This document shows, one piece after another, positions 1 through 64,000 of a stretch of 64,000 nucleotides of DNA (position 1 is its first letter; every line of letters starts with the position of its first letter). The notes under the pieces were generated by a model. The model was not told the origin of the DNA and did no database searches. It saw only the letters and a program-made list of their open reading frames with translations. Position numbers and translations under genes: made by a program. The DNA is from Plumapathes pennacea (lineage: Eukaryota; Cnidaria; Anthozoa; Antipatharia; Myriopathidae): positions 22,062,597-22,126,596 of the forward strand of contig OZ038466.1 in the NCBI GenBank assembly GCA_964036295.1, in the 5' to 3' direction.

Positions 1-138
1 TGCTAAACGACTTGAGGAAACAATTGATATTTGAAGACAATTTTAAATCAACTATCCAGGCTTAAGGAGCAAGCATCAACACACTTACAACTGTAAAGCG
101 CCATGAGACAGTGTGACATGTGCGCTATATTAGAACAT

Positions 139-140
<2 letters not shown>

Positions 141-235
<95 letters not shown>
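141..235. repeat. (ATT)n microsatellite
   Basis: An uninterrupted run of about 31 ATT triplets. It is a simple sequence repeat and is likely polymorphic in length. Confidence 0.97.
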
Positions 236-1002
236 CGGTAACTGTGTATGCGGCCCTTGTAAATAAATGATATTTGAAGATATACGTGTTTGTAAAATCT
301 GGAGAACAGTGCGTTGCTTCTGTGCCGATGTGATATTTTCAGTAGAAATCAGGCCGTTGAAATTAATTCCAAAATGCTTGACGTTACGCTTGGAGGGTGA
401 AGAAGCTCGTTAGATTTACTCCGGTTCTCCCACACTTTATGAATTTATAGTCGTTCCTGACATCTTGTCCCCGAGCTCTGCGAGGGTCCTAATCACGACG
501 CTAATGCTGTAGTATCGCGCTATTTGGAGACTCCAAGCGGGTCGCCATCTCGAAATCTAATGTTCGTGTGTCAGTCAGTCTGGCTGCAAACACCACACAC
601 AGCAGCAAAAACAACACACATATACAAGGTCTGTAAGTTCAAGATTTTATTGTTCATTCATTATCATGCTAATGTTAACGTGACGAGTACAATCCAATAT
701 CATGTTCACCTTCCGGTACGACTACGTAATTGCTCTACAACGCTATACAATAATCCCTCCTCCTCCCCCACTTAATCTTTATTTAAGACTCAGTACAGAG
801 TCACCCTATTAAGCCCGCTATATAACAATCCCCTCCCCCTCCCCCTACTTCATCTTGGAAACTGTGAGCACTCTCTAAGGTCTTGCACCATTGGTCAACA
901 AAACAAGAAGGACAGTGAACGCAATCATTGCCCCATTTAAGTCTCATATTGGGGCACACTGTGGTTGATAAGGGACGGGACATCTCAATTAACCCTTAAC
1001 GC

Positions 1003-1275
1003 CGTCTCATGTAGGGAAATATCCAAGTCGGCTTTTCTTGTAAAACTCACACAAGGACGTCTCACTGCACCTATCATGTATGTCTCATACGAAGGAACCT
1101 CTTTCACCCTTCACCTATAGTGAAATGGCCAAATAAGGGACCGGGACACCTCCTTCACTAAGTCTCATATAGGGAAATATTCCAGCCGTCTGTTCTTGTA
1201 AGACTCATATACGGACGCCTCACTGCATCCATCGTGTATTTCTCATACAGAGGAAACCCTTGCACCCTTCAAGTA
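1003..1275. repeat. Two diverged tandem copies, period about 158 bp
   Basis: The segment 1004-1115 (beginning gtctcatgtagggaaatatc) recurs with about 80 percent similarity by eye at 1162-1273 (gtctcatatagggaaatatt). Both copies share the ctcactgca and tctcatac blocks in the same order. A shorter related piece lies near 942-960. Confidence 0.7.
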
Positions 1276-2292
1276 AAACAAAACTCTTTCGGACCCTTTA
1301 TGAAAGACTCGACATGAGGTAAGCTTCATTGGGATTCATTATGGGGAGTTTTGATCTTTATGTTTGTGGAAATGAAGACAACGCGCGCTCTTCTTTTATT
1401 ACGCCACATGGCGGCTCCACTCGCGCGCGCACCAACACACTTTATTTTTTCCTTCTCTGCAGTCAAACCATAAATAAAACTAACAACTCTACATAATCCA
1501 TCTAAATAGAACCTTGCCCTGGCAAAGTATTAAACTTCAAACGTCAACCACGTGTCCTACTGTACATATCGAGTACATCATACGGACTTGAAATTCGCTC
1601 TCATATAGAATAGCAACCATTACACAATATAATAAAAGGTACTTTTTCCGGATACAAATCAGTATTCTGTATCAAAAATAGCGTTGACATCATTTCATGT
1701 CGAATTCTTCACTGATAAACAGCGCATGAAGTAACTGACTATAAAACTATAGACGAGTCTTCATTTGTTTATTGGTTTGTTGTCTGTCTTTTGCTGTTCG
1801 AATTTTGACCTAAAAATGACTAAAAATTGAGAACCTAGCTTCTGAATGCTATTAATAAACGCATGTCATAAAGACTGATTTACCTTAAACTGATTTAGAA
1901 GTAGAACAGAACATCTTCAGTACACGTGGAAGCTACAGTTTTGCCGCCGTTTATGGCACGTTTTGATGCTAGGTTTCATGGTCTTCCGTTCCTGTCACTT
2001 GAGTACTTTTGCTGCCTCATGTCATGAAGAAGTGCACCAAGGATATAACAACCGGCCAGTACCAAGTCACCGCCAAACTTTGAAGTGTCCCGGAGAAAGA
2101 AAGACGTCAGTGAAGACGCGTACCAGGATAATAATGAAAACCGCGAAGTACAACTTACAAGGCCAAACTTTGACGTCTCTCGGAGAACGACAAGGAATAC
2201 GCCGTTGTATTCAGTGAAGCAGCGCACCAAATATCAAAACTGCCAAGTACAGCTACCAAGTGTTTCGGCCGAAGACAAGGACCAAATGGACG

Positions 2293-3228
2293 CATCTTCT
2301 ACCTCGTGTACTACAAATGCCGTAAACTTGTGAAAACTATCGTGACGTCAGCCCCATGGGGGCTCACAGAACCAATCAACTGTCCGAAATATATCAACCG
2401 GAATTCTGTGAAATGTAGGCATTCCGTGACAAAACGGGTTTGGGAGAATGGACAGCATGTCACACAACCAAAACATACCAGAAGTCACACTGGCATGAAA
2501 ATATGTTGCTTTTGTGAATAAAAATTCACAGGTACACATCTTCGTAAAGGTTGAACTGGGAATTTCTGGATCAGGGCAAGGGGATATCTGCGAATACCGT
2601 ATTTCTAGAAATTTTGGACGCGTCTTCCACCTCGTGTACTACAAATGCCGTAAACTTGTGAAAACTATCGTGACGTCAGCCCCATGGGGGCTCACAGAAC
2701 CAATCAACTGTCCGAAATATATCGACCGGAATTCTGTGAAATGTAGGCATTCCGTGACAAAACGGGTTTGGGAGAATGGACAGCATGTCACACAACCAAA
2801 ACATACCAGAAGTCACACTGGCATGAAAATATGTTGCTTTTGTGAATAAAAATTCACAGGTACACATCTTCGTAAAGGTTGAACTGGGAATTTCTGGATC
2901 AGGGCAAGGGGATATCTGCGAATACCGTATTTCTAGTAATTTTGGACGCGTCTTCCATCCGTGTGCTACAAATGCCGTAAACTTGTGAAAACTATCGTGA
3001 CGTCAGCATATATCAACCGGAATCCTGTGAAATGCAGGCGTTCCGTGACAAAATGGACAGCATGTCACACAATCAAAACATATCAGAAGTCACACTGGCA
3101 TGAAAATATGTTGCTTTTGTGAATAAAAATTCTCAGGTACACATCTTCGTAAAGGTTGAGCTGGGTTTTTCTGGATCAGGGCAAGGGGATATCTGTTAAT
3201 GCAATATTTCTAGTAATTTTGGTTTTAC
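2293..3228. repeat. 328-bp tandem repeat, two near-identical copies plus one degraded copy
   Basis: Copy 1 (about 2293-2620) and copy 2 (about 2621-2948) differ at only a few bases. Copy 3 (about 2949-3228) has lost two internal segments, including the ccccatgggggctcacagaa block, and carries more substitutions. Copies 1 and 2 each hold a 71-codon open frame ending in a residue pattern like a C2H2 zinc-finger linker (HTRSHTGMKICCFC), but no promoter or splice context supports translation. Confidence 0.9.
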
Positions 3229-3415
3229 AATAATTTTGGCCGAAATTTGCGATAATATAGTCTTTTATGAGTGATTTTTTCTTTGCGTTTTGGGATGTCT
3301 TCCATTCTCATCAATGGGAATATTTTTTTTTTAAGAAAAAGTGTTTTTTTTCCTTCTTGCTGCGGCGGAAGTTAATCAACGGGGCATGGGCACTAGATGT
3401 CACCGGACGAGGCCG

Positions 3416-3421
3416 TATAAA
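3416..3421 (+). promoter_or_regulatory. Candidate TATA box of SPATA6
   Basis: A TATAAA hexamer in a locally GC-richer stretch lies 86 bp upstream of the first ATG (3507). A start site near 3445 would give a 5'UTR of about 60 nt. This is sequence-based prediction only. Confidence 0.4.
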
Positions 3422-3506
3422 GTCCTGGTGACTAGTGAGATGGCGTCCCTAGTTTCAGTTGATCGAGGTGTGCTGAAGAGTCTTCTTCTAAGTTTGCGTT
3501 TATAAA

Positions 3507-6500
3507 ATGCCTCGAAAAGCATTCAAATGCTCAGTAGAGCTTGACATTTATACGGTAAGTTTGTAATGGCAATGCTTCGCTCACTAACAGCAGAACTAGA
3601 AACCGCGTCTGCTTTTAATATTTAAAATTTCAACAGTGACTTTTTGAAATGTTTTCTTTTGGTACAGGTAACATGCCCGGGAACACGGCATCTCACCGAT
3701 CGAAACATGCTTTATCTTCTCGTTCGGATCCTTGGAGAAGCAAGCCGCACAAAATCTGTGTTTGCTACCTTTCCTCTAAGCTATAACGAGCGTCTGTGTT
3801 TTGAGAGGGTAAAATTCCTTTATTGCTAATTTTCAGTGGCCTCGTGTTTTGTGTACGACGGGAGATTTAATGATGAAACTCGTTTTTGTCGCAGACATTC
3901 ACAAATGCTCGGGAACCGGGTCATGTCGTTGAAATATTGGAGGGTAAGCTTGATTGTTTATGTATATCATTTGTCAGTTCAATTGTTCTGTTGTAGAAGC
4001 TACTGTACAGTTAGGTGCAATAATTTTTGTGCTCCTCCGATAATTGATATGCTTTGTCTTTTTTCAATTGGTCGTGCAGCTTTTTGTTGTTGCTTTGCAG
4101 ATGAGAATGTCATCTTTGAGTTGGTGCAGTACTCTGATGTCTACAAAGGTTCAGTGCTAATTATTTAATATATATATATATATCTTTTTTTTTACTGTAT
4201 GGAGTAATTTAAAATATGTAAATATTATATTTTATCACAACACATTAGTTTCTCGCTCTCTGATTGGTCGATTTACCGTGGTAAATAAGAGTCCAGACAA
4301 CGATGCTGACGCCAGCTGACGCCAGCATGTCACGTTTTGCAGCGAAATACAACAAGTTTCCTGTATATTTCTAAATGTTGTGGTAAAAAACAAATTTCCA
4401 CTGTTTTGCCGTGGTGTGGACTCTTATTTACCACGATTTACGTCATCACATGGTCAAAATTAGTTGCGGACACAACATTTTGACCATGTGATGATGTAAA
4501 TTGTGGTAAATAAGAGTCCACACCACGGCAAACCAGTGGAAATTTATTAATTGCCCTACTGCCTTACACACATGCATAATATACTGTATTATAATCATTT
4601 TTTAGTGTCTGCATGGTTAGAAGTATGTACAGCAGAACTAAGCATCCACCCTTGGTTTAGCCTTTACATGGTCCTTTATACCTTTAGGAGCTAGGTGGTC
4701 GCTTACTGTAGGACAGACTTCACTTAAGAACTAATAGTATTTGACTGAGAATCCAGCCTGTACTTTGGTTGGGGTTGCTTTCGAGAGGTGGTTGACCACA
4801 GACTGACTGTATATTTCCTCCTCTTGGAACTTAACCTGTGTATAAATTTCCTGTGGCAAAGAGAAGGAGGCAATTTCATCCATTCCTTACTCCCACTTTT
4901 TTTTTTTTTCTATCAAATTGTCATGGTTGTCGTGGGGGTTGGGGGTGAGGGATGGTTCGGCTGTCTTAATTTCTGACATTTTTAGGTCTTTTATTTTCTG
5001 GTTTCAGGCGGTAAAGTCTTGGCGCGTTATGAACAGTCTGCTCGTGAGTTCCTATACCCAACTCCTACCCTAACTGGAAAGACTGGTACAGACAGAGAGG
5101 TGTTATTAGGGAGAACTCTGTACTTCAGTGTAAGTCTACATGTATGCACAAAAAATGATATTAAATTATATAAAAACACCTTTTACTTTAATTTATTTTT
5201 TTATTCATATCCTGACCTCACCATGTAGGCATTGTACAGTACATGCCAGCAATATTAGGTCACATACTACTCTATATTTGGTATATGATGATTATTGTGT
5301 CACTCAAAAGGTTATGGTTTACTTGGACACTCCATAACCTCAGCTTTTTTACATTGCAGGGTATTGACCCTAAGCTGGAGTTTTCTTCAACATCGACAAT
5401 CCAAGAAACTACAGTGCCTGGTAACTTCACAGAGCTGAGAAGCTTGTCCAAACCCAGTGCCATCCAATCAGACACAGAGGTACAGTAGACATTAACAATA
5501 TTACATTCATGTGACTGTGCATAGTTTACATAACTCTCACCCGGTCACACCTTGAGTATCAGTTGCCTACGGGTAGAGTACTTTAATCTCACGCCCATGG
5601 ACCAATTTCTCACGCCTGGCTGAAAAATTAGACTGCAATAGTCAGCTGCACGATTGTTTGTTTATGAGCTGGAGTTCATGGGTTTCACAAAAAAAAAAGA
5701 AAAAAGAAAAATTACATTACATTATTTAGTATACATACAAAGTAATAATATACCATATTTCAGAAAGAAAAAACACTGACTGGAATGTACATTTCCCAGG
5801 AGTCTGATGGAACATCAGAGACAGATGAAGAAATAGTGGTCACTCCACGACCCAAGCATCGGCTGAGTACTAAAGAGACCCACTGCATCTGTGAGTGTCC
5901 TCGGCGACCAGAAAACAGAGGAAGAGTTGTACTGAGGTCACGATCGCTTTCTCCATCTCGTCGACCCCGTTCGGTATCGCCCACTCGCAAACCACCATTC
6001 AAAGCTGGAAAGGCAGATGAAAGCATCATCTCCCGCCGCCGATTCCCTCATTCCGGGAGCCGGGCCAGGTCTAAACACAGAGTGGTGGTAATTCCAGAGG
6101 GAGAACCTCGTAAGTACAGTACCAGAGTACCCATGTCATATAAAATACATACAAAATTATAAGTTAATTGGGTATTTTCTTATCTTTACTATGTAAATAG
6201 CCAACTTGTTAGCCTCTGACTACTTGGGATTCTTAAAAAAATTGCATCAATTTATGATATTTCATTTCTGCATTTCAAGTCTCCCCAATTAGTGACAGTA
6301 CATTGACACTTAAATAAATTGATTTTTTCCCCCTAAATGCAGTGCCTTGCTCGGACTGCCGTACACCCCACAGAGACTGCATCGTGTGCCAAGCATACTA
6401 CAAAGTGTATGGCAAGGACTTCCTGTCCTATCGTTTTAGTCACGATGAAAGACATCACAGGACCACTTCAGCGCCCATGTCTGAACCCCCTCGGCCACAG

Positions 6501-8701
6501 CTCAGTCTCACACCACCTGAGGATGAAGCCCCATACCAGTCCAGGGCCTACAGTGCCCCCCTTCCCTTGAGTAGAAGGATCTTTCCACGTGGAAGTGCTG
6601 GTGATTATTCAGGGTCCTACCTGAGTTCCTCCAATTCAGATGAAATCCATGAAAGAGTGGAGAGAATAGTGCGGAAAAATTCACCTCAGCCGGTAAAGTC
6701 TGTTGCAGTGGGACCAGTCTTAGTCTCAGACTAAGACCTTGCAGCAATATTAATAAGCTGCTATGCCTTGTTTTTCTTTTGTGCACAGAAATATTCCAGG
6801 AGTTATGAAGACCTTTCAGATTCTGATGACAGTCTTTTCTCACTGCAAGAGTTGAGGTAAATTGTGACTTCATGGTCCAGTACTCATTTATAGTTCACGC
6901 TTCCTCTCATATGTGTGAACCTCTACACACTCATAACCATCGATGCAACATTCTAGTGGGTGCTTAACTGAAAGTACATTATACTGTATTTCCTGTGAGA
7001 CTTAATGGGACAGGCTTCCAATGTCAATTATCTTCATTCGATAATTTGTATTCTCAGGTCAGAAATCAACGAAGCCAGAATGGACTCGCTTGACAGATCT
7101 TTTGAAGATCCTGAAAATCCCACACTTGGAACGCGGCTGGATCGCAGGTATGTACAGTTCACTACGGTATGGCTGGGTTTTTTTTTGTGGGAATAAACTT
7201 TTGCAGTTTTGTGAGACCCATTTTTCCTTAAAGGAACTATTTTTCACTGTTTCAGAAAGTGGGCTTGAAGTAAAAATTAAAAGAGGAACAATTCCCATGG
7301 CATATTCATAGATCTGAGGGTTTTTATTGACTGCTGATCAGCCAATCATTTCTTACAATTTTGCACTCAAAAGGCAAACAGTTGGAGAGTGTTGATTATT
7401 AAATGTTTTTAGAGATTTATATTTTGTGGATAACCTATGTAGAAAAACCACACCTACCAAGTCAACAGAAGTCAACATACTGCAATGAACAGTGTGGCAC
7501 CATAAAAAAGCTTATCTAAAATTCCATACATTTTACACTTTACACAGATGTCACCTTTATGTCAAGTTCTGGGTTGATAGTCAAGGTGTTTATTTCTGTT
7601 CAGACAGTGGTCATGCGTCACACTTTTGGCCATACAGTGTTCATTTGGCGAAACTAAATAAATTTTGGCAAATATGCGATTATCGTATTCTAGTATAACC
7701 CTGGCTTAATCTCTTGCTTTGTGTGAAATGTCTAATCTTTAACAATCTTATACTATTCGCTTCAATAGTTATACACCAGAACATCAAGCATAAACATCAA
7801 GTATAATGCACGGTGCACTGTTTGTTTTAATTATGATGCAAGTTTGCTTTACTATTTATTTATTTACATATTACTTTTTGGTTTGCCTTATTTTTTTTGC
7901 TGCACTCTGTTTAACTTAACCGAGTAATCATTTCACTAATTCACTTTCAGCCTCAGGGGACTCTGATCTATCCCACTGCCTCCTCAGGTGAATAAAATTT
8001 TTGTACCCTAAACCTTTCACTCCGATCCGGAGCTCATAATTCAAATTCTCCCAACTATTCAAGAATAAAACGTATGAATGATGTCGCGAGAATTGATCAT
8101 TGTTTTTTGTCCAAGACAACTACTGTGTCAAGTCAAGTTCTCCGTACTGTGTGAGATTTCAAGTTAAAAGTGATCAGGAATTTAGTAACCCTCTGTTAAA
8201 TACTTACCTACATGCAGTCCCTAGTACTTAGTAAGTACTTACTAAGTACTAGACACGAATCTAAATGCATTCAAATTATGATATTAGTATATTAAGGTCG
8301 ATGACTGCGAGAATTGTCCCTCCTTTACCCTCCTATATCATATACTGTAGCGAGCGTCTTGGTCCAAAAGCAATTGGTCCGGCAAAGGGCTAACGCTCGA
8401 AAGGTCAGCTCAAGTGGCGTCCAGCATTAAACGTCTTTCTCCGCGGCCAACGGGGTCCAAAACTAGTTCTTCCCAGCACTAGCATTCCATTGCAGTCAAT
8501 CAGGTTTGGCAGTTTCAGAGTTGTTGGTAAGACCTACATTTATCGTGTCTGTCTAATTACAGCGTCACTGTCCCTCTGTCTGATAAGAAGTACTGGTCAA
8601 ACAGGAAGTCCCGGTTCACCGGCCACTCTCACAGAGCCGTGCTAGAGGAATCCATGGGGGAACTTTACAGTGACCTCTACAAGAAGGCTGCTAGGACCTA
8701 G
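3507..8701 (+). CDS. SPATA6: Spermatogenesis-associated protein 6 (SPATA6) orthologue, 11 exons, 506 aa
   Basis: Exons joined in frame: 3507-3554, 3668-3808, 3895-3943, 4101-4148, 5008-5129, 5360-5479, 5764-6109, 6343-6692, 6789-6856, 7058-7147, 8563-8701. All introns are GT..AG and the sum is 1,521 nt. The N-terminus carries the SPATA6 domain (about residues 1-145: VTCPG, ATFPL, FTNAREPGHVVEILE, VFELVQ, REFLYP, LEFSSTS). Family landmarks continue with DEIHERV (391-397) and the C-terminal block YWSNR..F.GHSHR..LEESM..LY.DLYKKA, which matches the vertebrate protein. In vertebrates SPATA6 is needed to form the sperm head-tail connecting piece; a similar role here is inferred. The middle is low-complexity and Ser/Arg/Pro-rich. 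A CxxC-x6-CxxC cluster (Cys294, 297, 304, 307) starts exon 8. The length is close to the 488 aa of human SPATA6. The start follows a candidate TATA box and a short leader. Confidence 0.93.
4389..4547. mobile_element. Fold-back (hairpin) element in SPATA6 intron 4
   Basis: Left arm about 4389-4454 and right arm about 4483-4547 are near-perfect reverse complements around a spacer of about 30 bp. The shared block is tgccgtggtgtggactctta. A partial further copy of an arm (accgtggtaaataagagtcc) lies at about 4275-4294. This is typical of a non-autonomous fold-back or MITE insertion. Confidence 0.8.
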
Positions 8702-8799
8702 AGAAAGTCACGCATACAGTACACTTTGGAGCACTAACTTCGATTTTTTCTTTCAGTTTCTCTCCAGAAATATATATCACACAGTACGGAGAACTTGAC
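8132..8799. repeat. Perfect 23-bp inverted repeat bracketing the last SPATA6 exon
   Basis: The sequence at 8132-8154 (beginning gtcaagttctccgtactgtg) is the exact reverse complement of 8777-8799. The terminal exon (8563-8701) lies between them. Related aagttctcc.tactgt ends occur near 24,320, 33,900 and 60,870, so these are probably termini of a dispersed MITE-like family. Confidence 0.85.
8221..8252. repeat. Perfect 32-bp palindrome in SPATA6 intron 10
   Basis: The half-site ctagtacttagtaagt is followed directly by its exact reverse complement with no spacer. It lies 311 bp upstream of the terminal exon. Confidence 0.95.
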
Positions 8800-11700
8800 A
8801 TTTTGATACCTTATTCAGATAAAAGTTGATTGAACTTAAAATTCTTGTTGACGCACTGTTCAAAATGTGTCCCTCGCCTAGCGTATTGAATGATTTAATT
8901 TCCGTACGTGTACTTGCTAATTTATAGGGCCCGCGATCACATTACTGAGAAAAACACACAGTCACATTACTTGCGCTATGAGGACTTACTGTGAGTAACA
9001 TTTGCCTCGCCTTTTCAGCCAAAGCATTATTTCCTTTTAGAAAGAGGCCATGTTTGCTAAAGTGAAGCCGAAACGGCGAGACTCATGTCTAATACTGAAT
9101 GTCCACTTTGATTTGGGTTTATTTTCTAATCACACCTATTCATGATTTTTGTAACGCTACTGTATCTGGCAACTCTGTTTGCACACAGTGCACATAATCT
9201 TAAAGTATTTGTTCAAGATTACCTATACATCACGTGCTCGTAACTGTATTGGCAGGTTGAGGGATAAAAAGAGGGTAGAACTATATTATAGATTAATTAA
9301 ACTTTGGATTTTATTTATCGCATGAACATATAATATTAACTAAGAAGTCACAGATTGTGAGAGATGTATGTGTGTGTGTGTGTGCGCCTGTAATAGGTTT
9401 GCTACAAGTGCAGCAAAAGCAGACGTGTGTGTTTTGTAGTGGGAGTCTGTAATATCTTTGTGATTCCTCAGTTGGTGTGATTTTAGTGAAGCTAGGGAAT
9501 ATGGCGCTTTCCCAGACATATTTTATCGTCTAAAAACTGGAAGTTTTAGCTAATCGATGTTTTTGTCTTTTCGACTCGGGATTTTGAAAGGCTTTCCTAC
9601 AAATATGTGGCAACTCGCATTATTTTGCAGTGTTATAATTTTTCTATTGCCGTAGTGCACGTTAAAATTAAAAACAATAAACTGTCGGAGAAATCCAGTT
9701 CTCATCGCTATATTTTCTGTCTTGGAATTTGCACGAACTTTCTCTTTCAATAATTTTCAGCTTATTTCAGTTTATTTTTGTGACTTGACTGCCCCCTTAC
9801 CACCATTTAGGCGCGTTGAGCACAAAGTGATAGCGAATTACATACTAACATCTGAGTGTTCCAAGGATTTTTGACCAGATTGTAGGTATTTTGTAAGTTT
9901 AGAATTTGCAATGTTACAACCCTTACGTAAACACCTCAATGCGGTGCAAATTTTTATCGCTGCAAGCGCTTTGTGAAGCTCTGCCTCAGCACAATTAACC
10001 AAACAGACATTGAACGAAATGGACTATCTGCCTGCAATATCAATAAACTTTTAGACAAAAGAGCATTTCAAAAACGTTAGCTCGTCAATATATATCGAGG
10101 CCTAATGTCGTTTTGCGATCCGAATTAATCTGTGGAATATGCTTAACAAGTCAAAAGCAGCCTCAACAATATATCGCCAAACAATGTCTTGGACGTGTCA
10201 TCATCAAACGATGAAAAATGACTCGAAGAAAAGGGGGAAGTTGACATTTTTGTTGATCGATGTGGATATCTGAATGAATTCTCTGGCACTTGTAGGATTT
10301 GAGCACTGTTATAAGCAACAGAAGCGCGAACATCGCTTGTAATATTGCGCTATTCCAAGCCGATTTAACACCTGGCCAACATGGCGTTCTCTTCTAAATC
10401 GCGCCTCGCGTCCGAGCATCACCTTAGAGAACAGGCGCCTCGGCGGTAGCTTGGTTTTGTGGTTATTTTAATATATGCATGATAAATCGATTAAAAGTCG
10501 ATGTGGGAAAGCTAAACGCCATTCAAAAAGTTTAGCGGACGAGTGTTAGCCGTTCGTTGGAGCAAAAGTTTTTGTTTTTGCACTAAGGGCCTCGCATACT
10601 ATTTTTGTCATTATTAATACTCGAGGGCTTTTTACGTTTTACAGTTTCTTGTTCTTAAAGTGGTAATCTTCAACGTACTCTTTTGAACTCTGAAATTTGT
10701 AAAAATCACCATGGTTAACAGTTTAGTTCCTAGCAACGCTCTTGAGAAAAAACATTTGCATGGCCCTCCGAGCAATTATATAGGGTGCAAGTAGTTAGTC
10801 TTCGATCAAAAGCCTGCGGTTTTTCGGCCAAGAAACTGGGAGAAATAATTCGATAATCCGGCCTGGGATAGCTTAATCCTGGATTAGCTTAATCGGGCTT
10901 TGAACAACTGGGCCTATACCAACATATACGATTTTCCATACCTTTATGCAGGCCTGTATCCTATCGAAGACGAAGAAAAAGACTTTAAAACCATACCTTT
11001 TGGGCGGCACATACTGTAAAGCTTGTATATGGGATTGAGAACTATTCGTGTGATTGCCTGTACTGCAAGCTTTTGGTGCAACTCGAAAATATCTTAATGT
11101 AATCCATACTACATTAGGGAGAAATTGTATTTTATCAGATGATTCATCGAAAAGAAACGCATGTTGACCTTACGTTTTCCTTCTGATAACCTTTCGTAAT
11201 TTTGCATCGCGACATTGTAAGCCATGGAAATGATATGGCTCCTGTTTTTCTTATATTGGTAAATAATTCAATGAGATCAGCTATATATGTGCCTTTGCTA
11301 TTAAACCCTTGGACTGCAAAAATTAATAAACTTCATAATGCAGTGAACATTGCTGTTCGAATGGTACTCTTGAGAGATTTCATTTGATTGGTCACATAGT
11401 TTAGATTTCATTTGACAAAGTTGGCAGTCTCCAAAAAAAAAAAAAGAAAAAAAAACCGGATTGATTTTTGATGCAGTTAGACAAGCCGCGGAGGGAGCGT
11501 GTTTGAATGGCGTCGTGTTTATGAAACTAGAACTAACTTAAATATTGGGATCATCTTAATTTTCCGCCTTTATCTCCAAATCAATTTTTTTTCGATTGAT
11601 AAAAACACCCTCAGACATTTTACTGAACAGAAAATATTTGGTACTGTAGGCACTCTACCACGGATTCCTGAAACATCACAGCTGGCCACTTCAAAGTTGT

Positions 11701-14150
11701 CAAGACGAGAGATGATTTGCACGTCAGATATTTGCTACTAATTTCCAACGATCAATACTACTAAGCGCCTGCGTGCCACATCCAATTTCTTTCACAGGAA
11801 TCACGGTGTCTCTCGTTGCCGTATGAACCGCGAGCCAGCCTGTGAGTCGTCGGCTAGCTTTCTGGTTGTGTCGTTGCTTAGTGCTTTGTTAACAGTACCC
11901 TGGCTTAAAATGGACTTAATTTGCGACCAGGCTTAGTGGATGGTCTTGCGCTGAGTTGGACGAAGGAGTTGTTGGGTTGGAGATTTGCGACATCAAGAAC
12001 TGGGAACAACCTTTGGTGAGTAGAATGTCTTTTGATTTTGCATTTTTCTTGTATTCTCCCTAACCTATTATTCTAACCCATTTACTGGCATGTTTTGGAT
12101 ATCTACGTAAAACATTAAATTGTAAAATAGAAAAGCTATGCTCCGCAACATCGTGAGCACTGCCTTGAAAGTGTACTCATCGAGAGCTTTCATTAAAAGT
12201 GGCCGTGCTCGTGGGTTTCTTTTGACAGAAGCTAAATTTTTCTTGGTCGAGAGAAGGAAGGCAGTGAAGGAGTTTTAACAGCTTTTTAGTACTCTCCAAG
12301 TAGTGCTGGTTATTATTTTTTGCGACGTTTTCAATCGCATGGGCGTTAGTCAAGTAATCAACTTACCATCGCCGTAAATATTACAAGATAATCAGAAACT
12401 CTTTTCTCGAGAAACGAATTTATACAAATTTAACCAGGAAGTTCAAGTTTTCTTTATAAGTTCTGTGTTCGTTTTTTGTTTTGTTTTGTCTTGTACAGTC
12501 ATCTTTCTCACAGCCAGATCAACAGTAGCTTATAAAACTCTGCCCGTCTCAAAATTTACTTCTTACAGCCAGTATCGGGGCATTCTTACGTTTACAAAGA
12601 TAGCTCAGCACATCCCTACCATTTTAAAGCCTTATCGAGGTTTTAAAAACGTTTTGGTGATAAAAAAAAAAAGATCATTTTGAGTAGTTCATAAATAAGC
12701 TGCAATTGATTTCGTTGTTGTCCAATTCTAAATTCTCGTTTTTACAACTCTTTCTCTCATGCGTGCGTTTTTTTTTTTTTTTTTTTTTTTTCGTGTTTAC
12801 TCTTAGAGGCACTAATGATGTCTGTTCTTCTCGCTATCAATATCCGTGTTTTTGTCTTTTATTTGATTTCTTTTTTCGATAATACACGCAATGCCAAGAT
12901 TACTTAAATACTTATAAACTTATAACTCCTAACAAGAAAAATATGCCCCAAACATTTAATGGTGAGAGTGTCTTCCGCGTCTCAACGATTATCTTTTGAT
13001 TTTTACTTTAGGGACATCACAGCCTTTGCCTCGGAACATGTAAATTTGTTTAGTTAACTACGGATATTGAAAAAGGTATGTAAACTTTCACACAATTCGT
13101 GCAGTTAACTTGTCCCCTTTTTGTCGTCTCCGGTGGTTTACAGTACAGTTGATAGTTCTCTCTCTTACTATCTTACTCAAAATGTTAATCTGAAACCAAA
13201 GTGATTATGACATCTTTACGATCGATGCTTTGGTAGAAATGTACAATATTCTTGATTGGCCCTAGACAGTGTCAACGCCAGCACCAGTTTTCATTTTTCG
13301 CTTTCAAATAGAACTGATAATTGTATAACTTCGCATAAATACGGAAGAAAATACATATTTTCTAACACCTATGGCATTCGGAATGGAGACACGCCACTAA
13401 ATGTGCTGATCTATTTGGTGTGTTTTTGCAGAACTTAGGAATTTCACCACTTAATTTTAATTACTAACTGCAGTATCTGACTGTAGTTGCCATGGAAGCA
13501 TGTTTTTCTACGACTCACTGCTTCGATAAAATCGATAAATATACTGGCGTTTTACAAGTCATCAAACAATATTTGAAATACAAGATTGCTATCTATATTA
13601 ATCGCCCGAGCTAATTATACACTTTTAACTAACCAGAAGGTCCGTATCTATGTTTGATAGAGCTTTTTAAAAGAGGGTTTCCACTAAATTAACTTTAAAT
13701 GGTCGGAACAATTTTTTGTATGTTGTCTGTACTTGTGATTATTTTTATCACTTCCCTAGAAAATCATGTTGTCAGTCATGTTTTAATGTAACACCGATAT
13801 AGTGATCGTACACAGCCAAATAAGGACATTGAAATCATCACAAAAAAGTGTTTCATAAGGTGCGTTCGATTGGGTCTATTCCGGAATAGGAATAGCTAAA
13901 ATGACCCAAAGTTTTGCTTGTTTTGAGGGAGATTTTGTTTGAAATTGTTTTAAAGCCTCCATGCATGCTTGTATGATTAAGCAGCTTCCGATACATCTTA
14001 ACTTTAATCAACCCTAAGCCAAATACTTTTACCGATCAGCAGCACTATCCATGTTCCGAAATAGACTCAATTGGTAACGCCCTTAGTGTTCTGGTACAGC
14101 CTTCAAGCTTTCACGCCAGAAACCTCGATAATACATGCACTGCAGTTGTG
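8702..14150. other. Intergenic/5' region without recognised coding sequence
   Basis: It holds the SPATA6 3'UTR (end not determined), AT-rich sequence, short homopolymers (A-run near 11,432, T-run near 12,767-12,791), and two candidate noncoding 5' exons for the downstream gene: one ending at 12,015 before GTGAGT, and 13,012-13,075 between a TTTTACTTTAG acceptor and GTATGT. No open frame here has recognisable homology. Confidence 0.5.
13012..13075 (+). other. Candidate 5'UTR exon of the Patched-PKS gene
   Basis: A 64-nt segment is bounded by a pyrimidine-rich acceptor and a GTATGT donor. Its only ATG is followed at once by a stop, so it would be noncoding. A second possible leader exon ends at 12,015 before GTGAGT. 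A matching acceptor near 14,119 (tcacgccag) would join them to the coding exon. This is prediction from splice-site appearance only. Confidence 0.3.
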
Positions 14151-17100
14151 ATGCTGCTTGGTCTCACAGCTGTCTACTTAACTTGTAGATCACTTGAGAT
14201 GCGGAGAGAACTCAACGGTTCGCCGCATCGGCGTAGTCCGGCGCTCAAGATTGTGGCGTTGTCGTATCTCACACTTGCCATTTACCAGCGCAAGTTTGAA
14301 AAGCTTGGGATCTTCCTGGCTCGTCACCAGTCCGCTGTTTTGATTCTCTCGATTCTCATGGTTCTCTTGTCTTGTTGCGGGTTCTTGCGTATGGGGGAAG
14401 AGAGGTCTGTGGAATATCCTTTTGTGATGAAAGACAGCCAAGCAGAGAAAGACATAGGGGAGGCATCTGCGCATTTTCCGTTACTGGGAGCGAGAAGAGA
14501 AGAGATAATCCTGGAAGCCAAATCTGGTAAAAATGTGTTAACCAAACACTGTCTCGTTGAAGCTGTTGTCATTCACCGGATTGTAAAAAGCACCAAAGGA
14601 TTCCGAACAGTCTGCGTAAGACTTCGTAGATCTCCGTCGAGAAAGGCAAATAGTACCTGCTTTGTTCAGAGTCCCTTGGAGCTGGCCGGTCCGAAGGCGT
14701 CTAAACTAGACGACTTGACGAACATCATGGCGAGGGAAATGAACAATCCCAAGATTATCCTTTCGAGTGGCAGGACGTTTCCCTTCAGTGTCGGCGAGAT
14801 GCTCGGTGATTTCAAAGTAGGTGAAGGAAACAAGACGGTGACCGCCAGAGCGATCCGCATGGTGTACTTTGTGAAGCCTCCGAAAAACAATTTTCAAAGT
14901 GACATCATCCTTCGCATGGAGGAGATGCTTGAGAAAAGGTTGGCGATTTTACGTGCACAGACAAAGTGCACCTCTGTCTCGTTCATGACTGTCCGAATGT
15001 CGGACGAAGGAACGACAGAGCCTTTACAGCCCGACTTCTGGCTTCTGATAATTAGTGGAGCCATTTCCATGGGCAGTGGGATTATTCTCACATCGTTGTT
15101 TTGCTGTTCTAACTGGCTCGTGGTATCCTTGTTGGCTTTCGGTTGCTCCATCCTTGCCTTGGTGTGCTCCGTGGGCATGGCCTTCCTCCTCGGCCTCCAA
15201 TTCTCGCACACGTTTTGGTTCCTGCCTTTTCTTTTGTCCGGAGAGGCGGTCACCCTGGCTCTGATAGTAGTCAGAGAATTAGAGAACGGAGGACGGGCGC
15301 CTTCATACCGAGATTGCCTCGCGAGGTCAGGCTTCCTCTTGGGCTCAACTGCAGTCGTAGACATGGCTGTGTTTGGAATCGCGGTGAAGTCGTCCTTTCC
15401 CGGCGTCAGTGATTTCTTCCTTTTTGCTTTTTTTGCGGTTTTGTTTCTGTTTATCCTGTTTCTGATCCCGTTCATGGTGTTGCTGACGCTGTACATCAAA
15501 CGCAAGAAGGTCATTATCCAGGGAGGTTTGGCCAAACTTGTCCAGAAGATGTCCAGCGTGCCCATTATGAACTCTACGGCTATCAGAAAAATTGGACACT
15601 CGTTTTGGGTGAAGAAAACTGAAGCTTGGAGCCGAACAATCACCACCCTCTACGGAAGAATGATGGCGTTAATGCTAACTGCGGCAATCATCGTGTTCTG
15701 CGTGTTGTACATCTTAAGACCCGGTGGCCGATTTAACACCATTTTGTCTTTTCAGAGGAGTTCGAATATCAGAGATTTTCAGAGCGCCCGAGCGCAGATG
15801 TTTGACCAAGAGGTCGATGTCCAACTTGTTCTTTCTGGGAAGATTGACTATTCCAAGAAATCCATCCAGCGCAAGTTGTGGACCATGAGTAACTTCCTGA
15901 ATAAAGCGCCCTACAGCGCTAAACCGATCGGCAACTGGGTTGTCCCTCTCCTGCAGTGGTCACGCACCAACGAAGTGAACTGCACTGATGCAAAGTTCAT
16001 CCCATGCCTGGCCACATTCATCAAAGAGAACCCGTCATTTCGGCCCGACATCAAGTTTAGGAGACGAAATTCTACCACCATCGCCATTGGGGCGTCGCGG
16101 TTCCATCTCCACATGAAATGGGCCAATAAGGTGGCTGTGAAAATTGATTATCTCAAACAGCTCCGTGAAGATTTGAGTATCGTCCCGGCGAATATAGTCT
16201 CTGAGAAGTTCGTTCATCTGGATGAGTTCATGGTTTTCAACCAAGAGAGTCTGCTTACGTTTGGAATCGCGACTGGTGTTGTGGCTGCTGTGATCTTCAT
16301 GTTCACCCTGAGTCCTTTAGTGGGTTTCCTGCTAGGTCTGACTTTGGCCCTTCAGCTGATAGAAGCCGTGGTTCTTATCCAGATCTTGGACATACCCCTG
16401 AATCAGATCTCGTTCTTGACATTCTTCACAGGAGTGGTGGTGTCAATCAACTCGAGTATTTTCATCGCCCAGAGTTTCGTAATCTCCTCAAAGAAAAGCT
16501 CTCGAGAATGCGCGGCAGACACGTTTGCTACCTATGGACTAACCGTGCTCCTTGGAGGAGTGGTAACCATTCTTGGGTCCATCAGTCTTGGATTTGGGTT
16601 TCCTCATTTTTCCAACATCTTCCATTTTCTTCTCCCGCTGGTACTCATCCTTGGCTGGGTTCACGCGTACTTCATATTGCCGCCGTTATTGTCATTAGTG
16701 CGTCATGACCTTGGGAACTTGACACCCGCCGACGTCATAGTCCCGTCGCTTCGGTCACTCGTCGAGAGAGCGAAACGGCATCCGACTTTGCATTCGGAGG
16801 TTCGTCGCAAACCGAAGCACCCGGGAGTGTCAATAATCGGCATTGGCTGCAGGTTTCCCCAGGCGGGTAGCAAAGACGACTTTTGGGACATGTTGGTAAA
16901 CGGGAGGTGCGCAGTTGGAGAGGAGGTCCCGGAGAACAGGGCCGAGCAACGCGAACGCTTTCGGAAATACCATCACCCGAAGAGATACGTCAAGGGAAGA
17001 CTTGTGACGATGGGAGGAGCATATCTGGAGAAGATCAAAGGATTTGACGCGCATTTCTTTGGGATTTCTCCACAAGAGGCGCGCGCCATGGACCCACAAC

Positions 17101-20100
17101 AGCGGATCCTGCTGCAAGTTGTTTATGAAGCCATCGAAGATGCAGGGGTGAGGCTAGAAGATTTGCAGAAGTGTAAGACGGGCGTTTTCGTGGGAGAGAT
17201 GAATACGGACTATCGCGCACTAGTAAGCACAGAAGCGAACCTCAGCAACATCGATCAATTTACTTTGGCTGGGACGGCAGCAAGCATGTTGGCAAACCGG
17301 ATCTCGTTTTGCTTCAACTTTAATGGCCCCAGCCTGTCTGTGAACACATCCTGTTCTTCATCGCTGACTGCTCTCAAGCTCGCTTGTGACAGCTTGCACA
17401 GAGGAGACTGTGAAGTTGCCATAGTTTCCGCTCCGAGCATCGTGCTCGACTACTCACTGCAGGTTAGTAGGAGAATATATTACAGTAAAACCCCGCTATT
17501 TCGAACTCTCAAGGGAAGCGAGAAATAGTTCGAGATTGAAAGGGTTAAGGTGGTTTGATGTTTCTTTTTCTTAAGGTTATGCAGAGTTTGGCCGGCCTTT
17601 TATCTCCTGATGGGCGGTGCAGGAGCTTCGATGCTCAAGGCAGCGGCTGCGGTCGCGGTGAAGGCCTCGCCACTGTTATTCTGAAATTGACGGAGGCCTC
17701 CATTGGGGACAATGATGATATCTACTGCGAAGTGATGGCCTGTGGAATGAACAGCAACGGTCAGAGTGCAGTTCCCATAACAGCGCCAAGTTCCAAACTG
17801 CAAGCTATACTCTCACGTCTGGTATTAGAAGAGTCCGGCTTAAACGCGAACGACATCGATTACTTCGAGATGCATGGTCATGGCTCGGTTATCAATGACA
17901 CAGTTGAGATCGACGCAATTGAAGAGACCTACTGCAAGAGGATTCCTTTCGAGGAAACGCGCGCGTTGAGGATTGGCTCGGTCAAGTCTAATCTCAATCA
18001 CACAGAATCCACGTCGGGCTTGGCTGGTCTCGTCAAAGTCGCTTTGATGCTGAAGAACCAAACGTTCGCGCCCACTGTTATCTTGCGCGATCTAAACCCT
18101 GCGTTAAAACTGGAGGCGAAGGGTCTGATGGTTCAACATGAGACGGAGACCTGGAACAGGAGAGACAGCAAGCAAAGAGTTGCTGCTGTCAACTCATTCG
18201 GATTCGGTGGCTCTAACGTGCACGCCATCGTCCGGGAAATTCCTCCAAAGCCACGGATATCCGCAGAGACGCGTTCTAACGAAACTGCTGACGTCATTAC
18301 CCTGTCTGCGAAGTCAATGACGTCACTGCAAGACATGGCCAAAGCGCTCGCACATTGGTTTGAGGGTATTGATACCGAGGCTGAAAGTCTGAAACCGGAT
18401 CTGTGCTATTCCCTCAATGAACGCCGAACACAGCACACCCATCGCCTGGCGCTGGCTTTTGGTAAAGTGGACGAGGCTCACAGCGCAGTCCTTGCTTTCG
18501 CCAATCAGGACAAGGGCTGGGAAGACTTTGTGGAGTATGGAGAGACCAAAGAATCCCGAACCCGTAAGGTAGCGTTCATATTTGATGGCGAAGGCTCTCA
18601 GTGGTACGCCATGGGAAGGCAACTGATCTCGAACGAGCCCGCGTTCAAGGAAGCCATTATCCGTGTCAGTAATCTGCTGCAGAATTTGGGCGAAAAATGG
18701 TCTTTGCTAGATGTGCTGGACGCTTCAGAGGAAACATCCAGAATCGCAGAAACCTCCATCGCTCAACTGGCAATTTTCTCTATCCAGTACGCCACGGCCG
18801 AGTTACTCAAGTCATGGGGCATCTTTCCCTGCGCTGTCCTGGGACACAGTATTGGAGAGTTCGCTGCTGCTTGCACTGCAGGCTCCATCTCAGTCGAAGA
18901 AGCCGTCAGACTGGTTTTACTGCTGTCGAAGCTGCAAGAGAAATGTCCTAGCAATGGCGCCATGGCCGCGCTGGGCTTGTCTGAGGAGAAGGTGCAGAGT
19001 CTACTGATCGAGTTGAGGCTTTACCAGACGCTGGACGTGGCAGCGGTGAGCGACGCAAGTAGCGTGATCGTTTCGGGGGATTCCGAATCAATCGAGTGTC
19101 TTGGAAACTACATCGCTGTCAATTACGCCGATGTTTCCTGGGAAACCCTCAGCACCGGCCGAGCCTTCCACAGCTTCCACATGGAAACCATCAAGAAATC
19201 GTTTGAGTCCTCTGCGGGGCACATCGCACTGCGCCCTCGCCTGTCGCAGATCCCTATCTATTCGACTGTAACTGGAGATATTGTCCCGGGGAAACATTTG
19301 GACGCGAGTTACTGGTGGAAGAACATCCGCTGTCCTGTAAAGTTCCACTCGGCCGTCCAACAACTTCTGAAGGATGATCACAGGATTATGATAGAGATCA
19401 GCGCTCAGCCAAGCCTGGCCAATCATATCAAGCAGATTGCCCTACAGGACAACTACCCCGAGAAGGACATTCCCTTTGTAATGCAAACTCTGCCTCACAA
19501 AAGCGTCCCCTTGACCGAGCAGCACAGGTCGTTCCTTCATCACACCGTCTGCAAACTGTACACTCAAGGATTTTCACTGCACTGGAGGCGGATTCGTGGG
19601 GACCTGTCTGCACGGTTTATCCGCCTACCCACCTACCAATGGCAAGAGAAAGATTACTGGTACCGAGAGGACGATTGCACGGACGAGATTCCCCCGTTGA
19701 ATCCTGAAGACAGTCCCAAGATCACCCAGCGCAACCGGCATCCATTTTTGGAAAGGGCCAAGACTACCATGCAGTTCTCAGGTATTTTAAATTGAATTTA
19801 TTTGATCATTATTAAGGAAGATCTTTGCTAAATATGTTGATTTGTGGGCATGTCCGCCTTAAAGTTTCTTTGAACCTAAAAAACATGACAGGTTGTCTCT
19901 CTGTCGTCTGTACGGCGTGGACTAGTTAGTCAGATGTAGAGCATTTGCGGCATCTGTTTTAACTTAAAAGTACGACAGTCTTTTGTATATTCCTTTACCG
20001 ACTTCGTCTGACCTGTGTTCTTTCAATATTATATTCATTTGTCCACGGCTTTCCCAGTCCTCAATGATGGCTTACGTACAGTTCAGAAAATATCCTGTCG

Positions 20101-20820
20101 ATGCATCGTTACTTTAATTATCTGCTTCTTACTTTCAGGTCTGAACTGCTGGGACACAGATGTCGATCTGCATCGTTTCCCCACCCTAAGGGACCACGTA
20201 TTGATTCAGGGTGGAGCGGTTATGCCCGGTGCAACGCACTTAGAGATGGCATTTGCCATGGCGCTGGAGAAATTCGCCTGTCAAGCGGTGGAGCTAAAGA
20301 ATGTGCGGCTGTTAAACTTGCTGACCCTCCCTGAGATGCAGGTCCGCTCCTTGAGATTGAGGCTATTTGGACAGAGAGGAAATGGGGCCACGTTTCAGGT
20401 CAGCTACATTCAGGACGATAAATCCGAACTGCTTCTGTCCGATGGAGAGATTTTAGCCGATCTTCTCAGCACTGCGGGACCCCAGAAAACACGTAAGCTC
20501 TATGTTAACGATGTGACGGTATAATGTAGCGGACTCTTAGGGGAGGTCGTTTAGAGATTTAAACTGTCGTGCTTCAAGACCATATATACTTCATCTATGG
20601 TTACAATTTACAATTGATGATTACAAATACAATTTATAGATGTGTTCACATTTTATTACCGAAGTATTTATCATGCTGTTGACTATATATAGGAAACACA
20701 GCAGAGAATAACTTCTCTGCCGTTTAAAGTTAATGGCAACTTTAGCTGGAACATGTCGCTTTTAAAGTTGGTGTTTGTATTTATGATGATGATATTCACT
20801 TGTTGTGTTGTTGATGTTGT

Positions 20821-20852
<32 letters not shown>

Positions 20853-23800
20853 ATGTTTGCCTTACAGTGGATCAGAGTGTGGCCGGTGAGAACATCAAGC
20901 AGTTCGCTGTTCAGATGCAAGAGATGCCGTTGATGGAACACAGACAGCTTACCGAGAAATACGGCTACAACTTCGGTCGTGCCTTCTCCATTATCAAGCG
21001 CATTTGGCGAACCGCAAACCAGGGCCTGTGTTTGATTAGCGTGGAGAACGACATGCTAATCCGCCAAGAAATGTCCAGCTACATCATACACCCCACGATC
21101 CTGGACGCGTGCCTGCAGTCCTGCCTAGTCCCTGCTGGGGATTCGTTGCTGGGCGACAAACCGCTGGTGCCCGTGGGCGCGAGGAGTGTCTCCCTCCTGG
21201 AACATCCGCGCTGTACGCAGTTGTTTTGTCACGTGACTATGAAGGCAGAGGAATGGGGCGTGTTTGACATTGTGCTAATGAGTCCGCGTGGTAAAGTGCT
21301 CTTGGCCATCAAAGACTACAGAGTAGCGGAGCTCAAGACCTCTACCTCGTCCACTAGTTTTGAAGACGTCGCTTTCGAGCAGGAGTGGCTGGAGATTTTG
21401 CCCCAGCCGAGCACCGTCAGCAGCGAAGATTACTCGCTCTACGTGGTTCTCAAAGACACGGCGGGTTTTGGGAACGCTCTCATTGAACGGCTTCACTCTT
21501 GCGGGGTTGACGTCATCGCCTTCGACCCTCCGTCGTCAGGAAACTTCGACGAGAAGGCCACAGAAGTAATCAAGAGCACGTTTGAGAATTTGCCCTCTGA
21601 CTTTCAACAAATCAAAGTCGTCAGCCTCTGGCCCGCCGAGACCTTCGATCTCCCGGAAGAGTTTGAAAGCATCGATCGGGCGCAGGGTATGGCTTTCCAC
21701 AGCTCCGTATTTCTGATGCAGTTGCTGAACAAGAACGACCTTAAGAGCACGCTGTACCTGGTTACCCGTGCAACGCAGGTTCTCTGTTGCGCAAGCGCAA
21801 TACAGAAGGCGACCATGCCTTGGGGGGCGTCTGTCTGGGGACTGAGACGAACCGCCAGCCTTGAATTTAACAATCCGACAGTCGTGGTGGTCGATTTGAG
21901 CGCCGTCAACGACCCCCGTGAAGTGAAACTTCTCAAAGACGAAGTGAGGAACAGTAGTGAAGAGGTTGAGATTGCGTATCGACAAGGGAAGAGGTACATC
22001 AACCGCCTCGTTAGAGTGAAGGAACAGAACCTGGCAGATCAAGCGTGCTCCCACCGAGACAGAAAAAGTCAGGTTTCTCTGTGTTTGGTACTTCACCCCG
22101 GCACAAAGTCTCTCTGCGTCAAGAGGCAGACAACTGGCAAGCTCTCAGAACATGACGTTGAAGTTGATGTTCTTCACTGCTGGCATCAATCTGAATCTTT
22201 ATTTCGATTAATGCAAAGCAAAAGTTGCATCTTTTTCACCGGCCGAGTGGCAACTCTACCACAAGGATCTGGGCATCGGCTTCGAGTCGGAGACGAAATA
22301 TGTGGTGTCGTGTCGTCGGGACGCTTCGGAAATCGCGTGCAGTTGGACATAAACCAGATTTTTCCTCGCCTGCCCACCATGAGCCGCGAGCAAGCGGCTA
22401 CGCTTCCGGCCTGCCTCTCTATTGCGTACCATGCAGTGCGTAAATTGGCCAATGAACGCTCGGGACAAAGAATTCTCATACACGAGGCAAACCGAGGTCC
22501 GGGCCTGGCCGCTCTTCTTATCGCCACAGCGCTCGGCCACAAAGCAGTTTGCACGTCATCAGCTGATGACATCGTCTCCTCCAGGAAAATGCTTCTGGAA
22601 ATGGGAGCGGAGCAGGTGGTGGACGCAAGTTGCTCAGATTTAACAGAGGAGACTGGTCTCTTTAGTGGAACTGTGTTTTTCTATGACCCTCTGCCCAACA
22701 CAGTGCATCAAAGCTGTCAGGTCTTGAAACGAGGCGGGAAGCTTTTGGTCGTCAGTGCGCTTGAAAGCGGAGACATCGTGCTGCGAGCTGACAAGTTTAT
22801 CGCTTATGAAAGGTAATGACTTACAGTGACTTGCTACATACTAGATAATGGAGCAGTTTTCTGATGACTGTCGCAAACTAAAATCTGCTTTGAACAACAA
22901 ACCAATCAGAAAAGCGAGAAAACACCATCGATGATTGGCCAAGAATGCTGCCAACAACTTGTTTGTACAAATCCGAATGAGTAACAAATATAAACCAAAG
23001 TAATCCCACGGTTACTTCTGACAGTCATCCGAAAGCGATTCTATAAATCCTTTACTTGGAAGAAAAAGACTTGAGCAAGAAAATTAAGCGAGTGAACTTT
23101 TCTTAATGAAAACTTAGGCCCATATACATGTGTAGGGTAAAACATTTACTTGACTGAACAAAGTTAAGAAATTGAGACTGTTTATTTTAAAATGTCTTTC
23201 TAAATATAATCCTTTCAATCCTGAGTAGCTTATATTACAAATTCGTGCTATTATCAGCTGGTTTCCACTAAACAAAGTCAACGATTTTTGTATCCTATGA
23301 TTCTTGGACAATTTTAGGTTAGATATGGCCAGCGACTTTCTGACAGCCGGAACGTTTGAGAAGCTCTGCTCGTCCAGTCTGCACATTTTGGAACAGAAGG
23401 GTTCGTTGACAAACCTTCTTAATCTGGAGCATCGATCTATTGACGTGCTTCACGCCATTAACCTCTACAACACCGACGGAGAGGGCTCTACCTATGGCAT
23501 GGGTACTTTTAGTCCCACCCTGACCGCTCTATCCTTTGCGTCATTGCAAGTGGACACAGTTACAAGTCGAGGCATCGCAGTCCTCCCCTCGGGCTTAGAT
23601 GAGCACGGGATGAAACCCAACCGAACGTACCTTGTTGTGGGACAAAGCCAAGGGATCGGTTTTGAGTTGGGGCGCTGGATGGTTGAAAATGGCGCCAAGA
23701 CTGTTGTCTTGTTGGAAAACTCCGTTCTCTCCGATCCAAAGAAAAGGGAACTGGCTGAGCTGGGGCGGAGATCAGGGTCTAAAATATTGGTGATTCAGGT

Positions 23801-26800
23801 GAGTCAGTACAGTACAACCCCGCTATTTTGAACTCGGTTATCTCGAACTCCCTGCTATCTCGAACAGAATCCGAATTCTCTTGGAAATGAACTTGGTAGA
23901 AATTTCCTCATTTTCTCAAACTATTTCCCGCTTCCCTTGAGAGTTAGAGGGGTTCTACTGTATGGTTTAGTATTGCGGACGACTGAAGATGGCCAATGCC
24001 GCGTATTAACGAACGCCATTCACTTCGATTCGGATGTATTACTAACTCCTGCTTGGTACGATTGAGATTTCTGCGATCATCAGTCGAGTTACTACGGTGT
24101 CACGTACGGTGTTAGAGAAGTTGGTATTTTCTTTGAGTAATTATGTGCACACAAAGTTCTCAAAATTTGAGGGACAGCTGAATGGCGTTTAGGTTAGAGT
24201 GCAGGCGTATCCATGTCTCGTACCTTGGGGACTTTTTCGTGATAAGCCGCACTGGGACGGAAACGAGTAATAGGGATGGCTCAAAAAGACCATGCTCATC
24301 TGAGCACGCTATCAAAAGCTAAGTTCTCCCTACTGTATGATACATCTCTGGTGAGAGACTGAAAGAGAACATTGAACTCTTGGGAGGGCTAATCAACCTA
24401 AGGTTGGTGATGTGGCGGGGGAAATCTGAACGCCGTAGAAGCAAGTGTTACCTGACGCTAAGTTCTCTAACATCCCATGTTGTTTTTTATCTCAGGGGAA
24501 CATTTCGTCTCCTCAAGAAATGACGTCACTCCATCAGAAGCTCCAGGCCCTCCCTAGCGTGGCGGGAATCGTGCTCACGGCCCACGTGATAAAACACGAA
24601 CCAATCAACGCACTTGCCATGCAGAACTTCCAGCAAGTCATGGATCCTAAAGTGAAGGGTATGTAGAGTAAGAAGAAGCATAGTTGCAATGGTAATGACT
24701 GGGATAAGCGCAAGCATAATTTAAAATAATGTTGCTTGTGCTTGCGTCACGGTTGGAAACGTCGCCAGGACAAACACAAGCAACGCAGTAACTTAGTAAC
24801 TCAGTCTTCAACGGTCAACATGTTTACAGTGTGTGGGCTGATAATAAAACTGTAGAAGAAATTGCGCTTGCGTACGATTTGATCATTCTCAAATCTCCTC
24901 CAGGTGGTTTTTTGCTTCATCAAATGAGCTGTGAAATGGAGTTGGATTTCTTCGTGATGTTCTCCTCCATGACGTCACTTATCGGAACTGTCGCCCAGGC
25001 CTCCTCTTCAAGTGCCAACGCCTTTCTCGACAGTCTGGCCCAGTACCGCCGCTGCGCGCTCGGTAAGCCGGGGCTGGCCATAAACTGGGGACCAATGGAA
25101 GGGACGAAAGGAGTTCAACCAGGCTCAGTTATAGCTCGGTCCCAGGCCTTGTCTGGGTTCGAAGTGATTTCGTGCAAACAAGGTATGTATTATAATTTAT
25201 ATATAATTTATAACTTTGGTTTTAGCAATACGGAATACAAGTGAAACAAATTTTTGAAAATGTTCAGCAACTTTTTAATAAATAGTGGTGAGTACGACAC
25301 AAAGTGTACCAATCAAAAAAGCGTAGCAAACAAAAACAAACTAAGGCAAGTTCACGATTACTTTCAACAGTCATCTGAATTCCGCTCTATCCATTCCCTG
25401 GGTTCAATAGTTCATGATTTTGCTTTTCAGGCATCGAGTACATGAAGAAGGTGCTGATAGAGGAGCCTAACAGATCTCAGATTTGTATCGCCGACATCGA
25501 CTGGGCCCAAGTCTTACGAAAAAACCCGACGCTTGCGCAGTCAACGCGCTTAGAACGGATCTCTGTCGCTGAGAACACTGCGCACGCTCTGAATAATACA
25601 GCCCAGTCTCTCGCGCCAAAAATATTGCTGGAAAAAGACGCGGGGAGGAGGAGTGGTCTTGTGCTTGAGTATGTTAAGGTAGTGATGTCGTCCTGGACCG
25701 AGACTCAGCTGACGACCGAAGCTGGAATGGCGACGAGTTTGTGCAGCTTCGGTATCGACTCGAGTGCAGCGTTCACGCTGAAAATCCAGTTCGAGGCGAA
25801 CCTACAGATTCCATTTGAGGTGAGAAAGATTGCGTAGTTTTAAGCAAGAGCGGACGAAGTACATTCACTACCATTTTTTTCGAGCTATTCTTGCAACTGC
25901 TTAAGTTGCTTAATAACTGTGAGGGTCACTTTTATTATCATTCTATGTTCCGCAGTTCACATAATTTTTATATGTTGTTATATAATATAATCATATTATA
26001 CAATCAGTTGATCAACATTGAGATCGGGTAACGTTTGGACAATTTTGTCAAAAATTATGGCCCTAAATCGAGCCAAGATTATGACCCTAATTCGAGTCAA
26101 TTGCCTCCAAACAGGTTCCTTACTTCCTCCAACCTGACACTACAATCTTGAAAGTAGCTCAGGACGTGAACGAGCGACTGAACGAACAGCAGTATGGCAT
26201 AGCTAGTGAAACTTCGAGTGACGCAAAAGCTGCTTCAAGGGCAAACCCTGGCGCTGAAAATGCCAATTCTTCAGAGGCAATACCGACTTGTAAGGTGGTA
26301 CCTCTGTACACCCCCGACGGGTCAGCGGTCAAGCTCTTCTGTGTACACCCGTCACACAGACTTGCGTCCAGTCTGGCGACCATAGCCAGCGGATTTCAGT
26401 TCCAGGTGGGTCGAGCCTCAAACAGTGTTTAGTATTAGCAGGAGCCTGGTAGTGACGTTAAGTCCAAACCATGATGCACTGGGGCACTAAAGTGGGCAAC
26501 GGTTTCCAGTTTCCATACGTTTGCTTTTCTTTTATGTTTTGCTTGGTGCCCAGGCGCTAGTTCCTCGGGCACCAAGTGTGAGCCCGGCCTAAGTGAGAGC
26601 AACATATAGCAAGATGCGAGAAAAGGAGTAGGTAAATGACCTAGCTAGAGGATACTGTCCTGTCCTTGAGGTTGTATTCTTTCTTTGTCTCTAGACCACC
26701 GTCTCATTTTACGCCTTGGGTTTGACGGAACCTGCAATTAGGAACGAGGACTGGGGTAGCGTGAGAGAACTAGCCACCAAGTACGTCACACTGATCCGAG

Positions 26801-29510
26801 CGGAGCAGCGACATGGCCCATACTTCCTCGCGGGCTACTCGTACGGAGGGCTTGTTGCGTACGAAATGGCGTGCGTACTGACAGAACAGGAAGAGGTGGT
26901 GGAGTTCCTGGGGATGATTGACACGTTTCCATGGTACCCGCCCTCCAAGTCGCTTGCTATCAAATTGACTTCTCTGTTGGCGAAGGATAAGTTACCTGAA
27001 AGACAAGTGCAGGTAAATATCACACATTATTACACTTATCTCATTCCACCTATCACACATGCAGACACAAAAAGACACTCACTTTGTTCATATGAACACA
27101 CATACGTACAGTACATCTGTCTAAACACAAATACGTGTGATAGTCAGATCGAGTTTAGTCATTTTTTGATGATGTTTTAGTGTTGAGCCGAGTTTGTTAT
27201 GTACCGCTTATTGTATTAAATTCGGATCAGGGTTATATTCGGACCCAATGTGACGCATTCGGAGACAGACCTTCAATTGAACTGTCCGCACACACAGTTT
27301 CTTTTGTCGATTATCTTTACAAGGATGATCCTCTAGAAAGCAAATTGTATATATATTTTTGATTGGCTGGCTTGGTCATCTGTCATAAGGACTAAAGACA
27401 CGCATTTTAGATTATTTAACGGTATCTATTATCCGTTCTCAAGGTCCAGTTTGAGGCTTACTTAGCAAAGATGGCCGTTGAGACATTGAAAATGACGGCT
27501 GAGGAATACCAGGCACTCAAAACGAGAAACAACCAACGCAGATTCATGGAAACCCTGTACCAAAGAGCCCGCGCAATGAATGTCACGATGCACGACTTGG
27601 AGGCTCTGTACCTGTCTCTTCTTCATGACCACAAAGTGGCGAGTAGAACTCACTTGGAGTGGCAACCGGCCGAGGTAATGAATCGATCAGTTCCCTCTTT
27701 TTTACGAAATAGAACAATTAGTCCTTGAATACTCGACTGCTGCTATCGTAAACTCAACTCAGGGAACTCTTCAACTACTCCTAAAATTTAATTTGGACGT
27801 GTGTCAGTTACACGGGTTAAAGTTTGTTTTTTTTTCGTCTGCTTCGACCATCTCTAATTGTCTGTTTTAGAGAGGTGTCCACCTTAAAAGAGTTCAGGTA
27901 GAGTAAATGACCGGGAGGGACCTCTTTTATCGGGTGTCCGTCTTAGGGAGGTGTCCGTTAAGAGGAAGTTCACTGTATTCCTAACCAGATTTCAGCTGAA
28001 AAAGTGTCCGTTCTAAAATAGAGTTTACGTACAGAAAACACTTTGAAATTCGACCGGGACGACGGAAACATGTCCGCGTTACAGAATTGTCTGTCTAACA
28101 GTGGTGTCCGATCTGAGGGAGGTCACGTTGCTTTCCTCTGGTGTCTGCTCATTACCCTTCATACAATGTCCAAGAAACCAACAACACAATCCTCTTTCTT
28201 TTTTTTTGTTTTTGTTTTTGTTTTGTTTTTTTTTTTTGTTTTTTGTTTTTTTTTTTTCATTCAGGTCAGATACCCAGGCCGACTAACTTATCTAAAAGGA
28301 GAAGATAAAAAATCCACCGCGAGTCCCCCAACAATGGAGGCTCACAAGGCTTGGGCCCAGGTTGTTAACGGCAATATCGACGTGTACGTGTGTCCTGGGA
28401 ACCACTACTCCATGGCCGAGCAGCCGCATGCGCAGCTTGTAGGCGGTGTCCTAGCAACGGCTATCAACTTCAAGTATCAGTCCCTCTTCCCAGAGCTACG
28501 CGCTCAACCCAGGTCCTTCAAAGGACGTCGAGCTGTACAGCGGTTTCATTCCGGAGTGGCGCTATGCCTTCATTCGAAGAAAGGTATAGATAAAATGGCG
28601 TTTAATTATTCGGCCCTAGTCGTTGAGCGTATTAGTGTAGTTTTAATACGTTGTTGTATGATTGACTTTATCACCTGTCTCGTTGTCTGGATCCTTTGCA
28701 GGTCTGAAGCCCCCACGAGTTGGTGAGATTACACTCAAAGAGGACAAGAATCAGTTGCTTTTCAGGCGAAGAGGTCAGGCAGGTCTCGAGAAAACGGCAT
28801 GCAAGACCATCCAGCTGACAGGTGAGGATAACAGTGCGTTAATGCTGTCTAAAGCCCGGTTTTCTTGAGCGTCGCAAGGACAAGTGGTAGAACAAGAATA
28901 GATACTTTTTTACTTGCGCTTGTGCTTGCTTTGCTTTTGAAACCATTCTTTTTTTGGGGGGGGGGGGGGGGGGGGAGTGAGGGGAACAGTGAAATTCCGT
29001 CGTGGAGTAGGCTAGGCCACTCAAGAGACGTCAACAATTAGGGTAAAACTTTATTGCCGAAAAGTGTCTCATTTTAGATGACAGACAGTAGGATAACCAA
29101 GATGACCAAAAGTTCGATTTTCATAGTATATTTTCTCGAAATTTCCAAATTAATTCCAGCTTAACAAGCTGAAAACCCCTTCTTTCCCCCTCATAAATCA
29201 AGAAAAAAAATGTTCTCAATGCAAACCTTCCTATTGTTTGTGCAATTTGATATCGTACACTAAGCTTGGAACTATCCCTACCCCTACAGAGGCCACAATT
29301 GTGCTACCAGGACGGTACATTCCCAGTGCCATCACCGTGACAACGGATAATCATAATGCACGTGACCTCTTCTTTGGGAACCTAGATCTTGTTGCTTCTG
29401 TCGTCACACCAAAACGTGCCTTCAACTTGGAGTTCCGTGATCTTGCGGATCTGAAGTACTTCTACAGCATGACCGAAGCAATCTTTGGCACACCTATTGG
29501 GGTAGCTTAG
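14151..29510 (+). CDS. Patched/RND-type membrane domain fused to type I polyketide synthase, 14 exons, 3,542 aa
   Basis: Exons: 14151-17462, 17576-19781, 20139-20492, 20868-22812, 23318-23798, 24496-24658, 24904-25182, 25431-25819, 26115-26405, 26695-27012, 27444-27674, 28265-28583, 28702-28821, 29290-29510. Phases agree throughout, all introns are GT..AG, and the total is 10,629 nt ending in TAG. Domain order: 12-helix Patched/SSD-like (about 50-850), KS (891-1320), AT (1430-1800), DH (1825-2115), structural psiKR (2125-2340), ER-like (2360-2690), KR (2700-2900), ACP (about 2985-3060), TE (about 3095-3390), tail to 3542. There is no methyltransferase insert, so the order resembles bacterial MAS-type and animal FAS-like PKSs. 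Predicted role: assembly of a polyketide or lipid at a membrane, with the catalytic part cytosolic. The first ATG (14151) follows an in-frame stop at 13974 with no other ATG between; a splice acceptor at 14169 would move the start to 14199. Exons are visibly GC-richer than their surroundings. Confidence 0.92.
14298..16700 (+). other. Patched/RND-like 12-TM domain (residues about 50-850)
   Basis: The start EKLGIFLARHQ, then TM1 (61-80), matches the PTCHD3/daf-6 branch of Patched proteins, and NVLTKHCLVEAV fits the first extracellular loop. Helices by hydrophobicity: 296-317, 323-345, 354-375, 397-415, 422-447, 504-522, 702-720, 722-745, 752-775, 795-817, 823-848, with two large loops (81-295 and 523-700). 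This is the full 6+6 RND layout. The TM4 GxxxD position reads G364-EAV-T368 and the TM10 GxxxD/E position reads G761-VVV-S765, so both usual ion-relay acids are absent. The chain ends 40 residues before the KS, which places the synthase in the cytosol. Confidence 0.88.
16821..18230 (+). other. Ketosynthase (KS) domain
   Basis: It begins SIIGIGCRFP and contains AMDPQQRILLQ. The catalytic Cys1068 sits in VNTSCSSSL. His1204 is in EMHGHGS, where EAHGTGT is usual. His1246 is in SNLNHTES. The Cys-His-His set is complete, so decarboxylative condensation is predicted. The domain is split by the 113-bp intron 17463-17575. Confidence 0.93.
17483..17535 (-). mobile_element. Truncated pogo-type MITE inside the KS intron
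   Basis: The end cagtaaaaccccgctatttc and the following block match, as reverse complement, the right end of the element at 59,160-59,340. It follows a TA. It fills about half of a 113-bp intron. Confidence 0.75.
18568..19670 (+). other. Acyltransferase (AT) domain
   Basis: FIFDGEGSQW (usual F.GQGSQW), the nucleophile Ser1529 in GHSIGE, and His1636 in GRAFHSFHM. The AFHS form of the latter motif is usually linked to malonyl rather than methylmalonyl choice; treat that as inference. It lies wholly in exon 2. Confidence 0.9.
19735..21350 (+). other. Dehydratase (DH) domain
   Basis: Double hot-dog region across exons 2-4. The catalytic His1859 lies in LRDHVLIQGGAVMPGA and the Asp2037 in HPTILDACLQ. 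The His-to-Gly spacing appears one residue longer than the usual HxxxGxxxxP. The second half starts YGYNFGRAFS. Confidence 0.82.
20814..20855. repeat. (TTG)n tract just before exon 4 of the PKS
   Basis: A run of GTT triplets lies within 15 bp of the acceptor at 20,867. It may act as the polypyrimidine-like tract of the intron. Confidence 0.8.
21365..22040 (+). other. Structural KR-like (psiKR) subdomain
   Basis: It begins FEQEWLEILPQ and contains PWGASVWGLRRTASLE, the usual signature of the noncatalytic half of split ketoreductases in FAS/PKS modules. No methyltransferase lies between DH and psiKR. Confidence 0.75.
22075..23595 (+). other. Enoylreductase-like (ER) domain, degenerate
   Basis: MDR fold by position and by blocks such as LRVGDEICGVV and RILIHEANRGPGLAALLIATALG. 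The nucleotide-binding GGVG is replaced by RGPG (Gly2501-Gly2503), and the usual LNFRD active-site block reads HQSES. It is interrupted by intron 22813-23317. Activity is doubtful. Confidence 0.7.
23600..25140 (+). other. Ketoreductase (KR) domain lacking catalytic Tyr
   Basis: Blocks TYLVVGQSQGIGFELGRWM, VAGIVLTAHVI, DPKVKG, FVMFSSMTSLIG and ANAFLDSLAQYRR, then LAINWG, mark a KR over exons 5-7. The usual QANYAAANAF reads QASSSSANAF: Ser2855 (codon 25005-25007) stands where the catalytic Tyr should be. The TGGxGGxG motif is also reduced. It is probably inactive. Confidence 0.8.
23810..23960. mobile_element. Pogo/Tc1-type MITE, 151 bp, TA target duplication
   Basis: It starts cagtacaaccccgctatttt and ends ggggttctactg, with inverted termini, and is flanked by TA on both sides. 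Internal tatctcgaac blocks match the copies near 29,766 and 59,160. It inserted 11 bp after the exon 5 donor. Confidence 0.85.
25640..26175 (+). other. Acyl carrier protein (ACP) domain
   Basis: FGIDSSAAFTLKIQFEANL carries the phosphopantetheine attachment Ser3024 in a GIDS context, close to the usual GxDSL. It ends across the exon 8/9 border and is followed by a low-complexity linker of about 45 residues. Confidence 0.85.
27840..28115. mobile_element. Probable DNA-transposon relic rich in GTGTCCG, PKS intron 11
   Basis: Repeated ggtgtccg/agtgtccg/ggtgtccac blocks occur with alternating spacing and the phrase gttcactgta. Non-autonomous DNA elements often look like this. Boundaries were not resolved. 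Confidence 0.4.
28200..28258. repeat. Poly-T/TTTTG low-complexity tract before exon 12
   Basis: It is almost pure T with scattered G, running directly into the tttcattcag acceptor at 28,264. Confidence 0.9.
28957..28977. repeat. Poly-G run in PKS intron 13
   Basis: About 20 consecutive G after a T-run. It could form a G-quadruplex and may be a sequencing or assembly weak point. Confidence 0.9.
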
Positions 29511-29559
29511 AAAAACTCGAAGTGTCAGTCAAGTAAAACTATAATGATATACCTAACAG

Positions 29560-29725
29560 CGCTCGACATTAATGGTTGCCCGCTCTCCCAGGGCAACCAA
29601 AACTTTTGGTCGGGCAGGTAAATTCTAGGCCGGGCAACTAGAAATTATGAAACTTTCTATTGCTTGAAGTCAATCTACAGTCTGAAGGGCAACCAACCTA
29701 AAACCTTAATGTTGAGCACTGCCTA
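29560..29725. mobile_element. Non-autonomous element with inverted ends (gctcgacattaa)
   Basis: The left end gctcgacattaatggttgcc and right end ccttaatgttgagcactgcc are imperfect reverse complements. Internal gggcaacc blocks also pair. The size, about 165 bp, is typical of a MITE. Confidence 0.65.
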
Positions 29726-29765
29726 AATATGTGAGTTGCATAATGGAATATTTTAATATCAAGAA

Positions 29766-29850
29766 CAGTAGAACCCCGCTATCTCGAACAGAATCCGATT
29801 TCCCTCGGAAACGAACTTGGTAAAATTTTCCCTCTCGATCCCCCAATATC
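29766..29850 (+). mobile_element. Truncated pogo-type MITE
   Basis: It begins cagtagaaccccgctatctc and continues with clear similarity to the internal part of the 23,810 and 59,160 copies (aacagaatccgattt, gaaacgaacttggta). The other end was not found. Confidence 0.75.
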
Positions 29851-31999
29851 TCTCCGACTAGGCTTATACACTTGGGCCCACCTCCCCCTCGACATGCCTT
29901 TTGCGTTTGCCCCAATTTTCGCGCGATCAAAGATCAAAGAAGTATTCGCGTGCGCTCAGAAACCTACGGAAACGCTTGTTACGCAGGGTATATGCACGCT
30001 AGCAGTATTTGTGTCCACAATGTGCCTTCATTTTGCTGATGATTGATTCTTTAATTTTTTATTAAGTTGCTTTTGATTAGACCCAAAAATTACATCGACT
30101 TCTAGTGATAGCTTAGAAAGTTTAGCTCTGGCTTTCGCGGTTTCGTGCATGTGATATACAAAAATATATTACATAATATTCTTGTTTGTGGGTGCAAATT
30201 AAATTGTCGGTATCAAAGCCAGCTAATCATCATTTTCATAAAATACTGTAAATAGAGCTATACAAACACAATATATAGTAATACTTTAAGAGAAAACGAT
30301 TTATTATATCTTTTTGTCGGTTAATAATTAATAGTCCGAAAAGTACGATTATATTTCATAAAGAAGACGACAATGTATTTAGTTCTCTTCCACCAAAACA
30401 CTACGAAAATGAAGGACATTTGCACTGACATATAGTTTGTGACTTCATCAGTATTAGCCTCGTGTTCCATTGGTTACATTTTCACCACCATGTTAGAAGA
30501 ATTTTTATTTAAGAGCTGTTCATATGGGATGTAGAAGATTTTTGCCATTACCGAGCCAAGTTGCCTTATCTCAAGAGTTCAGAAGTTTCATTCGTCACTG
30601 TTGTGTGCGTTTCTTTTTTCTGACAAATGCACCGCTCTTAGTAACATAGTTGGGTGGTATAGCAAGATAAGTAAATGTAATTATGGCAGCACTCAGACAA
30701 ATCTTATTAAACCGAGCTGAAACTGATATTAGGAGTGATGTATCAAAAGTGCCGATTTAATTTCGTAAACTTCAACGTCTATGATTTTCAGAGACAAACA
30801 AAGAAGAGACAGTCATTCACTTTCAGTGAATTTTTAAGCTTAAAAATCATTGTCTTGCTTCAGCGGTACGCAGTAAACGAAAAACCTATGCTCAAAACAT
30901 TGTTTAGACTACCGAAATCAACCTATACATAGTTTACAATCAATGTCTGTTAAACAATATTTCTATTGGTTATTTATCCCAGATCAACAATTTGCAGGTG
31001 AGTTTGGAATCTTTGGCTCACCCCAGAAACTTAATTTGATAAGTGTCAACTTTGGACGTCAATATTTGGCTCCTTCCCACGTAATGCTGTAAATTGCTCG
31101 TTAATAAGACTGATTAAAACCAAGGAGTACCAATCTTTTGTGCACTTCGCGAAAAAGGATTGATAGGAAAGGAAGCCGGATCGTCTAGCGGTAAGTGAAG
31201 GTTCAAGTTCTCGGGAGTAGGGGCCTCTCGACTTCTATGTTTTTCCACAAAAACACACTAAGTTTCTACCACTTGTTTATACCAATCAATAGAAAACAAA
31301 ACGCCTTCTTTGCTACGAGAAAGATGAGAAAATTGTGACAATTTTGTTAGTTAGAATAGTTTATTTCTCGCTCAAAATGCTTATAGCCGCCAAACTGTTT
31401 TTCATTCATCAAGCATCTTATAGGTGTTCTTTTCTGAAAGTCTGCGTTCTTGTGGTTTCCTGTGGATGACAAACGTAAACTTAAACAAACTTGCGCAATA
31501 TCATGTAAATTTAAGCTATAAGAGCCTACCATAGAGCCAAAGTAGACTGATTATATCTTGAAGGAAATTTGACCATTTTAATCGCGGATTATTTCCTTGT
31601 GTGCATCGTTGAGAGATACAACTTTCTTGTATATCACTTTGCATTAGACGCGCTGAGAGCTACAAAAACAAGGATTTTTTTAACAATAGAAATTGAACTT
31701 GTTGTGTATCAAAAATGTTGGTACTTTTTATAGTTTTCAAAGTTCTTGTCCCCAAGCATAAGACGTATAAGGCCCGAGACTGAGCAACGTTAAAAACAAG
31801 TTTCTTCTATTATGCTTACCGTTCCGTGACTGACTACAACTAAAGTTAAATATCTCCGAATCTAAGTGCTCACAACTGTTTGGGAAGAAATTTGAGAATA
31901 ATCCAATTGAGGACTTTCAACTATCATCCGAGGAGGGACTGGAGACTGAAACATTCCAAACCTCGTCCCCAGTCCCCAAAGTTCTAGCTCACTCTTCCT

Positions 32000-34945
32000 A
32001 GGCTCTCTCGACAAAATGGCGGCCCGGTTCGTCATGAATTAAATTGAAGACCAAGATTTCGCCGAAAACCTGCTTTGTCATGCGACAGTCGAAATAACCT
32101 GTAATTTACTTGGCTGAAAGTGTCACGCTGTCGGCAGTGGCTGAAACAAAGAGGACGACCATGTTAATACCGAAAAGCATAGTCGATTGATGGAAACCAA
32201 CAGTGCAGGAATGAACTAAGGTGAGTTGTTTGACGTATTCTCTGACCACTATAAAACCACTGAAAAGACGTAATGTACATTTATACTAAAGGGCTATTTC
32301 CCAATCTTGATTTCAGACCTATTCATCACTGAAGCCTCTCGCTTCTCCTCACACTTGGTTGCTCATGTGTTGTTTATCCATCCAGTTCATCTACAGTATC
32401 CACCATGGCATGCCACTGGTAAGTCGATCTGTACTAGTTAACTATTCTACTAGAAATCTAGATATCCTCTCGCCCTGATGCAGCAATTTCTATCTTGTGG
32501 GAAATGTTCTAACTCTAGATCAGGTGTTGGAATTGACAGTCTGGGGTGATTGTGTGATCTGTTTATTCAGTCCGAAATATGTCACACATTCTCTGGCTAA
32601 AAAGCAAAACAAATGGATAGAAATGCACTACGTGCAGTCAGTGTAAACAGTAATAGACCAATTGTTCGGGTGTCAGGTACAGTGGAAACATGAGGCTGGT
32701 CCGTAGAGACTTTCAATCATTATTTTATAGTTTTCATTTTCATGCAAATCAAACTAATTTCCACGAGAAAGGTTTTGCACTAGGCCTTGATTTGAAACAG
32801 GCAACGCAGGCATCATGCATGGCCAATTCGAGTTGTTTCTTCTGAGCGATACTCGTTTTGGCTCAGCGATGGAATTGTAAGTCAATACAATATTGTGTGT
32901 ATAAGTTAGGTGTATCCCATCTAAACTCAGCACCATTTGGCTCTGTGAAACATGCATAGATAAACTGGGTTTTAGGGAACTATTTTGGCTTGCATTCTTA
33001 CTGTAAGTTCAACATCATAGCCAAATACAAATGTTTGATGGATTCGATTATATTTAATGGATACCACTATGGGATTGCAAATAACTCAGTCGCTGCTAAT
33101 TATTTAGTCACGAAAAACTTTCTGTGGTGACATGAAATACCTCTGGGAAGATACCAGGCCGAAAATGGACACCAAAGCCATGACAAACTTTAGCCGTAAA
33201 CAATGATGATTTTAATATGCTTTACACTGTACATGACATCTGTTGCCTCGTACATACTGTAGCTGTTTTGTAAAGTTTTTTTGCCGAAAGGGTATCCATT
33301 TTCGTAATGAGAACATCCATTCTCATGGTTTAAGACTCTACACAATGCTGCTCTATGAATATATTACATGTTTATGCTGCACATGAGTGTGACAATTGTC
33401 AAAATGCTTCGGCTTATCACACAGTGCCTGTTGAAATATTTCTTCCATTCAATCACGTAGCCTTTGTTTCGCAGTGGTAATTGTATACTAGAAATAGTCC
33501 TGAGCATTGAGTTTGTTAGTCACAAATGACTGAACATGATGTGAACAAACCGCAATAATATTGTAAACAAGTCTTGTGTCACTTTCCTCGCTGTCAATTT
33601 TATATTTGTTACAGAGCTGGAATACTTGAAAGCTTCGTAGAAGAAACACATTCAGTAAAAAAAATGTACATAAGTATTGAAGTGAAGGCTAGATTATCAT
33701 GGCCTCTGATTAAAAATAAGTGGTCAAAGTCAACTGAGCATGAAAAGATAAGTCAGGCATTACTCTTTTCTTGCTGGCTAACCTTTTTACTCCGAAGCTC
33801 AAAATGCAGAGTTGCTCAACCTTTAAGAAGCAAGTGTATGAGTGTTGTAATGACAATTTATATATTATAGGTTTCATTTGGGCAAGGTGTCAAAAGTCAA
33901 GTTCTCTATGGTATACTGTATGAAATTTTTCTGGTGAGAAACTGAAAGTCTCTTTTGGGAGTCTCGCTCTTGTCCCTACTTTCCATTTTAGTTTCTTCTG
34001 GTCTTGACCCCACCCAACAAGCTCACTGGCAACCCAATATTGTTAGCATAAGGTTGTAAGACTGTTGCATGTTTTAAATTCATTTTCATCAATGCAGTGA
34101 TGCACAATCATATATTTTTTAAACACACATGCATATTTAATAAAAAGCTCAAATTATTTTGTTTGAACCTCAAAACAACCCAATTTTTTTCCCAAAAGGC
34201 AAAGCAAAACTTGAAGGGCTTATTTCAAAGTGTTGTACATGGACACCTTGCCTGCATGATCACTACTACTTCTGCAGCACTCAAATACAGTCATACTTCA
34301 AACGGCTTGTCACCAGTTCTAACTGTAATCGCTATCAGGTCAAAGGATTTCATGAACACGTGTTCAGCAAGTTACAGCTTTTCAACCCAATGAATTTTAC
34401 ATCTTGAAATAGAAAGTTGTCTGACTAAGTGATTTAATTGATGAGCATGTGGCAGTAAAACTACAGCCAGACATGCTAGATTGGCCCAGTTCTGTTACTG
34501 GATCCATATACTTAAAATTTCGAGTTGTTTCTTGTGCAGGCTACTTGCTTCGAGCAACAATTTCTGGTTGCTCCTTTCGTTAGCCAAAGTTCAGGACACC
34601 GTTGTGCTTCATTTCATTTGCATAAATGCAGAAAAAATATGAAAATCTTTGTGTCTGTCAAACATTTTAATTTTGCCATGTATTTTATTTTACCTCTTTG
34701 ACTTTGTTTCTTTTAAAATGCAATTGTTGTCAATGGCAACGAAATTCTACAAGTCTTTACTTAAAGGAGAGATTTGGCTTGTTGATTAATTACAATTGTT
34801 GTCATTGGCGACGGACATTCTATCAGTGAGCCTTTATGTGATAGAGAGGTCCGTTACTGACAAACATTAAGAATTGAGTTAGCGTCACGATTAGTAACCC
34901 TCGCAGAGCTAGGGTATTACTGTGTTAAGGTCTCAATAAAGCATT
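32000..34945 (+). ncRNA. Putative three-exon transcript, probably noncoding
   Basis: A GC-richer start (aaaatggcggcccggttcg near 32,014, resembling a YY1-type promoter element) precedes a GTGAGT donor (exon end 32,220), then 32,317-32,418 with good acceptor and GTAAGT, then an acceptor at 34,539 and an AATAAA at 34,935-34,940. The longest frame over the junctions is only 38 codons. I infer a long noncoding RNA; the third exon choice is uncertain. Confidence 0.25.
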
Positions 34946-37900
34946 GTAGCGTTACAATTTAACGTACATACACGTAGTATATATTGTTGTAAAGGTCTTG
35001 GACAGCTGATTACAGATCTGATGTTATCAGGCACATTGAAGGTGAAGTACAATTGAGGTTAATTTAAAACTTGATTGTTTCGGAAACGGGAAACAAAACT
35101 TCTGTCAGTTTTATTCGAAAATGCTAAAACAACTTTTTTATGATACTCAATAAAGTTGGCCAAAATATCCTGTCAGCGAATTTTGATCCGTTTTGTTTCA
35201 AGGATTTTATTCTCATTTAAAGTGGAGGGGGCGTTTCAGGACCCGTTTTTTATACAAACTATTTAATAAAAAGTGAACGAAGCAACCTTTATTGAGACTA
35301 TAAAGGGAGAGTTTGTGTTCCCTCAGAAAGTGATTTAAAGTAGCACTTTTGCAGTTTAATGTGATTTGGGGTGCAGAGAGTGGGAGGAGGGGGCACTCAC
35401 TGAAGTTTAGGTAGGTACCTAGATACCTAGCTCTGGACCTGTTCAAGACACAAATTCGGTTATTTCATTCGCACTTTATTTTGCGACCCTGTTTAAGACC
35501 AGACTCAAAAAAATCTTTCAGTTTACGAGTGTAATACCTGCATGGCAATGACAGCGTAACTCTTTGCGCAAATAACGCACTTTATCTGCAAAGTGTTTGA
35601 ATTTTTCTTCTAACTCCTAACTCCTAACTTCTAACTTTTGAAAGCTTAAATTTTATGCCCTGTTTAGACAGAGAAGCCTTGAACACAAAACTTGTTTTAG
35701 TGGAACGCCCCTTTTAGAAAAGATAGAGGAGTATGTACCCAACAGGTAACCCAGAAAGTACAAGTTGCATGTTCTGAACGTGTCAGCATCGCGCAATTAT
35801 TTCCTTTTTTCCTTTTTTTTTGTTGTTGTTGTTGTTTTCTGACTAGAACCAAACTTATTTGCTCATTGATACCTTTGAGTGCAACTCTGATCGGTGACTC
35901 CGTCCGAGTTGTGATTTAAAACCATTTTTCCCCCGAGCTCTGCGAAGGTAATGCTCAAGACGCTAAAATTGGGACGTTTCGCTTTTTCGACCAATGGGGT
36001 CGCTATCTCGCATTTTAGTGTTTGTCAGTCAGTCAGTCAACAACCTCTGTCATTTAAAGATTGATAGAAAGTCCATTGCCGCTGCCAACAGTTTGCAAGC
36101 CAAATTTCCTCACGCGTATTATCGAGTAGTATTGGCGATTTAACATATTTTCCAGTCTCGACTTGCAGGATTTGCGTTTGATTTTCACAGTGCATTCTCG
36201 ATTTCATATTTAATGTAGTAGATGATAATATTCTTTAATAGATTTGCCTCTTGTGCGCGAAGGGATAATCAATCTGAGTTTCAGTTTTATAAACGAAAGC
36301 TACCGATAACTTCACGCACACAAGTAAAATTACCGTAATTTTACTTTACGCTTGCATGTTTTAATTACGTCACAGTCTATTTGGCCTGAGGAGAGAGTGT
36401 GACGTAATTAAAAATCACACCTTTCTGTACTGCATATCATTATTTTGACGCTGCTGTTGTCGGATATTTTTAATGTCGGAATTTCGGTACGTTTCGTGTT
36501 CATTCCTGCTATTTGTTTTGCCAAGAAGATGGGTAAGCTGACCGAACGTGTTCTTTGACTTCAGGACAAATATAAAGTGCAGAATCGACGGCAACTGAGC
36601 AAAACTGCACTGTAGAGCGTCGATACACGAGGACACGAGTTATTCGCCTGGTGAGTTTTGAGTTTACTGTCTTTGCATTACATTTAGGGTTGCATCTCAG
36701 TCAGTACATGTACATTTAAACTAGTCAAAAGACATTGTTAGCTTACAGAATGCGTTTCTTTGCACACAGACCTCAAGCGACGATCGGGGTGGAATGGACA
36801 ATTGAACTCTTGGATTGAGTAATGGATGGAATGGATGAATGGACTGTTGGAATTGAGAAATGGACTAGTATGGATGGTAACAAGCAATGGTTCCTGCAAG
36901 CGTGGACTACTGCAATGTAGGGCTTACTGTTTTGATTAACTTGATACGGGTTTATTGAGGCTGATCGGTACCATGCATTTCCCTACTGATTAAATACTGA
37001 TTAAATATGACTTATGATGTATTGCCAACAACCTTATTGGATTTTGTTTTACAAAACGGAGCTTCGCGTTTGTTTCTTTTCTTCAAAAAAGTCTCCAAAA
37101 CAGTTATTTTATGATGCATGGAACTTATCAGTCTCGTATATTTGTTACTGTAATGAGGTGTTTCGATCATTTTTTTTTTTTTTTTTTTTTTTTCTCTTGT
37201 CAGAAATATCCCTTTTGGTCAGTCCAGATTCAACAATGATTTGGCTTAAACGGACATTTCTTTATGCTATTTGAACTAAACATTCACTGTGTTCGCCAAA
37301 AAGAAAATGGCAAATAAGTGTCGTTATATTTGCTGGAAATCATTGCTTCAAGTGTATCTTCTATCGAGACACCTCATTTCTTAGTTAGCCAAGCTTACTT
37401 TAAATGACTGCAAACACGTTGTTACTGAAAATAACAAGAGCAGTTTTTGAACGGAAAATGGATATTTTCTACACGAACAGTGTGGACATTATAGATCGCG
37501 AAAGAACTCGGTTCGATATTTAAGAAAGCCCGTGCGCTGTATATATATATATATATTTTTTTTTTAAGAAATCAAACCAAATTAGCCATGCACAACTGTA
37601 AACCCGTGAGATTCAAAGTCATTTTTGTGGCGAACGAAAACCTTTTCCCATTAATTGGAAATGAAGTTTCTGGCCAATGTTGTTGTTGGCCGCAAAACGT
37701 TTTTCCCCGGAGACCACACACGTGACACTCAACCTATTGTTTCTTGGCTAAAATATTCACCTTTTTTGTTTCTCGAGCTCGGCGCAATATCGAGCGCAAA
37801 TTTTTAGTGTAACAGCCGAGAAATTACGGTATACGCTTTTATACTTGAAATTATCTCATGTTTCTTTTTACATATCTGCTATTCTGTTAGTTTATTTCAA

Positions 37901-38111
37901 ATTCAAACGCAAGCTTAGCGAACGAAGTGTTTTCTTTTCTTACGAAACGGTTTCCCGTGCGATTTTTTTTATTGCGAAACGAGTACAAAACATTCATCTG
38001 TTTCTTATCGTGTCCAATTTCACGTCAACGGCATTGCAGTCATTTTAGTATGCTTGATCTGTGTATGTAATGGGAAATGGTTGTTTCTTTTGAATCACTG
38101 AAAATTTAATC

Positions 38112-38262
38112 GCAAATTTCAAATGGAACTTTGCGATGCTGAAATAGGAACGAGAAAGCTAGGGCAATTTTTATCTCGGCAAATTTCAAATGGAAATTTG
38201 CGTTTGAAATAGGAATCTTGCTCAATTGGCTACTTGCAAATTTCAAATGGAACTTTGCGATG
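38112..38262. repeat. Three tandem copies of a roughly 60-bp unit
   Basis: The block gcaaatttcaaatggaactt (or gaaatt) recurs near 38,112, 38,179 and 38,237, each followed by ttgcg and a taggaac/taggaat/ttggaac tail. Divergence is modest. Confidence 0.75.
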
Positions 38263-40574
38263 GTCAATTGGAACGTTTTTCTAATAGCACAGATTTTCTT
38301 TGCATTTTGACTTCGGGTTTTCAAGCTAAATAACGGCCATTTGAACAATTTGCTGCGAAGTTAAACTTCTATTCTACCTTTACGATTTTCTAGTGATTCA
38401 ACAACCATATCCCATATTGTGCGTGTTTACTAGAAGCAAGGGGAATCTTTCCCTTTTTGAAATAAATTTGGAATGGGAGGCTCTGAGAAACGTCTTTCAT
38501 GCTGGCTCCGATATTTTTTATTTGGCTAAAGACTTGTGCCAACTTTATACGCCGAATTTTTCATGAACGGACGCAATGTAAAAGATTATTTTGCCTTAAA
38601 ACATTGTTGAATATCTCAATTTTCATCAACCTTTTCCTACGCGTTACCAGCTTTCTGTTTCTCAGAGCCTTTCCTTCAATTTACTTTGCTTAACTATAAC
38701 TACTAGGTTCGCGGATGGGCTTTGAAGTAGTAATAGTAATAGTGGTTGTAAGAGTTTAGTAGTGCTCTTGTACTACTACAGAGCTAGTACAACTCTATTA
38801 CTCTTGCTGTTTCAAAGTCTGATCATTAACCTCATTAGGTAAGCAAAAAAATTTGACTATAACTGGTGCCATCCGCTAACCCCGACCAACCTCCCCTACC
38901 GGAAAATTTACTTATATACACTCTGAATGTGACGTCAATAAAGTTTGAAAAGCATCATGGTCTTATGTCATCTTTAATTATAAAACAGGTTTTGCAGGTT
39001 ATACTGCATATTACATATTCATGTACATCATATCGAGTCTTCGCTCATCAAACTATAAGTCTTTCACTAAAAAGCTAAAGGCTACAAACATTTCAAACTA
39101 CACCGACTACGCTTTTAGAGCCTTCGCGAAAAAAAACAGACGCCGATTGCCTGCATCAGTTGCTCCGTGCAATAATCCCCGCCATGTAAAGTTTAAGAAG
39201 CGTAGTCAGTGTATATATGAAATGATGCATCCAATGTGTCACAAGTAAAGATACATCATGCCTCAAAAACTTCGTAGAATTTGGTGCGGAATTGCTGTTC
39301 AATTTCCGCGGTTCTAATTCGCCAAATCTCTCCCGAAAATGGAAACAGTCAATTTATTTCCCTTAACAGTGAAAGCAAAATAAGTTTGAGGCACGAGATA
39401 ACCTTTAAATGTGACGCACCTACAAAGGGACACACAGACGTCTTTATTAAGCACAGCAATGAACAGGATTACTTGGTATAAATAATCGAAAGAAGACTAC
39501 AAGTAGGTGCTTAGCCGAAGGGATCATCTGATAAACTAGGATGGAGGAAGAGAAATGCGCACTAGTGCTCGTCTAAGCAAAAAAAATCGATTCGAAATTG
39601 CCCAACAATAAAGTGAATAAATTAGTTTTGCATGCAACATCGACGCATACATTATCTTGAAATTGAACCGCGTTAGCTTCGTGAAGCATCAGTTAATTAG
39701 AAACACGGCGCCAAGAACTGAAATTTAGCAATACTACTCGTTGATAAACAAAAATATGACAGTGCGGCACTCTGCAACCGAGGTTATATGAAAAAGTGTA
39801 CGACGGGATCAAAACGACTTCAAATCCAATCAACACACACAAAAAAGCGCGCGTTTCTCTTCCAACCATCCCAACTTAACGGAACTACAAACTTAACAGT
39901 TCTAACTCAAGCAATGCACAAACCTAAACTCTGGTACACCTGAAAATTTGAAGAAAAAGCAACGACCTGGACGACTTCGGAGACAATTTAGTCAGGCCAA
40001 CAAAGTTGTGGCGGTTAATGAATAGAGAAGACACAAAACCGTTGAAATGTTTCAGCGTGAAATTATTCCTGTTTGAATACGCGAAGTTCCATTTGAATTT
40101 TGCGAGTCAATTTTCAGGTCGTACCAGATAAAGATATACCCTTCAAAAACATAAACAGCACGCAACAACTGGCTGTAAAACTTGCCCAAACAGAATTCCA
40201 CGACTGTATTCAACTGTAATATTTCTGCCGCTAAATATTCTTCATTTCTTTGCCTTGAAAAGCTAAGAATATTTGGATCAAAATTCTCGTAAAAAATAAC
40301 TTAATAAAATTCCTGTGCAAGGGAACTAGTGTAGACTTCCTAATTTTCTGAAGGGTATATAACTAACAGCATCGGCAAAAAAGAATAATAATAACTTGAG
40401 GTGTTCCAAAAAAACCAATTAGGTAGTCACGGTTTACTCGTCAAGTCCGGAAAAACTGGTGTACCAAAATTTGAAAGCCACAAGAGAAATATTGCACAAA
40501 GCTTTGCAAAGATGAACGCGAGGGCGACTAAAGAACAACAATTTTAAAGATGAAAATGATGCTTACGCACTTCA

Positions 40575-40576
<2 letters not shown>

Positions 40577-40607
<31 letters not shown>
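40577..40607. repeat. Poly-A tract
   Basis: About 31 consecutive A with no transposon body recognised upstream. A further A/C-rich stretch (caaac/aaaac repeats) follows at 40,755-40,820. Confidence 0.9.
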
Positions 40608-40608
<1 letters not shown>

Positions 40609-41501
40609 ACGAGAAAAATATGCGACAAAACCCATATTACAAGAGAAGTTGAGCGTTTTTTATACCGTCGAAAAAGAAAGCAATAATTTTGCAAGCAGAA
40701 ACAAGGATAATGTAAAATCAAAAGCAAACGCCAATCGATAACGTTTTCAGTAAAACAAACAAGCAAAAAACAAACAAACAAAAACAAACAAAAACAAAAC
40801 AAAACAAGAACAAGCAAAACAAGCATTCTTTGTAAATCAAATTGATTGGTTTGCATAATTTATCATTTTGGATTTTTCTGCATAATATCGATACCGGACA
40901 TGAAAATTTTGGCTTTTTTTTTTTTTTAGTTAAGGTCAAATACGTGAACCATCCAGTGAAAGAACCACTTTCTTACAATAAAACTGCTGTTCAGGCGTAT
41001 GTCACACTGACAGATAGCAAATCAGGATTTTGCCCGAAGTACAGTAGTACATTAAAACAAAATCAAAAAGTGCCCTCGCGTTTAAATCGTTCTTTTTCTT
41101 TCGTGAATTTTGGTAAAGGAAAGTCTTGGAGCGAATTTAACTGTCTAAAAACGTTTGGAACACCTCTTTCAAAGACAAATAAATGACACCATACATCAAA
41201 CATTTCATGAAGAATGTCGCTTACAGTTTGCCGTTTTGAAATATATTTCTTTGGTCTTCTTCCACTTTGAAGCCATAATCTCCCAGCCAAATACTAATTG
41301 TAAACTTTGAGTCAAGTCCATGTTCCATGCTTCTTTTCCATATGTCCTGAAAGCACGTGGCGTGAACGCACTACGAGAGAAGAAAGCAATGTATTGAATA
41401 ACCTGGAATGTTTCAAAGAAGACATGCAGAAGCTTAGCATACGTTCGCTTCGTTTTGTTCGTTCGTTCGTACGTCGTAAGCTTCAGTTTAGTGATACTCA
41501 C

Positions 41502-41532
41502 CAGAAAGTCTGACTTTCGCTTGCTCCGCCAT
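41502..41532 (-). other. Candidate first coding exon of an unidentified minus-strand gene
   Basis: On the minus strand an ATGGCGGAG start is followed by ten codons (MAEQAKVRLS) and a GGTGAGT donor, in a locally GC-richer stretch with a sharp change to AT-rich sequence. This looks like a promoter-proximal exon. I could not join a convincing second exon, so the gene body is not supported. Confidence 0.25.
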
Positions 41533-41689
41533 TTTAGGTCTTAGAAATTCGTCTCACGAAACGCGTCCTTCTCCGTCGGAGTCTTCTCACAAATGGCTTC
41601 TGTGCACGATGGATTGAAACGCGTGAAAAATGTTGTCAAGCCGGTTTTGGCACGCTTATTATTTGGCATCTAATTTTATACACAAGGGA

Positions 41690-44600
41690 CGCATGAACGA
41701 AACAGCGCGGGGTGGGTGATGTTTTAATTAGTGCATGATTTCCTCTATTTACACTAATTTCTCACGACGCGCGGGCTAAAAGTTTACAAAAACTAATAAT
41801 GCAAACTTCATCCGCATAAGTCCCAGGAACGTTTTCTGAAAGTTTCATGCGATTCTGAGATGGTCGAAAAATGACCGGATTTTGACAAAATACTAAGGAT
41901 ATAGCACAGGGTTTTTTTGTCAAAAATTGAAAACTCTTGAAACTTTCAGGAAACCTTCCTTGGACTATAAGAAGACTTTTTGCGATACATTTGCTTTATC
42001 TATTTTCAACCGTTGGCGAGATATAGCAGCTTAACTCGAAAGGTGTGATGAATTAATTAGTGCATGATTTGCTGTAATTTTCTCTAATTTCTCACGACGC
42101 GCGGGCTAAAAGTTTACAAAAACTATGCAAACTTCCTCAGCATAGTCCCAGGAACGTTTCCTGAAAGTTTCATGCGATTTTGAGATGGTTGAAAAATCTT
42201 GGAATTTTGACAAAATACTAAGGCTATAGCACAGGGTTTTTTGCCGATTTTGGCCAGAAATTGAAAGCCCTTGAAACTTTCAGGAAACCTTCCTTAGACT
42301 ATAAGAAGACTTTTTGCAATACATTTGCCATATCTATCTTCAACCGTTGGCAAGATATAGCAGCTTAACTCGAAAAGTGTGATGAATTAATTAGTGCATG
42401 ATTTGCTGCAATTTTCTCTAATTTCTCACGACGCGAAGGGCTAAAAGTTTACAAAAACTATGCAAACTTCCTCAGCATAGTCCCAGGAACGTTTCCTGAA
42501 AGTTTCATGCGATTCTGAGATGGTTGAAAAATCTTGGAATTTTGACAAAATACTAAGGCTATAGCACAGGGTTTTTTGCCGATTTTGGCCAAAAATTGAA
42601 AACCCTTGAAACTTTCAGGAAACCTTCCTTAGACTATAATAAGACTTTTTGCAATACATTTGCCATATCTATTTTCAACCGTTGGAGAGATATAGCAGCT
42701 TAACTCGAAAGGTGTGATGATTTAATTAGTGCATGATTTGCTGCAATTTTCTCTAATTTCTCACGACGCGCGGGCTAAAAGTTTACAAAAACTATGCAAA
42801 CTTCCTCAGCATAGTACCAGGAACGTTTCCTGAAAGTTTCATGCGATTCTGAGATGGTTGAAAAATCTTGGAATTTTGACAAAATACTAAGGCTATAGCA
42901 CAGGGTTTTTTGCCGATTTTGGCCAAAAATTGAAAACCCTTGAAACTTTCAGGAAATCTTCCTTAGACTATAAGAAGACTTTTTGCAATACATTTGCCAT
43001 ATCTATTTTCAACCGTTGGCGAAATATAGCAGCTTAACTCGAAAGGTGTGATGATTTAATTAGTGCATGATTTGCTGCAATTTTCTCTAATTTCTCACGA
43101 CGCGCGGGCTAAAAGTTTACAAAAACTATGCAAACTTCCTCAGCATAGTCCCAGGAACGTTTCCTGAAAGTTTCATGCGATTCTGAGATGGTTGAAAAAT
43201 CTTGGAATTTTGACAAAATACTAAGGCTATAGCACAGGGTTTTTTGCCGATTTTGGCCAAAAATTGAAAACCCTTGAAACTTTCAGGAAACCTTCCTTAG
43301 ACAGTAAGAAGACTTTTTGCAATACATTTGCCATATCTATTTTCAACCGTTGGAGAGATATAGCAGCTTAACTCGAAAGGTGTGATGATTTAATTAGTGC
43401 ATGATTTGCTGCAAATTTCTCTAATTTCTCACGACGCGCGGGCTAAAAGTTTACAAAAACTATGCAAACTTCGTCGGCATAGTCCCAGGAACGTTTCCTG
43501 AAAGTTTCATGCGATTCTGAGATGGTTGAAAAATCTTGGAATTTTGACAAAATACTAAGGCTATAGCACAGGGTTTTTTGCCGATTTTGGCCAAAAATTG
43601 AAAACCCTTGAAACTTTCAGGAAACCTTCCTTAGACTATAAGAAGACTTTTGGAAAACATTTGCCCTATCTATTTTCAACCGTTGGCGAGATATAGCAGC
43701 TTAACTCGAAAGGTGTGATGATTTAATTAGTGCATGATTTGCTGCAATTTTCTCTAATTTCTCACGACGCGCGGGCTAAAAGTTTACAAAAACTATGCAA
43801 ACTTCGTCGGCATAGTCCCAGGAACGTTTCCTGAAAGTTTCATGCGATTCTGAGATGGTTGAAAAATCTTGGAATTTTGACAAAATATTAAGGCTATAGC
43901 ACAGGGTTTTTTGCCGATTTTGGCCAAAAATTGAAAACCCTTGAAACTTTCAGGAAACCTTCCTTAGACTATAAGAAGACTTTTGGAAAACATTTGCCCT
44001 ATCTATTTTCAACCGTTGGCGAGATATAGCAGCTTAACTCGAAAGGTGTGATGATTTAATTAGTGCATGATTTGCTGCAATTTTCTCTAATTTCTCACAA
44101 CGCGCGCGCTAAAAGTTTACAAAAACTATGCAAACTTCCTCAGCATAGTCCCAGGAACGTTTCCTGAAAGTTTCATGCGATTCTGAGATGGTTGCAAAAA
44201 CTTGGAATTTTGACAAAATACTAAGGCTATAGCACAGGGTTTTTTGCCGATTTTGGCCAAAAATTGAAAACCCTTGAAACTTTCAGGAAACCTTCCTTAG
44301 ACTATAAGAAGACTTTTTGCAATACATTTGCCATATCTATCTTCAACCGTTGGAGAGATATAGCAGCTTAACTCGAAAGGTGTGATGATTTAATTAGTGC
44401 ATGATTTGCTGCAATTTTCTCTAATTTCTCACGACGCGCGGGCTAAAAGTTTACAAAAACTATGCAAACTTCGTCGGCATAGTCCCAGGAACGTTTCCTG
44501 AAAGTTTCATGCGATTCTGAGATGGTTGAAAAATCTTGGAATTTTGACAAAATACTAAGGCTATAGCACAGGGTTTTTTGCCGATTTTGGCCAAAAATTG

Positions 44601-47600
44601 AAAACCCTTGAAACTTTCAGGAAACCTTCCTTAGACTATAAGAAGACTTTTGGAAAACATTTGCCCTATCTATTTTCAACCGTTGGCGAGATATAGCAGC
44701 TTAACTCGAAAGGTGTGATGATTTAATTAGTGCATGATTTGCTGCAATTTTCTCTAATTTCTCACGACGCGCGGGCTAAAAGTTTACAAAAACTATGCAA
44801 ACTTCGTCGGCATAGTCCCAGGAACGCTTCCTGAAAGTTTCATGCGATTCTGAGATGGTTGAAAAATCTTGGAATTTTGACAAAATACTAAGGCTATAGC
44901 ACAGGGTTTTTTGCCGATTTTGGCCAAAAATTGAAAACCCTTGAAACTTTCAGGAAACCTTCCTTAGACTATAAGAAGACTTTTGGAAAACATTTGCCCT
45001 ATCTATTTTCAACCGTTGGCGAGATATAGCAGCTTAACTCGAAAGGTGTGATGATTTAATTAGTGCATGATTTGCTGCAATTTTCTCTAATTTCTCACAA
45101 CGCGCGCGCTAAAAGTTTACAAAAACTATGCAAACTTCCTCAGCATAGTCCCAGGAACGTTTCCTGAAAGTTTCATGCGATTCTGAGATGGTTGAAAAAT
45201 CTTGGAATTTTGACAAAATACTAAGGCTATAGCACAGGGTTTTTTGCCGATTTTGGCCAAAAATTGAAAACCCTTGAAACTTTCAGGAAACCTTCCTTAG
45301 ACTATGAGAAGACTTTTGGAAAACATTTGCCCTATCTATTTTCAACCGTTAGCGACATTTAGCAGCTTAACTCGAAAGGTGTGATGAATTAATTAGTGCA
45401 TGATTTGCTGCAATTTTCTCTAATTTCTCACGACGCGCGGGCTAAAAGTTTACAAAAACTATGCAAACTTCGTCGGCATAGTCCCAGGAACGTTTCCTGA
45501 AAGTTTCATGCGATTCTGAGATGGTTGAAAAATCTTGGAATTTTGACAAAATACTAAGGCTATAGCACAGGGTTTTTTGCCGATTTTGGCCAAAAATTGA
45601 AAACCCTTGAAACTTTCAGGAAACCTTCCTTAGACTATAAGAAGACTTTTGGAAAACATTTGCCCTATCTATTTTCAACCGTTGGCGAGATATAGCAGCT
45701 TAACTCGAAAGGTGTGATGAATTAATTAGTGCATGATTTGCTGTAATTTTCTCTAATTTCTCACGACGCGCTGGCTAAAAGTTTACAAAAACTATGCAAA
45801 CTTCGTCGGCATAGTCCCAGGAACGTTTCCTGAAAGTTTCATGCGATTCTGAGATGGTTGAAAAATCTTGGAATTTTGACAAAATACTAAGGCTATAGCA
45901 CAGGGTTTTTTGCCGATTTTGGCCAAAAATTGAAAACCCTTGAAACTTTCAGGAAATCTTCCTTAGACTATGAGAAGACTTTTGGAAAACATTTGCCCTA
46001 TCTATTTTCAACCGTTGGCGACATTTAGCAGCTTAACTCGAAAGGTGTGATGAATTAATTAGTGCATGATTTGCTGCAATTTTCTCTAATTTCTCACGAC
46101 GCGCGGGCTAAAAGTTTACAAAAACTATGCAAACATCCTCAGCATAGTCCCAGGAACGTTTCCTGAAAGTTTCATGCGATCCTGAGATGGTTGAAAAAAC
46201 TTGGAATTTTGACAAAATACTAAGGCTATAGCACAGGGTTTTTTGCCGATTTTGGCCAAAAATTGAAAACCCTCGAAACTTTCAGGAAAACTTCCTTAGA
46301 CTATAAGAAGACTTTTTCCAATACATTTGCCATATCTATTTTCAACCGTTGGCGAGATATAGCAGCTTAACTCGAAAGGTGTGATGATTTAATTAGTGCA
46401 TGATTTGCTGCAATTTTCTCTAATTTCTCACGACGCGCGGGCTAAAAGTTTACAAAAACTATGCAAACTTCGTCGGCATAGTCCCAGGAACGTTTCCTGA
46501 AAGTTTCATGCGATTCTGAGATGGTTGAAAAATCTTGGAATTTTGACAAAATATTAAGGCTATAGCACAGGGTTTTTTGCCGATTTTGGCCAAAAATTGA
46601 AAACCCTTGAAACTTTCAGGAAACCTTCCTTAGACTATAAGAAGACTTTTGGAAAACATTTGCCCTATCTATTTTCAACCGTTGGCGAGATATAGAAGCT
46701 TAACTCGAAAGGTGTGATGAATTAATTAGGGCATGATTTGCTGCAATTTTCTCTAATTTCTCACAACGCGCGGGCTAAAAGTTTACAAAAACTATGCAAA
46801 CTTCCTCAGCATAGTCCCAGGAACGTTTCCTGAAAGTTTCATGCGATTCTGAGATGGTTGAAAAAACTTGGAATTTTGACAAAATACTAAGGCTATAGCA
46901 CAGGGTTTTTTGCCGATTTTGGCCAAAAATTGAAAACCCTTGAAACTTTCAGGAAACCTTCCTTAGACTATAAGAAGACTTTTTTCCAATACATTTGCCA
47001 TATCTATTTTCAACCGTTGGCGAGATATAGCAGCTTAACTCGAAAGGTGTGATGATTTAATTAGTGAATGATTTGCTGCAATTTTCTCTAATTTCTCACG
47101 ACGCGCGGGCTAAAAGTTTACAAAAACTATGCAAACTTCGTCGGCATAGTCCCAGGAACGTTTCTTGACAGTTTCATGCGATTCTGAGATGGTTGAAAAA
47201 TCTTGGAATTTTGACAAAATACTAAGGCTATAGCACAGGGTTTTTTGCCGATTTTGGCCAAAAATTGAAAACCCTTGAAACTTTCAGGAAACCTTCCTTA
47301 GACTATAAGAAGACTTTTGGAAAACATTTGCCCTATCTATTTTCAACCGTTGGCGAGATATAGCAGCTTAACTCGAAAGGTGTGATGAATTAATTAGGGC
47401 ATGATTTGCTGCAATTTTCTCTAATTTCTCACAACGCGCGGGCTGAAAGTTTACAAAAACTATGCAAACTTCCTCAGCATAGTCCCAGGAACGTTTCCTG
47501 AAAGTTTCATGCGATTCTGAGATGGTTGAAAAATCTTGGAATTTTGACAAAATACTAAGGCTATAGCACAGGGTTTTTTGCCGATTTTGGCCAAAAATTG

Positions 47601-50600
47601 AAAACCCTTGAAACTTTCAGGAAACCTTCCTTAGACTATAAGAAGACTTTTGGAAAACATTTGCCATATCTATTTTCAACCGTTGGCGAGATATAACAGC
47701 TTAACTCGAAAGGTGTGATGATTTAATTAGTGCATGATTTGCTGCAATTTTCTCTAATTTCTCACGACGCGCGGGCTAAAAGTTTACAAAAACTATGCAA
47801 ACTTCGTCGGCATAGTCCCAGGAACGTTTCCTGAAAGTTTCATGCGATTCTGAGATGGTTGAAAAATCTTGGAATTTTGAAAAAATACTAAGGCTATAGC
47901 ACAGGGTTTTTTGCCGATTTTGGCCAAAAATTGAAAACCCTTGAAACTTTCAGGAAACCTTCCTTAGACTATAAGAAGACTTTTGGAAAACATTTGCCCT
48001 ATCTATTTTCAAACGTTGGCGAGATATAGCAGCTTAACTCGAAAGGTGTGATGAATTAATTAGGGCATGATTTGCTGCAATTTTCTCTAATTTCTCACGA
48101 CGCGCGGCCTAAAAGTTTACAAAAACTATGCAAACTTCCTCAGCATAGTCCCAGGAACGTTTCCTGAAAGTTTCATGCGATTCTGAGATGGTTGAAAAAT
48201 CTTGGAATTTTGACAAAATACTAAGGCTATAGCACAGGGTTTTTTGCCGATTTTGGCCAAAAATTGAAAACCCTTGAAACTTTCAGGAAACCTTCCTTAG
48301 ACTATAAGAAGACTTTTGGAAAACATTTGCCATATCTATTTTCAACCGTTGGAGAGATATAGCAGCTTAACTCGAAAGGTGTGATGATTTAATTAGTGCA
48401 TGATTTGCTGCAATTTTCTCTAATTTCTCACGACGCGCGGGCTAAAAGTTTACAAAAACTATGCAAACTTCGTCGGCATAGTCCCAGGAACGTTTCCTGA
48501 AAGTTTCATGCGATTCTGAGATGGTTGAAAAATCTTGGAATTTTGACAAAATACTAAGGCTATAGCACAGGGTTTTTTGCCGATTTTGGCCAAAAATTGA
48601 AAACCCTTGAAACTTTCAGGAAACCTTCCTTAGACTATAAGAACACTTTTGGAAAACATTTGCCCTATCTATTTTCAACCGTTGGCGAGATATAGCAGCT
48701 TAACTCGAAAGGTGTGATGATTTAATTAGTGCATGATTTGCTGCAATTTTCTCTAATTTCTCACGACGCGCGGGCTAAAAGTTTACAAAAACTATGCAAA
48801 CTTCGTCGGCATAGTCCCAGGAACGTTTCCTGAAAGTTTCATGCGATTCTGAGATGGTTGAAAAATCTTGGAATTTTGACAAAATACTAAGGCTATAGCA
48901 CAGGGTTTTTTGCCGATTTTGGCCAAAAATTGAAAACCCTTGAAACTTTCAGGAAACCTTCCTTAGACTATGAGAAGACTTTTGGAAAACATTTGCCCTA
49001 TCTATTTTCAACCGTTGGCGACATTTAGCAGCTTAACTCGAAAGGTGTGATGAATTAATTAGTGCATGATTTGCTGCAATTTTCTCTAATTTCTCACGAC
49101 GCGCGGGCTAAAAGTTTAAAAAAACTATGCAAACTTCCTCAGCATAGTCCCAGGAACGTTTCCTGAAAGTTTCATGCGATCCTGAGATGGTTGAAAAAAC
49201 TTGGAATTTTGACAAAATACTAAGGCTATAGCACAGGGTTTTTTGCCGATTTTGGCCAAAAATTGAAAACCCTCGAAACTTTCAGGAAACCTTCCTTAGA
49301 CTATAAGAAGACTTTTTCCAATACATTTGCCATATCTATTTTCAACCGTTGGCGAGATATAGCAGCTTAACTCGAAAGGTGTGATGATTTAATTAGTGCA
49401 TGATTTGCTGCAATTTTCTCTAATTTCTCACGACGCGCGGGCTAAAAGTTTACAAAAACTATGCAAACTTCGTCGGCATAGTCCCAGGAACGTTTCCTGA
49501 AAGTTTCATGCGATTCTGAGATGGTTGAAAAATCTTGGAATTTTGACAAAATATTAAGGCTATAGCACAGGGTTTTTTGCCGATTTTGGCCAAAAATTGA
49601 AAACCCTTGAAACTTTCAGGAAACCTTCCTTAGACTATAAGAAGACTTTTGGAAAACATTTGCCCTATCTATTTTCAACCGTTGGCCAGATATAGAAGCT
49701 TAACTCGAAAGGTGTGATGAATTAATTAGGGCATGATTTGCTGCAATTTTCTCTAATTTCTCACGACGCGCGGGCTAAAAGTTTACAAAAACTATGCAAA
49801 ATTCCTCAGCATAGTCCCAGGAACGTTTCCTGAAAGTTTCATGCGATTCTGAGATGGTTGAAAAATCTTGGAATTTTGACAAAATACTAAGGCTATAGCA
49901 CAGGGTTTTTTGCCGATTTTGGCCAAAAATTGAAAACCCTTGAAACTTTCAGGAAACCTTCCTTAGACTATAAGAAGACTTTTGGAAAACATTTGCCCTA
50001 TCTATTTTCAACCGTTGGCGAGATATAGCAGCTTAACTCGAAAGGTGTGATGAATTAATTAGGGCATGATTTGCTGCAATTTTCTCTAATTTCTCACAAC
50101 GCGCGGGCTAAAAGTTTACAAAAACTATGCAAACTTCCTCAGCATAGTCCCAGGAACGTTTCCTGAAAGTTTCATGCGATTCTGAGATGGTTGAAAAATC
50201 TTGGAATTTTGACAAAATACTAAGGCTATAGCACAGGGTTTTTTGCCGATTTTGGCCAAAAATTGAAAACCCTTGAAACTTTCAGGAAACCTTCCTTAGA
50301 CTATAAGAAGACTTTTGGAAAACATTTGCCATATCTATTTTCAACCGTTGGAGAGATATAGCAGCTTAACTCGAAAGGTGTGATGATTTAATTAGTGCAT
50401 GATTTGCTGCAATTTTCTCTAATTTCTCACGACGCGCGGGCTAAAAGTTTACAAAAACTATGCAAACTTCGTCGGCATAGTCCCAGGAACGTTTCCTGAA
50501 AGTTTCATGCGATTCTGAGATGGTTGAAAAATCTTGGAATTTTGAAAAAATACTAAGGCTATAGCACAGGGTTTTTTGCCGATTTTGGCCAAAAATTGAA

Positions 50601-53600
50601 AACCCTTGAAACTTTCAGGAAACCTTCCTTAGACTATAAGAAGACTTTTGGAAAACATTTGCCCTGTCTATTTTCAACCGTTGGCGAGATATAGCAGCTT
50701 AACTCGAAAGGTGTGATGAATTAATTAGGGCATGATTTGCTGCAATTTTCTCTAATTTCTCACAACGCGCGGGCTGAAAGTTTACAAAAACTATGCAAAC
50801 TTCCTCAGCATAGTCCCAGGAACGTTTCCTGAAAGTTTCATGCGATTCTGAGATGGTTGAAAAATCTTGGAATTTTGACAAAATACTAAGGCTATAGCAC
50901 AGGGTTTTTTGCCGATTTTGGCCAAAAATTGAAAACCCTTGAAACTTTCAGGAAACCTTCCTTAGACTATAAAAAGACTTTTGGAAAACATTTGCCATAT
51001 CTATTTTCAACCGTTGGCGAGATATAGCAGCTTAACTCGAAAGGTGTGATGATTTAATTAGTGCATGATTTGCTGCAATTTTCTCTAATTTCTCACGACG
51101 CGCGGGCTAAAAGTTTACAAAAACTATGCAAACTTCGTCGGCATAGTCCCAGGAACGTTTCCTGAAAGTTTCATGCGATTCTGAGATGGTTGAAAAATCT
51201 TGGAATTTTGAAAAAATACTAAGGCTATAGCACAGGGTTTTTTGCCGATTTTGGCCAAAAATTGAAAACCCTTGAAACTTTCAGGAAACCTTCCTTAGAC
51301 TATAAGAAGACTTTTGGAAAACATTTGCCCTATCTATTTTCAAACGTTGGCGAGATATAGCAGCTTAACTCGAAAGGTGTGATGAATTAATTAGGGCATG
51401 ATTTGCTGCAATTTTCTCTAATTTCTCACAACGCGCGGGCTAAAAGTTTACAAAAACTATGCAAACTTCCTCAGCATAGTCCCAGGAACGTTTCCTGAAA
51501 GTTTCATGCGATTCTGAGATGGTTGAAAAATCTTGGAATTTTGACAAAATACTAAGGCTATAGCACAGGGTTTTTTGCCGATTTTGGCCAAAAATTGAAA
51601 ACCCTTGAAACTTTCAGGAAACCTTCCTTAGACTATAAGAAGACTTTTGGAAAACATTTGCCCTATCTATTTTCAACCGTTGGCCAGATATAGAAGCTTA
51701 ACTCGAAAGGTGTGATGAATTAATTAGTGCATGATTTGCTGCAATTTTCTCTAATTTCTCACGACGCGCGGGCTAAAAGTTTACAAAAACTATGCAAAAT
51801 TCCTCAGCATAGTCCCAGGAACGTTTCCTGAAAGTTTCATGCGATTCTGAGATGGTTGAAAAATCTTGGAATTTTGACAAAATACTAAGGCTATAGCACA
51901 GGGTTTTTTGCCGATTTTGGCCAAAAATTGAAAACCCTTGAAACTTTCAGGAAACCTTCCTTAGACTATAAGAAGACTTTTGGAAAACATTTGCCCTATC
52001 TATTTTCAACCGTTGGCGAGATATAGCAGCTTAACTCGAAAGGTGTGATGAATTAATTAGGGCATGATTTGCTGCAATTTTCTCTAATTTCTCACAACGC
52101 GCGGGCTAAAAGTTTACAAAAACTATGCAAACTTCCTCAGCATAGTCCCAGGAACGTTTCCTGAAAGTTTCATGCGATTCTGAGATGGTTGAAAAATCTT
52201 GGAATTTTGACAAAATACTAAGGCTATAGCACAGGGTTTTTTGCCGATTTTGGCCAAAAATTGAAAACCCTTGAAACTTTCAGGAAACCTTCCTTAGACT
52301 ATAAGAAGACTTTTGGAAAACATTTGCCATATCTATTTTCAACCGTTGGAGAGATATAGCAGCTTAACTCGAAAGGTGTGATGATTTAATTAGTGCATGA
52401 TTTGCTGCAATTTTCTCTAATTTCTCACGACGAGCGGGCTAAAAGTTTACAAAAACTATGCAAACTTCGTCGGCATAGTCCCAGGAACGTTTCCTGAAAG
52501 TTTCATGCGATTCTGAGATGGTTGAAAAATCTTGGAATTTTGAAAAAATACTAAGGCTATAGCACAGGGTTTTTTGCCGATTTTGGCCAAAAATTGAAAA
52601 CCCTTGAAACTTTCAGGAAACCTTCCTTAGACTATAAGAAGACTTTTGGAAAACATTTGCCCTATCTATTTTCAACCGTTGGCCAGATATAGAAGCTTAA
52701 CTCGAAAGGTGTGATGAATTAATTAGGGCATGATTTGCTGCAATTTTCTCTAATTTCTCACGACGCGCGGGCTAAAAGTTTACAAAAACTATGCAAAATT
52801 CCTCAGCATAGTCCCAGGAACGTTTCCTGAAAGTTTCATGCGATTCTGAGATGGTTGAAAAATCTTGGAATTTTGACAAAATACTAAGGCTATAGCACAG
52901 GGTTTTTTGCCGATTTTGGCCAAAAATTGAAAACCCTTGAAACTTTCAGGAAACCTTCCTTAGACTATAAGAAGACTTTTGGAAAACATTTGCCCTATCT
53001 ATTTTCAACCGTTGGCGAGATATAGCAGCTTAACTCGAAAGGTGTGATGAATTAATTAGGGCATGATTTGCTGCAATTTTCTCTAATTTCTCACAACGCG
53101 CGGGCTAAAAGTTTACAAAAACTATGCAAACTTCCTCAGCATAGTCCCAGGAACGTTTCCTGAAAGTTTCATGCGATTCTGAGATGGTTGATAAATCTTG
53201 GAATTTTGACAAAATACTAAGGCTATAGCACAGGGTTTTTTGCCGATTTTGGCCAAAAATTGAAAACCCTTGAAACTTTCAGGAAACCTTCCTTAGACTA
53301 TAAGAAGACTTTTGGAAAACATTTGCCCTATCTATTTTCAACCGTTGGCGAGATATAGCAGCTTAACTCGAAAGGTGTGATGAATTAATTAGGGCATGAT
53401 TTGCTGCAATTTTCTCTAATTTCTCACAACGCGCGGGCTAAAAGTTTACAAAAACTATGCAAACTTCCTCAGCATAGTCCCAGGAACGTTTCCTGAAAGT
53501 TTCATGCGATTCTGAGATGGTTGATAAATCTTGGAATTTTGACAAAATACTAAGGCTATAGCACAGGGTTTTTTGCCGATTTTGGCCAAAAATTGAAAAC

Positions 53601-56600
53601 CCTTGAAACTTTCAGGAAACCTTCCTTAGACTATAAGAAGACTTTTGGAAAACATTTGCCATATCTATTTTCAACCGTTGGAGAGATATAGCAGCTTAAC
53701 TCGAAAGGTGTGATGATTTAATTAGTGCATGATTTGCTGCAATTTTCTCTAATTTCTCACGACGCGCGGGCTAAAAGTTTACAAAAACTATGCAAACTTC
53801 GTCGGCATAGTCCCAGGAACGTTTCCTGAAAGTTTCATGCGATTCTGAGATGGTTGAAAAATCTTGGAATTTTGACAAAATACTAAGGCTATAGCACAGG
53901 GTTTTTTGCCGATTTTGGCCAAAAATTGAAAACCCTTGAAACTTTCAGGAAACCTTCCTTAGACTATGAGAAGACTTTTGGAAAACATTTGCCCTATCTA
54001 TTTTCAAACGTTGGCGAGATATAGCAGCTTAACTCGAAAGGTGTGATGAATTAATTAGGGCATGATTTGCTGCAATTTTCTCTAATTTCTCACAACGCGC
54101 GGCCTAAAAGTTTACAAAAACTATGCAAACTTCCTCAGCATAGTCCCAGGAACGTTTCCTGAAAGTTTCATGCGATTCTGAGATGGTTGAAAAATCTTGG
54201 AATTTTGACAAAATACTAAGGCTATAGCACAGGGTTTTTTGCCGATTTTGGCCAAAAATTGAAAACCCTTGAAACTTTCAGGAAACCTTCCTTAGACTAT
54301 AAGAAGACTTTTGGAAAACATTTGCCATATCTATTTTCAACCGTTGGAGAGATATAGCAGCTTAACTCGAAAGGTGTGATGATTTAATTAGTGCATGATT
54401 TGCTGCAATTTTCTCTAATTTCTCACGACGCGCGGGCTAAAAGTTTACAAAAACTATGCAAACTTCGTCGGCATAGTCCCAGGAACGTTTCCTGAAAGTT
54501 TCATGCGATTCTGAGATGGTTGAAAAATCTTGGAATTTTGACAAAATACTAAGGCTATAGCACAGGGTTTTTTGCCGATTTTGGCCAAAAATTGAAAACC
54601 CTTGAAACTTTCAGGAAACCTTCCTTAGACTATAAGAAGACTTTTTCCAATACATTTGCCATATCTATTTTCAACCGTTGGAGAGATATAGCAGCTTAAC
54701 TCGAAAGGTGTGATGATTTAATTAGTGCATGATTTGCTGCAATTTTCTCTAATTTCTCACGACGCGCGGGCTAAAAGTTTACAAAAACTATGCAAACTTC
54801 GTCGGCATAGTCCCAGGAACGTTTCCTGAAAGTTTCATGCGATTCTGAGATGGTTGAAAAATCTTGGAATTTTGACAAAATACTAAGGCTATAGCACAGG
54901 GTTTTTTGCCGATTTTGGCCAAAAATTGAAAACCCTTGAAACTTTCAGGAAACCTTCCTTAGACTATAAGAAGACTTTTGGAAAACATTTGCCCTATCTA
55001 TTTTCAACCATTGGCGAGATATAGCAGCTTAACTCGAAAGGTGTGATGAATTAATTAGTGCATGATTTGCTGCAATTTTCTCTAATTTCTCACAACGCGC
55101 GGGCTAAAAGTTTACAAAAACTATGCAAACTTCCTCAGCATAGTCCCAGGAACGTTTCCTGAAAGTTTCATGCGATTCTGAGATGGTTGAAAAAACTTGG
55201 AATTTTGACAAAATACTAAGGCTATAGCACAGGGTTTTTTGCCGATTTTGGCCAAAAATTGAAAACCCTTGAAACTTTCAGGAAACCTTCCTTAGACTAT
55301 AAGAAGACTCTTTCCAATACATTTGCCATATCTATTTTCAACCGTTGGAGAGATATAGCAGCTTAACTCGAAAGGTGTGATGATTTAATTAGTGCATGAT
55401 TTGCTGCAATTTTCTCTAATTTCTCACGACGCGCGGGCTAAAAGTTTACAAAAACTAAGCAAACTTCGTCGGCATAGTCCCAGGAACGTTTCCTGAAAGT
55501 TTCATGCGATTCTGAGATGGTTGAAAAATCTTGGAATTTTGACAAAATACTAAGGCTATAGCACAGGGTTTTTTGCCGATTTTGGCCAAAAATTGAAAAC
55601 CCTTGAAACTTTCAGGAAACCTTCCTTAGACTATAAGAAGACTTTTGGAAAACATTTGCCCTATCTATTTTCAACCGTTGGCGAGATATAGCAGCTTAAC
55701 TCGAAAGGTGTGATGAATTAATTAGTGCATGATTTGCTGCAATTTTCTCTAATTTCTCACGACGCGCGGGCTAAAAGTTTACAAAAACTATGCAAACTTC
55801 GTCGGCATAGTCCCAGGAACGTTTCCTGAAAGTTTCATGCGATTCTGAGATGGTTGAAAAATCTTGGAATTTTGACAAAATACTAAGGCTATAGCACAGG
55901 GTTTTTTGCCGATTTTGGCCAAAAATTGAAAACCCTTGAAACTTTCAGGAAACCTTCCTTAGACTATAAGAAGACTTTTGGAAAACATTTGCCCTATCTA
56001 TTTTCAACCGTTGGCGAGATATAGCAGCTTAACTCGAAAGGTGTGATGAATTAATTAGTGCATGATTTGCTGTAATTTTCTCTAATTTCTCACGACGCGC
56101 GGACTAAAAGTTTACAAAAACTATGCAAACTTCCTCAGCATAGTCCCAGGAACGTTTCCTGAAAGTTTCATGCGATTCTGAGATGGTTGAAAAATCTTGG
56201 AATTTTGACAAAATACTAAGGCTATAGCACAGGGTTTTTTGCCGATTTTGGCCAAAAATTGAAAACCCTTGAAACTTTCAGGAAACCTTCCTTAGACTAT
56301 AAGAAGACTTTTGGAAAACATTTGCCCTATCTATTTTCAACCGTTGGAGAGATATAGCAGCTTAACTCGAAAGGTGTGATGATTTAATTAGTGCATGATT
56401 TGCTGCAATTTTTTCTAATTTCTCACGACGCGCGGGTTAAAAGTTTACAAAAACTATGCAAACTTCGTCGGCATAGTCCCAGGAACGTTTCCTGAAAGTT
56501 TCATGCGATTCTGAGATGGTTGAAAAATCTTGGAATTTTGACAAAATGCTAAGGCTATAGCACAGGGTTTTTTTTGTCAAAAAATGAAAACTCTTGAATC

Positions 56601-56870
56601 TTTCAGGAAACCTTCCCTGGACAATAAGAAGCCTTTTTGCGATACATTTTTTCTATCTATTTTCATCCGTTGCCGAGATATAGCAGCTTAAATTTGGCTT
56701 CTTTGCTCGAAAGGTGTGATGTTTTAATTAGTGCATGATTTGCTGTAATTTGCTCCAATTTCTCACGACGCGCGTGCTAAAAGTTTACAAAAACTATGGA
56801 AACTCCATCCGCATAGTCCCAGGAACGTTTCCTGAGAGTTTTATGGGATTCTGAGATCGTCGAAAATGAC
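41690..56870. repeat. Satellite array, 333-334 bp monomer, about 45 copies
   Basis: The marker ctcacgacgcgcgggctaaa recurs at 41,761, 42,091, 42,425, 42,760, 43,094, 43,428, 43,761 and so on to 56,762, all in the same orientation. Inner monomers are nearly identical; the first and last are clearly more diverged. Two alternating sequence types are visible (cttcctcagcatag versus cttcgtcggcatag; gcaatacatttgccat versus ggaaaacatttgccct). Every monomer has an internal inverted repeat. There is no coding potential; open frames here are incidental. Confidence 0.98.
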
Positions 56871-57635
56871 CCGATACAGAGTATTCTGTGAGGATGAAAA
56901 GAAACTCTGTCATTGGATAGTGGAACAGTTGTACTAGTTTTTGTGGAAATTGAAAACTTGAACAAAATCTCTAATTACCTGTGTCAATAAATATGATTTT
57001 GCCTCCAGAGTATCCAATTGGCCCAGGAAGTTGGGCCATAACTGAAGAAGAAAGTTATGAGCATTATAGTAATAATGGTGTCATGGTGACCTGTGATTAA
57101 TTTCTTAAATAATAATAATATATGTGTATACAGATAATATATGCTTGCTGAATCACATAGCACAGAGAGTATGGAAAAGCTGTTTTTTTTCCTGTTTGGA
57201 ATTCCGCAAGAACTAGTGACCAAAGTCGCTCTGTATGATTTCATCATTTTCATATCAAAACCTCCTTTGTACATCCAGGAACAATTCCTGGAAGCTTCAT
57301 ACAATTTCGATGAAAGGTCCACTTTTCGCAAATTCTGAATTCAAACAAGCTAAAGTTAAGGCACAAAGTGAGAAAGCGATTTTGTCACAATTTTCAGCTT
57401 ATTTGTACTGTAGCTTAGCTCTAAAGTGTGGCCACCGAGGTTGGCTGACTATTCTTGCGCACTGGGTTTTACCTCTGACTACATTTATACACAATTCTTT
57501 GTTTCTTGTACACTGTCGTTTAGAATGCGAACATGACGTTTTAAACAATATTGATTCCTTTTTCTGATTAAACCTCGCTGCATAATCCTTTTTACGTCTT
57601 CTTTTTATTGTGATTATTTTGCAAGATAGTTTGTG
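56871..57635. other. Unique AT-rich spacer upstream of lipase 1
   Basis: Nothing recognisable as a gene. It includes a short aataataata tract near 57,110 and presumably the lipase promoter; no clear TATA box was identified. Confidence 0.5.
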
Positions 57636-60600
57636 ATGCATTACACAACAGTGCTCGGTTTGCTTCTCTGCGTCTTTGGATGCGAAAGTGAGTAAATGTT
57701 TTCTTATTTATGAGAATTACTTTTGATTTGAATGAACTAACATGCAAGTTACTACATTTCCTATGAAAGCCTTTGGACAGTCGTCGAGAATTAGTTGTCT
57801 AATTTTGGGTATCCTGGGAATGGCGGATCGACATTTTTACCCAAAGAATTGTGATCAAGATGGCTCTTTTGAATGCTTGAAATTTAAGCTGGAATAAAAT
57901 TCATTGATAAAATTGTGTCCAACAACCTGTAATCATGATGGTAACAATTACAACTTGTGTTGATCATTTACGAAGAAGTACTAAAATATTATAAATGCAA
58001 TTTTTCTGTTGTAACAAAATCAAACCATTTAACACGAAAACAATCAGTCTGCTAAGATTATCATTATTGTTATATTAATAATAAATAATAATTTTATTGT
58101 CTCAGGTGCAGTGTTTCGTCTTTACACGCGAGATGGCGGCTCGTCCAATGAGTTTATAATGAAGCCTGACGTCAGTACCTTGAGGGGCTCAACTTTTGAC
58201 GGCACACGAAAAACCGTTCTAGTGATTCATGGATACTTAGGTAAAAAATGATGAAGTGATACGTAATTATTTGGTTTTTTAAAAAGATTATAAAAAATGA
58301 ATCATCCATTGATGCACAAGGTATCATGCATACGCACTGGAAATATAAAGGGATGGGATGCTAACAAAGAGAGTTGTCAGCCGAAATATACACAGATAGG
58401 GAGCAGACAAAGGGAGAACCACGCAGGCTACCGCTAAAAAACATAAAGGAAACTACTCAACTCAAACCTCAACCATAACCGTGTGATTTTTCGAAAGCCA
58501 GAATCACCTTTTTTGGCACAACACCTTTGACTAAACCTCGAGAATTAGTGCAGTTATTCCTATGAAAAAAAAAAAAACAAATAAACAAACAAAATAAACA
58601 AAAAACATGTTTTCACGGAAGTAGAAATAGAAATAGACACTGAGCCTAAATATTTTACTCGTATCTTCATACCTTCGTTCTTTTGTTGATAAAGAAAATG
58701 GTAAGGTTTCCTGGGTGAATCGCTTAAGAGAGGCGCTTCTCAAGCAAGAAGACATCAACTTGATCACGACGGACTGGTCAGACAAGGCAAAGGGATGGTA
58801 CTTCACTGCAGCCAAAAATGCTCGCGCTGCTGGTGAAGAAGCCGGGGATCTGATCAATTTCCTTGTAACAAACGCTCCTTCCTCGCCAAACCTGATGCAC
58901 ATCGTGGGAATGAGCCTTGGAGCGCATGCGGCTGGTTTTGCTGGACGACATCTGCAGAACAAATATGGGACAAAAATTGACCGTATAACTGGTAAGTGTG
59001 CTGGTGTTGATGCTTATAAGCTGATTATGATAGTGATGGTGGCAGGGATTGTGGTGATGGCGATGGTAATAGTAGTAATAGTGGCGATAGTGAAGCTAAC
59101 GCTGATAACGGTAATGGTGGTAGTATTGATGCTAACGTTGATAACGGCAGTGATGATAATACGCTTTCTTGAAGTCGGTTATCTCGAAGTCCCTACTATC
59201 TCGAACAGAATTAGATTTCCATTGAAAACGAACTTAATAAAAATTCCCCTTTGGTAGAACCCCGCTATATCGAACCCCCGCTGTCTCGAACTATTTCTCG
59301 ATTCCCTTGAGAGTTCGAGATAGCGAGGTTTTACTGTATATGGTGATTGTGATGGTCATGCATATTCGAGTACAGTATGCTAAGCGCACATAAAATGTGT
59401 TTATTAGCTTCGTGGCTAGATATTTCATTAACCATAGTACGGAAATACTACAGTACCTGTTGATTGCCGTCCATTGTACGTTAATACAGTTCAACATCAT
59501 TTTAGGACTCGATCCAGCTGGGCCAGACTTCCTGCACAGACATGCTCCTGATAGACTGGATGCCGGAGACGCGGCCTTCGTGGACATTATTCACACTGAT
59601 ACAGATCTTTTGGGCATCTCACTGCAAATCGGACACATTGACTTCTACCTAAATGGAGGAGCCGACCAACCAGGTTGCACATATGAAGGAAGTAAGTGAA
59701 GTAGAGATTATAAGAGAGAGACGGAGACAGAGTGAGGGAGAGAGAAGCAAACAGACAGGGACACAGACATACAGAGAAAAGGATACAGAGAGACACACAC
59801 ACAAATCACGAGGGAAAGACAGAAACAGGTAGAGAGACACTTCTAAGAGCTACAAATTCTAATTAATTTTCATTAAAGAGACCTTCTCACCGTAGGTGCA
59901 TTGCGCGCCCATGTTTGTATTTACATCTTGAGCTCGACTTCCCTGAGGCGCCCACGTTATGACTGATCAATTTGACTGTTGCTGCTTGCCGTATTCAATA
60001 CACTTTCTGAGTTTGTATTGATTTATTTCGCGATAAAACGTAGAAAAACATGAGAATCCACCATTTTCGTATGATAAGAAAATGGCTGCCGTCAGTCAGT
60101 CCTGGGCGCGCAAAGCATCTACGGTGAGAGGGTTTCTTTAAGTAGAAACACAAACAAATAATTGAAAGTGCCCCGAAGCCCAAATACTCTTATCCTCAAA
60201 ACCGATTCTACAGTACGTCAAGTATAAGTTGACCAGCAGAACATTTCTTGGTTTGAATGTAGCGTGAGTTATATTTCGAATATTCCTTGACGATTTTTTT
60301 TCGGATATTTTTCAGCAGCTTCTGTTCACGGGGGGTAGTTTGCTGTTTTCTCTTGTTGTATAGGTAACTACAGTGAACCAAAGTACTCGCCTAGCATATG
60401 CAACTTGTCTCTCGTATAGGTATCATAGATTGGCTTGGTTGTGATCACATGCGCTGCCCTGAGTATTTTATCGAATCTGTGTCCAACCCGTCATCCTTCC
60501 GCTCCTATCCCTGCAAAAACCTTCAAGACTTTGATCGCGGGCGCTGCTTGCAGTGCAATGGTGGCCAGTGCCCCTCCATGGGATATTACGCTGACCGGAC

Positions 60601-62256
60601 AAAAGGAAAAGCATCTGGAAAACACTATCTGTACACAAATAAGTCTCCACCTTTCTCCGGTAAGGATTTTGTTCAGAATCCACAAACTTTTGTTGTTTCG
60701 GAATTCGGAATAAATTCATCGAAGTAATTGGTTAGTAACCGGCTTGCTCATTAAACTAAGTCTTAAAATACAAATTCTCCTCACCAGTCATCACGAAGAG
60801 AAATATGGTGATACGAAAGAGAATTTATGGCTGGATCAGTTACCTACTGTGTAAAGTGATTAGACACTAAGTTCTCCATACTGTAGTGTACGCTTCTGCG
60901 CTGAAGCAGTAAGGAGAAAATATGGTTTGAGCGTTGCTAGGACTCGACAGGATATTTAGCTTAGACATTTGAAAAACTAAAATATAAAATGTTGTATGCA
61001 GGGCGTGTTTGTATTAACTTTATCACGGGGATCAGTGTAGTTTACTAGTCGAAATAACCGTCTCACTTATCCTGCTTATGTTTCCACAGCTAATTATTAC
61101 TACCTCCTCACCTTTAAGACGGGTTCCAAGTGGTTTTCTGGGATTTCTTCTCTCATTAAAATCCACGTGCGGATGACGGGATCAAAGGGAGATACTGGTG
61201 AGGTCCAACTGCCGAGGTAAGTATTGCGAAAGTTTTGAGTTTGATTCGAGTCCGGATCACTTCATTTTAACTGCTCAAGTTGCTTTATAACTTGCTGCGA
61301 CAGTCCTTGATTCGGTATAAATCACTGCAGAGGCAAGTGTTATTTAATTATTTCCCATCTAAAGTTCATAAAGTTTTTTCAACTGTTCACGGACAAAAAT
61401 GTCTAGGTGAGAGTGAGAGTTGGTGGTCTATTTTAACCCAGCCAAGATGTAAAAAGTTCCTACTACTTAAAACAAATACAGTTGTTGTGAGTTATTGCGG
61501 CTAATATAACATCTGTCTAATATGTCTTTGCATGGTATTGAAATGCGGCATTACTTTAGATTCAGTCACTCTGTAATTGTTTAATGCATAAAATACCCCT
61601 GATTCAGGCATTAATAAATATCGCTGGCTGTAAAAGTAGATATATTCTGACTCAATTGTCATATTATTGCAGACGAAGTGTTCATAGAAAAAGTACCGAG
61701 ACGTTCCTCCTGGCTTCTGCAAGGGATGTGGGGACCCCGGCGACAATTCAAGTGCGGGGATCATTTTGGGACAAATGGTTTGTGGAGTCTGTTGTGGCAA
61801 AACCTGCCTGGAGCAACCAACCGTAAGTTTATTTTGTTTGTTGTTAGTTGTTTATCTTACATTTTATATATTTAATCATTCCAGTATCTAATTATAAAAC
61901 TGTTACACCAGGCCTTTCTAAACTAAGAACTATAAACTTATACTAGAGCACGGCTTTAGTGCATTCTAAACTGACATGTACTATAACAATTTGATTGACG
62001 AAAAGACTTCCATGATTCATTCTTGCACATAACCATATTTTGCTTATCAACCCAAAGGTGGGGGAGGTGGGTCATTCAGTAGCCGATATGAACGGGTAAA
62101 CTCAGGCGAAACTATAGTACACCAAACAAATCACAAAACTCCCGAAATTGATAAATATATTTTTTCTTCACGCACAGGTATACGGCCTGCTTCAAAGAGT
62201 GGATTTCATCAAGTGCCAAGACCAAAAATTTCAGTAACGGCAAGAGATCTTGTTGA
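57636..62256 (+). CDS. Secreted pancreatic-lipase-family lipase/phospholipase with PLAT domain, 8 exons, 421 aa
   Basis: Exons: 57636-57687, 58106-58240, 58695-58991, 59506-59691, 60420-60659, 61090-61216, 61673-61822, 62178-62256 (1,266 nt, phases consistent, TGA stop). Residues 1-17 form a hydrophobic signal peptide. The alpha/beta-hydrolase part has VLVIHGYLG, the nucleophile Ser136 in [10 protein letters not shown], Asp164 in GLDPAGP and His233 in GCDHMRC, giving a complete triad. The C-terminal third (about 305-400) is a PLAT/lipoxygenase-homology domain. The lid loop between the two cysteines around CTYEGSIIDWLGC has only 11 residues, against about 23 in pancreatic lipase; short lids are typical of phospholipase A1-like members, so phospholipid or galactolipid hydrolysis is possible. 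It probably acts extracellularly, e.g. in digestion. A paralogue follows. An AATAAA lies at 62,570-62,575. Confidence 0.92.
58560..58600. repeat. A-rich/AAAC low-complexity tract in lipase intron 2
   Basis: A poly-A run followed by caaataaacaaac repeats. No transposon body is evident. Confidence 0.7.
59015..59158. repeat. Degenerate GAT/GGT trinucleotide tract in lipase intron 3
   Basis: Imperfect gtgatggt/gataacg/gtaatag triplets over about 140 bp. They give an incidental hydrophobic open frame that is not coding. Confidence 0.75.
59160..59340. mobile_element. Pogo-type MITE(s) in lipase intron 3
   Basis: It contains cggttatctcgaagtccc, actatctcgaacagaatt, ggtagaaccccgctatatcg and the right end gagatagcgaggttttactg next to TA. 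The left terminus may be lost or nested. Same family as the 23,810 copy. Confidence 0.75.
59700..59840. repeat. GA-rich low-complexity tract in lipase intron 4
   Basis: About 130 bp made of agag/gaca purine-rich repeats just after the exon 4 donor. Confidence 0.85.
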
Positions 62257-63697
62257 AACATTGAGATGTATTCACGTCAATGCGCAAAGTTTAATGATTT
62301 TCTCATGCCTTTACGTAGTCGTTATTATAGCATTGTCAAATGCATAGCTTTTAATCTAGTAGATGGGATGAAAAATAATCAGTGGCCGCATTTCCTGAAG
62401 GCATACCGGCGGGTTCTGTAGCTGGTGTTATGTTAAAGCATCGTATATTGGTAACCGTATAGCTTTTGTCTGCGTTGATAAACAGGACAAATCAAATATT
62501 TCTTCGCTTTTACGCAATAACAAGATAATGCTGTCACTCCAATAGTCGAAAGGGATAGTAAATGAGTATAATAAAACTGATCAAACCCAACTGTTCAAGG
62601 ATTTTGTCTGTTTCCGTCTGTCTGGATGTGGGGTAAAAAATCCCCAGTATCTGGATACCAATTCAACATTGCAAGATATCAATATTTTGAGAGAAAAAGA
62701 GCCAGTGGCCTAACGCAGTGGCCAGGATCGTAGACAACAAGCATTGCTATAACAGGTGTTAAATACCTGTTGTGACTATATGAGTTTACACCCATCGGTG
62801 AATTGTAAAATATATTTGCCCATTCGTGTAATTACTATTTATATATAAACATCTAATAGCTTCTGAAAACAAAAAGGCAGCGTTGACAAGCTCTTGATTT
62901 ACGACAAGTTAGGGGGTAAGGCTAAGTATGCGTAGATACACAGTACGCATCTGTTTATCAGTGACTAACTGTAGATCCTGTTCGTATTTCTCTGTGGTAG
63001 CCTTTAACAGCTTTATCAAACTATCCGAATCATATTACCATCATGCATCCGCAATGCAACTGCGTAGAATTACACACACTTAAAAACCCTAGCGCCGTAA
63101 ATACTTTGGTGAAGGTATAAGGCACACCTTGAAGAGAAACAGTTCTCGGTTCAGACGCCTGGTTTAAAACTTAAATAACTGTCTTGACTGTTGTATCATA
63201 AATAGTTTTGGTTGCTGTTGAAACGTCTTTAACCGCTCAACAATATTGTACAGTTTGCTCTTTTTGCTTTCTCTGATTTCACAGTGAAACTCTGCGGGGA
63301 CCATAAACAAATGTATACTTTGTCATGTAGAGTAGACTGTGACGCCTAGAAACTACAGATTGAGACAAAAAAAAAAGATACAAATTCTAGGTAACTGCGA
63401 AATGGTGGACAAAACTCAATAGAAAAACACTGTGTATCCAGGTATATGGTGTAATGACGTCTAGGTGATAAGATCATTTCCTTATGTAACGAATTTCTGT
63501 AGCTGGGCGCAGTTTGTAATGTCGGACGAACTCTTCAAGATTATGGACATTGAAAAATGGCAGTGAGTGGTTCTATGCGAACTAGTCTGGTTTCCCCACT
63601 TTTCCACTGACCAACGTGAGACGCCAACTTTCCATTGTTTGCAGTGCGGATGTGTAAGACAGAAGTCATGTTTTGGTTTTTCTATTTTTCAGGTCTG
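62257..63697. other. Spacer between the two lipase genes
   Basis: It includes the lipase 1 3'UTR with AATAAA at 62,570. Otherwise AT-rich sequence without recognisable genes. A pyrimidine-rich acceptor-like site (ctatttttcag, 63,682-63,692) just before the next ATG suggests that the second gene has an upstream noncoding exon. Confidence 0.5.
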
Positions 63698-63956
63698 ATG
63701 ATGCACGCGAGGCCACTACTCATGTTTCTTTATATTCTTGAATGTCAATGTAAGTAGTGTACCTCTGCTTGCAAAACGATCCAGAGAAATGTTGAAAACA
63801 ATCTTCGTCTTGATGTTGCAGGTGCCGTGCTGCGTTTGTACACGTTGGAAGGGGGCTTCACCAATGGATTTCTTCTCACGCGAAACATCAGCAAGTTGAA
63901 AGAAACGGCTTTTGACGGCAAAAGAAAAACGATTGTTTTGATCCACGGATTCACAC
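63698..63956 (+). CDS. Second pancreatic-lipase-family gene, 5' part only (window ends)
   Basis: Exons 63698-63749 and 63822-63956 are visible, and the last ends before GTAAGA. They encode a hydrophobic leader (MMHARPLLMFLYILECQ) followed by AVLRLYT.EGG.TN.F, TAFDGKRKTIVLIHGF. Exon lengths (52 and 135 nt) and phases equal those of exons 1 and 2 of the upstream lipase, and the proteins align throughout, so it is a tandem duplicate. The catalytic Ser, Asp and His lie beyond the window. Alternative start: the second Met of the MM pair. Confidence 0.88.
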
Positions 63957-64000
63957 GTAAGAGTTGGTAGAAAACTAGCTTGGATAACGCAGAGAAAAGC

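Follow-up and report, generated by a model that had tools for sequence, protein, structure and literature searches.

A gene joining an NPC1/Patched-type RND membrane module to a type I polyketide synthase, and its fused relatives

A single gene (14151..29510, + strand) in the window, by which we mean the whole 64,000-nucleotide stretch of DNA analysed here, encodes a 12-helix RND module of the NPC1/Patched type that continues in the same polypeptide into a type I polyketide synthase (PKS). Read from sequence, the fusion is conserved in relatives, the two halves have evolved in a correlated manner, and the TM4 Asp and TM10 Glu common to NPC1 and PTCH1 are missing from the membrane half.

The frame 14151-17462 translates without a stop from the membrane protein into the ketosynthase (KS), past Cys1068, and is enclosed in a stop-to-stop frame of 13977-17528. 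The first-pass annotation had claimed that exon 1 alone spans the membrane domain and enters the KS, so that the fusion is independent of exon joining, and the open frame confirms this. The thirteen further exons that it listed also held, joining in phase with GT-AG borders in a script-built model of 14 exons free of frameshifts and stops, with a corrected protein of 3540 aa. Only the start of exon 2 was revised: position 17585, chosen by the script, was dropped for 17576, the three extra residues being present in all seven relatives compared (P0002, P0003 and P0005-P0009). Translation may begin at the Met at 14151 or at the Met at 14199, the latter being the start of relative P0004. In a tblastn comparison the Stylophora homologue gave 13 segments covering 13 of the 14 exons, and exon 13 (40 aa), which was unmatched there, does nevertheless align in the comparison with relatives. 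No further PKS copies were found in the 64-kb window by tblastn with the joined window protein and P0002. The exons, domains and sites are as follows.

14151..17462, + strand: exon 1, the whole RND/SSD module and the first half of the KS in one frame (translation, Pfam; alternative start Met at 14199)
14274..16730, + strand: NPC1/Patched-type RND module, 12 TM, residues about 42-860 (structure matches, NPC1 profile, hydropathy)
15123..15506, + strand: sterol-sensing domain (SSD) PF12349, residues 325-452 (Pfam)
15243..15257, + strand: TM4 site, residues 365-369, E-A-V-T-L in the window and K-x-x-x-D in most relatives (alignments)
16449..16451, + strand: TM10 Asn767, opposite the Glu of NPC1/PTCH1 (alignments)
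16827..18079, + strand: ketosynthase (Cys1068, His1204, His1246), split by intron 1 (Pfam, motif alignment)
17576..19781, + strand: exon 2, the remaining KS, the acyltransferase (AT) and the beginning of the dehydratase (DH) (exon model, homology, tblastn)
18575..19441, + strand: acyltransferase (Ser1529; GQG changed to GEG) (Pfam, motif alignment)
19739..21334, + strand: dehydratase, exons 2-4 (Pfam)
20139..20492, + strand: exon 3, DH (exon model, tblastn)
20868..22812, + strand: exon 4, the end of the DH, a centre without Pfam match and the beginning of the enoylreductase (ER) (exon model, Pfam, tblastn)
22502..23360, + strand: enoylreductase-like fold (PF00107 at 29.9 bits, under the cut-off of 31.8)
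23318..23798, + strand: exon 5 (exon model, tblastn)
23625..25100, + strand: ketoreductase (KR), exons 5-7 (Pfam)
24496..24658, + strand: exon 6 (exon model, tblastn)
24904..25182, + strand: exon 7, with Ser2855 (25005-25007) at the KR Tyr position (exon model, motif alignment, tblastn)
25431..25819, + strand: exon 8, ACP motif with Ser3024 (25760-25762) (exon model, motif alignment, tblastn)
26115..26405, + strand: exon 9 (exon model, tblastn)
26331..28423, + strand: thioesterase (TE), exons 9-12 (Pfam)
26695..27012, + strand: exon 10, TE with GYSYGG (exon model, motif alignment, tblastn)
27450..27674, + strand: exon 11 (exon model, tblastn)
28265..28583, + strand: exon 12, TE His and start of the tail (exon model, motif alignment, tblastn)
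28702..28821, + strand: exon 13, C-terminal tail, the weakest-supported exon (exon model; aligned with relatives, no Stylophora tblastn match)
29290..29510, + strand: exon 14, C-terminal tail and stop codon (exon model, motif alignment, tblastn)

Several repeats lie in and around the gene. A TTG microsatellite occupies 20800-20857, directly upstream of the exon 4 acceptor. Short stretches resembling ccccgctatctcgaac were seen by eye in introns near 17480 and 23810 and in intergenic DNA near 29770 and 59260, at the last of which the stretch is also a 16-bp repeat; it is perhaps a dispersed repeat. About 12 kb downstream of the fusion gene is a tandem satellite (41716-56866; 333-bp unit, 45.5 copies, 96% matches), and a 328-bp unit is present in 2.2 copies with 98% matches at 2287-3007. 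Two open frames on the + strand, 58637-59254 and 59394-59696, contain portions of a lipase of the pancreatic type (PF00151, E 1e-23 and 1e-22, respectively), a second lipid-related gene roughly 29 kb downstream of the PKS.

Hydropathy of the window protein gives 12 helices in the order 1 + loop + 5 / 1 + loop + 5 and none beyond residue 889; a cruder count gave 14. Helices 1-6 occupy residues 61-79, 311-329, 331-349, 356-374, 394-412 and 427-445, and helices 7-12 residues 504-522, 710-728, 730-748, 755-773, 797-815 and 826-844. The large loops behind helices 1 and 7 follow the RND order of two six-helix repeats. Structures of NPC1, NPC1L1, NCR1 and PTCH1 were matched by this half, those of NPC1 and PTCH1 across both helix bundles. 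The domain search that had been proposed for the fusion places PF12349 (Sterol-sensing; 45.3 bits against a cut-off of 22.3, E 1e-11) in a single chain with PF00109 (ketoacyl-synt; 201.5 bits, E 2e-59). PF12349 also passes its cut-off in the Stylophora homologue P0002 and in relatives P0100 and P0122. PF02460 (Patched) remains below its cut-off of 23 in the window protein, at 20.2 bits, and P0122 reaches 26.8. An MMPL domain was found in Pfam searches neither of the exon 1 frame (E up to 0.1) nor of the joined protein (E 0.01). The earlier label of a Patched/SSD-like domain is fair, but NPC1 is the nearer relative, since the NPC1 model TIGR00917 (E 3e-19) outperforms the Patched model TIGR00918 (E 1e-3). 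NPC1 proper it is not: the TIGR00917 score is 68 bits against 1016 for the full model, and the match begins at profile position 307, from which we conclude that the N-terminal sterol-binding domain of NPC1 is absent.

The synthase half displays the domain order KS-AT-DH-psi-ER-KR-ACP-TE, followed by a C-terminal tail. Pfam recovered SSD, KS, AT, DH, ER-like, KR and TE domains from the joined protein. The ACP was absent from this list at E 0.01, yet its Ser motif is present by alignment, and even in Stylophora PF00550 barely passes (20.9 bits against 20.8). By motif alignment, the protein retains the KS Cys1068 (within NTSCSSS), His1204 and His1246, the AT Ser1529, the DH His1859 and the Asp of ILDACLQ, the ACP Ser3024 and the TE Ser-Asp-His, which we take to be the catalytic residues of these domains. 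The set of KS Cys-His-His, AT Ser, ACP Ser and TE Ser-Asp-His expected of a type I PKS is thus present, and the KR catalytic Tyr expected of a fully reducing one is not: its position holds Ser2855 in the window copy and Tyr in all six relatives covering the region. Relative to homologues, the AT motif GQGSQ is changed to GEGSQ and the KS motif EAHGTGT to EMHGHGS. The GGVG-type loop of the ER is RGPG in this copy, as it is in six of seven relatives. The PKS had been described as complete; this stands for the domain order, but catalysis in the window copy is doubtful given a KR Tyr replaced by Ser, GEG in place of GQG and HGHG in place of HGTG, and with the KR, ER and AT changes taken together its activity appears uncertain. 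The tail of about 110 aa (about 28590-29510) has no Pfam family at E 0.01; four relatives possess it, with an identity of 35-37%. Among solved structures the KS was matched best by PKSs, a single KS scoring as high as 143 bits, whereas animal FAS reached 110 bits. PDB entry 7zma was considered as a fused relative and rejected, as its two matched stretches both turned out to be KS domains.

With the membrane half as query and only long proteins as targets (4,873 candidates), two matches were obtained, both of them fusions: P0003 and Stylophora pistillata LOC111325863 (P0002), a protein of 3533 aa with 32% identity across 95% of the membrane half. When proteins of about 607-1932 aa were searched, with scores computed for the 7,999 candidates sharing the most words, seven matched. 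Six of these were fusions, including P0004, which is 80% identical to the window protein and has the same fusion border and exon end; the seventh, P0010, is a weak match (24% over 16%) with no KS domain listed. The KS-AT-DH region gave 1,897 matches among 8,000 scored proteins. The best 120 of these 1,897, together with P0004, make up the 121 database proteins examined; the window protein itself (P0001) and P0010 were left out. We set the line for an animal-like KS at 48% identity or more; among the 121 proteins examined, drawn from the matches listed, 107 reach it, and in all 107 the KS is preceded by the membrane half, whole or in part. In these 107 the membrane half was detected at BLASTP E ≤1.3e-52 with 8-13 predicted helices, and the entries P0028, P0039 and P0096 hold only part of it. 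None of the 14 proteins with a bacterial-type KS (33-38% identity) carries the membrane half among the matches listed. The same fusion, which the first-pass annotation had named as support to be sought in relatives, was therefore found in every animal-like KS protein among those examined.

The named bearers of the fusion are the stony corals Stylophora pistillata, Desmophyllum pertusum and Oculina patagonica, and most of the fused relatives are presumably corals; the nearest named relatives also point to an anthozoan source for the window. Among the matches listed, six proteins are apparently located on one contig of length 1,995,220 and four on an Oculina record of 38,537,115, which suggests that copies of the fusion are clustered on contigs. 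Frames of about 1,870 aa cross the fusion border in most of the listed relatives, and 80 of the 107 end at most 60 aa past the same DH motif. Such frames are probably single exons, so that a single long exon would be expected to hold the membrane half, KS, AT and start of the DH. In the window gene this region is instead broken by two introns, and the border is hence independent of splicing in either. No match was found in viral contigs. A bacterial origin of the fusion was considered and set aside, as none of 80 prokaryote KS loci had an in-frame 12-helix front in a scan of 80 of 561 relatives with two KS patterns only, which is no full test of such an origin; no locus scored more than 4 helices, where the same counting method gave 14 for the window, and in 8 of the 80 the frame overran the locus.

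Distances in the membrane half and in the KS half were correlated with r 0.94 (89 rows; none of 999 permutations reached this value), and r was still 0.92 in the smallest set of 86 rows, from which the window and P0122 had been removed. Because of this correlation, the comparison of sequences indicates that the two halves evolved together. The agreement is good, not total, as only 50 of 89 rows have the same nearest neighbour in both halves. A KS-AT tree was made for 50 rows, comprising the window, 43 relatives (13 picked and 30 random) and six bacterial proteins. The 44 fused proteins separate from the six bacterial ones (100/100). Within the fused set, the outermost position, weakly supported (83/55) and on a long branch, belongs to the window gene; P0122, also on a long branch, lies outside the remaining 42 (98/99). 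A quick tree built from the membrane half and rooted at its midpoint places P0122 with the window and P0004, opposite the other 42. One ancient fusion would be the simplest reading of these trees.

The membrane half is the faster evolving, with a median distance ratio of 2.03 (1,953 pairs). For the window and P0004, the distance in the KS fragment (0.198) is as large as that in the membrane half (0.197), whereas in 35 other pairs of similar membrane distance the KS distance averages 0.089 and peaks at 0.194. The pair P0067/P0063 behaves likewise (0.194 against 0.191), which places the window pair at the edge of the distribution, not in a unique position. Of the KS-fragment columns with a conservation of 90% or more across the other 63 rows, 100 are matched by both the window and P0004, 8 by P0004 only, 3 by the window only and 9 by neither. 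The near-equal distances in the KS fragment and the membrane half suggest relaxed constraint on the KS in this pair.

NPC1 and PTCH1 both carry a TM4 Asp and a TM10 Glu, which have a role in cation coupling and align with residues 368 and 767 of the window protein. Residues were counted in the 65 of 109 fused rows that were aligned (the window and 64 relatives). An acidic residue at 368 or 767 was found in none of the 65, window included. Close to the TM4 site, Lys365 is present in 63 of the 64 relatives and Asp369, which aligns with the second of the two TM4 Asp of PTCH1, in 61; in the window and P0004 these positions are Glu365 and Leu369. TM4 hence keeps an acid in most relatives, and the TM10 site is acid-free. 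Because the TM4 Asp and TM10 Glu are missing in all rows, it is doubtful that the module operates as a cation-driven pump of the standard kind; some ion coupling via Asp369 may exist. Five Cys in the ectodomains are invariant in all 65 rows, which fits lumenal or outside loops.

The reading we prefer, and regard as evenly poised between right and wrong, is that the 12-helix NPC1/Patched-type RND module and the type I PKS work as one protein, in which a lipid-like polyketide is synthesised on the cytosolic side and the RND module acts as anchor, acceptor or regulator. With a single set of domains, the PKS is taken to be iterative. Both ends of the RND module would be cytosolic, with the synthase at the cytosolic face of the membrane, because of the topology of the RND family and the need of PKSs for malonyl-CoA and NADPH. 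The synthase would there assemble a lipid-like polyketide from malonyl units and the TE would free the product beside the membrane, the RND module serving as anchor, lipid acceptor or lipid-gated regulator rather than as a standard cation-driven pump. The product of the window copy would be expected to be less reduced than those of its relatives, because its KR lacks the Tyr. A bolder extension, which we advance tentatively and with more doubt than belief, is that corals and their relatives possess a new class of membrane-integrated megasynthases, whose product is passed into, or whose synthase is switched by, an NPC1-like lipid tunnel of its own, with ligand handling rewired around the TM4 Lys/Asp (Glu in the window copy) instead of the TM4/TM10 acid pair.

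The RND layout, with its two ectodomains holding invariant Cys, and the TE carried by the fused synthase itself would also suit a self-exporting enzyme whose membrane module actively pumps the product out, like the separate MmpL proteins, and the TM4 Lys/Asp kept in most relatives, with its Asp coinciding in the alignment with the second TM4 Asp of PTCH1, could be cited in favour of it. All 65 rows nevertheless lack the acids at the two NPC1/PTCH1 sites, and the window and P0004 are also without Asp369, though Glu365 is present, so that the export proposed in the first-pass annotation is not favoured and we consider it unlikely; an anchor that accepts or senses lipid appears to fit the alignments better, and the module may sense sterol or lipid or merely handle lipid passively. 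Somewhat closer to acceptance, while still improbable, is a feedback sensor, in which the SSD binds sterol or product and governs the activity or turnover of the attached synthase. It is encouraged by the PF12349 scores over cut-off in the window, P0002, P0100 and P0122 and by the precedent of HMG-CoA reductase, where a sterol-sensing region is joined to a lipid-making enzyme. That enzyme, however, has neither a second six-helix half nor large RND ectodomains, and the N-terminal sterol domain of NPC1 is absent here, the profile match starting at position 307.

The window copy might, on another reading that we hold to be no likelier than self-export, be a catalytically weakened synthase retained for its membrane half. 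The altered KR, GQG and HGTG positions and a KS fragment as divergent as the membrane half in the window/P0004 pair point in this direction, whereas the intact KS triad, AT Ser, DH His and Asp, ACP Ser and TE triad, and a 14-exon model free of stops and frameshifts, point away from it. That the halves act separately, after cleavage or through alternative transcripts, is very unlikely, given that a single frame spans the border in the window, that most listed relatives have frames of about 1,870 aa across it and that the histories of the halves are linked. A chimeric assembly or an artefact of the gene model has next to no probability: P0004, with its 80% identity and the same border and exon end, and the 107 fused relatives remove the objection of a chimera, and this candidate was ruled out.

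No description of the partnership of an RND/sterol-sensing module with a type I PKS turned up in the open-access library searched, and it is found in many relatives, some of them apparently clustered on one contig. Hosts, and not microbes, may therefore make unrecognised membrane-handled polyketides or lipids in reef builders. The fusion also offers a single-gene handle on the coupling of lipid synthesis to membrane delivery, which has otherwise been studied with separate partners. The earlier remark that no described case was known to its author agrees with our survey: no description of a PKS-RND/SSD fusion was found by title or abstract opening among the papers listed from the open-access literature, a scope that most subscription papers fall outside, and term searches in four papers found no such fusion described.

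With NPC1 and Patched the window protein shares the 12 helices, the two ectodomains and the SSD; it differs in running on into a PKS, and it has neither the N-terminal domain of NPC1 nor the TM4 Asp and TM10 Glu that those two have in common. HMG-CoA reductase is the nearest functional precedent, having a sterol-sensing membrane region and a lipid-making enzyme in one chain, but the enzyme is another one and no full RND module is present. The nearest precedent for the partners is that of mycobacteria, where MmpL (RND) proteins export lipids made by type I PKSs, MmpL7 with PpsE being one example; the two are separate proteins there, and the window fusion has no MMPL Pfam match. Animal PKSs and animal FAS-like PKSs (AFPKs; PMC10764717) are likewise type I synthases with an FAS-like domain order, and the words 'transmembrane', 'patched' and 'fusion' occur 0 times in the main text of that paper. 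Each half is thus of a known kind, and it is their joining in one architecture that appears to be new.
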